DNA from: Natrialbaceae archaeon AArc-T1-2
GTDB taxonomy: Archaea > Halobacteriota > Halobacteria > Halobacteriales > Natrialbaceae
Assembly (NCBI RefSeq): GCF_030273315.1
Contig: NZ_CP127174.1
Span: forward strand, 186,001 to 250,000
Direction: 5' to 3'
DNA length: 64,000 nucleotides
Positions 1-64,000 of this stretch are shown piece by piece (the stretch's first letter is position 1; the number at the start of each line of letters is the position of its first letter). Under the pieces are notes generated by a model. The model did not search any database, was not told the origin of the DNA, and saw only the letters and a list, made by a program, of their open reading frames with translations. Made by a program: the position numbers and the translations under genes.

Positions 1-852
1 GCTGAGAAGAGAACTGTCAACGCATATATTCGAAGAATGATCAGAGATGAGTACGCTGATACAACGATCACTCGTCGGTTCTATTCTGTTTCCAAGTATT
101 ACCATTTTCTCATCAATGACCCGTCTAGAGAATTTGAGCTTGACAATCCAACAGCTGACATCAGTCTCCCTAAGGATCACAATATAAAGAATGTGAGTGA
201 GTACCACCGTGTTCTTGATCTCGATGGCCGAAAAGACATCATTGCTCCGTCTTTTGAACAGCTCAAACCGATCTTCGAACACGTGCCCGGTAAGAAGGAT
301 TTCACGAAAGTCAGGAATGAACTCATCTGTCGTCTTCTTTGGCAGACGGCCGTTCGAAGTGACGAATTGAGTCGGATTCGACTCGATAATATCTCGTGGG
401 ACGACAGGGATATTGAATTACGATCTGCGAAGCTCAATCGAAGAGATCACCCGGATCTATACTATAGACACGTCTGGTGGGAACCGAACATCGATTATCT
501 GATGCACAGATGGAGATCGATACGAGAAGGGGAATCCCCGTACCTGTTTATTGGCGAAAGAGGTGACCAGCTTGAGCCGTCCTATATTAGCCGAATCGTG
601 AAGGAAGCAGCGCACAACGCAGAAATTCAGGAGCCGCTAACTAGAGAGGCTGATGGTAGCGTGAAACAATGGCTATACACGGCACACAGACTCCGACATA
701 GCCGCATCACGCAATTGGCCAATAAAACCGACATGGATCTGAATTTTATCCGCATGATGGCGGGCCACGCTTCGATGGATACGACACTAAGTTATGTGGA
801 TCCAGACTGGGATGAGGCTCAGGCAGCATTTCATAAGGCCACAGAGGGTTAG
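1..852 (+). CDS. Tyrosine site-specific recombinase (integrase), 5' end outside window
   Basis: This is a phage/XerC-type tyrosine integrase that would cut and rejoin DNA at specific sites. The frame is open to the first base of the window and an internal ATG lies at 37, so the true start is probably outside; 283 codons are visible. The first ~85 residues look like the SAM-like core-binding domain. The catalytic domain shows the Arg in TAVRSDEL, the His-x-x-Arg in HRLRHSR, a second His in AGHAS and a Tyr in LSYVDPD as nucleophile, so the active site appears complete. It sits at the left edge of a dense defence region and may mark one boundary of an integrated element, but I saw no tRNA or att repeat to prove it. 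Confidence 0.9.
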   Translation, partial: AEKRTVNAYIRRMIRDEYADTTITRRFYSVSKYYHFLINDPSREFELDNPTADISLPKDHNIKNVSEYHRVLDLDGRKDIIAPSFEQLKPIFEHVPGKKDFTKVRNELICRLLWQTAVRSDELSRIRLDNISWDDRDIELRSAKLNRRDHPDLYYRHVWWEPNIDYLMHRWRSIREGESPYLFIGERGDQLEPSYISRIVKEAAHNAEIQEPLTREADGSVKQWLYTAHRLRHSRITQLANKTDMDLNFIRMMAGHASMDTTLSYVDPDWDEAQAAFHKATEG

Positions 853-969
853 CACTGGTTTCTAAACTCCAACATCTGGCGCACCATACAGAAAATGAGG
901 GACCTTGGGACTCGTGCGGCTGGAGCGAGCGCCGGCGATGACCGCAACGAAGAACCGGTCTGCTCGCGG

Positions 970-1302
970 TTACGCTTCGTCAAGAATCTGTTCCAAGAGT
1001 CCCGGTAGATCGTTGATTCGCTGCCATCCGGCGTCCTCTTCTACGTGTTCTTCAATGATGGAGATCTGCTCGAAGTAGTCGTCCAGAACTTCAGCGCGTT
1101 CCATCGCAAGAGGTGGCGAGCAGTAGTCCTCTTCGATCCAAACGGCTTCATCAGTCTCTGGATCGTACCGAGCCTTCTCCAGCGCCCGTGTCATAGCGCG
1201 ACCAAACGGCTCCATCGCTTCGACCTCGCCGCTGTCGAGGCGTTCGCGGAGCTCTTCCAGTCGCTGGTTATTGGGACGGGCGCGCACGAATCGCTTTGCC
1301 AT
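970..1302 (-). CDS. Small acidic hypothetical protein
   Basis: This is an unrecognised protein of 110 residues if the internal Met at 1302 is used; the frame extends to another Met at 1332. The shorter start gives the more natural N-terminus MAKRFVRARPN. The protein is rich in Glu/Asp, predicted mostly helical, and has no Cys cluster, signal peptide or membrane segment. It lies about 50 bp downstream of the broken sfsA gene on the same strand. The antisense frame at 1045-1356 is a shadow of it. I assign no function. Confidence 0.55.
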   Translation of the reverse strand: MAKRFVRARPNNQRLEELRERLDSGEVEAMEPFGRAMTRALEKARYDPETDEAVWIEEDYCSPPLAMERAEVLDDYFEQISIIEEHVEEDAGWQRINDLPGLLEQILDEA

Positions 1303-1352
1303 AGGCGGATCTTGGTGGCGCTCACTAATCAACCCTCAGCCACAATCCACCG

Positions 1353-2066
1353 TTAGTCGAGGTCAATCGGGAGTTCGTCGTTCTGAAGTCGGTAGTGGGG
1401 TGGTTCGAATGTGGTAGTGATGGCGTGCACCTCTACGCCCGCATCACGCACACGGGAAAGCAAGTCTGCGAAGTCAGGATCTACTTCCCGGTATGGGCGG
1501 AAACGTTCGACATCAGGGCGCTGAACGACGAAGACGACATGGGTTTCGTACCCGTCTTCATGGAGTTTTTCGAGGCTTTGGAGATGACGACGGCCTCGTT
1601 CAGTCTGCCGGTCAGGAAATTTGGCAGTTCCATCTTCGACGTGCGTACAGGATTTGACCTCAACTTACGCAGTGTCACCGTCTGGTGTCGTGAGCCGGAA
1701 ATCTGTTCTCCCGTGATCTGGGAGCGAGGGTTCGCGCTCACGGACTGTGTACTCAGCGAATGCTGGGATGGCATCGCGGCCGAGCGCGCGTTCAAACAGA
1801 TCGTTTGCTAGCGCTGTGCGGACACTCACGTACACATTATCAACGACGACCGCGATCGCGTCGTAATCTGTCGCTCGTTCGGTATCGCTGACGGGCGAGC
1901 AGAGCATCTTGTGTCCCGGCTCAACATTTTCTTTGAGGGCACCGGGATCGCCGAGAAACACGCGTTCGGGTGTGTCACCGAAACGAACGCGAACAACGAA
2001 GCGATTCGGCCGATCAACGATAGTTCCCGTCAGCAACTCCCTATCGATCGTGAGTAGTTTCGTCAT
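1353..2066 (-). pseudogene. sfsA: sfsA (DNA/RNA nuclease SfsA family), interrupted by one nonsense codon
   Basis: Reading from the ATG at 2066, the frame gives MTKLLTIDRELLTGTIVDRPN and continues 133 codons to a TAA at 1665-1667. The same frame then carries on with VEVKSCTHVEDGTAKFPDR and ends at a TAA at 1353, for 237 codons in all. That is the normal length for SfsA, and both halves match the family's OB-fold plus PD-(D/E)XK-like C-terminal half (VEVKS). The TAA falls where the family usually has Tyr before VEVK, so one base change (TAC or TAT to TAA) explains it. The codons after the stop show no decay, so the lesion is recent or a sequencing error. Confidence 0.85.
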
Positions 2067-2117
2067 GCTATTGCTGGTGAATTACTGCGCTATACGTCGT
2101 TGGGGATGGTTTTAGTC

Positions 2118-5100
2118 CTACTCTTCGAATCCTGGGCCAACGGTGAACGAGTCCGCTGCGCAGGGCAGTTGATTATGCTGACACCACTGACAGTGGTCAT
2201 CAGCGATATAGTGAGTGAACGATGACTCTGCGATCTGATCCATTGCTCCTGTCACGGCGACTTCCACGCCTTCCAGTTCGTCTTCGCTGAAAGCTCGTGA
2301 CTCGATCTTCGGCCCGATGCTTCCCACATACGCGTATCCAGCACGCTTGATTGGCTCTTCATAGACATCCCGACAGGCTAATAGATAAATTGGTAGCTGC
2401 TTGTCGTCCTGTATGTCCCGGTGACGTTCGGTGGCCTTGTAATCGATGACGAGTAGCTCGTCATCCGGCGTCCGATAGACTGCGTCAATAAACCCGGTGA
2501 GATCGTGCCCGTCGATATTGAGTTCGAACTCTCGCTCTGCATCGACTACCTCGTAGTTGGAAAGGTCTAACTCGAAGTATCGGTCAATACATTCTTTTGC
2601 TGCTGGAAGCGCATCTTCGTCTCGACGTTGACTGGCGAGCCGTTCGCAGATTTCATACCATTCCTCACGGCGTTGTATCTCCTTCTTGGCTGCCTGCTCT
2701 GCCGTGTCGTGGAAGAGTAATCCGATCGCGCGCTGGGACACGTCACTCCCACCACTACTCGTCGCTTCTTGATAATCCGGGAACGCGTTGACGACGTAGT
2801 CGAGGTAGTGGCTGCGAGGGCATTCCTCGTAGGCTGCCAGAGACGTGTAGCTGTGAGTAAGCGATGGTGGCGGAGTGGATGGTCCACCTAGAGACTCGAT
2901 CTGCAGTCGTGAGCGTTCACTCTCTGTTTTAAGGTGGCCGTCAAGCGATGCTGTTGCGAGTTCTATGATCTGGTCACGTGCCGCCTCTACTGTAAGTGTC
3001 TCCCCGTCGTGGGTGACGGTTCCGCCGACCTCACCGACAGCTTCTAGAGCAAGCGTATTAGTCCAGTCCGCTGCCTCGTCTGGCAAGCACTCCTGTACAT
3101 CGCTCCAGATGGGGAGATCTCCGCGTTGTGGTTGCCATGGGATCCGAGACGGCAATATCTCGTCGACCATGCTCGGAATCGGGTGGGTTTCGTCGTTACC
3201 GTCGTCGTCTGTCCCGCGGCGACCCTGTAAGACGAGAATATCCTCGGCACGTGTGATTCCGACGTGGAACACGCGCCTGGTTTCTCGGGCATCGCGCGCG
3301 ACGTAATCTTCGGCAAACGCTGCAGTCGGATCTTCCGAGATCCCTGTTTCGAGTGTATCGTACGCCCGTGAGCTCGGTGCCCACTCGTCGGCTGTGACTT
3401 GCGGGATGAGAACAACCGGGAAATCAAGCCCCTTACTCTTGTGGACGGTCATCACGTTGACCGCATCGTCAGCAATGTCCGGCTGACTCGTCGGTGTGGA
3501 TCCACTCTCGTCGAACAGTGAGTCATAATGTTCGAGCGAGTCGATGAAGTCCGGCGTGAGTGGCGGTTGAACGGCGCTGTCACCATACTGTTCGATGACA
3601 TTGTCGAGCTGTGCGAGGTCGCGTCGCTCCTGCTCACTAAGATACCACTCAATATTCGTACGGCTCTTCAGTTCGCGGTACAGATGGCTAAGCGAGGCAG
3701 ACTCTTTGATGTCGAGGAGATTGGTGACGTGCTCGCGGGCTTCTGCAACGCGATCGGGCTCCTCGAACTCGTTGAGAGGAGTTTCACAGAGCGCGTCGAC
3801 GAGTGGCGTGTCGCCCGCGTTGAGTGTGCGGAGATCCGTATCGCAGAGCCGGTACCGCATCAGTAGAACGCGATTCCAGCTCACCTCGTCTTCGGGCCGA
3901 GCGAGAGCCTTGAGGTAGGCAGTTACGGTACCGACACCGATTGATTCTGTGGCGAGATCACCAGCGACTTGATACGGAATTCCAGCATCTTCGAACGCTT
4001 CGATGACTGGCGTAGCGTGGTTGTTCTTTCGAACGAGGAGTGCGATGTCTCCCGGATCGTATGCTCTGTCGAGATTGTCTGCCGCCCCGGTTAACAGATT
4101 CTGGACGACAGTTCGGAGCTGGGTTGCCCCGTCTCTTTCGTCGTCTTCGTCGGGTAACTCGATAGTAGCGACAGTATCGGTGTCGTAGTCAGGTTCATTG
4201 ACCCGAGTGAGTGTTTTGTGCTGCTCCCGGTGGTCTAGTTTCGTGATGGCTTCGTTCGCCAGATCGAGGATCGGCTGTCGTGAGCGGAAATTTTCCTCTA
4301 AGGGTTTGTCTGTGAGCGCCGCAAATGCGTTGTCGAGTTCCTCTGTAATGTTGGCGACGTGCGCGCCCCGCCACTCGTAAATTGCTTGATCGTCATCGCC
4401 GACGACGAACAGGTTGTCGTCAGTAACCAGTGATGTAACGAGGTCGAACTGAAGACGGTCCGTGTCTTGAAATTCGTCACAGAATACGTAGTCCCATCGG
4501 CTGGCGATTTCGTCACCGACCGGTGACTCCATCAGGTCTGCAGTCTTTACGACTAGACCGTCGAAGTCGATGAGATTTCGTTCATCGAGTTCACGCTCGT
4601 ATGCGGCGTATCCTGCAGTCAGGTCACGAGCGGTAAGGCAGTCAGAAATAAACGAATCGAGGTGTGTCGTGAGTTCGAGATTGAGATCGTTCGGGATTCC
4701 TTTCGGTGCGCTGCTGTACCCACCGAGCAGGTACTTCGGAAGCTTGTAGGCGGTATCCGGAAGCTCTCGTTCCCCCGCTTCGTGTGCTTCGAATGCGGCT
4801 TCGAGCGCGTCACAGAGAGCAATGAGCCGGTCGAGGAAGTCCCGGACACTGGCTTCCATGCCGTCTGTTCCCAGTGCATCACGTTCCTCAACGAGTTCCT
4901 CACGTGCGTCTGGAAGGCCACCCAACACGCTAGATACAGAACGTCCACCGAGGTGGTTACTGGCGATATTTTCGATTTGTTCTGGCAGGTCTGCGAGATC
5001 GTACACGCGGTCGGCCGGGCCGAGGAACGTGTCGATGTCCTCGGGTGTGATACCACTGCGTTTCATCGACCCGATGAAGTTGAGGAGTTTCGAGGCAGCA

Positions 5101-5576
5101 CCTGACGCATAGCCATCGCTTCCGTACACGTTGGGCTTGACCGATCGGTACTCGATCTCGTCGAGGACATCCAGCACGATGGCGTACTTTTCGGCGTCCG
5201 TAGCGATGTCGAAGTCCGGGTCGAGCCCTGCAGTGTATGCGTAGTCAGAGAGAATCTCGTTGCAGATCGAGTGATACGTGTACGCGTCGATGTCGTATCC
5301 GGCGGTGCCGAGCTTCGCGTTGAGCTTCTCCCGCATCGAATCCGCCGCGTTGTTCGTAAACGTCAACGCGAGAATCCGGTCCGGCGATACGTCTTCTTCG
5401 TTGATGAGGTGCTCGATCTTCCGCACCATCGTGAACGTCTTCCCCGTCCCTGCTCCAGCAAGCACCCGCATCGGATACGCGTCCGCATCAATAATCTCTC
5501 CCTGTTGTGGTTCCGGCGACAGCTCGTCTTCCGGAACTGGGAACCACGATGGATACTCGGTGTTATCGTCGGTCAT
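2118..5576 (-). CDS. UvrD/Rep-type helicase-nuclease, AddA-like
   Basis: This is a superfamily 1A helicase fused to a C-terminal RecB-family nuclease, as in AddA. Helicase motifs are complete: Walker A AGAGTGKT (~residue 40), ALTFTNNAA, DEFQDT (~365), VGDDDQAIYEWRG, LEENFRS, VMTVHKSKGLDFP and VGITRAED. The C-terminal nuclease shows the His of GLLFHDT, the Asp of TGFIDAVY and VIDYKAT (~1045), followed by a CQWCQHNQLPC cluster that may hold metal. At 1152 residues it is of AddA size. It is the last gene of a three-gene operon and its ATG overlaps the stop of the upstream nuclease gene. A role in DNA end processing or phage DNA degradation is inferred; the setting inside a defence island favours the latter. 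Confidence 0.9.
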   Translation of the reverse strand: MTDDNTEYPSWFPVPEDELSPEPQQGEIIDADAYPMRVLAGAGTGKTFTMVRKIEHLINEEDVSPDRILALTFTNNAADSMREKLNAKLGTAGYDIDAYTYHSICNEILSDYAYTAGLDPDFDIATDAEKYAIVLDVLDEIEYRSVKPNVYGSDGYASGAASKLLNFIGSMKRSGITPEDIDTFLGPADRVYDLADLPEQIENIASNHLGGRSVSSVLGGLPDAREELVEERDALGTDGMEASVRDFLDRLIALCDALEAAFEAHEAGERELPDTAYKLPKYLLGGYSSAPKGIPNDLNLELTTHLDSFISDCLTARDLTAGYAAYERELDERNLIDFDGLVVKTADLMESPVGDEIASRWDYVFCDEFQDTDRLQFDLVTSLVTDDNLFVVGDDDQAIYEWRGAHVANITEELDNAFAALTDKPLEENFRSRQPILDLANEAITKLDHREQHKTLTRVNEPDYDTDTVATIELPDEDDERDGATQLRTVVQNLLTGAADNLDRAYDPGDIALLVRKNNHATPVIEAFEDAGIPYQVAGDLATESIGVGTVTAYLKALARPEDEVSWNRVLLMRYRLCDTDLRTLNAGDTPLVDALCETPLNEFEEPDRVAEAREHVTNLLDIKESASLSHLYRELKSRTNIEWYLSEQERRDLAQLDNVIEQYGDSAVQPPLTPDFIDSLEHYDSLFDESGSTPTSQPDIADDAVNVMTVHKSKGLDFPVVLIPQVTADEWAPSSRAYDTLETGISEDPTAAFAEDYVARDARETRRVFHVGITRAEDILVLQGRRGTDDDGNDETHPIPSMVDEILPSRIPWQPQRGDLPIWSDVQECLPDEAADWTNTLALEAVGEVGGTVTHDGETLTVEAARDQIIELATASLDGHLKTESERSRLQIESLGGPSTPPPSLTHSYTSLAAYEECPRSHYLDYVVNAFPDYQEATSSGGSDVSQRAIGLLFHDTAEQAAKKEIQRREEWYEICERLASQRRDEDALPAAKECIDRYFELDLSNYEVVDAEREFELNIDGHDLTGFIDAVYRTPDDELLVIDYKATERHRDIQDDKQLPIYLLACRDVYEEPIKRAGYAYVGSIGPKIESRAFSEDELEGVEVAVTGAMDQIAESSFTHYIADDHCQWCQHNQLPCAADSFTVGPGFEE

Positions 5577-6478
5577 CGTTTCACCTCTGTTGAGAGCCGG
5601 TCAGGACACATCGCTCGATACTCACAATTCGGACACGCTTCCTCGCTGATGATCGCAAACGGCGCGGGGTCGTACGTCTCATTCGTGATGCCGTCGTGCG
5701 CCGCTCGAATCAGCGCCCAAATCGTATCGTGGTGTTCCTCGTAAATCTCGGTCGTTTCACGTGGGTAACCACGGACGGACACGTTGTAGCCCGATGGATT
5801 ACTTTCGAATGATGTGCTGTTGAGTAGCCCGTAGAAGCTGAACCGAACGTCCATCCCGTCCTCGTAGAACGGTTCATTCTTGACGCCCTCTATGTACGTA
5901 GCCGTCTGGAACGCGTTCCGAATGCGCTTCGGTTCGTGGCCATCTCCGTTGAGGTGGTCAGCTAAGTAATCGGCTGTACCAGTCGAAAGCATCCCGCGTG
6001 TGTTTCGCTTGTAGTCGAAGACGTGGAGCCCCTCGTCAGTCCGAATGACGTTATCAGCTTTGCCGTGGAGCCCTCTGCCATCGCGTTCACACTCTACCCA
6101 GCACTCCGTAGCGACTGATCGGCGCGCATGCTCGATCCCATCGCCACCCTCGGGATCGAAGAAGGCATCTATAGCAGCTTGGTTCTCGATTCGCTGATAC
6201 TCCTTGTGAGCAACTGATTCGTAATCGTCCGGAGTACTGTGTTCGTCCCACTTCTCGTCAAAAATACGCATTGCTCGGGCGTGGATCGTCTCTGCATCAT
6301 CACCGCGTTCGGTCGCATCACACACGTCTTCGATAGTTTCGTGGTAGATCTTCCCCTGGTTGAGATAGAGTTCAGTTCGATCTGGTGTGTTGATGTCCTG
6401 TGGGTAGCTGTACTCGTACTGTCGTGGGCACGCCGCATACTTCGCCAGGCGAGACGGCGAAAGCGAATTCTCGCTCAT
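5573..6478 (-). CDS. PD-(D/E)XK exonuclease with four-Cys (Fe-S type) cluster, AddB/Cas4-like
   Basis: This 301-residue RecB/Cas4-fold nuclease shows an N-terminal Cys in KYAACPRQYEY, the His in GKIYHETIE, the Asp of GKADNVI and FDYKRN (~residue 155). A C-terminal trio follows in EACPNCEYRAMCP. The one-plus-three Cys spacing is that of the iron-sulphur nuclease domain of AddB and Cas4. Here the domain is a free-standing gene between an inactive helicase-like subunit and an AddA-like helicase, with 4-bp stop/start overlaps on both sides. The three products therefore probably form one AddAB-like complex with two nuclease sites. It differs from cas4 in lacking cas1 or cas2 neighbours. Confidence 0.85.
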   Translation of the reverse strand: MSENSLSPSRLAKYAACPRQYEYSYPQDINTPDRTELYLNQGKIYHETIEDVCDATERGDDAETIHARAMRIFDEKWDEHSTPDDYESVAHKEYQRIENQAAIDAFFDPEGGDGIEHARRSVATECWVECERDGRGLHGKADNVIRTDEGLHVFDYKRNTRGMLSTGTADYLADHLNGDGHEPKRIRNAFQTATYIEGVKNEPFYEDGMDVRFSFYGLLNSTSFESNPSGYNVSVRGYPRETTEIYEEHHDTIWALIRAAHDGITNETYDPAPFAIISEEACPNCEYRAMCPDRLSTEVKR

Positions 6479-8565
6479 CGCCGCACCTCACCATTTGCGA
6501 ATTCGACACGCGCACGCAACGCTTTCCGCAACTCTTCGCCACGTGTCCCGCTTTTATCGAGCAGTTCTTGAATCTCCCCGAGCTCCGTTTCGACCTCATC
6601 AAGCGAGATCGTCACGTCTTGACTGTTCGCGCGGCGAACATCAGCGAGTGCGTTATCAACTCGGGACAGCAGAAACTCTTCTGCTGCTTGTTCGCTCGTG
6701 ATGTGCGGGTCCGCGGCGTCCGTCACCCATGGAAGGTCCGTATACGCTGCTGTCAGGAATCGTGACGCTTGTGCCCGCTCTTCGAGCGCAGTATCTTCGT
6801 ACTCGTAGAGACAACAGTACAAGCGGTCTGTTGCCGCCTCAGCACCGATCGCCAGGCGTCGCCGTGCGTGCTCGGTATGATACCGTACGAACGGCCGGCT
6901 TGACGCCGTCGAGTCCGTCGGGAATGTCGCATCAACATCTCCGGTGTCGAGTTGTGTGACGCCCGGATAGTCCGGCAGTGACGCAACGCGCTCCGTCGGA
7001 AAGAGACGTGTGAGGAAGGGATCGCCGGGGTATTCACTGTCTGTAAGATTGATCAAGAATACCGCTTTGAACGAGGTATTTTTGATAGCCTGCAAGTGAT
7101 CGACTCTGACACCGCCATCGAGGTCCGTTGCGCTCGTCTGGTTTTGTTGCGACGCGTACTCGTGGGCCCGCTCCAACATCTCTTCGTAAGATTCCCACGT
7201 CGCATCGAGGAACGCTGTGTCGTCCAGGAACGCGGCCATCCGAAATGCACGGCGAACGTTTCCGAACTGTGATCGCGCATCGAGCGGTGGTGCCCGCTCT
7301 GCGATTCGTTCTTTCAACCCGGAATCGGTTGCCCACCACCGCACCGCGTCTTCCAACCGCTCAATCTCGTCGACACGGGCCAAGCGCTCCGTATCGAGTG
7401 CTGGCCCGTGGCCCGGTACCTCATCGTTCTCGTCGGCAGCCAGGTGCCGAACAACGGCAAGCAGCTCCCTGATCGCGGGGTCATCACCGAATCCGGTAAC
7501 GGTCGTGGACTCTGTCGGAATCCCGCTGCGTTCGAACGATTCGATGGTGTCTGTAACGCCACTCCCACTTTGCTTCGTAGCGACCGCGATGTTATCGTAG
7601 CTCCACCCTGGCTGCTCGACGAGTTCCTCGATCTCGTTTGCAATTGCAGCAAGTTGGTCGTCACCGGACTCCGCAGCGAGCACTGAGACTGACCCGGTAT
7701 CCGGATCGTCCACGACAGTTCCTTCCGCAAAATACGCGGCGGTGGCAGCCGGGCGTGTTGATGGCTGAACAGAGGCTGCGCGTCGAGAGTTTCTGAACGA
7801 GACGTAGTCCGTGACTGGGCCTGTCTCCACCCATGTTCTGCGGACACTCGCATGTTCCTCAGCGATACAGACGAGTTCACAGTCTTTCGTGAGTGCGTCG
7901 AGATACGCCCGGTCGAGCGGGAAGAACCCCTCAAATTCGACTGCAAGTACCGCCTCAACGTCGACGATGTCCTCGTCGTCGTCTTCTGTGAGGACATCGA
8001 GTGCTTCGGAGATGAGCTGCCCGCGTTCTATGTGATCGTGTTCAGCAAGCCAGTTGTGGAATGCATCAAGTGCAGCCGTAATCTCTCGGATTTCAGGCGT
8101 CTCGTCGGGAGAAATATCCTGCCACGAGATTGTATTCATTACTTGGGCTACGTCTTCGATGAACGAAGGTTGATCCGACGCCAGTTGTAGATATTCTGTT
8201 TCCCATTCGTAATCAGCGAGGAATCGATGCAGAAGCTCACGCCGTAATGCGTCTGAGAGAATCACTCGATCGTCCGTCTGATTGAGGACATCCGTCGCGT
8301 GTACGACGGGCGATGTCACGTGCGGTGTCGCCGCGCCGGGAAGTCTCTCGTCTAGCGTATCACGGAACGTGTCGGTACTTGTTGGCGCGCCCGTAAGAAC
8401 GAGCACGTCCTCGGAGCCATACTTCTCAAGCAGATTCGCATATTCGTCTTGTGTCGTTCGTTCGACGTTCTCAGCACCGAACGGTGTTCTGACTAATATC
8501 CCGTCAAACTCTCGATGAGATGCATGGTCAGTCATAGGAATTTTGGAATTAGTTTTCACATCCAT
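6475..8565 (-). CDS. Inactivated SF1 helicase-like subunit, AddB-like
   Basis: This first gene of the operon encodes 696 residues resembling the helicase part of AddB without its nuclease domain, which is supplied by the next gene. The Walker A region is degenerate (LTGAPTSTDTF). Later motifs remain recognisable: VDHLQAIKNTSFKAVFLINL (motif V-like) and RRLAIGAEAATDRLY (motif VI-like). It therefore probably binds DNA or partner rather than hydrolysing ATP. A second Met at 8535 (MTDHASHREF) is an equally good start. A TATA-like TATTTACA lies about 15-20 bp before the 8565 ATG, which would give the 8535 start a short leader. Confidence 0.8.
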   Translation of the reverse strand: MDVKTNSKIPMTDHASHREFDGILVRTPFGAENVERTTQDEYANLLEKYGSEDVLVLTGAPTSTDTFRDTLDERLPGAATPHVTSPVVHATDVLNQTDDRVILSDALRRELLHRFLADYEWETEYLQLASDQPSFIEDVAQVMNTISWQDISPDETPEIREITAALDAFHNWLAEHDHIERGQLISEALDVLTEDDDEDIVDVEAVLAVEFEGFFPLDRAYLDALTKDCELVCIAEEHASVRRTWVETGPVTDYVSFRNSRRAASVQPSTRPAATAAYFAEGTVVDDPDTGSVSVLAAESGDDQLAAIANEIEELVEQPGWSYDNIAVATKQSGSGVTDTIESFERSGIPTESTTVTGFGDDPAIRELLAVVRHLAADENDEVPGHGPALDTERLARVDEIERLEDAVRWWATDSGLKERIAERAPPLDARSQFGNVRRAFRMAAFLDDTAFLDATWESYEEMLERAHEYASQQNQTSATDLDGGVRVDHLQAIKNTSFKAVFLINLTDSEYPGDPFLTRLFPTERVASLPDYPGVTQLDTGDVDATFPTDSTASSRPFVRYHTEHARRRLAIGAEAATDRLYCCLYEYEDTALEERAQASRFLTAAYTDLPWVTDAADPHITSEQAAEEFLLSRVDNALADVRRANSQDVTISLDEVETELGEIQELLDKSGTRGEELRKALRARVEFANGEVRR

Positions 8566-8725
8566 ACCGGAAGGGTGTAAATACTTTCCTCACTGAGAGA
8601 TGTGCTCATCCTCTGAAATCCTCTTGCGGACTACATCAGGGCGAGTTCAGGCGTACTTTCATACTCTTCCCATCGAACGTACTGATAATGACTGTCTTCG
8701 CTCGCTCATCAGGGTGCTATGATGG

Positions 8726-11700
8726 ATGAGTGAACAGCATGCTACTCACCAAGTGCCCGGATTTGTCCCTGAACCGAACGATCTTCGAGCGGTCTTCCAT
8801 CGGCACTACGAGAACGCGGCTGCGATGAGTGGCGATGATGCATATCGGGACCTGCAGACCGAAGAATCGATTCGTCGACAGTACACGGCTCGTGTTCTTT
8901 TCGAACTGTTGCAAAACGCACTCGACCGGGCTGAATCAAAGGTCGCAGTCGAAATCCGGGACGTTGACTGGGGTTCGGCTGAACAGGCGCTTGTTGTTGC
9001 TAACGATGGTGTGCCGATCCGAGTTGATCCGGAGTATGATTATTCGACTCACCGGCAGTTCGGAGAGGAGCGCCGGCCGGATTTCAACGCACTCTGCACA
9101 CTACACGTATCGAATAAGCGCCCCGAGGAGAGCGTCGGGAACAAAGGGGTCGGTTTTCGGTCTGTATTCTGGCTAAACGATTTCGCGCGCGTATGGAGTC
9201 GGTTTTCTGAATCTCCTGAATGGTGGGGGATGGAGATGCATCTGCCACTGGATCAAGACACATGGCAGCAACGACTCGACTATCGAGAAGTGCAGAAGGG
9301 TCACTCCGAGTTTCTTGATTCGGCCACGTGTCAATTGGGTGAAGGCGAGCAACGGGCTAGCTTCCATTTTCCACTCCCGTTACGTGCACCAGCACCCCCA
9401 ACACTTGACGATGCTTCGGATTTTAGCACGGTTGTAGTCGTTCCAATTGACCCCGGAAAAGAGGACGAACTACGCGACTCCGTTGAGACATTTCAGCAAC
9501 GACACCTCAATTTCATCGGGCTATTCGAGGACCGTCGAAACCTGGATGTCTCGTTTGATGCATGGGGAGATCAATTTCAGAAATCCACTTGGCCATCAGC
9601 GACGCCAGAGGATGCGAAACGATCGCTCGTATTCTGGGAATCATCCGAATTACAGCCACTTGCCGACGAGGCTGAGCACGACGTTTCCACCCCAGGGGCA
9701 GCCATCGCCTGGCCTCGGTCAAAAACCCGCTCTGACGAATTGAAACCAGGACTATATGGGTATCTCCCCACGCGAATTGAAAGCCCGTTCGGGATCGATT
9801 TGCAAGGTGACTTTCAGTTACGGACAGACAGAACAGCGATTCATCTTAATGATGAGACGATCGGTCGTTACAACCGAGCCCTGCTTAGAGCAGCTGCAGA
9901 GCTACATCTCCACGCAATCTTCAACCACCTCGGTATCTCTGATGAAGATCTCGAATACGAGTGGATCAATCCCGACGAGGTCACAACAGTCCCCGAGACA
10001 GCATTAGATGAAACACCCCGAGACGACTTCTGGCAGTTGCTAGACCCAGGGTCAACGAACTCATCAGCTGCCAAGATCGTCGTTGATCACATAGAAGATC
10101 TTCTGTTTTCGGATGGGGGCGTCAAGGATCTGGATCGCTATCGCCAGTGGGCCGATCTCGCTGATGCGTTTTTCGAGCAGCAGGATCAGTGGCCGCTCTC
10201 GACGTACGACGACTTCTGGAAAGCAACTGGCAACTGGATCGACCGGACGTGTAAATCCTCACGTCGGACCAAAACATGGAGAAGACGTGCTGTAGCGATG
10301 TGTGACGCAATCCGGGATATTGAGACCCGGGTTGCACCCATCACCGCAACGAGGGATGAAGACAAGTCAAGTAGAATCGCTGCTGTTCAGCTTCCTCAGC
10401 GAGGAACAGCAGGTGGACAGATACAGACTGAACGACACACGCATCGTCTTTTTATCCGCCGATCGGAGACGACGCAATTGGATCTCCCGCTTGCGCTCCG
10501 CGAGGCAGGGCGTGCCGTGACTTCGTATGAGTTCGCGTCTGGCTTCGATCGTGAGCCACCGCACCCTCTCGGAGCGAATCAGTTCAATCGCTGGGATGTC
10601 CTCGGAGAGCTTCGGCAACTCCCAAACGATCTCTCCAGTTGGGAGTATCAGCCTCTGGATAGCGACGTAGAGCGGGCCGAGCGATTACAATCTGAACTGA
10701 TTCGGTTTGCGATGGATCTCTTCGCACTAAGCTCGCAGGGTAGTGCTGCTCCCCCAGCAGAAACGGAGAAATACGGTCCTGGTTGGCGCGCAATTAGAGA
10801 CGATGTCTATAGCGATAATGCGCGATCTGCCGGCCGTGCGATCGCAACGCTGTTTCTCCCGACGATAGATGGACAGTGGGAACCAGCACGTCAACTCACA
10901 CAAGATCGTGTTGCCGTCGAAAAACTCCCCTCACTTCCCGAAAATGCGGATCTGGATTCGTTCCTCGCATTTATCGGAGTAACGCCGGAACCGCCCGATC
11001 CAGACGATGGAGTCCGACTCACGTTAGTCGAAGGGGGTGAGGACGGAACCGTTGCGCCCCGCGACACACCCCCGGTGTTAGTTGCGGCAGGGACAGAATG
11101 GAACCCACTACGTCTCGGAACAGAACCTGCGACCGCAGATTCAGTTGATCCGGGTGCCTGGCTAACGTCGCTAGATGCAGCTTGGGACACGTGGCTTGCA
11201 GACATTATTGAAGCTGAACGAAACGAATTAGATGAGGAAAATCAAGGGCGGCGGCCAATCGAGATCATACCGGCACTCCGGAATCAAGCCTGGTTCCCAG
11301 TCGGTGACGCTGAAGGAGCAGCAGAGCCACCGCTTCTCGTTGAAGAGCCACCGGATCGGATTTCACCGGCAGAGCTCACGCTTGTCTCTCGACAGCAGCG
11401 CCAGTTCCCGTCCGTACTCTGGAGCGTGTCAAAGGAAGCTCCACTCTCGCAGGAGTTGTTGATCGCGCTCGACTCTGTCAGTGGGACCGATATGGATAGT
11501 CTTGGACGAGACGGCGCAGAACCAGCTTTCAGACTACTGACCCAAATACACTCGCTAACAGCTGATCGGTTAGACGAGATCGAAGAGAATCCGCGTGCAC
11601 GTCAGGCCTTGACTCGGTTGTTCGATCGTCTTCTCAACACGATCAGCCGGGAACACGATCCTGAAGCGGACGAGCGAGCGATCCCCATCCTCGGGTATCG

Positions 11701-13663
11701 ACCCGTCGACGAGCCACGAGCGCTCGCTGAACGAGGATTAGCGTGGTATGAATCGGACGAAAATGTGTGGATTCCAACGACGAACACTGCCCGAGATCAA
11801 ATGCGCCGGTTCTTCCCAGAGGTGCCGTTGGCTGCAGCGACGATTGGGACTGAGACTCTTCGAGGATATGAGCCGCTCGCTGAACGCGAGATTGATATTT
11901 CACGTCAGGTGTTTCCAGCCCATCGCGGCAGTGAAGAGGTAGAAGTCGTTCAGCATCTCGAAGAACAGCTTCGACCGATCATAGCACATCTGCTCGCCCT
12001 CGCCAGTACGACGAACCAAGTTGATGTTGACCCGGCGACGGCGGCTGATCGATGGCGAAGCAGTACGATTCGCTACGTCGAGAACGCATGGATCGAATTC
12101 CAAGCAACTCTCGGTGGGGGAGAGACATTGACTGCAACTCGGTACAAGAACACTCACAATCACGCGCTCTATCTGCAATCGAAACCACCGACGATTATCT
12201 TCGATACGCCAGACGAGACTACGGGTTCACCACCGCTTGATGAATTCGGCGAGCCGTTGGCTAAACTGCTGCTTGAGGATTCCGCTACTGGCGTCGGCCC
12301 TCTCTTCGGTCAGGCCCTCAGCGGTTACGAGTCAGACGGCGTCAGCCGTGTCGAACGACTCTTGGAGAAACGCGACGCAATCTCCTTGGTGGACGCCTAC
12401 GAGCGGCATCTCCGCCAACTCGATGATGAGGAACACGAGGAGCTACGTCGTCGGGTGCGAAAGGCGCTATCTGAACTCGATATTCAGATTCGTGACTCGT
12501 GGAATCGGCTCTCCCATATCGGTTCTGATGATGTGGATGTGACCACGGCTTCATGGTCCCTCACAGCTGCTGACGTGAATGCTGCGTTGAGATCGATAGA
12601 TCTGACCGACGCTCAGGAGCCGTTCCGGCCACAGTTCTCCTGCAAACAGACACACCGAGCGGAATGGGACGAGTGGTTCACGGGGTGGGAACAGCGACTC
12701 ATTCCGTTCTTGGAGCATCTCATAGAGGAACACACCGATATAACATTCTCTGACGATGAACTCGAAGATCGCTTGCAGGAATACATTTCTGAAGATGCGT
12801 CTCGACGAGTCGCCTTCGATCCGACGCGGGCCGTCATCGAATGGCTACGAGGGACTCCATTCGGCGGAGCACTCCCTGAAGCAGCGATACCAGCCCCCGA
12901 AGAACTCGAAGATCGTCTAATTGAGTTCTCACCGCGGTACGAACCCGTCGAGAACGTGGCAACCACAGATGATCTCGGCTGGGGTCGTCCAAGGTTGTCC
13001 GAAGGTGACCCGAACGAAACTGAAACCGGAATCGTAGAGATCGAAGATCTCGAATCTGAATGGAAAAATACGAAATCAGTCGGTGACGAAGCCGAGCGAG
13101 CGGCCGCATCATGGATTACCAACCAGACTGTTGAACATCTCGAAGATGCGAAGGCACGAGGAGAGTTTGATGAAGCTTTGGAAAGTCTCCTGTCAGTGAT
13201 TCCGTCCTCAGGCAGGACTGCAGAAAATCTGGATCGCGGCCTTCGGGAATGGAACGAAACAGGCAGCGTTGAAGCTCTCGAATCGGGTCTCCACATCTCA
13301 AGCGTGTGGGATGGTGCAGGGTACGATATGCTCGGGCTGGAACGCACCGGTGACGAGATCGAGCCCGTTCGATACGAAATCAAGAGCTTGGGCGATGAAG
13401 GCCCGTACAAGGTGCATTTGACCCAAAACCAGCTCCGCGTCTATCGCAAAGTCTTGCACTCACCTGAGACCAGGAGTACAAAGCACACGCTGTATCAGGG
13501 CTCTTGGCGGCTGTTGGGTGTTCAATCCGGACGACAAGCTGTAGACCTGACCAGTGAGCTTGACGGGCTCCCTGAATTAGTCAACAGCTTCCGAAACAAA
13601 GGCTACGGGCACGACGGACTCATCATCTACGTTCAGGATAACGACGAATCAATCGACATTTGA
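8726..13663 (+). CDS. Giant sacsin-type ATPase with C-terminal DUF3883 domain
   Basis: This 1645-residue protein begins with a GHKL/Hsp90-type ATP-binding domain as found in sacsin. The N-box is LLQNALDRAES (~residue 65), the Asp-loop VANDGVP, and the glycine lid GNKGVGFRSVFW (~140-150). A long middle part has no recognised domain. The C-terminus has a nuclease-like DUF3883 module with YEIKSLGDEG (~1550) and a Gln-rich helix, as in many restriction-linked proteins. It is transcribed divergently from the AddAB-like operon, and its 3' end overlaps the next, convergent gene by 15 bp. Such ATPase/DUF3883 proteins are known from defence islands; the target here is unknown. Confidence 0.85.
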   Translation: MSEQHATHQVPGFVPEPNDLRAVFHRHYENAAAMSGDDAYRDLQTEESIRRQYTARVLFELLQNALDRAESKVAVEIRDVDWGSAEQALVVANDGVPIRVDPEYDYSTHRQFGEERRPDFNALCTLHVSNKRPEESVGNKGVGFRSVFWLNDFARVWSRFSESPEWWGMEMHLPLDQDTWQQRLDYREVQKGHSEFLDSATCQLGEGEQRASFHFPLPLRAPAPPTLDDASDFSTVVVVPIDPGKEDELRDSVETFQQRHLNFIGLFEDRRNLDVSFDAWGDQFQKSTWPSATPEDAKRSLVFWESSELQPLADEAEHDVSTPGAAIAWPRSKTRSDELKPGLYGYLPTRIESPFGIDLQGDFQLRTDRTAIHLNDETIGRYNRALLRAAAELHLHAIFNHLGISDEDLEYEWINPDEVTTVPETALDETPRDDFWQLLDPGSTNSSAAKIVVDHIEDLLFSDGGVKDLDRYRQWADLADAFFEQQDQWPLSTYDDFWKATGNWIDRTCKSSRRTKTWRRRAVAMCDAIRDIETRVAPITATRDEDKSSRIAAVQLPQRGTAGGQIQTERHTHRLFIRRSETTQLDLPLALREAGRAVTSYEFASGFDREPPHPLGANQFNRWDVLGELRQLPNDLSSWEYQPLDSDVERAERLQSELIRFAMDLFALSSQGSAAPPAETEKYGPGWRAIRDDVYSDNARSAGRAIATLFLPTIDGQWEPARQLTQDRVAVEKLPSLPENADLDSFLAFIGVTPEPPDPDDGVRLTLVEGGEDGTVAPRDTPPVLVAAGTEWNPLRLGTEPATADSVDPGAWLTSLDAAWDTWLADIIEAERNELDEENQGRRPIEIIPALRNQAWFPVGDAEGAAEPPLLVEEPPDRISPAELTLVSRQQRQFPSVLWSVSKEAPLSQELLIALDSVSGTDMDSLGRDGAEPAFRLLTQIHSLTADRLDEIEENPRARQALTRLFDRLLNTISREHDPEADERAIPILGYRPVDEPRALAERGLAWYESDENVWIPTTNTARDQMRRFFPEVPLAAATIGTETLRGYEPLAEREIDISRQVFPAHRGSEEVEVVQHLEEQLRPIIAHLLALASTTNQVDVDPATAADRWRSSTIRYVENAWIEFQATLGGGETLTATRYKNTHNHALYLQSKPPTIIFDTPDETTGSPPLDEFGEPLAKLLLEDSATGVGPLFGQALSGYESDGVSRVERLLEKRDAISLVDAYERHLRQLDDEEHEELRRRVRKALSELDIQIRDSWNRLSHIGSDDVDVTTASWSLTAADVNAALRSIDLTDAQEPFRPQFSCKQTHRAEWDEWFTGWEQRLIPFLEHLIEEHTDITFSDDELEDRLQEYISEDASRRVAFDPTRAVIEWLRGTPFGGALPEAAIPAPEELEDRLIEFSPRYEPVENVATTDDLGWGRPRLSEGDPNETETGIVEIEDLESEWKNTKSVGDEAERAAASWITNQTVEHLEDAKARGEFDEALESLLSVIPSSGRTAENLDRGLREWNETGSVEALESGLHISSVWDGAGYDMLGLERTGDEIEPVRYEIKSLGDEGPYKVHLTQNQLRVYRKVLHSPETRSTKHTLYQGSWRLLGVQSGRQAVDLTSELDGLPELVNSFRNKGYGHDGLIIYVQDNDESIDI

Positions 13664-14689
13664 CTCATCAACGGAAGGCGACCTTACCAGTTCAGAGCCT
13701 TGTAACTCTGCAATCCGTGGTTCAATCTCATCTTGGAATATATCCATAGCATCCACACCCCATTCAATCAACTCGACCTGTTGTTCAGGGGTTAAGTCGG
13801 TGATCTTCCCTTCAATCGGCTTGGGCCATTTGATCCGACAGGCCTGCTTTTCAGGCAGCTCCTGCCACACGAGTTCTACATCCAGATTCACTTCGATTTC
13901 CTCGCGGTCATCCTGCAACGTCTCAAAAATAGCCTCGTTTCGCTCCTTTTCCGGGGTCGAAATATACAGCTCAATCGAGAACTCGGGGCCTTGATGGAAC
14001 ACCCAGCCAAAACTGACCCCCGAAATGCCTGCACTGAACGTCATATACCCGCGCGGCCCAGGCGTCAGTTTGTACCAACTCGGTCGCCGTTCAGCATACG
14101 CCTCAACCAAATCAGCGAAGAATTCCTTGTAGCTCTTTTCCGTCTCCGTAAGTGACTCCTCATCAGTCAACTCTCGCTCCCAGTCGTTCGGCTCAACTAC
14201 AACTTCGAATTCAAACCCTCGCTTCTCAGACCCTTCAATACTCACCACACGCGGTTTGATAGCGAAGAATTTCACGTCCTTCGGCCCGCTTTCGTTGAGC
14301 CATTCCAGCACACTTCGGTGTTCCGGCCGGAATTCCTCGGCCAGCCACATGGTGAATCCAGCACGCTTTCCGGCTGAGTACGTCAACAGCTTCCCCAGGT
14401 GGTCGTGATCTGTTCTGTTATACTGGTTTTCGATGACGATAGTCTCACCAGTGTTCATCTCCCGAGCGACGATGTCTGCTGAGAAGTTACCGATCGCTTC
14501 TTCGGCGCGCGCATCTTCAATTTCAATCCCAAGCTCTGCACCGAGCAACTCGATATTTTCGGCTAACCATCGGGTGAAGTCCCGTTCCTCATTCTGCCAG
14601 ACGGACCGGAGTTCATGTTCTACGATCTCTGCGATCCTCTCATCCATACCCTTTCTCTCGGAAAGAGCCCGTATATTCTTGATGTTCAA
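13649..14689 (-). CDS. DUF4268-type PD-(D/E)XK protein
   Basis: This 346-residue protein has an N-terminal PD-(D/E)XK-like core. NFSADIVARE supplies the Asp and TIVIENQYNRTDH the E-x-N/Q part (~residues 68-95), followed by LGKLLTYSAG. This is typical of DUF4268 proteins found near restriction systems. The remainder includes SWYKLTPGPRGYMTF and a long acidic tail. An internal Met at 14647 (MDERIAEIVEHEL) is a good alternative start. It converges on the giant ATPase gene with a 15-bp overlap of coding ends. It could be a nuclease or a nuclease-fold specificity factor; a Gln/Asn replaces the usual catalytic Lys, so activity is uncertain. Confidence 0.8.
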   Translation of the reverse strand: MNIKNIRALSERKGMDERIAEIVEHELRSVWQNEERDFTRWLAENIELLGAELGIEIEDARAEEAIGNFSADIVAREMNTGETIVIENQYNRTDHDHLGKLLTYSAGKRAGFTMWLAEEFRPEHRSVLEWLNESGPKDVKFFAIKPRVVSIEGSEKRGFEFEVVVEPNDWERELTDEESLTETEKSYKEFFADLVEAYAERRPSWYKLTPGPRGYMTFSAGISGVSFGWVFHQGPEFSIELYISTPEKERNEAIFETLQDDREEIEVNLDVELVWQELPEKQACRIKWPKPIEGKITDLTPEQQVELIEWGVDAMDIFQDEIEPRIAELQGSELVRSPSVDESNVD

Positions 14690-14818
14690 AAGAACGGTGA
14701 GGCAATACTACCTGGAAGCCATGATCCGCTGCTGCGGAAGAAGCAAGAACTTGAAGACGAACTTCGTATACTGGGACGGTTTTGATCTTCTAGATCTTCT
14801 AAACTAATACCGAATTTT

Positions 14819-15658
14819 TTACATATAATAGTAATACTCCGGTCTAACATCGTCCATCGACTCTGTAGCTGGTTCAGAAAGAACCTTGCCTACGCTGTTA
14901 GCGACGCCCAATGTCGCTGGCATTCTAACTGAATACTCCGAAGTGTTCCAGTCTAGCTTGGTGAAGAATAGGATCTCTCGACACAACTGGTCGGCCGGTG
15001 TTGGGCATTGTTCAGGGTCAGGTACCACCTCTATCGGTCTCGGGACGTTACTACCCTCATACGTCATCTGTTCGGGGACGAATCCTGTTGTGTATAGGTA
15101 GTGGATGTCGTCTTCTGGAACACTAAGTACCGTTCCTCGAACTGCTGGGAAATTGCTGTCAGGATATAGCCGGACATCGGGCCTGTTACGGATTGTGACG
15201 AGATCCAGGCTCTCTATTTCAGTTGCAGCTGCCTGGCAACCATCTCGTTCACGGTCCCAGAACTCGGAAGACTTGTGGAGTACAAATCGACGTGGATACA
15301 TCCCTTTGCGCTGCCGATAGTGCTCAAGGATCTGCGATACGACAGTTTCTGCTCCTTCTTCAGACAGGTGTGGCTGTCCACTATTATCTTCCTCAATATC
15401 TTTCAACGGGTCGCTTTGAAGGATGACGTGGTCTTTCCCGCGGAACACGTGGGCTAATGCTGCCCGGACTTCAGAACTTTCTCCCCCCACACGGTAAAAT
15501 GAGATTCCTGCGTAGCAAACTCCTTCCTCAATTTCTCGTGTCTTCCACGGGTGACCTTCCTGCGACTTGTATAGCATTCCAACTGTGAGGTTCCATGCCC
15601 GTTTCGCTCTCTCCTTTGATTTAGAGACGAGGGTGTCATAGAACGAGTAGCACACCAA
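14819..15658 (-). pseudogene. Short prokaryotic Argonaute, PIWI half (3' fragment, cut off by IS)
   Basis: From 15628 down, this frame encodes the PIWI domain of a short Argonaute. It contains GISFYRVGG, HVFRGKDHVI, FVLHKSSEF, LYTTGFVPE, VPRPIEVV, REILFFTKLDWNTSEY and ends in YYYYM, the usual Ago C-terminus. The usual DEDX catalytic acids are not evident, as in other short pAgos. The first 13 codons of the listed frame come mostly from the end of the inserted IS. Removing the IS and one 8-bp duplicate joins LDVSK directly to SKERAK of this frame, so the break is an insertion and not a natural split. It has no start signal of its own and is probably not translated properly. Confidence 0.88.
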
Positions 15659-15682
15659 AGAGCAGGGTGAACGCTGAGGTGG

Positions 15683-16675
15683 ATGAGTTCAGCGACCCTG
15701 CAAGATGATCCTTCGGTAGAGTCGTTCTTCAATGTCGCGGAAACCGAGACGCTAGCGTTGTTTGAGCATCTCTCCTTCGAGTTTCTCGAAGAGTTCGACG
15801 TGTTCGCCCCGGCGGAGACGGGGCGAACACGAGATCACGAGCCACCAGAGCTGATGCGTGGCTTCCTCCATTGCTACTACCACGACATCTACGGCATTCG
15901 TCCCGTTGAGCGAGAGCTTCGGAACACGGTCGTTTGGCTCAGCTGTGGGTTCGATCGACCGCCGTCGAGAGACGCGGTCGATCGCTTTCTCACCGACCTC
16001 GAACACGTCGTTGACGAAGTCTTTGACCGACTCGTCGAACAGGCCGCCCGGCGCGGCCTGCTCGACTTGACCTACTGTATCGATTCAACCGACGTGAGGG
16101 CGATGCCCGCCGATCAAGACGCGTCGAAGTGCTACGATCCAACCGACGACGAGTACTACTACGGCTACGGTTGTACAATCGTCTCGACCGGGCAAAAGAT
16201 CCCGATTGCAGCCGAGTTCACCGAGAGTAAGCAAGCGCCAGAGGAGGCGGCGATGCGCGTCACGCGTGACGCGCTCGCCGTCGCCAAGCCGATCTGGATG
16301 GTCGGTGACAGCGCCTACGACACGCTCGACTGGCACGACCACCTGCTGGCCGCAGGGGTCGTGCCAGTCGCTCCGTACAACGCGCGAAACACTGACGACC
16401 CGAAAGACATCGAGTACAGGGTCGAAGATCGCATCGAACAACACAGCGAAGACGTTCAGCTGAAGCAGTCCACGTTGGATGAGACGTACAACCGCCGTAC
16501 TGGAGTCGAACGAACCAACGAATCAGTGAAGGACTGCGGCCTCGGGCGAACGCACGCCCGAGGCCGCGTCCACGCACGAGCGCAGGTGTTTCTTGCCCTG
16601 TGCCTTCGCCTCGTCGTCGCTATCACCAACTACGAGCGTGGAGACAATCCGGGAAGTACGATCATCACGGTGTGA
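15683..16675 (+). CDS. IS5-family DDE transposase
   Basis: This 330-residue DDE transposase catalyses movement of the surrounding IS. The catalytic acids are visible in CIDSTDVR (first Asp), MVGDSAYD (second Asp) and RRTGVERTNESVKD (Glu, with the Y-R-E pattern of IS5 relatives). The N-terminal ~130 residues form a helical DNA-binding part. The frame is intact. The coding sequence contains an unusual number of long perfect inverted repeats, listed separately. Confidence 0.93.
   Translation: MSSATLQDDPSVESFFNVAETETLALFEHLSFEFLEEFDVFAPAETGRTRDHEPPELMRGFLHCYYHDIYGIRPVERELRNTVVWLSCGFDRPPSRDAVDRFLTDLEHVVDEVFDRLVEQAARRGLLDLTYCIDSTDVRAMPADQDASKCYDPTDDEYYYGYGCTIVSTGQKIPIAAEFTESKQAPEEAAMRVTRDALAVAKPIWMVGDSAYDTLDWHDHLLAAGVVPVAPYNARNTDDPKDIEYRVEDRIEQHSEDVQLKQSTLDETYNRRTGVERTNESVKDCGLGRTHARGRVHARAQVFLALCLRLVVAITNYERGDNPGSTIITV
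15749..16567. repeat. Cluster of perfect inverted repeats inside the transposase gene
   Basis: Perfect arms, all inside the reading frame, are at 15802-15811/15819-15828 (10 bp), 15952-15962/15974-15984 (11 bp), 16040-16047/16053-16060 (8 bp), 16327-16340/16357-16370 (14 bp) and 16536-16548/16555-16567 (13 bp, loop 6). A 20-bp perfect palindrome lies at 16255-16274. Smaller ones are at 15749-15758 and 15776-15790. All would form hairpins in either strand's RNA. Confidence 0.85.
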
Positions 16676-16683
16676 TAAGAGTT

Positions 16684-17310
16684 CTATGACACCCTCTTAG
16701 AGACATCAAGAGTAGACGGCTTGATGAGTTGTGTCGGAAGCCGTCTTTGCATCCCCATGAGTTTGATTCGATTATGGAGATTGCTCCCCTCTGATTGGAT
16801 CTGAGAGTGCTCTTCATCGGCAGGGGTGCAGGCATCCATCACCCGTTGCGGGATACAGACTATGACTACGTTTGGAGAAATATTATCCCTGTCAAGAAGG
16901 TCGATTCTGTCCTCTACAATATTGAGGAAATAGTCCATTCTTTCACGGACAGTATCCTGCTGCTCCACTCTTTCAATGTAGTTATCCCTGATGGGGAATC
17001 GCCAGCCTCGCTTGGTGTGTATGGAAATTTTCAACCGGGAATCTTCCCCGACACCAGGGAAGGGGACTTGTTGAGGTTGGTCCTGATTTCCAGGGTGAAT
17101 CCCGATTTCCATATCCCGAAGCAAGGACTGCAAGTTTCGGATAGTGTCACGATCACCAATAATGCCAAGTGTAATCGTATGGTGCTTATCTTCCTCAAGA
17201 CGAGGTCCGTATTTCACCAGGCCCCGCTTCGGCGATGTTTCTAAACCACCCTCAAATTCGATTTCTGGCTCTTCCCAGTGCTGAATACGGAAGGGAGAAT
17301 CTCGATTCAT
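16684..17310 (-). pseudogene. Short prokaryotic Argonaute, MID half (5' fragment, cut off by IS)
   Basis: This is the start of the Argonaute gene. It has the pAgo signature GLVKYGP (~residue 30), a Rossmann-like MID domain with VVIVCIPQRVMDAC, and HNRIKLMGMQRRLPTQLI, the MID segment that faces the guide 5' end. Its last three codons before the stop come from the IS. Joined to the PIWI half after IS removal it would make about 471 residues, normal for a short (MID-PIWI) Argonaute. Its ATG overlaps the stop of the upstream APAZ gene by 4 bp, so the two were co-translated partners. The MID fragment alone could still be made but lacks PIWI. Confidence 0.88.
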
Positions 17311-18728
17311 CCGTCTATCACCCCGTCGATAATCCGAGACTGTTCATCTCCATCGTTAGGCGGCCGGATTCCGAGTGTGAGGCCTTGAACCTGTTCTGCC
17401 GCTATCTTCTGAATAGCCGGTAGTTGATTGCCGTCCATCCATTGGGACAATCCAGTATTGACCGTCAGCATCAGAATCTTTGGCCATATACGGATTTGAC
17501 GGAGCTGTTTACTGTTCTGGCCTTGGAATCGGTTCGGTGAGAATTTGTCCTGAAGCTCGGACTTCCGTTCGCCGGTAACCTTCTCTCTACCGTCCCAAGT
17601 GAACTCCTGAGTGGGCGTCAGTACATAGTAGAAATTATCTGCATATTTTTCCACCCGAATATCCACCGCTCGGTGCCGGATTTCACTTCGATCACTGAGC
17701 TCTTGTGCCAGCCATCGGTTCTGGGAATCAGTCCGCTTTCCGTGGTGCCGATTTTCATCGTATATCGGATAAATATGCCTTCCCCGACTACGTTCTACTA
17801 TACAGTCGTTCTTTTGTGCTGAGACAGAGATGACTCCAAGAAGAAGCTCTCGGACGATATTTGTTCGTTCAGGACTGTCTTCCTCGCCGATCCAGGTTTT
17901 GAAGTCTACGACATCTGGCGAGTCAGAACCGATGTAGTGCCGTGTACTGCCCGGCAACCGGTCTTTCTCAACTAAGGTGTACAGTTTCCCTGCTTCTGGA
18001 ACGACTGGATAATGCTTGTTGTTGTAGTTGTAGTACCGAGCTTCTGCGATTCCTTCGGCTGTGTCATAGATATAGAGGTCGTCGGGGAATGAGGTCACCT
18101 GAAACAGATTACTAGCGTAGTCGTGCTGTTCTTTTATTGGCTCAAAGGAATGAAGGTACGGTTCGTAGTTGAATCGGTCGGACTCCTGTAGCTCCATGGC
18201 TACAGTCTTGAGCTCCAGATAATCGGCCTCATGGACATGAGTATCAATAGCAAAGGTTTCAAAATCTTCAACGTAAGTGTCTGCAACCTTTTGGCTAAGT
18301 TCCTCGTCGTCTAATTTCTTCTCCAGCTGGTTGAGGAATTCCTCGATCTCGTCGTTGTCTGTGTATGACTTTTCGAAAAGATCGCTCCACAGCTGAGGGT
18401 AACCCAGTTCCTCGGCGAATATGAAGAAGTCAAACCGTTGTTCCTTGGATCGATGGGTGTACTCAAGGTAGTATCGAGCCAGTTCACTGGGGAAGTCGTT
18501 GGGACTCAGTTTGGAGCCCTTGGCTTCAGCGACGACCCACTCACCTGAGCCTTTGTGACGGAATTGGATGTCGTCAAGTGAGGGATGGATCTCTGCTTCC
18601 CGGTGCTCCATGTACCCAGTTGCTTCCATGAAGTCTATTACAGCGTCCTTGTAGGAACGCCCCTTCTCATGAATTCCTTCGCGTTCCGACAAGATACGGT
18701 AGATTGGCACTACGAGGTTGTTTCTCAA
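17307..18728 (-). CDS. Nuclease-APAZ protein, partner of the short Argonaute (SPARDA-like effector)
   Basis: This 473-residue protein lies directly upstream of, and overlaps, the Argonaute gene. Residues ~35-110 show a PD-(D/E)XK-like core: a Glu in HREAEIHPSLDDI and VVAEAKGSK. The rest is a poorly conserved beta-rich region ending in RPPNDGDEQSRI, in the place and length expected of an APAZ domain that replaces N-PAZ in short Ago systems. The pairing of a nuclease-APAZ protein with a short Ago is that of SPARDA (DREN-APAZ), where guide/target binding unleashes nucleic acid degradation. The start is a TTG at 18728, because an ATG just upstream runs into TAG. With Ago disrupted, the effector is now an orphan. 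Confidence 0.8.
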   Translation of the reverse strand: MRNNLVVPIYRILSEREGIHEKGRSYKDAVIDFMEATGYMEHREAEIHPSLDDIQFRHKGSGEWVVAEAKGSKLSPNDFPSELARYYLEYTHRSKEQRFDFFIFAEELGYPQLWSDLFEKSYTDNDEIEEFLNQLEKKLDDEELSQKVADTYVEDFETFAIDTHVHEADYLELKTVAMELQESDRFNYEPYLHSFEPIKEQHDYASNLFQVTSFPDDLYIYDTAEGIAEARYYNYNNKHYPVVPEAGKLYTLVEKDRLPGSTRHYIGSDSPDVVDFKTWIGEEDSPERTNIVRELLLGVISVSAQKNDCIVERSRGRHIYPIYDENRHHGKRTDSQNRWLAQELSDRSEIRHRAVDIRVEKYADNFYYVLTPTQEFTWDGREKVTGERKSELQDKFSPNRFQGQNSKQLRQIRIWPKILMLTVNTGLSQWMDGNQLPAIQKIAAEQVQGLTLGIRPPNDGDEQSRIIDGVIDG

Positions 18729-18774
18729 CTACATACCAAAACTCCTTTGGACAGGTTCTAAACTCCCTACGCGT

Positions 18775-18804
18775 CGAAAATCACGGCTTCTAGCCTGGTT
18801 TTCG
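18775..18804. promoter_or_regulatory. Imperfect 30-bp dyad in the divergent promoter region
   Basis: CGAAAATCA (18775-18783) faces TGGTTTTCG (18796-18804), with inner GGC and GCC arms. It lies between the Ago operon (leftward) and the 18845 gene (rightward). A TATA-like CCTATACC centred near 18817 is about 28 bp before the 18845 ATG, fitting a leaderless promoter. The dyad could be an operator shared by both operons; no regulator gene is recognised next to it. Confidence 0.4.
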
Positions 18805-18844
18805 CCCCTAAACCTATACCCTAAGAAGTATAACGACCGGTCAA

Positions 18845-19690
18845 ATGAAAGATAGGGATCTTCGCACAGTAATTCACTTGATCCATCAAGAACGGACATA
18901 CGAGACCAAACTGGTGGATAAGTCCCTCTACAAACTTCTCTATACGGTTCAAAAGTCTGCGAACGAAAAGGACGTTGACATCACTATCCCCTATTTCTGG
19001 TACCAGTTCGGCACGGTCTCACCTCTTCCCACTGTCGGACCGGAACTTGATCTTCCGGACCAATCAGAATCTCTCAAAGAGGAACTCCGACCACTGATAA
19101 AAGAAGCTCTTGGACTGTACTACGATGACAAACTGGAAGGAATCACGGATATTATGTATCAAGATGCGCCCTATGATGTCCAGCGGGAGTTCCGCGAACT
19201 CGATAAAAAAGTACGCACCCTTCACGACGACTACAACGATTTCTACGAGGTAGAACCCAGCCGCGATTCGATTATAGATACAGTTTACGCCGTCCACGAT
19301 ACCTTTCCTACAGTCAAATTCCGCGAACAGGAACAGGACCTGAGCAAATGGTACACCATGTTCACACGCGAAGTCGACAAGACGAATTACGACCCAGACA
19401 AACTGATGAAGATCAACCTCACGTTTTGGCGTACCTTCGCATTACGGGTAGCAGAAAATCACAGACATGAGATGACGAAGCAGGAAGTGAAGAAAGAGAT
19501 TGGTATCACGTCATTTGAAGCAGCCCGTGAATCAACCAGAAAGAAACTTCGAGGGATTGAATCCCGGACACTTGCCGAGAAATTCGAGGGCGAAGACCGT
19601 CCACAACCAGCATCAATTGAATCGAAGGCAGCTGATGCAATGATGGAACCGATTCTTGTGCAGGAACTCGGCCTATCATTTTCGGACTAA
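18845..19690 (+). CDS. Unrecognised protein paired with PIN-like gene
   Basis: I do not recognise this 281-residue protein. It is helical and charged, without a signal peptide or membrane segment. The N-terminus resembles an archaeal winged-helix start (LRTVIHLIHQERTYETKLVDKSLYKLLYTVQK) and a C-terminal Arg/Lys-rich stretch (ESTRKKLRGIESR) follows. Its TAA is immediately followed by the ATG of the PIN-like gene, so the two are translationally coupled. It is divergent from the Argonaute operon. An antitoxin or DNA-recognition partner of the PIN-like protein is one possibility, inferred only from pairing. Confidence 0.65.
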   Translation: MKDRDLRTVIHLIHQERTYETKLVDKSLYKLLYTVQKSANEKDVDITIPYFWYQFGTVSPLPTVGPELDLPDQSESLKEELRPLIKEALGLYYDDKLEGITDIMYQDAPYDVQREFRELDKKVRTLHDDYNDFYEVEPSRDSIIDTVYAVHDTFPTVKFREQEQDLSKWYTMFTREVDKTNYDPDKLMKINLTFWRTFALRVAENHRHEMTKQEVKKEIGITSFEAARESTRKKLRGIESRTLAEKFEGEDRPQPASIESKAADAMMEPILVQELGLSFSD

Positions 19691-20512
19691 ATGACACGAT
19701 ACTTCGTTGAAACCAACGTGTTAGCCGGTTTAACGTACTCGCACGATCGGTGGCATCGGGACGTTAAACCACTCTATCAGAACAATACGCTCTATACAAG
19801 CGAGTTCGTGATTTACGAATATTGCAACCAACGTCGACAAGATCCTTCGATAGTTAGTGATCCCTCACAGCTTTCCACTGATTTAGATGCTGAGAACGGG
19901 AAGTACCAACATATAGCGAAGATCCTTGAAGATCGTGTCCCGTTTTTCGATAAGCAGATCCGGCAGCTCCAGCGAGAAGGAATGACTGTGGAGAGGGTTG
20001 TTGACGCTTTCATAGACCACTTCGAGATCCGGAAACAGGCCGAGCCACAGATAAGATCCTACTTCCAGGAGTACTTTTCAACCCGTGAACTGACTGACCG
20101 AAACGCTCGACGAGCTGTTCAGGACCTTCGTGATCTCATACTCTGGGCGGCAGAACGCAACAAGGAGATTCTTATGGAGAATGTGAAGATCCGGGAGTCT
20201 GCTTACCACCAGATGGATGACGAGCGAGAGGTCATTGAGGCAGAAATCGGTCTTGGGGAATGGGGCATGTCGAGAGAGGATCTCCAGTGGGTGTTAGATG
20301 CAATCTATATGATGCAGCAAGGGCTTCTCGACCGGTTCGTCACAGGTGATAAGAACGATGTTGCCCAGTTCAAACACACTCTGACGAAAGAGTTCGATAT
20401 TGCTGTCCTCTATGCGACTGAAGAGTTTTATTCGGATGACTTGGTTGAGCGTCCTGAAGAGGAGTCGATAAAGACGATTGATAATACGAAATCAAAAACT
20501 GCTGACAATTGA
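19691..20512 (+). CDS. PIN-like nuclease domain protein
   Basis: The N-terminus RYFVETNVLAGL matches the first strand and acidic motif of PIN domains, with Glu in place of the usual Asp. Later come WVLDAIYMM and RFVTGDKNDVAQF, which fit the second and third acidic clusters of a PIN active site. At 273 residues it is twice the size of a VapC toxin, because a long helical insert (residues ~60-190) separates the motifs. PIN proteins cleave RNA. Its start directly abuts the stop of the preceding gene. Whether the pair is a toxin-antitoxin-like module or belongs to the divergent Argonaute system cannot be told from sequence. Confidence 0.6.
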   Translation: MTRYFVETNVLAGLTYSHDRWHRDVKPLYQNNTLYTSEFVIYEYCNQRRQDPSIVSDPSQLSTDLDAENGKYQHIAKILEDRVPFFDKQIRQLQREGMTVERVVDAFIDHFEIRKQAEPQIRSYFQEYFSTRELTDRNARRAVQDLRDLILWAAERNKEILMENVKIRESAYHQMDDEREVIEAEIGLGEWGMSREDLQWVLDAIYMMQQGLLDRFVTGDKNDVAQFKHTLTKEFDIAVLYATEEFYSDDLVERPEEESIKTIDNTKSKTADN

Positions 20513-20589
20513 AGGCCACTTTGAAATTGCTCTTCCCAAATATACATCTACCAGAATAAACACGAGCTTCGTCTTAACCGATCCGAGCA

Positions 20590-20841
20590 CTAACTAACCT
20601 CTCGATCCTTGGGATCACTGATCGGTGGCCGTAAATCCCGCCACCGGAAGTCGGCTATCTCACCGTTTTCGAGAGCAACACGGTATAATTGAGAATCTCG
20701 GTCGTCAGTAGTAACCGTTCCCGCATCATCGGTGAGAATCGACACTATCTCTCCGTGTTGCCCGTGGTACCTGCTGTGATCTAAGTCTGCTTCATCGGGG
20801 ATGTCAACTCTGACGCGATCTCCCTCAGCGAACCTCACCAT
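20590..20841 (-). CDS. Small SH3/L21e-like domain protein
   Basis: This 83-residue protein begins VRFAEGDRVRVDIPDE followed by HSRYHGQHGEIVSIL. The arrangement closely resembles the SH3-like barrel of archaeal ribosomal protein L21e, but it is a shorter, stand-alone copy with an unrelated tail. Such proteins occur singly in haloarchaea and may bind nucleic acid. It is divergent from the McrB-type gene, and a perfect 8-bp dyad lies in the space between them. No function is assigned. Confidence 0.65.
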   Translation of the reverse strand: MVRFAEGDRVRVDIPDEADLDHSRYHGQHGEIVSILTDDAGTVTTDDRDSQLYRVALENGEIADFRWRDLRPPISDPKDREVS

Positions 20842-20853
20842 TATCTCCAGTAA

Positions 20854-20876
20854 CGAAGCTAGCTACTATAGCTTCG
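20854..20876. promoter_or_regulatory. Perfect dyad upstream of the mcrB-like gene
   Basis: The arms CGAAGCTA (20854-20861) and TAGCTTCG (20869-20876) are perfect, with a 7-base spacer. The dyad lies between two divergent starts. A TATA-like TTTATG near 20893-20898 is about 31 bp before the ATG at 20926. An operator for the restriction operon is possible. Confidence 0.35.
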
Positions 20877-20925
20877 GGGATTCACCGGCACGCATTTATG
20901 AGCCCAATGTATCAGTGTGTGAATA

Positions 20926-23730
20926 ATGAGCGAACCTGACTCATCGCTTGATATTGACGCTCTCGTACAGGAGTACGTCGCCCAGAAGGACTGGGAACAG
21001 GACAAAGCACACGTCAGGAACACATCTGAGGCCGTACAGACACTTGTCCGTGCGATCGTTGACACAGGATCGATCAATGAGTATGCGATGCGAACGGTGT
21101 ACAATTTGTGTCAGAACGACAACGCGCTGAGTCCGGAAATGAAGAAAGAACGGATAGACGATCTTGAGATCGATCCGGCTGCGAAGACCGAAATCAAGAA
21201 TCGTATCGAAGAGGGAACAGGTATCGTTGGGAAGGGGACGTATTCGGTGCCGATCGAAGGCTACGAAGAGGAAACCTACGAGTTTCTTGCTTCAATAATC
21301 GACTCCGATGACAAAGAAACGATCGACGAGGCAATCGGAGAATTTGCCGCATTAGATATTGATCGAGTTCAGGCCGGGATTATCTCTGCAATCCTATACT
21401 TTCTCCACCCGACGAAGTACCCGATCAGTAACGATCGATCCCGGACTGGTATGGAGAAATATTTCGACTATGAGATGTCCGGCCAGTTGAATCAGTACGT
21501 CGATGATACCGAAAAATTCCGGACGGTGAGGGATTCCTACCCGTTCAAAGAGGATTTCCGCCACCTAGATAGCTTCTTCAATTGGATCGAACGACAGGAT
21601 CTTTCTAAAGCGGGTGAAGTTGAGTCACCGTCACGGAGCGATTCCAAAGAAACGCGACCAAGCCAGCCAAGTGAGGAGCTGGAAATTAGCGACGCTGCGT
21701 TTTATTGGGTGAATCAGAACCGTGAGGTGGAATTCAAGGATGAATTTCTTCGCTCACAGGATACGAAGTGGCAGCGCGACCTGACCGTGCTTGAAACAGG
21801 CGACATCATCTTCCACTACACTAACCAAGCAATCCGTGCATGCTCTGTCGTCACGTCCGAAGCACGACTCACCGAGATGGAAGGCGGCGAGTATTATCGG
21901 GTCGATGTCGATACAACGCGTCTTGATGAACCGCTCCCACTACCGGAAATTCGAGAGGAACTACAGAAGCCCGAGGTACGAAAAGAACAAGAGCGGTATC
22001 CACTTGACAAGAACGGGAACGTTATTCAAGCGTATCTTTGCCACCTCACGCCCGAAGCAGGCCGGTACCTGCTTGAGACAGCCGGTATCAACACGTCTGA
22101 GTTGTTAGTATCGCCAGCCGAGGCGACGAACTACTTCTGGCTGACTGCGAATCCGTCTATCTGGTCCGTTGACGACATTGTCGATGGTGGCGATGTGTTC
22201 TATTCTGCGTATAACGATGAAGGGAACAAGAAACGCCTTTTCGAAGCCTTCAGATCAGCCGCACCTGGTGACCGGGCTCTCTTCTACGAATCAACCCCGG
22301 TCAAAAAGATCGTCGCGGAAGGAACCATAACTGAAGTAATCCCGCCGGAACGCAATCACGAAAATAGCGCAACGACAGCCGAGCAGACGGACACAGTCAC
22401 GACTGCCCAAGACAGCACGTCCGATGCTGGTGTTCGGATCCGATTCGATCGGCACGTTGACGGCATCAAGTGGGAAGACCTGAAGGCGATTCCAGAACTC
22501 GAAGACGCAGCACCGATTGCAAACCGCGCACGGGGCAGCCTGTTCCCACTCTCTAAAGACGAGTACGAAACCATCCTCGCGTTAGAAGAGCCGGCAGTAG
22601 ACGGCGTCAGTCAAGAGGCACTCAACCGATTTGAACAGAAACTCACCCCACCGCAGATCGAGGCGCAAATCCCAGAGACGCTTTACTTCGAAGACGACGC
22701 CCGGTTGCGACGCGAAATCGAAGCCTCGCTCCGCTCCGGCAAACACATTATTTTCACCGGGCCGCCAGGAACTGGGAAAACCAAACTCGCCAAAGCGGTC
22801 TGTGACGGAGCGACAATACATGATCAAGTCGATGGATACCGATTCACGACGGCTACCTCAGAATGGACCGCCTTCGACACGATCGGTGGGTACGTCCCGT
22901 CCACGAGCGATGGCGGCCAGGAGCTCCTGTTTGAACCACGATTGTTCCTGAAGTGCTTCCGTCAGGATCGGATCGTTAACGAGTGGCTCATCATCGACGA
23001 AATCAACCGGTCGGACATCGACAAAGCGTTCGGTCAGTTGTTCTCGGTGCTATCCGGTGACTCGACGGAACTTCCATACGAACGCGAACGCACCGTCGAA
23101 CTGCTCTCCGTGACCGGACAAGAAAGTGAGGACAAACTCTCAGAGATCATTGCGAACCCGGATGCGTTCCCCGTGACGCCGTCGTGGCGTCTCATCGCCA
23201 CGATGAACACGTACGACAAAACTTCGTTGTACGAGATGTCCTATGCGTTTATGCGCCGTTTCAACTTCATTCACGTCGGCGTCCCACCACTGACAACCGA
23301 CGACGGCGCAGTCCGCACTTCGCTTCTGGACCCGGATGGTGACGATAATTATTCGGCCGCATGGCTCGCCGATAACCCCGGACTTCGTCCTGTGCTTGAG
23401 AGATCGTATCTGGCTATCGCGGTTCTGTGGCAGCGTATCAACGAAAACCGCGTGATCGGCCCGTCAATCGTCTACGACATCGTTCGGTACCTCGACTCGT
23501 ACGAGCACGCCGGCGGAACACAGCGAGATGCGCTCTCATCTGCGGTCGTCTCACTCGTGTACCCCCAACTCGAAGGGATGCGCCCCGAGGATCAAAAACG
23601 ACTGATCCGGTCGCTCACTGGTACGGGGATAGATACTGAAAACGGGGAAATTGACCTCGATTTGGACGGGGAACGGTTGAAAACAAAAGCTGCTGACTTC
23701 TTCGGGATCAGTTTCGAAGATGACGCGTAG
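20926..23730 (+). CDS. McrB-type AAA+ GTPase/ATPase with two EVE-like modules
   Basis: This 934-residue motor subunit belongs to a modification-dependent restriction system. The N-terminal ~200 residues include a helical HhH-like segment (ILYFLHPTKYPISNDRS). Two EVE/PUA-like modules follow. The first (about 250-385) starts AAFYWVNQNREVEF and the second (about 395-545) starts TNYFWLTANPSIWSVDD. EVE domains read modified bases. The AAA+ core has Walker A FTGPPGTGKTKL (~610), WLIIDEINRSDIDKAFGQ as Walker B and IATMNTYDKTSL as sensor 1, all McrB hallmarks. Its last 11 bases overlap the mcrC-like gene. A tandem-EVE McrB is expected to target DNA with base modifications. Confidence 0.9.
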   Translation: MSEPDSSLDIDALVQEYVAQKDWEQDKAHVRNTSEAVQTLVRAIVDTGSINEYAMRTVYNLCQNDNALSPEMKKERIDDLEIDPAAKTEIKNRIEEGTGIVGKGTYSVPIEGYEEETYEFLASIIDSDDKETIDEAIGEFAALDIDRVQAGIISAILYFLHPTKYPISNDRSRTGMEKYFDYEMSGQLNQYVDDTEKFRTVRDSYPFKEDFRHLDSFFNWIERQDLSKAGEVESPSRSDSKETRPSQPSEELEISDAAFYWVNQNREVEFKDEFLRSQDTKWQRDLTVLETGDIIFHYTNQAIRACSVVTSEARLTEMEGGEYYRVDVDTTRLDEPLPLPEIREELQKPEVRKEQERYPLDKNGNVIQAYLCHLTPEAGRYLLETAGINTSELLVSPAEATNYFWLTANPSIWSVDDIVDGGDVFYSAYNDEGNKKRLFEAFRSAAPGDRALFYESTPVKKIVAEGTITEVIPPERNHENSATTAEQTDTVTTAQDSTSDAGVRIRFDRHVDGIKWEDLKAIPELEDAAPIANRARGSLFPLSKDEYETILALEEPAVDGVSQEALNRFEQKLTPPQIEAQIPETLYFEDDARLRREIEASLRSGKHIIFTGPPGTGKTKLAKAVCDGATIHDQVDGYRFTTATSEWTAFDTIGGYVPSTSDGGQELLFEPRLFLKCFRQDRIVNEWLIIDEINRSDIDKAFGQLFSVLSGDSTELPYERERTVELLSVTGQESEDKLSEIIANPDAFPVTPSWRLIATMNTYDKTSLYEMSYAFMRRFNFIHVGVPPLTTDDGAVRTSLLDPDGDDNYSAAWLADNPGLRPVLERSYLAIAVLWQRINENRVIGPSIVYDIVRYLDSYEHAGGTQRDALSSAVVSLVYPQLEGMRPEDQKRLIRSLTGTGIDTENGEIDLDLDGERLKTKAADFFGISFEDDA

Positions 23731-25078
23731 CCTGACTGCCGACGAACTCGTCGATGCCACGACTGAAGAACTCGCTACGTATCTTCGAAGCGGCGCGATC
23801 AACACACGCGCGCTTACGGAGTCGCTCGATTACGAAGGCCTCGACATCGACGACTGGGATCGGATCAAACGCATTCATTTCTGTCTGAACGCGGACGTTC
23901 ATGAGTTCATCAGCAAACTCCCGGAACGTGTCCGCCGGATCAAAACCGAAAATCAACGCGAACACGTCACTACCCAAGGTGAGGTCCGTGGCTCCATCAA
24001 TTGGAGTGGGACGCTTCGGACGTGGTCGGACAGCGGCTACGCTGACCGGAGTCGCTTCGTCTGTGATACACCATATACTGAGTACGATATTGCGGAAAAC
24101 CGGGTGCTGAAACGCCTACTCTGGCACATCCACCGTACCGTTACGACTGATCTCCGTGGTGTCGAGTATGACTGGCGTCGCCAGTACTGGACTGATGACC
24201 AGATCGATCGCTTTGACCGGCTCTACAAGCAGAACGTCCACCTGAACCGGATCGCTGCCGGGCAACAAATCTCCGTGACCGACCAAGATCTCACGGCTGC
24301 CCGCCGCTCCCGCCTTGACCTATACACGGAAGCCTACGAACTCCTCGATCGGTACCAGCGATTACAATCGGATCGATTCGATCCGGACATCACCAAGCTC
24401 TTGACCGAGACGCTCATCATCCCAGCATCCACGCCAACGTTATTCGAACTCTTCTGCGTCTTCCGCACTCTCAGGTATCTCAACGACGAAACACCCGGCG
24501 TCAAACTCCATCCAATCGCTGGCGAGAGTACCGCTCTGGCACAGCTCAAAACCGACAATCGACGTATCGACATTTATCACAACCAGAACGGAGCGATCGA
24601 ATTCCACGAAACCCTTGATCCGGACGTAGTACCAGATCATCCGACGTTCAAACGCTATCAGGACGCGCTCGTCGACTATACTGACGCACTCCGCGGGTTG
24701 ACTGGGAGCGATCAAGATCCCGTTCTGTACCGAGGGCGTCCTGACATCGTCATCGAAATCTACGATACGAGCACCTCGGACGCCAAACTCGTCTCCGTGC
24801 TTATCGGCGAGGTCAAATTCTCATCCGCAGCCCAAACCTTCCGGCAAGGACTAGAAGAGCTGGCTACCTACCGACGGTTTGCACATTACGACGGCTACAT
24901 TGTCGACGACCCAGAGGTACCGATCACCAGTCTCCTCGTAACCAACGGGTATTCCACAGCCGGCACTGCTGACGAAATCACCCATCTGAACGGGAGCAAG
25001 CTACTCACCGACGATGTCGAGGCACTCCGTCCGTTCGCTGCTGATCTGCTCGTGACGACCACTACGACTGGGGTGTAG
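23720..25078 (+). CDS. McrC-type nuclease subunit (DUF2357/McrC-like)
   Basis: This 452-residue partner of the McrB-like motor starts inside the end of that gene. The N-terminal part is helical; the segment VRGSINWSGTLRTW resembles the McrC/DUF2357 signature. The C-terminal PD-(D/E)XK core carries the Asp in RGRPDIVIEIYD and the E-x-K in IGEVKFSSA (~residues 340-365), followed by a Gln helix (FRQGLEELATYRRF). All catalytic residues are present, so the pair should be an active restriction system if expressed. Gene overlap indicates fixed stoichiometry from one mRNA. Confidence 0.85.
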   Translation: MTRSLTADELVDATTEELATYLRSGAINTRALTESLDYEGLDIDDWDRIKRIHFCLNADVHEFISKLPERVRRIKTENQREHVTTQGEVRGSINWSGTLRTWSDSGYADRSRFVCDTPYTEYDIAENRVLKRLLWHIHRTVTTDLRGVEYDWRRQYWTDDQIDRFDRLYKQNVHLNRIAAGQQISVTDQDLTAARRSRLDLYTEAYELLDRYQRLQSDRFDPDITKLLTETLIIPASTPTLFELFCVFRTLRYLNDETPGVKLHPIAGESTALAQLKTDNRRIDIYHNQNGAIEFHETLDPDVVPDHPTFKRYQDALVDYTDALRGLTGSDQDPVLYRGRPDIVIEIYDTSTSDAKLVSVLIGEVKFSSAAQTFRQGLEELATYRRFAHYDGYIVDDPEVPITSLLVTNGYSTAGTADEITHLNGSKLLTDDVEALRPFAADLLVTTTTTGV

Positions 25079-25138
25079 GCGGATCCACGCCAGGATCGAT
25101 TTCCGAATATTTAAAAGATCGATGCAGAATAGCAACCG

Positions 25139-25600
25139 ATGTCAGACAACCAAAACTCCAAGCAGCCGAACTGTGTGGACAGGGAAACAGAAGCAGATAT
25201 TCTACCGCCAGAGGCACACGACCTCATCGAAGTGGACCAAGAGCTAATCTGGGAGATTAACGACTCTGCCGCGTACAGGGTTACGAGAGAATGTAGCCGA
25301 GATGGATGTCAGGGACAATATCGCTCAGTCAATATCGTCGGGCAGAAAATCACAACAGTACAGGATTTCAAAGTCATAGCTTACCAAATATACGAATCCT
25401 ACTACGACAATCCACGCAACATCCCCTACCCTGTCCTACAGTTTCTAGTCGATATTCCGGATTCGGATAACAGCACACGAGAAGGTATCGCAACTGACCT
25501 CAGTAACGCTGCTCAGCTCGGCTGCGACGATGCTGATATGAGCCGACAGAAGCGGACAAAACAAGAACTGTTCGATGCTGTACTGCCTGACGGCCTCTAA
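25139..25600 (+). CDS. Hypothetical protein, 153 residues
   Basis: I do not recognise this protein. It is acidic and soluble, with one CSRDGC pair near residue 55 that might bind metal with other residues. A clear TATA-like element TATTTAAAAG at 25108-25117 lies 27 bp (centre) before the ATG, as in leaderless haloarchaeal transcripts, so it has its own promoter and is not simply the third gene of the McrBC operon. No partner gene is evident. Confidence 0.6.
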   Translation: MSDNQNSKQPNCVDRETEADILPPEAHDLIEVDQELIWEINDSAAYRVTRECSRDGCQGQYRSVNIVGQKITTVQDFKVIAYQIYESYYDNPRNIPYPVLQFLVDIPDSDNSTREGIATDLSNAAQLGCDDADMSRQKRTKQELFDAVLPDGL

Positions 25601-25701
25601 CGGCAGACTATCCGTAGACGTGAAAATTACGAGGGACTCCTCAATCGCTGGGTGGCTACTCGTCGTCGCGGTCATCTCCCGCCCAAAACACCGCGTGGGG
25701 A

Positions 25702-26307
25702 TTATTCGCGGCGCTTTGCCCACCACACGACCAGTTTTGGTGGGGGATACATAAGACGGAATACCGCTCGCTTGAGCTGCCCGCTATCCGATTGGTTACG
25801 CTTCTCCTTGATACACTTTTGATACTGTGGAATACCGATTCTGGAGACTGCAAACAACTCTGCACTTCCTTCATCAAACCACGAGACAGCTATTAGCGGG
25901 GTTAGGACAAGTAGCATCAAGAAAACAATAACAACGACGGCTACGGCTGCGGTTGTGAGATCTGGTGCTTGGGCCAATAACACCAGCAGTGACACGGCTA
26001 ACGCGGGCAAGCTGAAGACGGCAACACCCATCAACGCGAACCGCAGGACGAATACAATCACGCTAAAAATAACGTGGAACTGGCTATGTCCCACTTCATG
26101 CAGAAAAATATAGTCGTTCACATCATCGGAACGGTCCCGCAATATCGATTCATTCAAAAATATTGTTCCAAACAGATTCTGCCCTGCCATTGGCCACCGG
26201 TCAGAATCGACCCATATCACTTGACGCTGAAAATCACTACATTCGTAGATCTCACGACGGGCTGATCCGCCAAGCACCCACCGAGCATAGAATGACGCTA
26301 CTCCCAT
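25702..26307 (-). CDS. Membrane zinc metallopeptidase-like protein (M48-type motif)
   Basis: This 201-residue protein has the zinc motif HEVGH (in FLHEVGHSQFH) and a downstream Glu in WFDEGSAELFA, the arrangement of gluzincin peptidases such as M48. Two or three hydrophobic segments (about residues 80-150) lie between the motifs, so the protein is membrane bound. It is shorter than HtpX-type M48 enzymes. The opposite-strand frames here are shadows. It stands alone between the McrBC and BREX regions; a substrate cannot be inferred. Confidence 0.6.
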   Translation of the reverse strand: MGVASFYARWVLGGSARREIYECSDFQRQVIWVDSDRWPMAGQNLFGTIFLNESILRDRSDDVNDYIFLHEVGHSQFHVIFSVIVFVLRFALMGVAVFSLPALAVSLLVLLAQAPDLTTAAVAVVVIVFLMLLVLTPLIAVSWFDEGSAELFAVSRIGIPQYQKCIKEKRNQSDSGQLKRAVFRLMYPPPKLVVWWAKRRE

Positions 26308-26448
26308 TCTCCCTACCTGTTCAATTTGTACGACATCACTATCAGCCTACTGGGAGATACATTTTCATTCGACGAATCTTCGAATCATCTGTTCACCGAC
26401 GCTATCCCGACCGTGTGTAGCAGTCGAATAGATTAACACGACTACTGG

Positions 26449-27225
26449 ATGATAGAACGACCCATGAGCGCATTACTCGGTGTCGACTGGGCTGGTGGCC
26501 GCTGGCTCTGTCTCGAAGACCGGCCAAGCCATACTGCTCCACGTCCAGAGACGTACGATTCAATCATAGAACTATGGGAAGCTTACGACGACGGCCAGGA
26601 GATCGACCGACTCTGTATTGACATCCCAATCGGGTTACCGACCGGCCCACACGAACGCGCCGTCGACAAGCAATGCCGATCGCACCTCGACCGTTCTTCA
26701 ACTGTCTTCCGCGTCCCCGTCCGTGAAGCACTCGACGCCGAGACATCCAGAGAAGCAAACAAGCAAAGTCGCGCGGCCACGCGAACCGAAGACACCGACG
26801 GCGTCGGAGTCCAACCACCTGCGTACGCGATTCGGCAGCAGATCCTCGAAGTGAACGACTTCATCGATCAGTGTTCTCAGAATACTTCTGACGTGATCTA
26901 CGAGGTGCACCCAGAGCTGTGCTTCACCGCACTACTCGAATCCCCAACCCAGTACGGAAAGAAGACCGCCCACGGTGTCGCTGAACGGATCGAAGCCCTC
27001 GATACCATCGCCGATAACGCAGCGGTACTCGTTGGTGAGACACTTCGTGCAGTCAAAGACAATACCGATGGGGACTCCGAAATCGGAGTCGATGACGTGC
27101 TTGATGCGCTAGCAGCTATGCATACCGCGGCAGCACCGGATGACGAATTCCAGCAACTCGTCGGTGGTGTCGACGCTACGCCACCGCAGCGAATGGCCTA
27201 CCGATCATCCTCAGAATTCGTCTGA
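26449..27225 (+). CDS. DUF429 family protein
   Basis: The start ALLGVDWAGGRWLC and later RLCIDIPIGLP, VYEVHPELCFTAL and GVDDVLDALAAMHTAA are the conserved acidic blocks of DUF429, a predicted RNase H-fold (nuclease-like) family common in haloarchaea. The listed start gives MIERPMSALL; the Met at 26464 is the likelier start because the family usually opens just before GVDWA. Its role is unknown. The gene lies directly before the BREX operon but has its own 70-bp spacing and is probably not part of it. Confidence 0.75.
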   Translation: MIERPMSALLGVDWAGGRWLCLEDRPSHTAPRPETYDSIIELWEAYDDGQEIDRLCIDIPIGLPTGPHERAVDKQCRSHLDRSSTVFRVPVREALDAETSREANKQSRAATRTEDTDGVGVQPPAYAIRQQILEVNDFIDQCSQNTSDVIYEVHPELCFTALLESPTQYGKKTAHGVAERIEALDTIADNAAVLVGETLRAVKDNTDGDSEIGVDDVLDALAAMHTAAAPDDEFQQLVGGVDATPPQRMAYRSSSEFV

Positions 27226-27296
27226 TTTTGATACGATGTACACCCTCGGAAAGTTGAGACGCTGGTTCTAAGCCATTCCCTGATAAGGATGTACAT

Positions 27297-27944
27297 ATGG
27301 CTGCACACGATCTCGCCGAGGTATTTTCCTCAACACGAGAGAATCTCCGCAAAGTAGGGCTGGAAAACGACTTCTTTCTGGACCTCACTGCATCTCGGCT
27401 ATTGATAGAACGCGTCGGTGAATCAAACAATCAAGAGTGGTGGGACTCGCGGGTTCTATCCGAAACCGGACGGGCGAGACTTCAAGAAGTAACTCCTAAA
27501 ACACGGTTACAGTCTCAAATCAACCTCGCAATGAAAGTCGGACGGAAAGCCGAATCCGATGTTCTCCCTGATGACTCAATCTCACTTTTTTCCTTCGGAC
27601 CACAAATCGAAGCTCAACTCGGGGCTGCCTTCGAAGACCTCAGCGCTCCCGATGAATCTTTGTTGACTGACCTTGAGGAACTCTCCGTCCAATCTCTGGA
27701 GATAAATTGGACGGACCCGATTATTGAACAGACTGCCTCAAACATCTCTGTATCTTCTATTTCACTCCCAGAGCCGGAGAGTAATTTCTATCAAATCAGT
27801 GAAGAGGGATATGAACAGTCCGAGATAGATACAGAAAAATGGCGTCTACTGGTCACTCTGCTGCGTGGCTACGGCCAAAACACGGAACGACTACGCGTAC
27901 CGTACTATCCACTCAACTCGAAACTTAAATCGGAAAACGCGTGA
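27297..27944 (+). CDS. BrxE-like protein, first gene of the BREX locus (tentative)
   Basis: This 215-residue protein sits 9 bp upstream of the brxA-like gene. The block ASRLLIERVGESNNQEWWDSRVL followed by RLQEVTPKTRLQSQINLA recalls BrxE, which occupies the same first position in type 6 BREX loci. The rest is acidic and unremarkable. I base the name mainly on position and on the GE...WW pattern, so it should be treated as a proposal. If right, the locus mixes a type 6-like head with the brxL of type 1. Confidence 0.5.
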   Translation: MAAHDLAEVFSSTRENLRKVGLENDFFLDLTASRLLIERVGESNNQEWWDSRVLSETGRARLQEVTPKTRLQSQINLAMKVGRKAESDVLPDDSISLFSFGPQIEAQLGAAFEDLSAPDESLLTDLEELSVQSLEINWTDPIIEQTASNISVSSISLPEPESNFYQISEEGYEQSEIDTEKWRLLVTLLRGYGQNTERLRVPYYPLNSKLKSENA

Positions 27945-27953
27945 GGAGTCCAC

Positions 27954-28766
27954 ATGAGCAACGAGCACCTGGAACCTGGAGACGGAGAAAACAACGATCA
28001 AGCCACGAGTCTTGACCCAAAAATCGCCCATCACAGTAGCTATATTGACGAAACAAAGCGCATTCTTCAGGCGTATACTGACTGTGAATCGTACGACGAA
28101 CTGGAGCAGATGGTGGTCGAAGAGAATATCCTGAACAAAAACACGGATGAGTACCGGATGAACATTCTCCGTGAGATCACCCGTAGGCACATCCCAAGTA
28201 AAAATGAGTATACTGAAACCCCGTTAATACGGATTCTCTCAAGTGATGTCCGGAGTGATGTAGCCGATTGGTGTCTCTACTATGAATTCGCACAGGACCC
28301 ATTCATCCGTTTCATCACGATCGAATTCCTCTATCCCGAGTTCGAGCGGGGGACTCTCACCGTCCAAGGCGAAGACATCGTTACGTTCATTCATTCAATC
28401 AAAGATGACTATGCTGACCTCTGTGATCGGTCCGACGAAACGATTACTCAAGCCGCATCATCGTATCTCACCGCACTCCGAAATTTTGGCCTGCTAGAAG
28501 GGATACAAAAGAAAGAATTTGCGGTCACTTACATCCCAGACGAAACGATCGCTTACGTCGTGTATCGACTCTTCGGGGAAGAGGCTAAATCCGCAGCGGA
28601 CGTGATCGAACACGAAGACTGGAAGTTATTCCTGATGGATCAATCCGAAGTACAGCGGCGAATCCGCGATATTTCACCACAGTATATTAACTACGAGAAA
28701 CGCGGATCGACAGAACGATTGAGAATGAAATACGAGACAATGGACAAGTTGATCGATGCTTTCTGA
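27954..28766 (+). CDS. brxA: BrxA (DUF1819) BREX protein
   Basis: This 270-residue protein matches the DUF1819/BrxA family in size, in its helical character (TETPLIRILSS, CLYYEFAQDPFIRFITIEFLYPEF) and in the C-terminal RRIRDISPQYINYEKRG. It stands immediately before brxB, whose ATG overlaps its end by 11 bp. BrxA of other systems is a small DNA-binding member of the BREX complex; here the role is inferred from family and gene order. Confidence 0.82.
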   Translation: MSNEHLEPGDGENNDQATSLDPKIAHHSSYIDETKRILQAYTDCESYDELEQMVVEENILNKNTDEYRMNILREITRRHIPSKNEYTETPLIRILSSDVRSDVADWCLYYEFAQDPFIRFITIEFLYPEFERGTLTVQGEDIVTFIHSIKDDYADLCDRSDETITQAASSYLTALRNFGLLEGIQKKEFAVTYIPDETIAYVVYRLFGEEAKSAADVIEHEDWKLFLMDQSEVQRRIRDISPQYINYEKRGSTERLRMKYETMDKLIDAF

Positions 28767-29325
28767 CTTTCAGACACGGCTCGAAGAGGTCGAACGACTC
28801 GTCCGAGACGATAGAGAGGAAGTCGGGAAGCGAGTGGGGGTTCCGTTCATCGTATTCACGTACGATCCCGCCGACGAAATTGAGGTGGATAAAGAGATTC
28901 GGAACCTTATTGGAAAACTGGAGTACCACGATCAAGCGGTCGCCGGACTCGATATGCGTGAACTTGTCTTCAGCGTGCTTGAGGAGCGAGGTATCCTCGA
29001 AAACGTACTCGATCTCGAACGGCGGGACCGAGAACAGTTGCTCAGCGGACTGAAATCATCGCTCCTTGATGATGGTGAGATGGGTCAGTTGGCGTCCGCT
29101 ATTGCAACACAGGCTGAAGACGCGGACACCGTTATCGTGTATCGAATGGGTATCCTGTACCCGTTTGCGAGTGCGTCGACATTGATGGGGCAGTTGGAGA
29201 CCAACACGCCGGATGACACTCCTATCGTGTTCTGCTATCCTGCGACCGTTGATGACAAGAGTTTAAGATTCCTCGACGAATCTGAAGGAACATACTACCG
29301 CGCGAGGGTAATCGGACATGAGTGA
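28756..29325 (+). CDS. brxB: BrxB (DUF1788) BREX protein
   Basis: This 189-residue protein shows the DUF1788 pattern: VPFIVFTYDPADE near residue 30, VDKEIRNLI, and a Rossmann-like end TVIVYRMGILYPFASASTLMGQ and PIVFCYPATVDDKSLRFL. It overlaps brxA upstream and brxC downstream (8 bp), so all three are co-translated. BrxB is an essential BREX component of unknown biochemical activity. Confidence 0.88.
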   Translation: MLSDFQTRLEEVERLVRDDREEVGKRVGVPFIVFTYDPADEIEVDKEIRNLIGKLEYHDQAVAGLDMRELVFSVLEERGILENVLDLERRDREQLLSGLKSSLLDDGEMGQLASAIATQAEDADTVIVYRMGILYPFASASTLMGQLETNTPDDTPIVFCYPATVDDKSLRFLDESEGTYYRARVIGHE

Positions 29326-32300
29326 CAGTACTTCCACCTACCAAATCAACGAGATCTTCTACCGGCCGATCAATCGGAAGATCGACCGGGTTGTCAAAGT
29401 CGATAACGATGACCCGAGCGTCGTCAAGAAAGAACTCGAAGAGTACATCCTCACCCCACAGCTCGAACGGCACTTCTCGGACGCCCTAGAGGCGGTCATC
29501 GATACGGAACACGCTCAGACAGAGGATGTCGGGATGTGGGTTTCCGGGTTCTTCGGCTCCGGGAAAAGCCACTTCATGAAAATCCTCGGGCACGTTATGG
29601 AAAACCGGGCGTTCGGGGATACGCATGCAGCGGAAATGTTTCGGGATCGGATTGAGGGCAACGAGATGCTTGACGGGGCAGTCTCTGCGGTCACGAACAA
29701 ATTCGAATCCGAGGTGCTGATGTTCCAGATCGGCGCGAAGGCCGACGCATCCGGAAGTGAATCCATCACCGAAATCATTCACCGTGAGTTCAACATTTCC
29801 CGCGGCTACGCGTCGATGCCCTGGGTCGCCCAGATGGAACAGGAACTCGAATCACGCGGTGTGTACGACGACTTTGTCACCACCATCGAGGCAAACACTG
29901 GAAAGGATTGGACAGAGGCTCGTAAGGATGCGATGTTCGTGCGGTCGGATATGGAGACGGCCTTGGTCGAGGCGACCAACGAATTTGACGACGAAGAAGA
30001 CGCAGCCCGGGCTATCGACGACGTTCAGGATAACGTTCTGATCAACGCTTCGACCTTGGCGGAAGACATCGTCGAGTACGTTGAACAGCAGGAACGCGAA
30101 ACGGGGAACAACTGCCGGTACTTCGTCTTCATCGACGAAATTTCACAGTTCATCGGTGATGATGGCCAGCTCCTCTTGGAACTCCAGAGTATCGTCGAGG
30201 AGTTCGGACAGAAAGGGAAAGGGAAGGTGTTCCTTGGGGTCACCTCTCAGGAACAGCTCCAGCAACTCATCCCCGGCGTTCTAGAAAAAGAAGCCGAAGA
30301 GTCGAAAGTCATCGATCGGTTCCCACATAGATTCGACCTTACGTCCGAAAACCTCGATAAAGTCGTCCGTGACCGCGTTCTCAGCAAGAAAGGCGAGGTA
30401 CGGGAAGAAATCGGTACTCTGTACGATGAGCACGAAGGGATCCTTTCGGCCAGGTACAAACTCGATGCTGGACAAAGCCTGAAACCCATCACGAGGGAGA
30501 ACTTCATCGACTGCTATCCCTTCCTTCCGTATCAGCTCGACATTCTCCCGGAGATGTTCAAGGCGCTCGGCAAAGGCTCGGACGATCAACTCGCGGGCAG
30601 TGAACGGACGCTGATCGATGTCACACAGAGTGTTCTGAAGGACGAGACTCACCTCTATAACGAAGATCTCGGGGCGCTCGTCACGCTCGATATGATCTTC
30701 GATGAGATTAGCAACGACATCCCCAGCAGCGATGTCAAGTCCATCCGAGAAGCCACACCGAAGGACGCTGATACAGAGATCGCCCGCAGAGTCCTCAAGT
30801 CACTCTATCTGCTCCAACAGCTCGCCTGGATACCCAACACCGCCGACAACATCGCCACCTCGCTCCAGACGGAGCTCGGCCCCACACAGCAGTTAGAGAG
30901 TGAAGTCAAGGGTACGCTTGATTCACTCGTTGAAGCCGGGCTCGTCGGTCGGAGCGAAGAGGGATACCGGTTCCTTCGGGAAACAGAGCGCGAACTGGAA
31001 AACGAAATCAAGAGTATCGAAGTCGGTCCTGGTGACATCCGTCGATCTTCGAAACGCTTCCTGAACGACATCCTCAACGAGACATCCCGCGTCAACTACG
31101 AGGGGAAAACGTTCCAGTTGAACCTGAGTATCGACGGTGAAGTCGTCGCGTCGAACGGGCACATCGACCTCAAGACTTACTCACCGATCTATCAACGGTA
31201 CGAAGACCTCGACCCGGACGGCCTGAAGACACAGAGCTTCAGTGAAGATGGGACGCTGTATTGGATCGCCGACGACGAGAAGCAACACAACATCTTCGAA
31301 AAGCTGAAATCGATCTACCAGATCAACACCGTCGTCAAAGCAAAGCGTGGTAACGAACTCAGCCAAGAGGAACAGGAAGCCCTCGGGCAAAAGCAGGAAG
31401 ATCTCCAGCGACTCCGTAACGAGGTCGAACGCGAGTTCAAACGAAGCTTCCAGCGTGGGACGCTCATCTACAATGGCGACGCTGAAGAGTTTGACACGAC
31501 AAATACCTCGCTTACCTCGCTCGTGTCGCGGAAAGCGGACAACGCCATCCCGAAAGTCTTCCCCAGTTTCAAACACGGGTCAGCAACGGTCAAGGGTCGA
31601 CACATCGAGCAGATATTCGGTGATCTCCAGGGGTCGTCGAACCCGTCAGTGTTCTCCGAACTCGGCGTCGTCCAGGACGGCGAACTCATCGCAGAGGCTC
31701 GCATCTCAGCCGAGGTCGAAGACGACATTCAGCGACGCGAGAAAGCAGGGGAATCTCGTTCAGGGAGCGACCTGATCGACCACTTCGCAGAGCCACCGTA
31801 CGGATGGAGTCGGGAAGTCGTCCGGTTGGCTGCTGCCGTCCTCTTCCGGAACGGGTCGATCATTCCGACGCATAAGGAGCGGACGTACGAGACGTATTCC
31901 GAGGACGGTGCTCAGGAGCTGTTCACGCAGGTCACGAAGTTCAAGTCCACGTCCTTCGACGAGCGCGAGACGGTCGACGTTGAAACGCGAACGGATGCCA
32001 AACAACTCCTCGATCGGCTTTTCGACCGGAAGGTCAAATCTACCGATCAGGCCGTCGACGAAGGGGTCAGAGAGGCAGCGAACGAGTGGGTATCAACCAC
32101 GAGCACACTCCTCTCGCAACTCCAGCGGGTTGACTTCCCGCTGGCAGACGATGTCGAGGACTTCCAGACACGATTACAGAACCTGCTCCAACAACCCACA
32201 TCAGCCAAGCGCATCAAGCAGTTCGTCGAGTACGAAGACGAACTCGAAGGACTCACGAAAACCGCGAAGGATGTCGCCGAGTTCTGCGGTGAGACGGGCG

Positions 32301-32962
32301 GCGAGAATCGACTGGAGACCTACGAAACCATCCAGCGATTCATCACGACGGAGTGGGAATCCCTCGTCGACGAAGCGGATAGCCATCCAGGGCTCGTCGA
32401 CATCAGCGATGAAGCACGTGAGGCGGCTCAGCGTGTTGCAGACACCCTGGACACAGAAGGTGTCATCAGTCAGTGGAACAACGTCAAAACGGATTACCGA
32501 ACCGCTGCGGAAGCCTTCACGACCACGTACGAAGCTCTGTACGAGGAACGTCACGAGACATACACAGACTCCGTCGAAGCCGTTCGAGCGTATGCTGGTT
32601 CCGATGTCGATGAACCCGATCTCGACGCTGCATTGTCGGATCTAACGAAACGGCAAGGTGAGGGTTCGGTTGATCTGAACATCGCTGGCGAGCAGCACAT
32701 CAATCCATCGCCGTCGCTTCCGCGACTCATCGAGCATATCCAAACAGTTGATGCGTACGAGAACGCTGCGAAGACCGAGATCGACGACCTTGAAGACGAT
32801 GAGGACGACGGAACGCTTCGAGAAAGCGTACACATCAACTCTATCTTCGGATCCGTGGTCGTTACCGATCCGGACGACATCGACGCCCCCATCTCGGAGC
32901 TTCGAGCAGAAATTGAGGATCTGCTCGATCAGGACGGCGATGTCGAGATCCGATTCCGGTAG
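29318..32962 (+). CDS. brxC: BrxC, large P-loop ATPase of BREX
   Basis: This 1214-residue ATPase has Walker A GFFGSGKSHFMKILG (~residue 77) and Walker B YFVFIDEISQFIG (~270), both in the form specific to BrxC/PglY. The opening EIFYRPINRKIDRVVKVDN is also characteristic. The long C-terminal half contains coiled-coil stretches. BrxC is needed for both methylation and phage exclusion in studied BREX systems. It follows brxB with an 8-bp overlap and is followed by ~240 bp with no gene before a winged-helix gene, suggesting that the first transcription unit ends here. Confidence 0.92.
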   Translation: MSDSTSTYQINEIFYRPINRKIDRVVKVDNDDPSVVKKELEEYILTPQLERHFSDALEAVIDTEHAQTEDVGMWVSGFFGSGKSHFMKILGHVMENRAFGDTHAAEMFRDRIEGNEMLDGAVSAVTNKFESEVLMFQIGAKADASGSESITEIIHREFNISRGYASMPWVAQMEQELESRGVYDDFVTTIEANTGKDWTEARKDAMFVRSDMETALVEATNEFDDEEDAARAIDDVQDNVLINASTLAEDIVEYVEQQERETGNNCRYFVFIDEISQFIGDDGQLLLELQSIVEEFGQKGKGKVFLGVTSQEQLQQLIPGVLEKEAEESKVIDRFPHRFDLTSENLDKVVRDRVLSKKGEVREEIGTLYDEHEGILSARYKLDAGQSLKPITRENFIDCYPFLPYQLDILPEMFKALGKGSDDQLAGSERTLIDVTQSVLKDETHLYNEDLGALVTLDMIFDEISNDIPSSDVKSIREATPKDADTEIARRVLKSLYLLQQLAWIPNTADNIATSLQTELGPTQQLESEVKGTLDSLVEAGLVGRSEEGYRFLRETERELENEIKSIEVGPGDIRRSSKRFLNDILNETSRVNYEGKTFQLNLSIDGEVVASNGHIDLKTYSPIYQRYEDLDPDGLKTQSFSEDGTLYWIADDEKQHNIFEKLKSIYQINTVVKAKRGNELSQEEQEALGQKQEDLQRLRNEVEREFKRSFQRGTLIYNGDAEEFDTTNTSLTSLVSRKADNAIPKVFPSFKHGSATVKGRHIEQIFGDLQGSSNPSVFSELGVVQDGELIAEARISAEVEDDIQRREKAGESRSGSDLIDHFAEPPYGWSREVVRLAAAVLFRNGSIIPTHKERTYETYSEDGAQELFTQVTKFKSTSFDERETVDVETRTDAKQLLDRLFDRKVKSTDQAVDEGVREAANEWVSTTSTLLSQLQRVDFPLADDVEDFQTRLQNLLQQPTSAKRIKQFVEYEDELEGLTKTAKDVAEFCGETGGENRLETYETIQRFITTEWESLVDEADSHPGLVDISDEAREAAQRVADTLDTEGVISQWNNVKTDYRTAAEAFTTTYEALYEERHETYTDSVEAVRAYAGSDVDEPDLDAALSDLTKRQGEGSVDLNIAGEQHINPSPSLPRLIEHIQTVDAYENAAKTEIDDLEDDEDDGTLRESVHINSIFGSVVVTDPDDIDAPISELRAEIEDLLDQDGDVEIRFR

Positions 32963-33205
32963 CACACACATCGACATCTTAAAATTTGCTGACGGAGTCG
33001 GGAATAAGTAGACTCTCCGAAACCCACACTCTCAGTCTTACTAAAATCCATCATAGATGTCAAAGATCGTGCGCTGCTCACAGAAGACATATGCAGCATC
33101 CTGATCCCGTCCATTCCACTTGTGTCCGACTGGCTCAACCGAATTGCAGACGTGTGAACGGACCAAAACACCTTCAGAGTGCAACTGATTATATTCAGGT
33201 ACAGT

Positions 33206-33619
33206 ATGCCGGTGCGCATCGAAGACAACGACCCTGAAATCGATCTTCGCCCCGGAACCACAAAATCGGACATCGTCGCGTTTCTATACCGAACTCCTGA
33301 GTGGGGATTCTCCCCGGAAGAGATCAAAGAGTTCCTCAACATCCCCCGAGGAACTGCAACGACCGTACTCAAACACCTATACGACGACAACTACATCGGG
33401 AAAACTGGTGACGGATACTACCACGCCCTCGACAACCGCGAAGACATCCAGCGATATGTCTCAAATCTCGACCAAGTAGACCGGATGTTCAGACATCACC
33501 ACGATGCAGACACCGCCCCTGAAAAACCCGAAAAGCAAATAGGTGAAGGCCATACTGACGAGGAACTCGATGCAGAACTCGCCGAACTGGAAGACAACAC
33601 CGGTGACTTGGCTGAGTAA
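33206..33619 (+). CDS. Winged-helix (MarR-like) DNA-binding protein inside BREX
   Basis: Using the Met at 33206 (MPVRIEDNDPEI), this 137-residue protein has a winged helix at about residues 20-75: KSDIVAFLY, FSPEEIKEFLNIPRGTATTVLKHLYDDNYIGKTGDGYY. An acidic, charged tail follows. It lies between brxC and pglX, each separated from it by about 250 non-coding bases, so it has its own promoter region. A TATA-like GATTATATT lies shortly before the start. It is a natural candidate for regulating the BREX genes, in particular pglX just downstream, though this is only inferred from position. Confidence 0.8.
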   Translation: MPVRIEDNDPEIDLRPGTTKSDIVAFLYRTPEWGFSPEEIKEFLNIPRGTATTVLKHLYDDNYIGKTGDGYYHALDNREDIQRYVSNLDQVDRMFRHHHDADTAPEKPEKQIGEGHTDEELDAELAELEDNTGDLAE

Positions 33620-33796
33620 GCGCTCAACAAGAGTATCCGCTGGGCATACGATCCAGCGGATGTCCACTCTCATCGATCGATTATCGAATTAGGTCACGAC
33701 ACAACATCGCCAGCCACTCACTGGATGAGGATGTCAACGGAGTTGCTCTCCCACAATTATAAGATACGCCGACTGCTTGTCGATGGTATGTCATCG

Positions 33797-33855
33797 CGGG
33801 TGGGAATCACGACACGGCACGCCGCCATCTCACCCGTTTCGCACCGGCGTGCCGT
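33797..33855 (+). promoter_or_regulatory. Potential pseudoknot or alternative-hairpin leader of pglX
   Basis: Two helices interlock just before the pglX ATG (33868). CGGGTGGGA (33797-33805) pairs with TCTCACCCG (33828-33836). ACGGCACGCCG (33814-33824) pairs perfectly with CGGCGTGCCGT (33845-33855). The order a-b-a'-b' with loops of 8, 3 and 8 bases is that of an H-type pseudoknot; if only one helix forms at a time it would be a switch. A TATA-like ATTATAAG near 33762-33770 would place this in the leader RNA. The second dyad could instead be an operator. Confidence 0.5.
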
Positions 33856-33867
33856 CCTCTAATATCC

Positions 33868-36800
33868 ATGTCAACAACGCACGGTCAACCCGGTCTCTCG
33901 TCGGATCAGCGCTCAACCATCCGAAGCACGATCCTCAGTACGCGCCATACGCTCGAAGCTGAACTCCGTAGACAGCTCGAAAAGTACGGCATCTACGAGG
34001 ACAAGCAGCTTCCGCTGGAGAACCTGACGCACCTCTCCGTCGAGGAGATCGAAACTCGAAGAACGTTGGATGCCGCAATCGAGAGGGAGCTCGAATCCAC
34101 AGAGGGCGATCTAGAGCGGTCGATCACCAACTACGTCCGCGAAGCGACGAAGACCTACCTCAACCGATACGTCGCGCTGAAAACCATCGAAGTTCGCGGC
34201 CTCATCGAGGAAACCATCACCGAACGTCCAGAGTACGGCAACCGGTCGTACATGCACCACACAGTGGCCGAAATAGCCGGCGAGCTAACCAACGCTCCCG
34301 ACGACGGATTCGGAGCCACGCTCGACCTTGCATACCAAGAGATCGGTGCAGAAATTCGAATGATATTCGAGGAGTCTGAACATACCGCTATTGACCTTGA
34401 TCCACAGGTACGTGAAGAAATTCTCGACGAACTTGATGCAATCGATAACGAGGCTTGGGAGAGTGACGAGGCTCTAGGTTGGGTGTATCAGTACTTCGGC
34501 GAAGAGGAACGCGAGGAGATCGACGAGCGAGTCGACGAAGAGAACTATAAGATTGCAGGGACGGACATCGCCACGAAAACGCAACTGTTCACGCCACGGT
34601 ACATCGTCGAGTGGATGGTCGATAATTCGCTTGGGCGGTTGTGGCTCGAAATGAATCGTGGACGAACCAGTATTGCCGACGAGGACCATTGCTTCTATCT
34701 CGCACCCTTGGAAGAGTCCCTGATTGATCGTGACCCGAAGCCAGTTGAGGAGATCACTGTACTTGATCCCGCGTGCGGTAGCGGGCATATGCTGTTCTAT
34801 GCTTTCGACGTTCTCTATCAGATGTACTTGGAAGAAGGGGAAGTACCTGAGAAGTACATCCCACGCGAAATCCTTCGGAACAATCTCTACGGTGTCGATA
34901 TTGATTCAGGAGCGGCACAGATCGCCGCACTATCGCTCTATCTGAAAGCTAAAGATAAATCGCCTGATGTCGAGATCCCGCAGTTGAACATCGTTTCTGC
35001 CGATGCTGTGCTGATCAACGGAGAAAGGAAAGAAGAGGTACTCGAACGGACGGGCTCGGAACTGGAGCGGGAAATTTTAGAGCAAATCTGGAATAGCTTC
35101 GGTGACATCCGCGAATTGGGTAGTCTGGTTCAGGTCGAAGACCGCATTGACGAGGTTCTCGACGAATATCGAGAAGAGTTCGGAGCAACAGGCCAAGCTC
35201 AGTTCACGAGCGGTGGTGGACTAACTTCTCAATCGACCTTCGTTACCGGTGGAGAAGAAGAGTCCTGGGATGAAATAAAATTTCGACTAATGCAGAATGT
35301 CCAGGATCTCGCCAGCGCAGCACTCGAACATAATGACCCAATCGAGGAGATGTTTGCGGCTGAAGTAGGAAAAACAGTCGAGCTTCTAGATGTTCTAATA
35401 GGACAATACGATACCGTCGTCAGCAACCCACCCTATCTGCAGAGTAAGAAGATGGGCGAGACGCTCAAGGATTACATCAGAGACCACTACGTGGGAAAGT
35501 ATGACATCTATGGTGCCTTTATCGAGCGCTGTCTTTCATTCTCTTCCGAGGATGGCCACGTTAGTATGGTCACCCCAGAAAATTTTATGTTCCTGTACTA
35601 TTTCCGAGGATTGCGAAAGAAACTTCTTAATGAGTGCTACTTCATTGAGGCTGCCCACCTCTCCAGATACGGTTTCGAACAGCAGAAAGACGCATACACA
35701 ATTCCTTTCGTACTCAGAGGATCAGTTCCCTCAGAAGGAGAGCCATCTCGGTTCTATAGAATGACGCACGAACAGGAGCACTACAAGAACTATGAGCGTA
35801 AAATTGCAGGATTACGGGAGATCGCTGAAGCGCTTCGTTCTGGCGAAGAACACGACGATGTGTATGCATTCTCTCAAAACAGAATTGATGATATTGGCAG
35901 ACGCCCATTCCTGTACTGGTTCGGCGAAGAAACGCTCGATCTTTTCTCCGAGCACCCTACGCTAGAAGATACAGCAGAAGTTGTTGTTGGATTACAGACA
36001 GGGGATGATGAGACATTTGTTCGAAAGTGGTGGGAGATTCCAAAATCTGAATTAAACAAACGATATAAAAGATTCCAAAAGAGCGGAACTAACTCAGAGT
36101 ACTACGATTATGCCGAAGACTACGTGGACTGGGGGAACTCAGGACAAGATCTGCGCGACGCAGGTGCAAACCTTCGTAACGAGGGATTCTATTTTGATGA
36201 GGGAGTCTCATTCAGAGCCTTTGGGAACTACTTTGTCGGTCGTAAACAACAGGAAGGTTCGATTTTTTCGCACAAGTCCCACGCAGTCTTCTCAGATGAC
36301 ATCTCAGACGAACTCCTCTTAGCAAATCTCAATTCGACTCTCCATAGGTTCATTGGGAACGGACTCAATCCTGGCTTGAGTTTCGAAGTAGGCGACGCAA
36401 AGCGATTCCCGGTGAAAACAGATTACGAATATCAGTCTGAGTTAGTGGAGCTGGTTTCTACTGGCATTCAAGAGCGAAAGGAGCTGTCTCAGTTGACGGA
36501 GACTAGCGCAGACTTCGATGGCGAGAAACTTACAACGCTACTCGAATCGAATTCAACCGATCTCCAGTATGCGAAAGAGGTTAGCCAGGCTCGAATCCTT
36601 ACTGTCCATGGGATTTCAGATACTCTCCTCTTCGATGAATATGAGATCTCCCCTGAGACGCAAGAGCAGATGTACGCAAATCTTCCAAAGAACGCCTCGA
36701 CATATCCTGTGGACCGAAATATCCACGTTGATTATGCAGAATTTTTGAACGAGTATCTGGAAGTAACCGACCTAAATGACGAGCGGATTGATTCAGCAGT

Positions 36801-37587
36801 GGAAACTCTCCGGTCATTGGACGGTGTTACGCTCCGCGAAGCAGCAGAAGAAACTGAACTCTCCCCATTAACCGTGGCTCAGCTTCGGTACGACTACGAC
36901 CTCTATACTGACGATGAGAAGACAATGACCGCAGGTCAAGTGGTTTCACTAATTGTGGGGTCGTTGTTTGGCCGTTGGGAATCTATTACCGATATTCACA
37001 CTCTCGATGACGAGATACTCGCTTTCGACCACTCGGCTACCTCAATCACAAACCGGTTCTCGAAGGCTCTCAACGAATTGTTTCAGGATCCAACGCAGGC
37101 AGAACGCACGCTTGAATCAGCTCTGGGAGATCAGCCGGTTAATTGGCTTCGTGAGAGCTTCTTCCAACACCATCATGTCGAAGAGTACAAGCCACGGGGT
37201 GAGCGGAGCCCAATCTACTGGCAACTCGAAAGTCCAAACGGTGGGTTCAGTTGCTTCGTATATTACCACGAGATAGACTCGAACACGCTCCCGAAGCTCC
37301 GTGGCCAATATCTCGATCCACGGATCGAAAAACTCGAAAACGAACTCGAAACCCTCAACGCTCAGACCAGTGGAGATAACCCGAATAAGGAGCTTCTGAA
37401 GAGGCAGGAAGAAGTTCAAAATGATCTTGATGACATTAAGGAATTCCGTGACACGATCGACGAAATGATCGACGATGGTGTTACGGTTGATGTCGAAAAG
37501 GGGATCTGGGAAAACATCAAGAAGTGGGATCAGTACGAGGTTTTAGAAACTGGACTTCCGAAATTGAAGTCGAGCTACTCCCGATAA
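33868..37587 (+). CDS. pglX: PglX, BREX adenine-specific DNA methyltransferase
   Basis: This 1239-residue N6-adenine methyltransferase marks host DNA in BREX. AdoMet-binding motif I is VLDPACGSGHMLFYAFDV (~residue 298) and catalytic motif IV is VVSNPPYLQS (~520). The N-terminal ~250 residues are helical and a long C-terminal target-recognition region follows, ending in coiled coil. Length and layout match PglX of type 1 BREX. Its start is preceded by a structured leader. The 3' half has lower GC and many AT-ending codons compared with the 5' half, suggesting exchange of the recognition part. Confidence 0.92.
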   Translation: MSTTHGQPGLSSDQRSTIRSTILSTRHTLEAELRRQLEKYGIYEDKQLPLENLTHLSVEEIETRRTLDAAIERELESTEGDLERSITNYVREATKTYLNRYVALKTIEVRGLIEETITERPEYGNRSYMHHTVAEIAGELTNAPDDGFGATLDLAYQEIGAEIRMIFEESEHTAIDLDPQVREEILDELDAIDNEAWESDEALGWVYQYFGEEEREEIDERVDEENYKIAGTDIATKTQLFTPRYIVEWMVDNSLGRLWLEMNRGRTSIADEDHCFYLAPLEESLIDRDPKPVEEITVLDPACGSGHMLFYAFDVLYQMYLEEGEVPEKYIPREILRNNLYGVDIDSGAAQIAALSLYLKAKDKSPDVEIPQLNIVSADAVLINGERKEEVLERTGSELEREILEQIWNSFGDIRELGSLVQVEDRIDEVLDEYREEFGATGQAQFTSGGGLTSQSTFVTGGEEESWDEIKFRLMQNVQDLASAALEHNDPIEEMFAAEVGKTVELLDVLIGQYDTVVSNPPYLQSKKMGETLKDYIRDHYVGKYDIYGAFIERCLSFSSEDGHVSMVTPENFMFLYYFRGLRKKLLNECYFIEAAHLSRYGFEQQKDAYTIPFVLRGSVPSEGEPSRFYRMTHEQEHYKNYERKIAGLREIAEALRSGEEHDDVYAFSQNRIDDIGRRPFLYWFGEETLDLFSEHPTLEDTAEVVVGLQTGDDETFVRKWWEIPKSELNKRYKRFQKSGTNSEYYDYAEDYVDWGNSGQDLRDAGANLRNEGFYFDEGVSFRAFGNYFVGRKQQEGSIFSHKSHAVFSDDISDELLLANLNSTLHRFIGNGLNPGLSFEVGDAKRFPVKTDYEYQSELVELVSTGIQERKELSQLTETSADFDGEKLTTLLESNSTDLQYAKEVSQARILTVHGISDTLLFDEYEISPETQEQMYANLPKNASTYPVDRNIHVDYAEFLNEYLEVTDLNDERIDSAVETLRSLDGVTLREAAEETELSPLTVAQLRYDYDLYTDDEKTMTAGQVVSLIVGSLFGRWESITDIHTLDDEILAFDHSATSITNRFSKALNELFQDPTQAERTLESALGDQPVNWLRESFFQHHHVEEYKPRGERSPIYWQLESPNGGFSCFVYYHEIDSNTLPKLRGQYLDPRIEKLENELETLNAQTSGDNPNKELLKRQEEVQNDLDDIKEFRDTIDEMIDDGVTVDVEKGIWENIKKWDQYEVLETGLPKLKSSYSR

Positions 37588-37656
37588 CACCCTCTGTTAC
37601 CGTCGCTAGCGGCAAAGCTTTATTTGGACTTCTTGAGTTTCTCGATTCATAATCAT

Positions 37657-37848
37657 ATGGTGGAACCTGGTGCCAGCTCTGACGAAATTCGAGAAGAGAT
37701 ATTCACCTCGTTCACCTCAAAGATTGAACAGAGCGAGATTGACGACGAAATCGCTGAAACAGTACTCGCTGAAGTTTTGGCTGATGACCCACCACACGAC
37801 TTTTCGGATGAGCTAATAGCACAGGTCGGTGAAGACGATGAAGCTTGA
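37657..37848 (+). CDS. Small acidic protein coupled to the SMC-like ATPase
   Basis: The Met at 37657 gives a 63-residue acidic helical protein (MVEPGASSDEIREEIF...); the frame is open further upstream to 37624. Its stop lies 11 bases inside the next gene, so translation is coupled. I do not recognise the family. Its size and coupling suggest a partner or regulator of the ATPase that follows. Confidence 0.6.
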   Translation: MVEPGASSDEIREEIFTSFTSKIEQSEIDDEIAETVLAEVLADDPPHDFSDELIAQVGEDDEA

Positions 37849-40330
37849 GAAGCTTACTATCGAGAATTTTCGAGGGGTGAGGGGAACGTACACATTCGAG
37901 CCAGAAGCGAGTAATGCGATTATCGTCGGACCCAACGGGTCCGGAAAAAGTTCGATTTTAGAGGCGATCAACTACCTGCTTACTAATCAAATTCGCCAAT
38001 TGGATCGGGACGGGATGAAGAGCGTCAAGAAGCAGGATGTTATCCCGAATATCGATGCAGATGGTGATTGTGTTGTTACGGGAGTCTTCAAAGACGCCGA
38101 GAATGATACCCAAGTGTCTGTAAAACGGTCTACCGATTCGACTAATCTCGAACCGCAAAAAGAAGATCTTCCTCAATCTCTCCAAAGAACGATCGATACC
38201 GCGCACCAGGGGCAGCACATCCTCACACGGGATGACCTTCTTGACCTCATTATCGCCCAACCCAGCTCTCGGAGAGAGGTACTAAGCGAACTACTTGATC
38301 TTCCGGATATTGACGAACGACGCTTAGCATTGCAACGGACTCGAAAGTCGCTGGAAGGCCAGAAAGAAAAGGCGAAAGCAACCCGTCAAACATCGTACGA
38401 GCGCTTGCAAGAGCTTACGGAATCGAACGCGTCTGATTCTGCCGAGCTCCGGGCAGACACGATTGAGACGATCAATGATCTCAGAAGTTCGTTTGGTGGT
38501 GAGGCTGTGGAAGAGGTTGATCCTGAAACGGTTCGAGAAGGTATTGAATCACCGGCGGAAGCAGTATCTACACAAGCTCTTCAACGGGAACGACCACGGG
38601 CTGAATTAGAGCAGTTCTCTGGTTGGTTAGATGACTTCAATACGGATCTCCCTGATCAAATTGACCAATTGGAAGCGTCACTCAGAGAGTACCAGGAAAA
38701 AGAGGCTGCTGATATTTCTGCGTCGAAACTCGAATTGCTGGAACAGGGGGAAGAAATAATCACCCAAGAGACGGATGTGTGTCCGCTTTGTGAACAGGAC
38801 TGGCGAAGCGACCACTCTTTGCTAAAAGATGTACGCCAACGGCGTGAACAACTCCATGAACTCAAGACCCTCGTAGAGAATATCAATCGGCGAGGGGACG
38901 AGATCAGGAAGCACTTTGAGAAGGGATCGGATTACTTAGAATATCTGATAAAGGAGTTGGGAAAAGACGAATATCCGGAAGTAGAACAGCTGGTGAGATT
39001 TTCCGATGACCTACGAAAATTATCAGATGAATTTTCCGGGAGCTTACTTGATGATGTCGACCACGTCCTGCGTAACCTTCCTGCTGTCGAGTCGGACAGA
39101 ACAGGCGTTGTAATTGAGCTTGAAGGGGTTCTCAACGCAACTGATTCATTGGAATCACAAGCTGAAAACCTCGATGATCTTAGCGATACTGAACGTCGCT
39201 ATGAGCGTCTCAAATCAATTGCTGACCAATGGACGGAATTTCAAAGACTGGATGCGGAAGTTGAGCAACTATCCTCTCTAGTATCTGATGCAGAGGCCGC
39301 TGAGACAGCGTTTATCGCTGCTCGAAGTGAGGTTATCGGTGAAATTTATGACGACATCACCGATCGAGTTGAGACGTACTATAACTCAATCCACTCCGAC
39401 GAATCAGATACTTCAACTTCAATCGTCGTCACGGAAACTGGTGCGGACTTGCAAAAGGAGTTCTATGATGCCGGTGAATATCCGCCACATTCCGTATTTA
39501 GTGAAGGGCACTTGGACTCTTTGGGGCTTTGCCTTCATCTCGCCCTTGCAGACTACCTTCAGCAGGACGAAAAGTCACTTCTTCTTCTTGATGACGTGGT
39601 TATGTCTGTGGACCAAAATCACCGACTCGAAATTGCGCGAATGATTGCAAAGGAGTTCGCAGAGGACTATCAGGTGATTATTACAACCCATGATGAGCTA
39701 TGGGCCGAGCAATTGTCCAGCCAGGGGGCCTTACATGGGGGACCCCAGATACGGTTACGAGAATGGTCTTTCGATGGTGGTGTAAAAGAGAGCCGCAGCT
39801 ACATCGATGTCTACGAACAATGGGAGACTGTTGAGGAAGCGATGGACGCGGATGAAATGGAACGGGCCGCCCATGAACTTCGATATGCTACAGAGCGTAT
39901 GCTCCAGCAGTGTGCAGTATCGTTAGGGGGGAAAGTGGAATACGACCCCCGACTCAGACACACGCTTAGTGATTTCAAGGACTCAGTTTGCAGTCGATTG
40001 GACACTCTGACTGGTAGGGCTAAAGATAATCTTGATCCGGACGATGAGATGTTCTCAAAGGCGAACGAATTGGATAATGCCTATGGGTCGATTCTCCATG
40101 ACGTGGGGAATCAATTGAATAAGGTAAACCGTCGCGTTCACTGGACTCCAGGGCGGTGGTTGACATTGAGTCCGGCGGAATTCGAGGAAGTCTATGAGGC
40201 ACACAGGAAGGCTTACGAACTCCTGTACTGCGATGAATGCGGTTCGTGTATTCGCTATGAAAAATTCGGCAGAAACTACCATGAGCTTCGGTGTAACTGC
40301 CGAGACCACTATGATATTCGATGGAGTTAG
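37838..40330 (+). CDS. SMC/Rad50-like ATPase with zinc-hook motif
   Basis: Using the ATG at 37838, this is an 830-residue ABC-type ATPase. It has Walker A VGPNGSGKSSILEAIN (~residue 34), a Q-loop, coiled coils around a CPLCEQDW zinc-hook-like motif (~313), Walker B LLLLDDVVMSVDQNH (~582) and a His switch TTHDELW. A further C-terminal domain ends with CDECGSC and CNC Cys pairs (zinc finger, ~800-820). It is not one of the standard BREX proteins, yet it lies between pglX and pglZ on the same strand, with a tiny coupled gene before it. DNA-end or loop sensing is plausible by analogy with Rad50/RecF-like defence ATPases. Confidence 0.85.
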   Translation: MKLEKLTIENFRGVRGTYTFEPEASNAIIVGPNGSGKSSILEAINYLLTNQIRQLDRDGMKSVKKQDVIPNIDADGDCVVTGVFKDAENDTQVSVKRSTDSTNLEPQKEDLPQSLQRTIDTAHQGQHILTRDDLLDLIIAQPSSRREVLSELLDLPDIDERRLALQRTRKSLEGQKEKAKATRQTSYERLQELTESNASDSAELRADTIETINDLRSSFGGEAVEEVDPETVREGIESPAEAVSTQALQRERPRAELEQFSGWLDDFNTDLPDQIDQLEASLREYQEKEAADISASKLELLEQGEEIITQETDVCPLCEQDWRSDHSLLKDVRQRREQLHELKTLVENINRRGDEIRKHFEKGSDYLEYLIKELGKDEYPEVEQLVRFSDDLRKLSDEFSGSLLDDVDHVLRNLPAVESDRTGVVIELEGVLNATDSLESQAENLDDLSDTERRYERLKSIADQWTEFQRLDAEVEQLSSLVSDAEAAETAFIAARSEVIGEIYDDITDRVETYYNSIHSDESDTSTSIVVTETGADLQKEFYDAGEYPPHSVFSEGHLDSLGLCLHLALADYLQQDEKSLLLLDDVVMSVDQNHRLEIARMIAKEFAEDYQVIITTHDELWAEQLSSQGALHGGPQIRLREWSFDGGVKESRSYIDVYEQWETVEEAMDADEMERAAHELRYATERMLQQCAVSLGGKVEYDPRLRHTLSDFKDSVCSRLDTLTGRAKDNLDPDDEMFSKANELDNAYGSILHDVGNQLNKVNRRVHWTPGRWLTLSPAEFEEVYEAHRKAYELLYCDECGSCIRYEKFGRNYHELRCNCRDHYDIRWS

Positions 40331-40412
40331 CTTGCTGTGAAAGATCGCTGAGTCTGTCCGCCGAAGTCAAAAACCCGAAAGTAAAAGCGGTCCCTATTTA
40401 TTATACAACTTA

Positions 40413-42839
40413 ATGGGAGATCTCGCGGATAGCATTATAACAGAACTTCGCCAAAAGTTCGACCGACATCCTGTATGGGTGTGGTACGATGCCCAGGAGA
40501 AGTACAGGGGTGTCCTCGACGAGGTCGAAGCCGCACTCGACGATGTAACGTTCGCCCGCTACGACGGCAGTTATTTCGAGCTGAAGCTCCGACTCCGTGA
40601 CGAAGATCCGAACTACGAGAAGAACTGGCTGTTCTACATCCCCGAGTCACGAAACGACGCAGAGTGGTTCCGAGATGTCCACGCGCTTGGCCGACAGTAC
40701 CGCGTTGGCCAGGACATCGACGACACGCCCGTAACGCAGTTCCTCGTTGAACACGACGAGGAGATCCCCGACGCGTACGAGGACTGGGGGCAGAACCGCG
40801 AGATGCAGCGCAAGGCATTCTTCTGTGTTCTTTTCGATACCGCAGGGCCAGCGACTGACGAATGGATTCGAGCATATCTCGCCGACCCTGAAGCGTATCG
40901 TGAGACGATCGAGGATAACGCGATGGCCGACGCCTGGGATGCACAACTCCGCCACGAGTACGGCATCGACGCCGGATTGGATCCAAAGGAGCTGGCAATC
41001 CAGCTTCTCTTCGGTGAGGTGACGAGTCGGTCCCCGACGGCACAGTACGATAATCTCGCTGCGGACGACGCCCAGGCTGCGGCGGAGTTTTGTGACGATT
41101 GGCAGCAGTACGCCCCAGCTGAGTTCACGCGCTATTCACGGGAGATCGAATCGGACTACGATCTCACAGAGGCTGTGATCGATTCCGATCAAACGCGATG
41201 GGACTCCACTGCGTTCAAGGGGATAGACACGGGCCTCATCCGGCTTGTAATGGATAGGCTCGCTGAGGAAACGTATGCCGATCTTCCGGAAATCGCGGCG
41301 GAACTCAATCGGACAGTCACGAAACGTCGGGACAGTTTCTGGAGCACCGAGGACCTCGTTGATTGGTCGGTGCCTGCTCTGGCGGTCGAAACGCTCCGCC
41401 AGATTGGCACCGTCGATGTCGACGGAGCAAAGGCGCTGGATTCGACGGAACTCGCAGAGCAGTACACGCGCAATGACGGCTGGTGGCAGGTTGACGCGGC
41501 CTATCGGCGCTACATCAACGCGACACAGGCGGCCACATACCCATATCCGAAGGAAGCCACGGTGAAGCGGCAGGTCACCAACCACTACATGGCCTTCCTT
41601 CAGGGTGTCAACCGACCGCTTGCTGAGGTTTTGAGCGACGGTCCAACACTCGGAACACCACAAACGTCGTTCTACGAGGAATTCGTTGACCTAGAGGACG
41701 GAACGGCGATCATCATCTGTGACGGGCTTCGCTATGAACTCGCCGAGACCATCCGCCAAAACCTTGGACGACGAACTGACTTCGAACAAGATCTCAGTGC
41801 AGTTAGCGCTGCACTGCCCTCGATCACCGAGGTCGGCATGGCCGCACACCTTCCAGGAGAACTCGGACTCTCGCTCACCGACGACGAACTCGTCGTCACG
41901 AGTGGCGGTGAGCAAATGGTTGGAAAAGCCGACCGTGTCGAACGACTCAGCGCAGCCGGATTCGAGGTCGTCGATATGGACGAGGTGGGCAACATCTCGT
42001 TGGAAGAACTGACCGAATCCGATCCCGTCCCGCGTGTCGTCTACTCCGGCACGATAGACAAACTCGGTGAAAGCCTCGATGATGACGCCGCATTCAGCCA
42101 AGTCTCGTCTCACGTAGACGATGTCGAACGAACGGTCCAACGTCTGAAGCAGGCAGGTTACACCCGCTTCGTAATCACCAGCGATCACGGGTTCCTGTAC
42201 ACAGATCGCCTGAGCGACGATCACAAGGTCGAATCCCCCGACTTCGCACCAATCGTCAAGCGTCGGTTCGCTGCTGCTGACAGCGAGGCCCCAATCGTTG
42301 ACACGGGCGAATTCATCGAGATCGACCACGGTGCGCTGTCCGAGCTCGGCATCGATGGTTCCGGCATCAAGTTGCTGTTCCCTCGGAGCGTCGCGTGTTT
42401 CAAAGCACAGGGCGGGAATATGCGATATTTCCACGGTGGGATTTCGCTTCAAGAGCTGCTCGTCCCCTGTCTCACCGTGACCACAGAGGAGATCGAAGAG
42501 AGTGCATCGATCAGCTACGATGTCTCGATACCCGACCCGATTACGAACTCGATACTTACCGTCGACATCAAGGCCAAGAGCGGCCAGGTCGCTTTCGACC
42601 CTGCACCGATACTAGAGGTTCGCGCAAGTATTGATGATGAACCAGTTGCGGATGCTGTCACGATGGAGATTTCCCCTGGAGACAACAGCACTCGTGTTCG
42701 ACTCAAGCAGGGGGCCATCTCGGGTGAAGACACGGTTCAATTCGAGGTCATCGATACGGATACCAGAGAAACGATCACGAGGCAGACTGTTGGGCTCGAT
42801 TTACTCTTTGGTGACGACGATATGGGATTCGACGTGTGA
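40413..42839 (+). CDS. pglZ: PglZ, alkaline-phosphatase-fold BREX protein
   Basis: This 808-residue protein has the PglZ core of the alkaline phosphatase superfamily: AIIICDGLRYELAETI (~residue 434, metal-binding Asp), ITEVGMAAHLPGE (nucleophile region) and FVITSDHGFLYTDR (~587, Asp-His metal site). The N-terminal half is helical and the C-terminus is a beta-rich domain. PglZ is the defining gene of BREX; nuclease or phosphodiesterase activity has been reported for relatives. It stands 80 bp after the SMC-like gene and is probably in the same transcript. Confidence 0.92.
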   Translation: MGDLADSIITELRQKFDRHPVWVWYDAQEKYRGVLDEVEAALDDVTFARYDGSYFELKLRLRDEDPNYEKNWLFYIPESRNDAEWFRDVHALGRQYRVGQDIDDTPVTQFLVEHDEEIPDAYEDWGQNREMQRKAFFCVLFDTAGPATDEWIRAYLADPEAYRETIEDNAMADAWDAQLRHEYGIDAGLDPKELAIQLLFGEVTSRSPTAQYDNLAADDAQAAAEFCDDWQQYAPAEFTRYSREIESDYDLTEAVIDSDQTRWDSTAFKGIDTGLIRLVMDRLAEETYADLPEIAAELNRTVTKRRDSFWSTEDLVDWSVPALAVETLRQIGTVDVDGAKALDSTELAEQYTRNDGWWQVDAAYRRYINATQAATYPYPKEATVKRQVTNHYMAFLQGVNRPLAEVLSDGPTLGTPQTSFYEEFVDLEDGTAIIICDGLRYELAETIRQNLGRRTDFEQDLSAVSAALPSITEVGMAAHLPGELGLSLTDDELVVTSGGEQMVGKADRVERLSAAGFEVVDMDEVGNISLEELTESDPVPRVVYSGTIDKLGESLDDDAAFSQVSSHVDDVERTVQRLKQAGYTRFVITSDHGFLYTDRLSDDHKVESPDFAPIVKRRFAAADSEAPIVDTGEFIEIDHGALSELGIDGSGIKLLFPRSVACFKAQGGNMRYFHGGISLQELLVPCLTVTTEEIEESASISYDVSIPDPITNSILTVDIKAKSGQVAFDPAPILEVRASIDDEPVADAVTMEISPGDNSTRVRLKQGAISGEDTVQFEVIDTDTRETITRQTVGLDLLFGDDDMGFDV

Positions 42840-43019
42840 GTGATTCGAATATAGTACTCTGTTGAACTCAAATTCTGAGATAGATTGGCGAGGTTACGGT
42901 GAATGCAGGACTCATCGATCGATTATCCGATCGTACTCCTTGAAGATCTCTCGTGGATGCGTGCTACAATCCCGTAGATACACCGAACATTCATCTCACA
43001 AGAATTTGTACCCTGGCGT

Positions 43020-43976
43020 ATGTCACTGGAAAACCGTTCTTATACAACTTCAATTCAGGAACGAGATATTGATTTATTATTTATTCAACTGGTCGAAACG
43101 TCATCAGAATTCTGTCGCTGGTTCTGCCAGCAACTCTTCGAGGACTCGGACATTGAGGAACTGTTGTCAGTGAGCAAGTCTGTCGATACAGGAAATGGTG
43201 AATCAGATATTGAGATCGGGATTGAAACCGTGGCAGGTGACAGAGTGCTTCTCCTTGTCGAAAACAAGATTGACGCATCGCTACAGGATAGGCAGGCAGA
43301 ACGCTACCAAGAGCGAGGGGTTCGGTACGTCGAAAAGGACATTTGTGACACGTTCTCCGTGGGACTGATAGCCCCCGCCGACTATGTCAATGAGAACGAT
43401 CGGGAAGCGTTCGGTAACATAATTACTTACGAGTCGATCATCACGTGTCTCGACGGCTTATCTCACGATGCCACGCCATTCGTATCGACGTTGCTTGAAC
43501 AGGCAATCGAGAAACATGCTGGTAGCCACGATGGCCACTCCCCGGTTACGAAGAAAATTCGACAACAAGTACAGGAACGGTCCGATGAATTCCCAGACCT
43601 CGTAGCCTACGAAACGAGCAACAATCTCGTAAGGTTCCGATCGACGCACCCTGAACATCCCAAGTCAGTGCGGTATGTCGTTTGGGTCATCGGATCTAGT
43701 GGTGGTCGAGAAGCGATGGTTCGACTTAGCATTGCGAATAACAACCCGGATTTAGAGATCAAAGCGATTCAGGAATACGTAACTGAGGAGTTCGGATCAC
43801 TGGATGGATTCGAGATTAGAGACCACGTCACAATGGATACCGTCCGAACCTACGTCACGACTGGCCGTGATGCTTCACCGACGAACGACGATTATATCGA
43901 AGATATTGTCTCTACCTTGCAACGACTTGTTTCCTTCTCGCACCCACGGTTTGTCGAATCGGGACAGTTTCGTTAG
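43020..43976 (+). CDS. PD-(D/E)XK nuclease-fold protein in the BREX locus
   Basis: This 318-residue protein carries a PD-(D/E)XK core in its first ~110 residues: ESDIEIGIETVAGDRVLLLVENKIDASLQDRQAERY supplies the Asp, E-x-K and the following Gln/Arg helix. The rest has a small beta-rich domain (RFRSTHPEHPKSVRYVVWV). It is of the PDDEXK-superfamily type often found as BREX or restriction cargo. It sits 180 bp downstream of pglZ and upstream of a TIR gene, separating brxL from the core, so this is an insertion hot spot for accessory effectors. Confidence 0.78.
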   Translation: MSLENRSYTTSIQERDIDLLFIQLVETSSEFCRWFCQQLFEDSDIEELLSVSKSVDTGNGESDIEIGIETVAGDRVLLLVENKIDASLQDRQAERYQERGVRYVEKDICDTFSVGLIAPADYVNENDREAFGNIITYESIITCLDGLSHDATPFVSTLLEQAIEKHAGSHDGHSPVTKKIRQQVQERSDEFPDLVAYETSNNLVRFRSTHPEHPKSVRYVVWVIGSSGGREAMVRLSIANNNPDLEIKAIQEYVTEEFGSLDGFEIRDHVTMDTVRTYVTTGRDASPTNDDYIEDIVSTLQRLVSFSHPRFVESGQFR

Positions 43977-44250
43977 TGAATTGTTCATTTGATATGGATT
44001 ACTGAGAAGTTTATTGTTTTGCGTGAATCCTCTCCAATGGTTTGCAGATACAGCATGCAAGATCCATGGCGCATATCTGGCAAAATACAGTTTGATCATT
44101 GGATTTATCAATAATACGAGAGCGAATACCAGTTATAATTGGAACAGGACTATCGGCACAATAGCTTATTATCAGAAGTCGGTTATTGAGATGCATCTAT
44201 CAAAGGTGATTGAGGCGTAATTTGATTACTGGAAAGCGTTAACACCCGAT

Positions 44251-45450
44251 ATGGGATTTAAACAGTTTATTAATAGATCAGATGCAAACACACCTGAAGA
44301 AATTGTCGGGCTTACTGTTTATTATCTAATGATGTACGGGGGGGAAGACACGGTACAATCAAGTATCGCTCATGATATACTAGATTTGTTTGATTTCCCC
44401 ATTAGTGAAACTGCTATTGCATTGAACATGAAGAAAATAAAAGAAGATGGAGATTTAAGATACTTTGAGCGATCAAATGCCCCATCTGGATACATACTCA
44501 CACAAGGTGGGATGGAACGTTTCGAAAATTTAGCACCCGCTGTCAAATCTACTGAAGAGGGATTTAAGATTTCAACAGATAATAAAATAACCCAAAGACG
44601 AGCAAGCGATAGTAACTGGGACATGTTCATCTCACACGCGAGTGAGGACAAAGACGATTTTGTTAAACCTTTAGCAAATACGCTTGAAGAAAGGGGATCA
44701 AAGATCTGGTATGATGATTTTCAGTTATCTATTGGGGATAGTATCCCAGAGGAGATCGACAAGGGTCTCTCAAAATCAGATTACGGTGTTGTTGTCCTAT
44801 CGGATGCTTTCTTCCAAAAGGATTGGCCTCAAGAAGAGCTTCATAGTTTAATTCACAAAAATGTCGACTCAAAAAGAAATATAATCCTTCCAGTATGGTA
44901 CGATATTGGGAGTGAGCAAGTCGCCAATAACAGTCCATTATTAGCATCTCGAATGGCGATTCGTGCTGATAGTTCCTCTATAGATGAGGTGGCTGATCAA
45001 CTTTTAGAAGAAATCCAATCAGTTGAGAGTTCTGGTGTAGATCAGAATAAATTCGATCCGCGAACAAGAGACTATCTCGCTGATTTAATTTCCAAAACTT
45101 GGACAGGAGATGACTTATCCAGATTCTTCGAAAGGCAAGATATTGATATTGACTGGGATGCTGCCAAAGAAGGAACGATACGTGAACATATTGCAACATT
45201 TCCAGTAGAAGCAGAAGAAAAAGGATTAGATTTGGAACGTGCCCGAAAAACCGCCGTACGGGATGTATTAGAGGAAGTAAACCGCAATGAAAACCGTTCT
45301 TTAGAGGATATTATCACGGAGTTTGCCCATCCCCAATCTTATATCGGTAATCAGGATAAGCATTCTCAGGTTGTCTCCGAATTAAATTCAGCACTTGAAT
45401 ACGAGGGTTTGAAAGTTAATTCTAATGGAGAATTATTTGACTTGGAATAA
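44251..45450 (+). CDS. TIR-domain defence protein
   Basis: This 399-residue protein starts with a winged-helix-like segment (residues ~15-95, ALNMKKIKEDGDLRYF). The TIR domain (~125-255) includes WDMFISHASEDKDDFVKPLA, IWYDDFQLSIGDSIPEEIDKGL and the WPQEELHSL segment holding the expected catalytic Glu of NAD-cleaving TIRs. The C-terminal ~110 residues form a helical module that I do not recognise. TIR effectors usually deplete NAD or make a signal on infection. The gene and its flanks (43.98-45.55 kb) are markedly AT-rich compared with the neighbouring BREX genes, with many AAA and ATA codons, so it was probably acquired from another source. Confidence 0.88.
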   Translation: MGFKQFINRSDANTPEEIVGLTVYYLMMYGGEDTVQSSIAHDILDLFDFPISETAIALNMKKIKEDGDLRYFERSNAPSGYILTQGGMERFENLAPAVKSTEEGFKISTDNKITQRRASDSNWDMFISHASEDKDDFVKPLANTLEERGSKIWYDDFQLSIGDSIPEEIDKGLSKSDYGVVVLSDAFFQKDWPQEELHSLIHKNVDSKRNIILPVWYDIGSEQVANNSPLLASRMAIRADSSSIDEVADQLLEEIQSVESSGVDQNKFDPRTRDYLADLISKTWTGDDLSRFFERQDIDIDWDAAKEGTIREHIATFPVEAEEKGLDLERARKTAVRDVLEEVNRNENRSLEDIITEFAHPQSYIGNQDKHSQVVSELNSALEYEGLKVNSNGELFDLE

Positions 45451-45692
45451 TTTAAAGAGAAAATTGCAAAACAAGAAAAAGACTAGTTGAACCCTTGAAA
45501 GCTATTAGATTTTTTAGATAAAACTGAACTAATATTAAATGAAGATGTATTGATTGCTCTGAGTTTCACACGTCGGTTTCTATTCAGCTATCTTCTGCCG
45601 CTCTAAAACGTCTGAGGATCTATGCTAATCCCAGTGAGTTCTCGCTCCTGTGACCGACACCAATATGGCACCGGCTACATTCTCATTATATA

Positions 45693-47720
45693 ATGACGAC
45701 TGAGGACGTGGATCGAAAAGCCCTGAATGTCTTCCCCGGGCGCGTCGTCCGGAAAGACCTCGTTCAGGACATCAAATCCGGGGTGAACGTCCCCACCTAC
45801 GTCCTCGAATATCTAATCGGACAGTACTGCGCGACCGATGACGAAGAATCTCTGGAAGAGGGCCTCGAAAAGGTCAAACAGATTCTCTCAAAGCACTACG
45901 TTCGCCCCGACGAAGCCGAATTCGTCAAGAGTGAAGTCCGAGAACGCGGGCGTTATCGTGTCATCGACAAGGTCACCGTCCGGCTGGATGAGCAACAGGA
46001 CGCCTACATCGGTTCGTTCGTGAATCTTGGATTGAACGATGTTGAGATCAACGAACATCTCGTCAGCAAACACCCGAAGCTTCTGGGCGGCGGTGTCTGG
46101 GCCATCATCGACCTGGAATATCTCCCAGACAACGCAAATAGCCCCAAGAGCCTCTTTGGCATCGACTCGTTCAAACCGATTCAGGTCTCCAACCTCAATC
46201 TCGACCAACTGAAGGAACGGCGGGAACAATTCACGCGCGACGAATGGATGGATCTGCTTCTTCAAACCGTCGGCTACGATCCGTCCTCGTTCAGCGGCCG
46301 CGAAAAGTTCCTCTTCTTGACTCGCTGTATCCCACTCGTCGAGTCCAATTACAACTTCGTCGAGCTGGGGCCACGCGGGACGGGCAAAAGCTATCTCTAC
46401 CGAGAGATCAGCCCCCACTCGATTCTCATCTCCGGCGGGAAAACCACCGTCGCAAAGCTGTTTTTGAATCTCAATACTGGCCGGATCGGACTCGTAGGTC
46501 GTTGGGATGTCGTCGCCTTCGACGAGGTCGGGGGGCTCCAGTTCAGCGATTCGGAAGCCGTCCAGATGCTCAAAGATTATATGGAGTCCGGAAGCTTCTC
46601 CCGCGGAACCGAGGAACTGACCGCCCAGGCCTCGATGGTCTACGTCGGAAACATTGACCTGGATGTTGAAGGCGTTCTCAAGAGCTCTCACCTCTTCGAG
46701 CCATTCCCTGAGGATATGCAGGATCTCGCACTTATCGATCGGTTCCACTACTACCTTCCGGGCTGGGAAGTCCCGAAGATGCGTTCCGAGTTCTTCGGTG
46801 ATCAGTTCGGCTTCATCGTCGATTACTTCGCTGAGTTCGTCCGGGAGCTCCGCAAGGAGTCATACGGTGACGCGATCAACGAGGAGTTTGCGTTTGGTGA
46901 TCACCTGAACCAGCGGGACGAAAAGGCCGTACGTAAGACCGTTTCTGGTCTGCTCAAACTCCTTCATCCTCACGGCCAATACACGAAAGAAGAGCTCCGA
47001 GAATACCTCGAATTCGCTATGGAAGGCCGCCGTCGAGTCAAAGAGCAATTGAAGCGGATGGGTGGGATGGAATATCGGGCCGTCGAATTTTCGTATCTCG
47101 ACTTGGAGACCAAACAGGAGATCCATGTCTCGGTTCCCGAGGAAGCGGATGAAGCACTCATTCCCCCCGGAACACAACAGGCAGGGACGATCTACACGAT
47201 CGGTGAGAGCGGAGGACGCCATGCTCCGTTCCGAATCGAGACACAGACGCTTCCAGGATCAGGCAAGACGAATATTTCGGGCACCCCGGGCAAGCGAATG
47301 AAAGAGTCCTTCGAGACCGCCTGTGACTATCTACAGGCGAATATGCGTGAACTCACTCGTGAGGAGACTCTGGATGACTACAACATCAACATCCAGGTTC
47401 TGAACCCCTCTGATGCGAATGAGGGTGGTGAAACGAGTGTCGGACTCCTCGTAGGCATTGTTTCGGGGATTCTTGATCGACCGGTCCGGCCACAGACCGT
47501 CGTACTGGGATCGATGAGCTTGATGGGCGAGTTAGTCTCCGTGAGTTCGTTGATCGATAAACTCCAGTTGTCTGCGGATTCTGGAGCCAAAACGGTGCTC
47601 CTTCCAGCGAAGAACAAAGAAGACTTGCCGAAAATCCCCGATGAACTCCTTGACCAGCTCCAACTTGTGTTCTACACTAATCCCCTTGATGCGGCTAGTA
47701 AGGCGATTGAACTGGAGTAG
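45693..47720 (+). CDS. brxL: BrxL, Lon-like BREX AAA+ protein
   Basis: This 675-residue protein matches BrxL. It has an N-terminal domain, AAA+ Walker A FVELGPRGTGKSYLYREI (~residue 226), Walker B VVAFDEVGGLQF (~275) and a C-terminal Lon-protease-like domain (~540-670; ETSVGLLVGIVSGIL, LGSMSLMGEL). brxL is the last gene of type 1 BREX, where it forms a DNA-binding hexameric or dodecameric ring. Here it is separated from pglZ by a nuclease and a TIR gene and has its own 240-bp upstream region, so it may be separately expressed. Confidence 0.92.
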   Translation: MTTEDVDRKALNVFPGRVVRKDLVQDIKSGVNVPTYVLEYLIGQYCATDDEESLEEGLEKVKQILSKHYVRPDEAEFVKSEVRERGRYRVIDKVTVRLDEQQDAYIGSFVNLGLNDVEINEHLVSKHPKLLGGGVWAIIDLEYLPDNANSPKSLFGIDSFKPIQVSNLNLDQLKERREQFTRDEWMDLLLQTVGYDPSSFSGREKFLFLTRCIPLVESNYNFVELGPRGTGKSYLYREISPHSILISGGKTTVAKLFLNLNTGRIGLVGRWDVVAFDEVGGLQFSDSEAVQMLKDYMESGSFSRGTEELTAQASMVYVGNIDLDVEGVLKSSHLFEPFPEDMQDLALIDRFHYYLPGWEVPKMRSEFFGDQFGFIVDYFAEFVRELRKESYGDAINEEFAFGDHLNQRDEKAVRKTVSGLLKLLHPHGQYTKEELREYLEFAMEGRRRVKEQLKRMGGMEYRAVEFSYLDLETKQEIHVSVPEEADEALIPPGTQQAGTIYTIGESGGRHAPFRIETQTLPGSGKTNISGTPGKRMKESFETACDYLQANMRELTREETLDDYNINIQVLNPSDANEGGETSVGLLVGIVSGILDRPVRPQTVVLGSMSLMGELVSVSSLIDKLQLSADSGAKTVLLPAKNKEDLPKIPDELLDQLQLVFYTNPLDAASKAIELE

Positions 47721-47734
47721 CGCATCCTGACTAC

Positions 47735-47947
47735 TCACTCGTCATCTGTGCAGACAACCTCTCGTAGTTCTTCGAGCAAATCTTCCCGATTCTCCGCTAA
47801 AATATCAACGTCCTCATCAATATTCTCTATTTTCGTACGGACACGACTTACAACACGGTACCGGTAGTTATCCGACACATCTGCATCACCCCTCACTATT
47901 TCTCGCTCACGTTCAGTAAGGAGTCCCCGATACTGATCATCCACCAT
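47735..47947 (-). CDS. Small conserved haloarchaeal protein
   Basis: This protein has 70 residues from the Met at 47947 (MVDDQYRGLLTEREREIV); the frame also has a Met at 47998. The block LTEREREIVRGDADVSDNYRYRVVSRVRTKI is one I recognise as recurring in many small haloarchaeal proteins of unknown function. The pattern LTERE...I resembles the turn of a helix-turn-helix, and the protein is divergent from the RAMP operon, so a role as its regulator is possible but unproven. Confidence 0.65.
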   Translation of the reverse strand: MVDDQYRGLLTEREREIVRGDADVSDNYRYRVVSRVRTKIENIDEDVDILAENREDLLEELREVVCTDDE

Positions 47948-48017
47948 ACCCGCGCTTTGCTGGCCTTCCTCAAAGGTATTCTTACTGAGAGCAGTCACAT
48001 AGAGATCACAAATGCAT

Positions 48018-48060
48018 GGTTACTACTTTCAGTAACCTTTATATGACTGTATATAGTAAC
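48018..48060. promoter_or_regulatory. Promoter with GTTACT/AGTAAC operator-like repeats before the RAMP operon
   Basis: A perfect dyad GGTTACT (48018-48024) and AGTAACC (48031-48037) abuts a TATA-like TTTATATG (48038-48045). A third half-site AGTAAC lies at 48055-48060, 24 bp after the second. A further TATATA is at 48050-48055. The dyad covers the BRE position, so a bound protein would block or recruit the basal factors. The divergent small gene lies just to the left. Confidence 0.55.
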
Positions 48061-48061
48061 T

Positions 48062-48214
48062 ATGGATAAGAAGGTCCAGCTCTGTTGGGTGAGAGATCAC
48101 GAAGAACGCCCGGATGTCTGTAGCATCCGAGCTGGGCTCTTCCAGAGGTATGCAAGAACCCATGAGACAGTCAACATCGACAAATCAAGAAGCTATCGAC
48201 AACAAACTCTCTAA
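48062..48214 (+). CDS. Possible 50-residue leader ORF of the RAMP operon
   Basis: An ATG lies 21 bp after the TATA centre and opens a 50-codon frame (MDKKVQLCWVRDHEERPDV...) that overlaps the start of the zinc-binding protein gene in another frame. The distance fits a leaderless transcript starting at or near this ATG, which is the only reason to take it seriously. It has no recognised family. Alternatively the second TATA is used and translation begins at 48114. Confidence 0.3.
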   Translation: MDKKVQLCWVRDHEERPDVCSIRAGLFQRYARTHETVNIDKSRSYRQQTL

Positions 48215-48671
48215 AGACATACTCCAAGTAGAAAGGATAGATTTGGCGGTAGGGGTCGTTACCTGTCAAATTTGCGACTCTCGAATCCGTGAAGGCGGAC
48301 GCATTACTGTGTCCGCTTTTCGGTCGGTGTCTGATCTGAATTTTAAAATTCAGGATACGCTTTGCTGTGGTCACGGAGATGAGTATAGTCGCTCGTGGGA
48401 TCGGTCACTCCGTGTGCTGGTTGTCCAGGGGCGTGTTGGTACGGTGTCGGATACGGCGAAGCAGTCTACATGGCCGGTGTTGCTTGATCCAGAGTTGGTT
48501 GCCCTGAGTCCGGTGAACACTGTAGAGGCGCACACGCTGGATGATACTGATCTGGACTCCAGTGCCGATAGTGAGGATGCCCTGATTGATATGACTCGTT
48601 CGGGTGTGGTGACGGAATCATCTGGGCGTGAGCAGCCATCGTCGTGGTGTGACAGTGGTGGTTCACAATGA
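48114..48671 (+). CDS. Zinc-binding-like conserved protein, first large gene of the RAMP operon
   Basis: This 185-residue protein has a CQICDSRI pair near residue 53 and a TLCCGHGDEY cluster near 85, a likely zinc site of four Cys/His ligands. A small beta domain (RVLVVQGRVGTVSDTAKQ...WPVLLDPELVALSP) and an acidic disordered tail follow. Its last bases overlap the Cas7-like gene in ATGA. A Met at 48150 is an alternative start. It may correspond to the uncharacterised conserved component of the published haloarchaeal derived system, but I cannot confirm which component that is. Confidence 0.65.
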   Translation: MSVASELGSSRGMQEPMRQSTSTNQEAIDNKLSKDILQVERIDLAVGVVTCQICDSRIREGGRITVSAFRSVSDLNFKIQDTLCCGHGDEYSRSWDRSLRVLVVQGRVGTVSDTAKQSTWPVLLDPELVALSPVNTVEAHTLDDTDLDSSADSEDALIDMTRSGVVTESSGREQPSSWCDSGGSQ

Positions 48672-49663
48672 CGGGGGGAGCGGAGACTCCGTTGTTTGTG
48701 ATGGATCATCTTGACGGTGAGTTTGATCTTCCACCAGTCGATGAATCGACGTTCCCGGATCTCTACGTCGGGCTTGAGGTTGATCTGCTTGCGCCGGGCG
48801 ATGGTGTTGTGACGGATCGGCATCATGCGTCTGCGGAGCGGTATGAGGCGGATGATCCGATGAATCAGATTCGCGGACAAATTTCGCCGTTTACATTGTC
48901 GGGCTGGTTGCGGCACGCGTGTGAACGTGTGCTACAGATTGCGGGAACGACTGCGTGCCATCCTGGGGAGTCGAGTGCGGATTACATGCGTGCGGATGTG
49001 TATGATCGTGACTTGAACCAGGGGTATCACGAGAAAGGTACCTGTGTTGAGGCGTGTAGCGACGAGCAGGGTTGCGTGGTGTACGAGCTGTTCGGTGGGT
49101 TTGGTGACCGGCCCGGTGAGTTGTTGCGGCGGCCGATTCGGTTCTCGCCGGTTCGTTCGCAGGTTGACGTGCTTCGCGGTGAGGCTGAGGCGCATTACCG
49201 GCAGTTGCATACGCAGGTTCGGTCGCGGAACGACGAGGATGGTGGCCAGCCGCTGCGGCATGCGACGCGTGACGTGGTCGGAAATTTGGAAGGTACGTGG
49301 TTGTTGACACTCCGAACGTTGAAGCCGGAGTTCGTCGGCTTGTTGGTGGAAGCAGTGTCGCTGCTCGATGCGCGGAGTGATTCGTTTGAGTTCCAGCTCG
49401 GTGGTGCGCGGAATTTCGGTGCAGGGATTGCGGATGTGAGTGTTGTGAATCCGCTGTACACTGATGAGGAGATCCGCCGTGTGTACAATCGTGGTTGGAA
49501 TGCGACGGCCGCGATGCAAGAGAAAGACGAGGAGTGGCGCGATAGTTATCGTGAGGAGTTCGTGCGGGCGTTGCAGGCGCGTGTGAGCGATGCTGACGGC
49601 GAGTTGGCTGCGGCGATTGATCGTCGAGGCGAGGCTGGCGAGGGAGAGCGAGGTGATGTGTGA
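48668..49663 (+). CDS. RAMP-superfamily protein, Cas7-like
   Basis: This 331-residue RAMP protein has the segment SPFTLSGWLRHACERVL (~residues 73-90), ELFGGFGDRPGELLRRPIRFSPV (~135-160) and the glycine-rich GGARNFGAGIADV (~246). It thus has the fold order of Cas7-type backbone subunits that coat guide RNA. Extra Cys residues (CHPG, CVEACSDEQGC) may bind zinc. No CRISPR array, cas1, cas2, cas3 or cas10 is present in the window, as in the predicted array-less class 1-derived system of Haloarchaea. It overlaps both neighbours, so it is translated as part of one complex. Confidence 0.8.
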   Translation: MTGGAETPLFVMDHLDGEFDLPPVDESTFPDLYVGLEVDLLAPGDGVVTDRHHASAERYEADDPMNQIRGQISPFTLSGWLRHACERVLQIAGTTACHPGESSADYMRADVYDRDLNQGYHEKGTCVEACSDEQGCVVYELFGGFGDRPGELLRRPIRFSPVRSQVDVLRGEAEAHYRQLHTQVRSRNDEDGGQPLRHATRDVVGNLEGTWLLTLRTLKPEFVGLLVEAVSLLDARSDSFEFQLGGARNFGAGIADVSVVNPLYTDEEIRRVYNRGWNATAAMQEKDEEWRDSYREEFVRALQARVSDADGELAAAIDRRGEAGEGERGDV

Positions 49664-50520
49664 TGGTCGATGGGGCTGAGTTGGTGGATGCTGATGCGGT
49701 GGGTGAGACGGTTGCTGATCCGATGGTGGTGGTGTATCGTCACGATGTGCACAAGATGAACGGCCGGCGGCATAATGCGGCAGCTGATGAGTATCACGGT
49801 GTCCGCGTGAATGAAGACGTGCCACGGGGTGCGGATCGTGTTGCGGCGTTGCTGAGTCGGCCAGCAGGTGAGCCCGAGCAGACAGTGGCGAACCACTCGT
49901 CTCCGTATCGGTTGTCGTTGCTTACGGCTGAGTCCGCGACGGAACCGAGCCGGATCGAAGCGGCAGCGGATGGCGGGTTCCGACAGTTGGTCGTGTCTGA
50001 GGAGTCCGCTCGGCTGCACGCGGCGTGGCTGACGAGCGATGTGGCGGCGGCATTCAACGAATCGCCGTACTATCCGTATACGTCGCTGAAGTACCACGTG
50101 TTGTTGGCTGCGGCGTTGTTGTCGGAGTACCGTGCGGGATACAGCTTCGACGAGTTGTTCCTGGCGGCGGGGCCTGGTGAGGCGGCGGCTGCTGATGGTA
50201 GTGTCGACGCAGCGTTAGAGAGTGCAGTGGTGTCGCCGCATCGGACGGTGTTGTGGTCACCGTTGGTTACGCTGGAGATAACGAGTGATCCGGGTGGCCG
50301 GCCGGCAGCGCGGCTTGGGCCGGGCCCGGCGCGATCATTTGCGGATGTGTGGACGAAACTGTCGGGACAGCCGTTCGACGCTGATGGGATGCGGACGTTG
50401 ATGGTGTTGGATGCGCAGCTTCGTCGGCTGCGGTCGTGGTCGGCGGCGCTGCAGTATATCGAGGAGTTCGTCGCGTGGTGTGGTGCTGGTGCTGCTGATG
50501 TTGAACAGGGGTGGTCGTAA
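49663..50520 (+). CDS. Uncharacterised protein of the RAMP operon
   Basis: This 285-residue protein starts at an ATG sharing one base with the preceding stop. It opens with DPMVVVYRHDVHKMNGRRHN and has a helical middle (YPYTSLKYHVLLAAALLSEYRAGYSFDELFLAA) and a Trp-rich end. No RAMP glycine loop is visible, although the N-terminal strand-helix could be a degenerate ferredoxin fold. Its conserved place between two RAMP genes suggests a structural subunit of the complex. I cannot assign an activity. Confidence 0.7.
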   Translation: MVDGAELVDADAVGETVADPMVVVYRHDVHKMNGRRHNAAADEYHGVRVNEDVPRGADRVAALLSRPAGEPEQTVANHSSPYRLSLLTAESATEPSRIEAAADGGFRQLVVSEESARLHAAWLTSDVAAAFNESPYYPYTSLKYHVLLAAALLSEYRAGYSFDELFLAAGPGEAAAADGSVDAALESAVVSPHRTVLWSPLVTLEITSDPGGRPAARLGPGPARSFADVWTKLSGQPFDADGMRTLMVLDAQLRRLRSWSAALQYIEEFVAWCGAGAADVEQGWS

Positions 50521-50522
50521 CG

Positions 50523-51137
50523 ATGGGACACATCGAGTCGGCTCGCCTTGAGTCTGGATCGGTGCCGGAATTTGACGGTGTGAGCGCGTCTGCTGCCGAG
50601 GGCACTGGAAATGGGGTGTGTGGCCCGTGTTGTAAGCGTGATCGTATGGGTTCTGAACAGTGGTGTGATTGTAACAATCGAGTTCACAAATGCGGAAATT
50701 ATCACCGGAGTTGTTACAATCGGGTCTGTGAACACAGGGGTCAGTGGTGTGATTGTAACAATCACATTCACAAAAAAGGCAATTTTTGCCGATATTGTTA
50801 CAATCCGGGGTGTGATGAAGAGAGACAGTATTGTAACTGTAACAATCGAGACTCTGAAGACTGGGTTCAGTGTTGTAACTGTAACAACGAAGACACTGGA
50901 AACGGGGTGTGTGGTTCCAATCGAGATAGACAGGCTGCGCTATTGTGGCGCGGTGTGGTGTCGCTACGGGACTGGTTGGTGATGTACGTGTCCGCCGCCC
51001 CCGATATTGTGATGGTAGAGACGCTGTACGGGGCATGGCACTGGAAACAGGGTGTGTCCGAGCTGCAGTCCGTGGCGCGTCAATCGCGGATGTTACGCTG
51101 GAACTGGAGTGGAAACGTAGGGGGTGAATCACCTTGA
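50523..51137 (+). CDS. Cys-rich 14-residue-repeat protein of the RAMP operon
   Basis: This 204-residue frame starts 2 bp after the previous stop and ends overlapping the next gene (TTGA). Residues ~32-129 are seven 14-residue repeats. Their pattern is Q-W/Y-C-D/N-C-N-N-R at odd units and x-x-x-x-C-Y-N-x-x-C at even units, with an almost fixed Cys at unit position 5 and Asn at 7. The Cys density suggests a metal-binding rod, or an artefact of DNA repeats. Residues ~135-204 look like a normal small helical domain (LWRGVVSLRDWLVMYV...TLYGAWHWKQG). GC content of the repeat part is far below that of the flanking operon genes. Small Cas11-like subunit identity for the C-terminal part is a guess. 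Confidence 0.6.
   Translation: MGHIESARLESGSVPEFDGVSASAAEGTGNGVCGPCCKRDRMGSEQWCDCNNRVHKCGNYHRSCYNRVCEHRGQWCDCNNHIHKKGNFCRYCYNPGCDEERQYCNCNNRDSEDWVQCCNCNNEDTGNGVCGSNRDRQAALLWRGVVSLRDWLVMYVSAAPDIVMVETLYGAWHWKQGVSELQSVARQSRMLRWNWSGNVGGESP
50603..50623 (+). repeat. Left copy of 21-bp direct repeat flanking the dyad array
   Basis: The 21 bases beginning CACTGGAAATGGGG recur at 50894-50914 with one mismatch, 291 bp away and in the same reading frame (residues TGNGVCG both times). A third, weaker copy (18 of 21) is at 51039-51059 in a different frame, which argues for similarity at the DNA level and not only in protein. Confidence 0.75.
50669..50887. repeat. Six-copy array of TTGTWACAA dyads with exact 42-bp period
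   Basis: Nine-base dyads lie at 50669-50677, 50711-50719, 50753-50761, 50795-50803, 50837-50845 and 50879-50887. The first four are perfect (centre A, T, A, T); the last two are CTGTAACAA. Spacing is exactly 42 bp each time, which is both 14 codons and four helical turns. Copies one and three share a longer 22-bp identical block starting CAGTGGTGTGATTG at 50658 and 50742. A short GGCAA/TTGCC hairpin lies at 50778-50790. Confidence 0.85.
50894..50914 (+). repeat. Right copy of 21-bp direct repeat flanking the dyad array
   Basis: This is the partner of 50603-50623, with one mismatch. It starts 7 bases after the last dyad and marks the right edge of the regular array. Confidence 0.75.
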
Positions 51138-52174
51138 CACATATCCAGCAAGTGCTGTTTGAACTGGAAGCAGGGTACCTGGGTCACCCGTACTATGTGA
51201 CTGGGAACGCGTTGTTCCAGGCGCTCGCGCAGCGCGTTGACGAGCGGACACGACGAGCGCTCTGTGTTAGCCATGGTGTGTTCTTGCCGAGAGAGTACGG
51301 AATCCCGCCGTCGTGGCACTCTCAGTCGTCGCTGGGTATGGTCGGGGCGTCCCTGCCGGCTGTTGAGACGTATGATGATCTGTTCTTGTTGCGTGATGCG
51401 GCGCACCGCTGGCTCAAGTCGTCACGTCCCCGGGATGCGCATAATGTGCAGCCGTTGCAGAGCCACGGTGGGCGGATCGCGTTCGACAGAGTCACACGGT
51501 TTGGTCGGCCACCGGAGCTGCAGACTTCACACCGGTCGGTCAAGTGGGTCGTGCAGTGTTATCTGCACGCTGATACTGCATCTGATCCACGGACGGGGTC
51601 GGTGCTACCGGTCGCGGACGAGATGCTGGATGACGTGCAGGTTGGCGGCGCGCGGAACTATGGGTTCGGGCGGCTATCAATCATCGATACGCAGCTGATC
51701 GATCTCGACAGGCTGGACTATGATCGGATTGCGGCCGCAGACGAGCACGTCCTTGAATTGGTGTCACCGTTTGTGCTGGCGAGTGAGTACCCCGGTGCTG
51801 ATGATCAGTCAGTGCCGTGGTGGTGGGATGTGTCGCGCCCAGCTGCGGCATCGAGTGCTGATGCTGACTGTGACAGTAGCAGCGATAGTGAGTTGAGTGA
51901 GGTGAAAGGCACCAGGTTACGGCGGCGGTCGGAACAACTCATTGATGATGGAGAGATCTACGAGTTAGCGACGGTTGATCACGGACAGCTCGTTGGGTAC
52001 GACGGATCGGATCCGATCGGGACGGCGAAGAACGGGGTATCCCGGGTTGGGACGCATTCGCGGTTCGGGTTCGGTGAGATTCGAGTTCGACCGGCGGATG
52101 ATGACCGCGTCCCTGACCGTGCCGTGCAGACACGAGGAAGCGGGGCGACTGATCCATCTGGGGGTGATGCGTAG
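51134..52174 (+). CDS. RAMP-superfamily protein with two glycine-rich loops, Cas5-like
   Basis: This 346-residue protein starts at a TTG overlapping the previous stop. It contains two RAMP-type glycine loops, DVQVGGARNYGFGRLSI (~residue 170) and GTHSRFGFGEIRVRP (~306), so it probably has two ferredoxin-like folds. An acidic Ser/Asp linker lies at about 235-260. With a Cas7-like backbone gene in the same operon, a Cas5-like or Cas6-like end-capping role is the simplest idea. No catalytic His or Arg of Cas6 is obvious. It shares one base with the following exonuclease gene. Confidence 0.78.
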   Translation: MTHIQQVLFELEAGYLGHPYYVTGNALFQALAQRVDERTRRALCVSHGVFLPREYGIPPSWHSQSSLGMVGASLPAVETYDDLFLLRDAAHRWLKSSRPRDAHNVQPLQSHGGRIAFDRVTRFGRPPELQTSHRSVKWVVQCYLHADTASDPRTGSVLPVADEMLDDVQVGGARNYGFGRLSIIDTQLIDLDRLDYDRIAAADEHVLELVSPFVLASEYPGADDQSVPWWWDVSRPAAASSADADCDSSSDSELSEVKGTRLRRRSEQLIDDGEIYELATVDHGQLVGYDGSDPIGTAKNGVSRVGTHSRFGFGEIRVRPADDDRVPDRAVQTRGSGATDPSGGDA

Positions 52175-52866
52175 TGGTGCTGGAACTGGTTGCGTTCGAT
52201 ATTGAGACGACCGGATTCGGTGTCGATGACGAAGTGACGGCTGTCGGGTTTGCGGTGCCGATGGGCGTACGGGTGTTCGTCCAGACTGGCGGGCGAGATG
52301 CTGACGACGTGGCGTCACAGGTAAGCGATCGCGTGCCTGTGCATGTGCAGGTAACGGCGCATCCGACGGAACGAGCGCTATTTGAAGCAGTGGGATCGTT
52401 CACTGAAGAGCGGCTCCAGGATGACGACGTGTTGCTGGTCGCGTTCAACGGCGAGCGGTGGAAGGGCGGGTTCGATCTGCCGTTCTTTCGGACGCGATTA
52501 GCCCGGTTGGAGATTGAGTGGCCGTTCCGTGATGTTCCGTACGCGGATCTAATGCCAGTCATCACGCGACGATTCAATACGACCGTCACATCCAGTGATG
52601 GCAATGACGCTGGTGTTGTGTCCGATGATCTGGGTGACTTAGCAGGCGTCTATGACGTGTTGTGCGATGGCCGGTTCAGCGACGTGGATCCGTTCGTCGA
52701 GAGTGCTGAAGCTGTCACGGCGTTCGATGAGGGACGGTTCGCTGACTTAGTGGCCCATAACGCCGCGGATGTGCTGCGGACCCGGGATCTCGGACGGCTC
52801 GCTCAGTGGTATTGCTCGAAATCAGAGTTCTCGGTGAAGTCACTGTCACCGACGGTGCAGAGGTGA
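52174..52866 (+). CDS. DEDD-type 3'-5' exonuclease of the RAMP operon
   Basis: This 230-residue RNase H-fold exonuclease is like the proofreading domain of B-family polymerases. Exo I is VAFDIETTGFG (residues ~7-17), Exo II is VAFNGERWKGGFDLPFFRTRL (~88-108) and Exo III is LVAHNAADVLRTRDL (~193-207), giving the four acidic residues in order. The start GTG overlaps the stop of the second RAMP gene by one base. It is probably the effector nuclease of the complex, since no Cas3, Cas10 or Cas4 is present; substrate (DNA or RNA) is not determined. Confidence 0.82.
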   Translation: MVLELVAFDIETTGFGVDDEVTAVGFAVPMGVRVFVQTGGRDADDVASQVSDRVPVHVQVTAHPTERALFEAVGSFTEERLQDDDVLLVAFNGERWKGGFDLPFFRTRLARLEIEWPFRDVPYADLMPVITRRFNTTVTSSDGNDAGVVSDDLGDLAGVYDVLCDGRFSDVDPFVESAEAVTAFDEGRFADLVAHNAADVLRTRDLGRLAQWYCSKSEFSVKSLSPTVQR

Positions 52867-52999
52867 TGCTCGCGTAGCTGTGCAACTCCCAGCCTGCTGG
52901 GAAGCGATGGAAGCGGTCGATCTGATTGAAGCGATCATCCATATGCTGGCTGGCACCGCGCGAACCAATCGAACAAACGACCGAAGCTAACAGAAACAC

Positions 53000-54091
53000 A
53001 TGACACGAGCTGACGGACGCAACCACGAGTTGAGCAACGAACCGAACGAGAAATCGACGACAGTACAGACAGACGATCCGGAGCCGCGTGAATCGGATTC
53101 GTCGACGGCCCACGATTACGAGCAGAACCGCGAAAACGAGTCAGTGACACCCGAGACACGCTCAGAGGTGTTGAAACGAGACGGCCATCGATGCCAGATA
53201 TGCGGGCGAGAAGGGCCAGAGCGCGGCGGATTGGCGACGTTACACGTCCATCATATTGAGCGTGATCCAGCTGACATCGATGAAAACGCCCCGGAAAATC
53301 TGACGACACTGTGCCGATCCTGTCATAGTTGGGTTCACCAACAGTCGACACCCGCAGACGCCCCAGTGACGTTGTCCGAAGCTGATCTTAGTGTGCTGCT
53401 GCCGCAGGACATAGAGATCTTGCGGTTTTTGGCTGAATCCGGGCCGGCACGAACTGGTCGGATTGCCGATGCGCTAACAGCAAACTTATCGATGACGGCG
53501 GTGCGGGAGCGACTGGCCGTACTCATGGGTCTCGATAATATGGTCGAATCGCGCGACCGGCAGATCATAGACCAAGATGTCGAGTCCGGGGAGTGGGGGC
53601 TTACGGAGCACATCGAGCATTCAGCTCGCGGTCACATCCCGGATGATCCGCAGGCGTTACTGCAGCGAATGGAAGACGAGCAAGTCAGGCAAGCCCTGGA
53701 GCGGGGCTGTGACCGGCAGGAGATTATGAACGTGCTTGACATATCCCGCCGAACGACGTTCCATCGGGAAAAGAGAGCGTACGCGTACGATTTCCCACTG
53801 GACGTGTTTCGAAGAAGCGGACGTGGGGGGCAGCATCCGGCTGGGAATTCGACGAGTGAGACAATCGACGAGGCGGATACGGATTCGAGTGGTGCTGACG
53901 AACAACAGCGACTCGATTCTGTCCCCCACGGTGCTGAAGACGGTAGTCAGACAGCAGGTTCGAGGGAGTCCGTACAGGATCGTCCGGATGACTCGATCGA
54001 TGAGTCGGTGGTGAGCGAAAACAAGACAGTGGTTCGTGAGCAGTTACAGACCGCGATTACGGCGTTGCAGCAGATCAACGCCGAGCTGTGA
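53000..54091 (+). CDS. HNH endonuclease with winged-helix region
   Basis: This 363-residue protein has an HNH core at about residues 60-115: DGHRCQICGRE, LHVHHIERDPADI, NLTTLCRSCHSWVH. It therefore has two Cys pairs and the catalytic His-His. After a linker comes a winged-helix-like region (EILRFLAESGPARTGRIADAL...MTAVRERLAVLM, ~145-185) and a second HTH-like segment (DRQEIMNVLDISRRTTFHREK), followed by a disordered acidic tail. It starts 134 bp after the exonuclease gene on the same strand and is probably a second nuclease of the RAMP system; various nucleases accompany this system elsewhere. Confidence 0.8.
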   Translation: MTRADGRNHELSNEPNEKSTTVQTDDPEPRESDSSTAHDYEQNRENESVTPETRSEVLKRDGHRCQICGREGPERGGLATLHVHHIERDPADIDENAPENLTTLCRSCHSWVHQQSTPADAPVTLSEADLSVLLPQDIEILRFLAESGPARTGRIADALTANLSMTAVRERLAVLMGLDNMVESRDRQIIDQDVESGEWGLTEHIEHSARGHIPDDPQALLQRMEDEQVRQALERGCDRQEIMNVLDISRRTTFHREKRAYAYDFPLDVFRRSGRGGQHPAGNSTSETIDEADTDSSGADEQQRLDSVPHGAEDGSQTAGSRESVQDRPDDSIDESVVSENKTVVREQLQTAITALQQINAEL

Positions 54092-54453
54092 GAGTCTGAA
54101 CTGGGAATGGAACAGTTTTCTTGACTGGAGTTGATCATTCTGATTCCACCCTGTATGCATCATTGAACGTAATGGTGTAAACTGGTGCTTTTCGGGTGAT
54201 TCAGAGCGGTCACTTGGTTAGTCACCGGTGCTAGTGACGCGCCAAAGAACCAATTTCGTCAACCATCACAGGGAATTCGTAATCAATGCGGAATACGTCC
54301 GTTTTTCGGTGAAATGGTCGTGCTGTGAGTCTGCATTTCATACTTGGAATCTGGTATCGCCTCTTTCCCCCCTTCAGCACCGGCAGAACGGGAGATCCAC
54401 ACCTCTATTTTCCTTAGTTTTAAAAGTGACCGTTAGTTTAACCGGTGTGAGGT
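54092..54453. other. Intergenic region with promoter, no gene seen
   Basis: I see no credible coding frame. A hairpin-like GTCAC...GTGAC lies near 54217-54234. A TATA-like TTTTAAAAG around 54418-54427 lies about 31 bp before the ATG at 54454, fitting a leaderless promoter for the next gene. Confidence 0.5.
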
Positions 54454-55503
54454 ATGCGAGAATCCAATAATCAGATCGGCGACGAAGAAGAGGCTAAGAG
54501 CAACACCGAGAAATCCGGTACGACAGAATCCAACACTGCCAACACGTGTACAGAGACGATGACCGACGGCGGAACCGAGACAATACGCAGCCGTACTGAA
54601 GTCAAGATGCACAACGACGATGTCAGGTACTACTCGGCGGACGGTCATCTCTACGCCTACCGCGAAGGCGACGAACATATCGTTGTTTCACGCGGGAGAG
54701 AACCACGGGATCGTTGGACCAAACGTGTCCCTGCTGAGCGTGACGCGGTTCTCACGGGTGAACACCTTTGGACCATCCCCGACAACTGGCAACACCGCGT
54801 GAAAATTACGTTTGAAACGGGGAGTGGTTATGCGGTCTACCACATTCCAGAGACTGGTGTGGACGTTCTCGTGAGTGTGCCAAGCTATACCCAGCTAGTA
54901 GACGCCTGGTACAGCGTTAAGCGTGTCGGAACGCTCAGCGTGACCTATGATGACGAGTTCGCTTGGGACAAGCTAGAGGACATCATAGAAACTGTGCGGG
55001 AACGTGAGCAAGTCGATGGTGATGTCGTCGATGCGCTTGAGCGTCTCCACCGGCGTCGTCGGAGCGTTGAGAAACACTTCGTTGCGAGCGTCAATATGTA
55101 CGCTAAACAAGCTTTGTTGTGTCGGGATCATGAACCGATCACAGTCAGACAATGGACTGCGGACCCATGGATCGACATTTTTCATGCTGGTGATTCGCTT
55201 GAAGAGGTTCTTGATTTGGATAACGAGACGAAAGACGCCGTTGTGCGACACATCTCTGATCGGGGAATTATTCCGTTATACCCAACTGTCCGCGTTGATG
55301 TTGAATCGGACGAAGGTATTCCAGATGGGTACGAGATTCGTGCGATGAGTGAGATAGGTGCTCCACCTGCTGAGGTCGTTGATTATCTTATCACGGAGTA
55401 TTATGATCTGATGTCACAGGACGCTTGGGCGGGGATTCGAGATACGGAAGAGGATATGATACTCAAGAATGTTGGCGACGTGAAGAAGAAACTCTCAAGC
55501 TAA
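54454..55503 (+). CDS. Hypothetical protein, 349 residues
   Basis: I do not recognise this protein. The first ~50 residues are a polar, disordered stretch rich in Ser, Thr, Glu and Asn. A compact part follows with VRYYSADGHLYAYREGDEHIVVSRG (~50-75), a basic helical segment LERLHRRRRSVEKHF (~190) and a C-terminal helical part (EIGAPPAEVVDYLITEYYDL) that looks like the HTH start of a regulator. It has its own TATA-like promoter. It lies between the RAMP-linked HNH gene and a convergent gene pair. Confidence 0.6.
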   Translation: MRESNNQIGDEEEAKSNTEKSGTTESNTANTCTETMTDGGTETIRSRTEVKMHNDDVRYYSADGHLYAYREGDEHIVVSRGREPRDRWTKRVPAERDAVLTGEHLWTIPDNWQHRVKITFETGSGYAVYHIPETGVDVLVSVPSYTQLVDAWYSVKRVGTLSVTYDDEFAWDKLEDIIETVREREQVDGDVVDALERLHRRRRSVEKHFVASVNMYAKQALLCRDHEPITVRQWTADPWIDIFHAGDSLEEVLDLDNETKDAVVRHISDRGIIPLYPTVRVDVESDEGIPDGYEIRAMSEIGAPPAEVVDYLITEYYDLMSQDAWAGIRDTEEDMILKNVGDVKKKLSS

Positions 55504-55536
55504 CGTCGCTGTAGGCGTTCTACGCTCGTCAAATTG

Positions 55537-55974
55537 TCACTCGTCCCAGAATGCCTCGATCCGGTTATCGAGATCTGTAAGGACGGCTGCGAGCACGTCC
55601 CGCCAGTCGTCGGGATAGTCTGCATCCTCTCCAGGTGTCGGTGCATCTGGGGGCGGATGGAAGTGGTTGCGGGTGTTATGGTCATTCGGGTGTCGATCCC
55701 ATCGGCATTCCCACGAGTTCCCGGTTTGGTATTGCTCCGAATAGTGGATGCTGAAGTCGACGGTCTCGAACCAGCGGATCCGCAGGTACGCACGCGTGAC
55801 CCCGCCTGGGAAGTATCCGAGATCGTAGTTGGCGATGACAGCGTTCGGAGCATACGGCGGTTGCGTCTCGATGTCATCGAATCGATCGCTCCGGGCGAGG
55901 TGGGCAGCGATCCGGTCGAGGATTTCCGTATCGATGGGGCCACGACTGGGTGGATCCGTCGCGTCGTCAGGCAT
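55537..55974 (-). CDS. Hypothetical protein coupled to winged-helix gene
   Basis: This 145-residue protein starts 8 bp inside the end of the upstream winged-helix gene. Its core GYFPGGVTRAYLRIRWFETVDFSIHYSEQ reads as a small beta-sheet, and HNTRNHFHPPPDAP and DDWRDVLAAVLTDLDNRIEAFW follow. This two-gene layout (winged-helix protein followed by a small alpha-beta protein) recurs in haloarchaeal genomes in my experience and looks like a toxin-antitoxin or similar pair. Activity is unknown. Confidence 0.6.
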   Translation of the reverse strand: MPDDATDPPSRGPIDTEILDRIAAHLARSDRFDDIETQPPYAPNAVIANYDLGYFPGGVTRAYLRIRWFETVDFSIHYSEQYQTGNSWECRWDRHPNDHNTRNHFHPPPDAPTPGEDADYPDDWRDVLAAVLTDLDNRIEAFWDE

Positions 55975-56542
55975 CGATGCGTCGTGGCTTGCTACTAGAG
56001 ACTAGATCATCACGGCGGGCTGCGTCTAGGAGTGCAGCTCGCCGTTCGAGCGTTTCCCACTCGGAGAGCGCTTCCCATGCTGCTTCTGTGGACATATTCT
56101 GATCCCGAGTCACATCGACGAGTGAGATTTCGTCCGGGTGCTCTGCATCGAACTGTGCTCTGTAGTCTTCGATCTGTTCGAGTGTGTCGGCGAGTGTGTC
56201 GACAATCTCCTGCCTGGAGTATTCCTCGCGGATCTGGTCGATACGCCGCCACTGGAAGTACGCATCGTTACGCTCGTAGCGGACCGGGCGGCCGTCGTGG
56301 CGGTGAACCATGCCCATCTCGTTGAACCACTCCAGGTAATCCCGAGCTGTCTCGGTGTCACAGTCGGCGCGATCGGCGATCGTTGATACCTTCGTCGGGG
56401 TGCGAAGCCCGACGACAATATCCAGAAGTCGCTCTCGGATCGGCCCGCGCTTGAGGAGCGAGTCGGGAGATTCCAGCTCGTCGAGGTTAGGCGGTGTCTC
56501 CTCGCCGTCGTATGCATCGTCGGGGATGTCTGTAAGGTTCAT
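55967..56542 (-). CDS. Winged-helix DNA-binding protein
   Basis: This 191-residue protein has a winged helix at about residues 35-95: RERLLDIVVGLRTPTKVSTIADRADCDTETARDYLEWFNEMGMVHRHDGRPVRYERND. A helical C-terminal part follows. This is the general layout of haloarchaeal TrmB/DUF7342-like regulators. It overlaps the following gene by 8 bp, so the two are co-translated, and it probably represses its own operon. Confidence 0.75.
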   Translation of the reverse strand: MNLTDIPDDAYDGEETPPNLDELESPDSLLKRGPIRERLLDIVVGLRTPTKVSTIADRADCDTETARDYLEWFNEMGMVHRHDGRPVRYERNDAYFQWRRIDQIREEYSRQEIVDTLADTLEQIEDYRAQFDAEHPDEISLVDVTRDQNMSTEAAWEALSEWETLERRAALLDAARRDDLVSSSKPRRIDA

Positions 56543-56723
56543 GCGTGTGGGGTTTCGTACTTGTCTCTACTGGATGTAGCGACATATATCTATGGTACGC
56601 TGAATTATTTCTGCTTCAGTCGTGCCGTGACTTCTGTACGGGTGCGTATACGTCGACGAAGTAGTCACGTAGGGTGTCGAGGATGTGGGTTCGAAGTCGT
56701 AGGCGAAAGTCTATCGATGTACG

Positions 56724-58916
56724 TTACCGTAACTCGTTTAGTCGGCGTTTATCAGCATCTGTGAGGAGTTGCACATCGTATTCATCTTCGAGGGTAGCGA
56801 TTTCTTTGAAGCATTCGCGGGCGGTCGCTTCGTTTCCGTCGTCAAGATGTTGCTTGCCCTGCTGTCGTTTGACTTTCGCTAGGCCTTGTTTCCCGGCATA
56901 GCGAGGCAAGGTCTGACGGTAGTACTGAGCAGCCTGGTCAAGATGCTCCCACCACTCGCCAGTCACACCGTCTTCCTGTTTGATGGTCTTGGCAAGCTTC
57001 CAGTGTGTCTCTGCGAGTTGCCCTGCGACGTTTCGTTCTTCGTAATCCTCTGAGGCCAGTTCCATCGCCTCTTCCAATAGATCCAGCGCCTCGTGGAGAT
57101 CCGCCTCTGTACTACCCTCAAGAAGTTCGTCTAACCGGGCTTGGCGCTGCAGTCCTTCGCTTTTCCAGACGATGTGGCCGCCGAGGTCGATGCCGTACGC
57201 CGAGTCGCCGTCGGGATTTCCAAGCCGAAGCATCCAGTTGCCGCCTCGCTCGACGAAGTCGAGGTGTTGAACGTTCCCGTGTTGATTCTCGTGGCGGAGC
57301 AGTCGTTCGCCGGCGGCAACGTTGAACAGGTAGGTGCTGCAGTCAGGGTTGAACGTACTCGTGGCCGCGTAGTCACCGTCAGGCGTGATGGCGACGGGGC
57401 CGATGTTCGAGTCAAATTCGTGTTTTACGAACCGATGTCCTGACCCGTTGAAAACGTGGAACGTTCCGGAGAGTGTGTCGCCCCAGTCGTTCCAGTCGAC
57501 AACAGCTACGGTCCCGTCGTTAGCGACAGCACAGGCGTTCGGGCGATCGATCTCGGTCGTAAATTGGAGTTCGTCACCATCAAAGAGGAAGACCCGACCC
57601 GGTTCAGGATCGTCATCTCCGGCTCCGGATCGCCCATCTTGGTAGGCTGCGGTGTATTCGCCGTTCGGGGATGTGGCTGTCTGGGCGTAGTACTGATCAC
57701 CACCGTATTCGATGTCCATCCGGTTCAGCCCCTGGTCGTTCGTCGAGACTGCGTCACTGTCTTGTTTCGAGGAAGCTGTCTGCGCGGCTGGTGTTGCCGA
57801 TGCGTCTGGAGAGGTGTCTGACTCTGTTTTGGACTGTGAATGCGTCTCTGCATCAGGGGGTGTCGTGTTAGCCGTCGCCGTCTCGGGAGCATGAGACGTG
57901 TCTGTTTCGGCGTCGGCCGACTCGTTGAAAGAGCGGCGTCGCCACAGATAGAGCCCAGCAGGAATGATGGCGAACAGCCAGATGAGTGACGTGAGGACGT
58001 ATGCCCACCAGTACTGCGGCCAGTCTCGGTATTCCCTGACGTGTCTCGCATCGAGGAAGAGCGCGATGGGAAGCCCGAGCCAGACGGCGAAAAAGATGAA
58101 TGCCCACAGCGATTCCGGCAAGACTTCGACACCGAAGAAGGCGACAACCCAGCCGGGGATCGCAACCATGATCGTCTTCTCCCAGACAGTAGATGGAACC
58201 GCGTTGGAGTGGGTCGTCGGTTCTGGTTCTGGTTCCGGTTCGGCTGTCGTTGTCGTTTCGGTTGCTTCTGACTGTGTTTCGTCGGCCTGCTGCTGGGGCT
58301 GCTCGCTGACTGATTCGGATTCGACTGTGGTCACGAACTCAAGGTAGTCGTCGACGAGATCAAGCGCGTCATTCTCAACGATGAGGGAGACGAGGTCATC
58401 GCCGTTGATGAGTTTCACGTTGAGCCGCTCGGCGAGATCGCGGGCCTGTCCGGTGAACTCATTCGTCGTTACTACGACGACCTTGTCAACGCCGTTGTAT
58501 TGTTGGCCGAGGCTTGCATACTGCTGAATATCGGGGGAGCCGACAGTTGTGTTCGGTCCGTACCGCTTCGCTTGAATGAGCGTCGTTTGTTCGTACGGGT
58601 GTTGTTTCCGGGCGGTAATGTCGACGCCTTTGTCCATCGCTGCAGTGGAGACCTCGGTTTGCCAGCCCATGCGATGCCAGAGATCCGCGACGAAGTGCTC
58701 GAAATCGTACGGGTCCATCTGCTGTAGGACCGTCTTCAATTCGGCGGTGCTTTCGAGAGGGCCTTCCTCAAGAGGAAGCTCATCGATGTGTTGCTGCGTG
58801 GGTTGGTGTGGCTCATTCGAGGTGCGGGGTTCTGTGGAACTAGAGTTGTCTTTCCCACTATTTCGAAGCCAGCGGTACAATTCACGGTAAAGGAAGTACC
58901 GTAGAAACCGTTTCAT
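56724..58916 (-). CDS. Membrane-anchored Mrr-type nuclease with propeller-like sensor
   Basis: This 730-residue multidomain protein has an Mrr catalytic domain (about residues 70-195): FEHFVADLWHRMGW, KGVDITARK (Asp) and TLIQAKRYG (Gln-x-Lys). A linker of Gln/Glu/Pro repeats follows, then about three hydrophobic segments (240-330, WVVAFFGVEVL, WAFIFFAVWLGLPIALFL, LTSLIWLFAIIPAGLYLW). A Ser/Thr-rich linker, a beta-propeller-like region (about 395-590) and a C-terminal TPR-like helical part complete it. The nuclease should face the cytoplasm. A membrane-tethered nuclease coupled to a repeat sensor suggests detection of an infection signal at the membrane. Confidence 0.85.
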   Translation of the reverse strand: MKRFLRYFLYRELYRWLRNSGKDNSSSTEPRTSNEPHQPTQQHIDELPLEEGPLESTAELKTVLQQMDPYDFEHFVADLWHRMGWQTEVSTAAMDKGVDITARKQHPYEQTTLIQAKRYGPNTTVGSPDIQQYASLGQQYNGVDKVVVVTTNEFTGQARDLAERLNVKLINGDDLVSLIVENDALDLVDDYLEFVTTVESESVSEQPQQQADETQSEATETTTTAEPEPEPEPTTHSNAVPSTVWEKTIMVAIPGWVVAFFGVEVLPESLWAFIFFAVWLGLPIALFLDARHVREYRDWPQYWWAYVLTSLIWLFAIIPAGLYLWRRRSFNESADAETDTSHAPETATANTTPPDAETHSQSKTESDTSPDASATPAAQTASSKQDSDAVSTNDQGLNRMDIEYGGDQYYAQTATSPNGEYTAAYQDGRSGAGDDDPEPGRVFLFDGDELQFTTEIDRPNACAVANDGTVAVVDWNDWGDTLSGTFHVFNGSGHRFVKHEFDSNIGPVAITPDGDYAATSTFNPDCSTYLFNVAAGERLLRHENQHGNVQHLDFVERGGNWMLRLGNPDGDSAYGIDLGGHIVWKSEGLQRQARLDELLEGSTEADLHEALDLLEEAMELASEDYEERNVAGQLAETHWKLAKTIKQEDGVTGEWWEHLDQAAQYYRQTLPRYAGKQGLAKVKRQQGKQHLDDGNEATARECFKEIATLEDEYDVQLLTDADKRRLNELR

Positions 58917-59053
58917 TGAGATGTCCCCCCAATCCGAAGATGATTATAACCCAGTTGGTATCCCATACGTTGGCGTGTTGACCGATTCTTGACGCTCAGG
59001 CCTAATAATGAATCGGGGAGTACCTGGTTACGAAGATGTGTCACCAGAATATC

Positions 59054-59178
59054 TGGTTCTGTTGAAACCATTCACAGTTTACACAAACGGCGTGCTGAAT
59101 GTAGGGCACGTGCGCACATGTAGTGTGCAGCCGATTCACGTGAACAACTCTCTAAAGAAGAGGATTTCAACAGAGCCA
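59054..59178. mobile_element. 125-bp miniature inverted-repeat element
   Basis: The left end TGGTTCTGTTGAAACC (59054-59069) and the complement of the right end, TGGCTCTGTTGAAATCC (59162-59178), match at 14 of 16 positions. The GGCTCTGTTGAAA terminus is typical of IS6-like elements of haloarchaea. The interior has no gene. A GAATATCT/GAGTATCT pair flanking it might be a decayed 8-bp target duplication but is offset by two bases. Confidence 0.65.
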
Positions 59179-59196
59179 AGAGTATCTTTGAGACGA

Positions 59197-59421
59197 TTAT
59201 TTGCAGGGTCGCCACCATACGCGCCCGGATCCAACTTTCTTAGTGCGGAGTTCACCTATGGATTCAAGATCTTGTAAATAGTTTCGAGCGGTATTGCGGT
59301 GTATATCGGACTGAAGTTGTTTTGCGATTTGTGGAGCGGTAAATGGTTCGCACTTGTCAGAGTTGTCTTCGAAGATTGCTAACACGTCGTCTATTGATGT
59401 GCTTGGAGTCCTTCCCGGCAT
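59197..59421 (-). CDS. Small winged-helix protein
   Basis: From the Met at 59421 (MPGRTPSTSIDDVLAIFED) this is a 74-residue haloarchaeal winged-helix protein: PFTAPQIAKQLQSDIHRNTARNYLQDLESIGELRTKKVGSGRVWWRP. The final R-V-W-W motif is a hallmark of the wing in this group. A Met at 59460 would add 13 residues. No operon partner is seen; the neighbouring miniature element lies 19 bp beyond its 3' end. Confidence 0.75.
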   Translation of the reverse strand: MPGRTPSTSIDDVLAIFEDNSDKCEPFTAPQIAKQLQSDIHRNTARNYLQDLESIGELRTKKVGSGRVWWRPCK

Positions 59422-59568
59422 AATGTCGCCTTGCACAATACAGAGAATGGCAACTCGCACTCCGGAGATCTGTATGTGCGCGACGACAAAAATTAGATAC
59501 AGAGCCCAAAGAGTCGAATATCAGGTTTTATGCCACACGAATACATATCTATGGGGAGATGGGTAACG

Positions 59569-59814
59569 ATGAATGAATACGAAACGTCTACGGATCCGTC
59601 GCCAAGTACGAAAGTCGTTGAGGCCGTCGCTGATGAATTGGATGTTGAACCAATTGAATTGGAGACTCCGCTTGCAGAGGCGATTGAAACGGATGCGTTA
59701 GATCACCTCTTCAAAGGCCCGGGAGACTCCGTTGTGATTAGCTTCTCTTACTATGGCTATCGAGTCACCGTCGAAGAAGATGGTGACGTTACTTTGACTG
59801 AAAACAGTGAATAG
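59569..59814 (+). CDS. HalOD1 output-domain protein
   Basis: This 81-residue stand-alone HalOD1 domain has VVEAVADELDVEPIELETPLAEAIETDALDHLFK followed by VVISFSYYGYRVTVEEDGDVTL. HalOD1 is a small haloarchaeal signalling output domain of unknown mechanism. The frame is open upstream to 59530, but the Met at 59569 gives the normal family start. A divergent winged-helix gene lies 150 bp to its left. Confidence 0.85.
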   Translation: MNEYETSTDPSPSTKVVEAVADELDVEPIELETPLAEAIETDALDHLFKGPGDSVVISFSYYGYRVTVEEDGDVTLTENSE

Positions 59815-59833
59815 TTGTTCCTATTTGACTCGG

Positions 59834-59959
59834 TGGCACTGTTGAAACCCTCTTCACGGCTTTCGATTTCGTATGGCGGCGGGTTTCAGTCGCTTTGGCC
59901 GTGAACGGCGTCAAAGAAGCTTATCTCAAATATCAGCACAGAAGGTTTTCAACAAGCCC
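59834..59959. mobile_element. 126-bp miniature inverted-repeat element, second copy
   Basis: The left end TGGCACTGTTGAAACCC (59834-59850) faces GGTTTTCAACAAGCCC (59944-59959), whose complement GGGCTTGTTGAAAACC shares the CTGTTGAAA core with small shifts. Length and ends agree with the element at 59054-59178, so they belong to one family. It lies directly upstream of the 59995 gene and may have replaced its promoter. Confidence 0.55.
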
Positions 59960-59994
59960 GAATCTCTATTTCGCCGGCGGTGTTGTCGAGGCGT

Positions 59995-60678
59995 ATGTCC
60001 GACCCGCCGTTGAACGTGCCCTATTGGGCATCGATGTACCGCGTCTATGAGGAAGATAATGATCAGTACGTGCAGGCCTTGGCTGAGTCAGATCTGGTTG
60101 AGCGAGCACGCCGACTGTGGAAGTGGAAGGATTTGAGTCGAAGTATTGATTTTGCGGAGATTGCCCCTGTTATCGCCCAACTTGATATGGATCGCTACCT
60201 GGATCAGCGACCGTCAGCGGCGGTGAAAGACGTTCGTGACAGGCTTCGTGAGGAAGATGTTATTTCTGGGTCTGGGCTCGTGACGCCGTCGTTTCTGCTG
60301 CATCTCGCGGCAAGTGGCCCAGAAGCATCATCAGCGACGTTCCCGATTTATGACCGCCGAGTCTGGAACGCGTACGTGTATCTCTGGGGGGTTCGAGGGG
60401 GAGAGGATCGATTGTTCCGGGCTGCCAGTCAGAGCCCAGAGCAGTATGGCGCGTTTTGTCAGGCATTCCGTGACACCTGTCCGGATGATCGCCCACGCCG
60501 GTACGAACAGGCCCTGTTCATGTTCGGTGGATACATTATGGATCTCACAGCCGATGACAAACCCACACCGATAGAGACGATCGATCGCGTTCTCTCGGAG
60601 CAAGAACAGGCGATGGACGAAATGCGGGAACAAGCTGGGTTTGCGATCGTGGATGTTGATACCGTAGCAACCCGCTGA
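59995..60678 (+). CDS. Hypothetical protein with HhH-glycosylase-like segment
   Basis: From the ATG at 59995 (MSDPPLNVPYWASMYRVYEED) this is a 227-residue helical protein. The stretch VTPSFLLHLAASGPEASSATFPIYDRRVWNAYVYLWG resembles the helical segment of HhH-type base-excision proteins and of a domain at the start of the McrB-like protein in this window (ILYFLHPTKYPIS). The resemblance is weak and no catalytic Asp or Lys is confirmed. The start lies 35 bp after a miniature element. Confidence 0.6.
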   Translation: MSDPPLNVPYWASMYRVYEEDNDQYVQALAESDLVERARRLWKWKDLSRSIDFAEIAPVIAQLDMDRYLDQRPSAAVKDVRDRLREEDVISGSGLVTPSFLLHLAASGPEASSATFPIYDRRVWNAYVYLWGVRGGEDRLFRAASQSPEQYGAFCQAFRDTCPDDRPRRYEQALFMFGGYIMDLTADDKPTPIETIDRVLSEQEQAMDEMREQAGFAIVDVDTVATR

Positions 60679-61113
60679 AATGTGTCTCCTTTCGGATCGA
60701 GTGGCTCTGTTGAAATCCTCAATCGGTGATATGTTTCTATTGTCGTGCTGAATATAGAGCGTGAATGCAGCAAACGGACTACGTTTGTTCCGATATAAAT
60801 GGGTTAGATAAAACGGCCAGTAGACCTGCAAACCGATCTCGGGGTGCCTACCGGTAGATGATGTTCGTCGCTCATGCAAGGGCCAAAGGGGCGTCATATC
60901 TACGTAGTCTGCTCCTCATTGTCACAGTAGACAATGAGCGTCATCTTGTAGTTCACCGTACAAAATGACCAGTTCACGCTCGGTCAAGTTCTGTCGGAAT
61001 CGCCAACGGAGCGTATCGAACTCGAACGAATCGTCCCAACTGGGGATACAGTAATGCCATTTTTGTGGGTAACCGGAGACGATTTCGAGGATAGGGAAGA
61101 ATGGGGTGCTGCG
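60679..61113. other. Intergenic region with a solo IS end
   Basis: The sequence TGGCTCTGTTGAAATCC at 60702-60718 is identical to the inner-facing right end of the element at 59054-59178, and GTGCTGAATATAG nearby matches GTGCTGAATGTAG of that element. No opposite end is found, so this is a truncated copy. I see no gene in the rest; small frames here are not supported. Confidence 0.5.
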
Positions 61114-61455
61114 TTAGGCCGTGCTGGGATCGAAGACTGGTTCTGGGTCTGTGGGCTGGGTGCCATCACAGACTCGAATCCGGCCATCGGCTCGGATGAA
61201 CACATTCCAGTTCTCCATTCGAAAAGTGAGTATAGCATCCGCATCTTTGGCTCCGTCATGCTCCTTGAACAGACTGTCAAGGGCGTCGCAATCAACAAAT
61301 TCATTCAGTGGTGGGAGTTCAAGCGGGTCAACTCCGGCTGCTTCTGCAAGAGCTTTAACAATGACTTCCGTAGGTGACCGATCACCTTTCAGGTCGTACT
61401 GGGCATCAACGACCGGTGTACAGCCACGATAGAATGTTAGCGCCCCTTTATCCAT
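61114..61455 (-). CDS. HalOD1 output-domain protein, second copy
   Basis: This 113-residue protein contains VIVKALAEAAGVDPLELPPLNEFVDCDALDSLFK and a beta hairpin LTFRMENWNVFIRADGRIRVCD. It is again a stand-alone HalOD1 domain with ~25 extra N-terminal residues. It is a paralogue of the 59569 gene on the opposite strand. The function is unknown; such proteins may be adaptors in haloarchaeal signal transduction. Confidence 0.82.
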   Translation of the reverse strand: MDKGALTFYRGCTPVVDAQYDLKGDRSPTEVIVKALAEAAGVDPLELPPLNEFVDCDALDSLFKEHDGAKDADAILTFRMENWNVFIRADGRIRVCDGTQPTDPEPVFDPSTA

Positions 61456-61647
61456 ACCACTGATTAGCTTTGAGCCATCATCAGGTTTCTGTGGGAAGTT
61501 TTCACAATGTATCGCGGCTCAGACCGCATTAATCATTTCAGTCGCCTCGCTCGGGTACACTCTGTTGCGACATTTGCGCCCTGTATCTTGCACAGAGTCG
61601 GTAGAAACCGGGAACGGAACCCTACCGGCTCGATGAAAGCCCGAAGT

Positions 61648-62226
61648 TCAGGCGATGATCCATCCGGCCACCACGACATACCCGCCGACGAGTACCAGCA
61701 CGGTGGGGACGAGCCAGCGGTCCAACCAGTCAGGAATGTCGTCGCTCGTGGCGCGAGATACGATCATGAACGCAGCGAGAAACACGACTCCGGCACCGAT
61801 CAGGTAGACGATGATGATGGGTGTCAATTCGGATGGTGAGAGATCAACGAAAAACGGGACAAAGACCGCGATGTTTTCGCCGCTGAGACCGAGTCCCGTG
61901 ACGGTTACGACGCCGATACGGCCGAGGGAGTTCGGCACGATCGGTGACTCCTCAACCGTCGTTTCCGGCGGCTGGCGGAGTAGCCCCCACAGCCCCAAAC
62001 TGAGAGGGACAACACCAAGCAGGTACGTCCGCTCCTGTAGGAGTTCGGCGGCGAGAATCGCTCCGATGACCGCCGCGGCCAGTCCGACACAGAAGCCGAC
62101 GTAATGTCCGACGAGCACTTCCCAAAGCCGGTAATCGTTGTCCGTGCAAAAGGCGCCGATGACGAGTAGCGTGTCGAGATGGGTTACGGTAAACAACCAC
62201 ACAGCCACGAGCAGAGTCGTTTCCAC
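61648..62226 (-). CDS. CadD-family membrane transporter (cadmium resistance type)
   Basis: This 192-residue integral membrane protein has about six hydrophobic segments. The start VAVWLFTVTHLDTLLVIGAFC and the GHYVGFCVGLAAAVIGAIL segment match the CadD group of the LysE transporter superfamily. A mid-protein TVTGLGLSGENIAVFVPFF carries the Glu-Asn pair typical of the group. A TATA-like CTATAC lies about 30 bp before the ATG. It would export metal cations; substrate is inferred only from family. Confidence 0.82.
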   Translation of the reverse strand: METTLLVAVWLFTVTHLDTLLVIGAFCTDNDYRLWEVLVGHYVGFCVGLAAAVIGAILAAELLQERTYLLGVVPLSLGLWGLLRQPPETTVEESPIVPNSLGRIGVVTVTGLGLSGENIAVFVPFFVDLSPSELTPIIIVYLIGAGVVFLAAFMIVSRATSDDIPDWLDRWLVPTVLVLVGGYVVVAGWIIA

Positions 62227-62572
62227 AGGTCACCGAATCTGTCACATCGAGACCGTATAGTGGTTTCTCTCCGCGAGCCTCAGTCGTTATAGGGTACCGT
62301 GACCGGTACTCACTTTCTGACTCGTGCCACATTCGCGCTATGGGTTCAGCAGACGCGGTCCGAACTACCGAGTAGCTGTCAAAAGTGGCGTGACATGTAG
62401 AGGATAGATGCAGCACAGGGACATAGTTTGTTTCACACTATCACCGAATGTCTATCCCGTAGCTACGAATGTCAGAGTTTCTGGATGGGATTTCGAATCT
62501 CAGAAGAGGTACCCCAAACTCCTCGCAACGATGCCTCACTTAGAGAAAAAGATTGATCGTCGTCGATTCGAT
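62227..62572. other. Intergenic region, no gene seen
   Basis: Apart from the TATA-like element near 62254-62262 serving the CadD-like gene, I see nothing supportable here. The 60-codon frame at 62408-62590 has no family features and runs into the end of the next gene. Confidence 0.5.
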
Positions 62573-63295
62573 CTAATGGATTCGCCGTGACGCTATTCCA
62601 AGAGCTGCAACTAATGCAACCAATGCAGCACCGATTCCGAATCCAGGTAGCCCATCGGCTGCTTCTTCTTCATCTTCGGAATCTGTCTCCGCCACAGTGT
62701 CACTCTCACCGTCTTCCAGTGAGATCACCAATTCGAACCCATCTAGGTCTGTATCCGCATCCCAAGAGGCTTGGGCACTATCTTTTTCATCCGAGTCGGG
62801 ACTGGTAGATTCGATGGTCGCATCATCCGGTCCAGTAATAACCAACTGTCTGTCCAGTTCGAACCCGCTCGCAAACGGCTCGGTCAGAACGAGCGTCTCA
62901 CCGTCAGCCTCTGCTAGCCCGCTCCAGGTAACCGCCACCGTCACTACACCGTATCCGTCTTCACTTTGGATCTCAATCGATGCGTCATCGATCACGGCTT
63001 CTCCATTGTGACCGCTATTTTCAGCCACGGATTCCATCCGCTCTGTGAACCGGTCACGGAGATCATCCTGTGCTTCTTCGTCTTCTTCTAACGATTCGAA
63101 CGAAGCTTGCTCATCTTCGTCACCGAGATCATAGACACTGACCAACGAAACGGTCGCATCGCCGTCCGAAGTCATTTCTACGTGGATCTTTGGTTCGTCT
63201 GGGTCCTCGACGCCAGTCGCTCCGGCAACCGGCGAAACAAATACGCTCCCAACAAGCACTACCGCAACTACGGCAACCAGAGTCCGGTCGTGCAT
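62573..63295 (-). CDS. PGF-CTERM surface protein
   Basis: This 240-residue secreted protein has a signal peptide (TLVAVVAVVLVGSVFVSPVAGA), an acidic beta-rich ectodomain, an acidic linker (ETDSEDEEEAADG) and a C-terminal LPGFGIGAALVALVAALGIASRR. The C-terminus is a PGF-CTERM sorting signal processed by archaeosortase. It lies 6 bp after the upstream secreted-protein gene on the same strand, so the two form an operon. The function on the cell surface is unknown. Confidence 0.85.
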   Translation of the reverse strand: MHDRTLVAVVAVVLVGSVFVSPVAGATGVEDPDEPKIHVEMTSDGDATVSLVSVYDLGDEDEQASFESLEEDEEAQDDLRDRFTERMESVAENSGHNGEAVIDDASIEIQSEDGYGVVTVAVTWSGLAEADGETLVLTEPFASGFELDRQLVITGPDDATIESTSPDSDEKDSAQASWDADTDLDGFELVISLEDGESDTVAETDSEDEEEAADGLPGFGIGAALVALVAALGIASRRIH

Positions 63296-63301
63296 TGTTA
63301 G

Positions 63302-64000
63302 TTACTGGCCTCGATCGTCACTGTTGTTGCCGGCTCCACGATCTTCATCGTCAGCGTCATCGTCGCTTGCGTCAGTTGTGTCATCGCCAGGGGTTTCGTC
63401 GGGTGCACCTGGTTCGAAGTCACCGGCAACTCCGTTCCCGACGTTCTCACCAGCGATAGACTGAGCAAGCTCAGCCGTTTCAGGTCCGCCAAGTTCGCTC
63501 GCCTGTTCCTGGAGTTCCTGGATCGCCTCTACGTTGATCCCACGCTCTTCTAACACGTCTTCAGGTAACTCACCAGCAGTCTCCCCTGCCTGTTCGGCAG
63601 CTCGTTCCGTGTTAGCGTTCTCGGCAGTGACCTTCGCTATCTCCGAACGGTACTCACCCTCGCTAATCTCACCGTTCTCACGGGCTTCCTCTAGTTCTTC
63701 GAGTTCGGCTTCGTGTTCGTCCAGCCGTTCCTCGATTTCGGCAAGCCTGTCACCGACGATGTCGGCTTTGGCCGCATCTGACTGCGCGTTCGCTATTTTG
63801 ATTCCGAACGTCCGATCGGACACTTCACCATCGATTTCAGCGTCTTGCACACCTACGACGCCAGTCAACTGCTCTCCTGGTTCGACCGAGTTGTTCTCGC
63901 TCGCGTCTGCGTTGTCATTCGAACTGTCTTCACTGCCGTCTGCCAGGGCTGCGGCTGCGCCGAGTGGCATCGCTGCCAGTGCGGCAATGAGCATGATCGC
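63302..64000 (-). CDS. Secreted acidic coiled-coil protein, 5' end at window edge
   Basis: This frame runs from the right edge of the window (no stop before it). The first visible residues, AIMLIAALAAMPLGAAAALADG, are the hydrophobic part of a signal peptide lacking its positive start, so the true start probably lies a few codons outside; the Met at 63994 is internal. The mature protein is acidic, with a Glu-rich coiled coil (RLAEIEERLDEHEAELEELEEARENGEISEGEY) and a C-terminal Asp/Gly-rich tail. It pairs with the PGF-CTERM gene downstream. Confidence 0.75.
   Translation of the reverse strand, partial: AIMLIAALAAMPLGAAAALADGSEDSSNDNADASENNSVEPGEQLTGVVGVQDAEIDGEVSDRTFGIKIANAQSDAAKADIVGDRLAEIEERLDEHEAELEELEEARENGEISEGEYRSEIAKVTAENANTERAAEQAGETAGELPEDVLEERGINVEAIQELQEQASELGGPETAELAQSIAGENVGNGVAGDFEPGAPDETPGDDTTDASDDDADDEDRGAGNNSDDRGQ

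Follow-up and report, generated by a model that had tools for sequence, protein, structure and literature searches.

The closest described counterparts of the gene pair analysed here are RloC and PrrC, Lamassu, PARIS, and BrxU/GmrSD with other accessories of the BREX slot. RloC combines a zinc-hook ABC ATPase with an RNase carrying an Arg-X3-Glu...His triad (PMC2610378) and is activated by DNA breaks (PMC3874168), and PrrC is freed once a phage blocks the restriction enzyme to which it is linked (PMC3710099). HEPN proteins of the RloC family also occur in Pgl operons, and DUF4145 is itself a HEPN family (PMC3710099). In Lamassu, LmuB usually has the Walker B Glu changed to Gln and often has a CPxCG hook, while the gene for the small protein LmuC/MC stands mid-operon (PMC10586767). 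Finally, the slot between pglX and pglZ of BREX loci can house additional genes: in Salmonella LT2 it holds an ATPase together with a DUF4435 protein, which are dispensable for methylation (PMC9009780), and a recent survey terms such slot genes back-up effectors (PMC12839542).

Here we describe two overlapping genes found in this slot in the window, i.e. the whole 64,000-nucleotide stretch of Natrialbaceae archaeon AArc-T1-2 DNA that was analysed. On balance, the pair is probably a mobile unit of two genes that is complete in itself and serves as back-up immunity, comparable to RloC/PrrC and placed in an accessory slot of BREX.

Results

The pair is flanked by a haloarchaeal BREX-1 operon, of which BrxA (27954-28766), BrxB (28756-29325), BrxC (29318-32962), PglX, PglZ and BrxL (45693-47720) were recognized by profile matches. 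The left edge of the slot is pglX, the BREX-1 methyltransferase gene (33868-37587, plus strand; NF033452, 8e-215), and the right edge is pglZ (40413-42839, plus strand; PF08665, 1e-21; TIGR02687, 1.5e-49). With BREX-1 genes on both flanks, the placement inside the BREX core that an earlier note on this DNA had claimed is confirmed.

All features of the slot are on the plus strand. A predicted promoter-like leader (37610-37656, AAAGCTTTATTTGGACTTCTTGAGTT, with a TATA-like TTTAT), conserved with relative L001 and with the non-BREX relative L029, precedes a micro-gene (37657-37848) for an acidic protein of 63 residues, a predicted helical partner that belongs to no known family. The micro-gene overlaps by 11 bp the gene of an 830-residue Rad50-like ABC ATPase (37838-40330), which has a zinc hook, a C-terminal HEPN domain and a zinc ribbon. 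The coordinates of both ORFs had been given correctly in the earlier note; the ATPase starts at the ATG at 37838, an alternative GTG upstream (at 37829) being possible.

The description of the ATPase as SMC/Rad50-like also holds: Pfam yields SMC_N at 2e-22 and AAA_23 at 2.1e-19, and all ABC motifs are present. Among PDB sequences Rad50 is nearest (3.2e-20), and the best fold match of the full-length model is Rad50 of Mre11-Rad50-Nbs1 (5.6e-12). Walker A reads GPNGSGKS (residues 31-38, 37928-37951) and Walker B reads LLLLDD (residues 581-586, 39578-39595), where Asp replaces the usual catalytic Glu (compare RloC). The zinc-hook motif CPLC, noticed earlier, is present at residues 315-318 (38780-38791). 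For comparison we used a sample of 37 relatives (window included) from Archaea, Alphaproteobacteria and Bacteroidota: CPxC is invariant (37/37) and Walker B is LDD in 37/37, the corresponding stretch of RloC relatives being DDP.SSL.

The HEPN domain is absent from the earlier description. Residues 656-796 (39803-40225; R682, E686, N764 and H768) and the ribbon behind them (Cys4, residues 798-830, 40229-40327) constitute a HEPN-superfamily domain of DUF4145-like type plus a zinc ribbon, as seen by AF2, hhalign and a motif survey. The ribbon corresponds to the second C-terminal zinc finger reported before, with cysteines at 798, 801, 819 and 821, three of which are invariant and one nearly so. 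In the AF2 model (pLDDT 89.5) a helical bundle is followed by the ribbon, with helices at 19-40, 55-76, 82-109 and 124-141 of the model giving an all-helical four-helix fold. Aligned by hhalign to a DUF4145 profile built from nine proteins, the domain reaches a score of 38.6 (probability 84.7, E 6.7e-6), against a mean of 10.8 and a maximum of 17.4 for 150 column shuffles (0/150 reach 38.6), 10-16 for unrelated segments of the ATPase and 22 for the reversed domain. Here AAxxxRxxxE is placed on AAxxxRxxxE and Nx3H on Nx3H. Single-sequence Pfam scans of the C-terminal domain missed the HEPN that the profile comparison detected, and the isolated domain model gave no significant fold match to PDB and viral models; the best match from the HEPN clan is 2q00, which is weak (TM ~0.4-0.5).

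Among 34 C-terminal domains the His is invariant (34/34). In 27/34, including the window, Arg is found in R-x3-E (one with Asp) and there is no Arg before the Asn; 7/34 have G-x3-E together with the classical RN-x3/4-H. The Arg of Rx4-6H is limited to these 7/34, and the HEPN of the window is without it. Arg is always at one of the two alternative sites, with both or neither in 0/34. Because the tree requires only at least two switches of the Arg site (two independent events only), and given that the domains are not statistically independent, the alternation can be called suggestive of one Arg being always required. The same loss of Arg with His kept is seen in PaREP1 (PMC3710099). The PaREP1 structure is 2q00, one of the weak fold matches mentioned above. 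A stand-alone copy of the HEPN-ribbon part, having neither ATPase nor micro-gene, occurs at L028:9670-10203.

Comparison with known systems

The module resembles RloC and PrrC in its Rad50-like ABC head, into which a coiled coil bearing the CPxC zinc hook is inserted, in the Asp-Asp Walker B, in the association with restriction loci, and in the C-terminal HEPN with Arg-x3-Glu and, later, Asn-x3-His. It differs from RloC in that its HEPN is nearest to DUF4145, the Glu-His spacing is X81 in the window against X36-52 in RloC, an extra C-terminal zinc ribbon is present, and the upstream micro-gene is obligate, whereas in RloC genes a small ORF is found there in 1/7 cases and is not acidic. With the triad spacing at X81, RloC membership was not accepted. 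The profile match to the RloC C-terminal domain is not significant (score 18.5, equalled by 1/150 shuffles). A search of archaea with PF13166 returned one RloC-like gene only, in two frames.

Lamassu/ABC-3C (LmuB, LmuC) likewise has a Rad50-like zinc-hook ATPase with an adjacent small-protein gene, and acts, as is thought, by abortive infection. The best PADLOC match of the ATPase is LmuB (9.9e-31, over most of the model; Rad50 models also match well), and the small mid-operon LmuC/MC and frequent CPxCG hook of LmuB (PMC10586767) can equally be brought forward for a Lamassu-related reading of the pair. We nevertheless consider this reading unlikely. No LmuA-type effector gene adjoins the pair in the loci examined, the effector-like domain being fused to the ATPase, and Walker B has Asp in 37/37 relatives and not the Gln usual in LmuB. 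The micro-protein gave no convincing match in Pfam, PADLOC, PHROGs or NCBIfam, and in Pfam and PADLOC none of the LmuC kind, and the His and Arg retained in every HEPN domain suggest that the domain may be catalytic. Lamassu membership was not accepted in view of the Walker B Asp and the lack of a conserved third gene or LmuA next to the pair.

PARIS (AriA and AriB) is alike in being a two-gene combination of ATPase and effector in the pglX-pglZ slot of BREX (PMC9009780, PMC12839542). AriA, however, is an OLD-family ATPase whereas the ATPase of the module is Rad50-like, and AriB is TOPRIM/DUF4435 whereas the effector of the module is HEPN, with the order small gene then ATPase. PARIS membership was not accepted, the partner being a 63-residue predicted helical protein and not TOPRIM/DUF4435. 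For BrxU/GmrSD and the other slot accessories the likeness consists of defence genes in the same slot, but the proteins are unrelated.

The micro-gene

In nearly every relative an upstream ORF of 51-114 residues lies on the same strand and abuts or overlaps the ATPase start. When ORFs of 45-120 residues that end at the start codon are counted, 24/25 ATPase relatives have one, against 16/159 other genes of the same loci (Fisher p 1.9e-18). The bacterial plasmid records carry the micro-gene too, mostly with a 4-bp overlap, and in Hymenobacter (L053) an unannotated upstream ORF is similar to its Fibrella counterpart. Archaeal micro-proteins have a mean net charge of -12. For the three closest sequences dN is 0.12-0.15 and dS 0.7-1.2 (dN/dS ~0.1-0.17), with substitutions mainly at third codon positions; these patterns show that selection acts on the micro ORF at the protein level.

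Three relatives (L022, L023 and L024) have no HEPN domain, their ATPases stopping short of the C-terminal domain. Because the micro-gene is retained in these three, it goes with the ATPase part, and we conclude that it belongs to the ATPase. The same observation bears on a toxin-antitoxin reading, where the micro-protein would be the direct antitoxin of the HEPN domain. A small acidic protein whose gene lies upstream of, and overlaps, a HEPN-bearing gene is what such a reading would predict, but a micro-protein that persists where the HEPN is missing is not a simple HEPN antitoxin, which renders this explanation improbable.

Relation to BREX

Five of the 37 relatives occupy the pglX-pglZ slot, namely the window and L001 in BREX-1, L021 (Halorhabdus tiamatea pHTIA) in BREX-5, and, outside the haloarchaea, L039 and L042 in BREX-1-like loci. 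The other 32/37 are without an adjoining BREX gene, with the remark that the gene contexts of some relatives are shortened by contig ends. On the tree the BREX label changes five times, and because one of these changes sits on a weakly supported branch, the tree indicates that the pair entered the slot four to five times, in at least four lineages and in both BREX-1 and BREX-5. In L039 an HD-domain phosphohydrolase-like gene (L039:5451-6881) is found beside the module in the slot.

The non-BREX relative L029 has the pair with 78% protein identity to the window, and the DNA of the two is similar only over 37610-40326 (75% identity), covering the leader and the two genes. The pair is a unit with its own promoter-like leader that stands alone in other genomes too.

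In 20 further haloarchaeal BREX-1 loci the pair is never seen in the slot (0/20). Five of them have a closed slot (6-7 bp); it measures 0.5-1.2 kb in 11 and ~3.4 kb in 4, and its occupants are TBP-like proteins, GmrSD (L077 by Pfam, L076 by similarity), a 353-residue RHWANYH protein or other genes. The pattern is consistent with a slot of varying content that takes up an accessory cassette. A core component of BREX was rejected as a description, given the 5/37 relatives with BREX and the 0/20 loci just mentioned. The TATA-binding-protein-like genes in the slot lie on either strand (L061, L062, L064, L067, L069 and L071), with a Pfam TBP match for L061 only. The 353-residue protein (L068:3346-4407, L072:3334-4395) has no Pfam match, and its RHWANYH motif is HEPN-like by eye.

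The earlier note suggested that the ATPase works with PglX or PglZ, a proposal against which homologous pairs lying mostly outside BREX were said to count; the 32/37 relatives without a neighbouring BREX gene are such pairs. The link with BREX itself stands, in that BREX-1 and BREX-5 loci of at least four lineages have the pair at precisely this position, pglX on one side and pglZ on the other, and it is this placement that might be used to argue for a functional BREX part. Several findings speak against the partnership: most relatives lie outside BREX, the slot is empty or otherwise filled in other BREX loci (without the pair in 20/20 haloarchaeal BREX-1 loci), and the module moves as a unit with its own leader. 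We therefore give a functional BREX part little probability. The further suggestion that the ATPase senses DNA ends is plausible from its homology to Rad50/RloC.

Distribution

Whole-genome searches find the ATPase in 13/394 genomes of the window's order, with more in the class and phylum, and were far more productive than a degenerate scan of genome contigs, which returned Halohasta litorea only. Full-length relatives are plasmid-borne in Phaeobacter, Rhizobium, Roseibium, Mesorhizobium, Bradyrhizobium, Sphingomonas, Pseudohalocynthiibacter, Aliiroseovarius, Hymenobacter and Fibrella. The viral contigs and phage genomes searched contain no relatives of the ATPase.

An AddAB-like pair of PD-(D/E)XK nuclease and UvrD helicase, or a remnant of the pair, occurs <=10 kb from the module, or from the C-terminal domain where this stands alone, in L019, L020, L021, L026, L028 and L029 (6/16 of the haloarchaeal genomes that carry it); this may be defence-island clustering. 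Although these six loci and the Rad50-like head could point to a mobile Rad50-like helper in DNA repair or end processing that has no immune role, the patchy spread, the plasmid location and the neighbouring McrB-like, Hma, GmrSD, TIR and restriction genes make this very improbable.

Proposed function

For the back-up immune module that we favour, we infer by analogy with RloC/PrrC the RNase activity, what triggers it and which RNA it cuts; what the micro-protein does is inferred too. A dimer of the zinc-hook ATPase would hold the HEPN RNase inactive until DNA ends, or DNA arising when BREX is blocked or overrun, alter the ATPase and free the RNase; the released HEPN would then cut cellular RNA (perhaps tRNA). 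By the same analogy, the module would stop the infected cell upon a build-up of DNA ends or a block of BREX. The micro-protein would be made just before the ATPase through coupled translation and might bind the ATPase or its coiled-coil part, thereby setting the off state or the assembly.

More tentatively, and with doubt slightly outweighing confidence, the pair could represent an undescribed immune system of Archaea and Bacteria, in which a Rad50-like zinc-hook sensor is fused to a DUF4145-type HEPN RNase, has an obligate acidic regulator of ~60 residues for the ATPase head, and has settled several times between pglX and pglZ, where it would guard BREX and fire upon its inhibition; a prior mention of the family is possible. 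The pair adds a recurrent occupant to the accessory slot and provides archaeal BREX with a candidate for the kind of back-up effector that PARIS represents in enterobacteria. Its obligate micro-gene, which annotation models lack, gives a way to study how a Rad50-like sensor might restrain a fused RNase, and the module is small and movable.

Other features of the window

A second insertion is located between pglZ and brxL (43020-45450) and encodes two proteins, one of PD-(D/E)XK_4 type and one with TIR, the latter showing strong ThsB-like/PDC-S66 matches. Just 5' of brxA, a 215-residue gene of no known family (27297-27944) has a relative at the equivalent place in the BREX-1 locus L073 and is possibly an extra haloarchaeal BREX gene. 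The interval between brxC and pglX contains a MarR-like winged-helix gene (33179-33619), a possible regulator. Further downstream, at 50657-50892, imperfect 84-nt direct repeats with a 42-nt sub-spacing are found around TGTAACAATC, flanked by genes that by eye resemble type III CRISPR RAMP genes.
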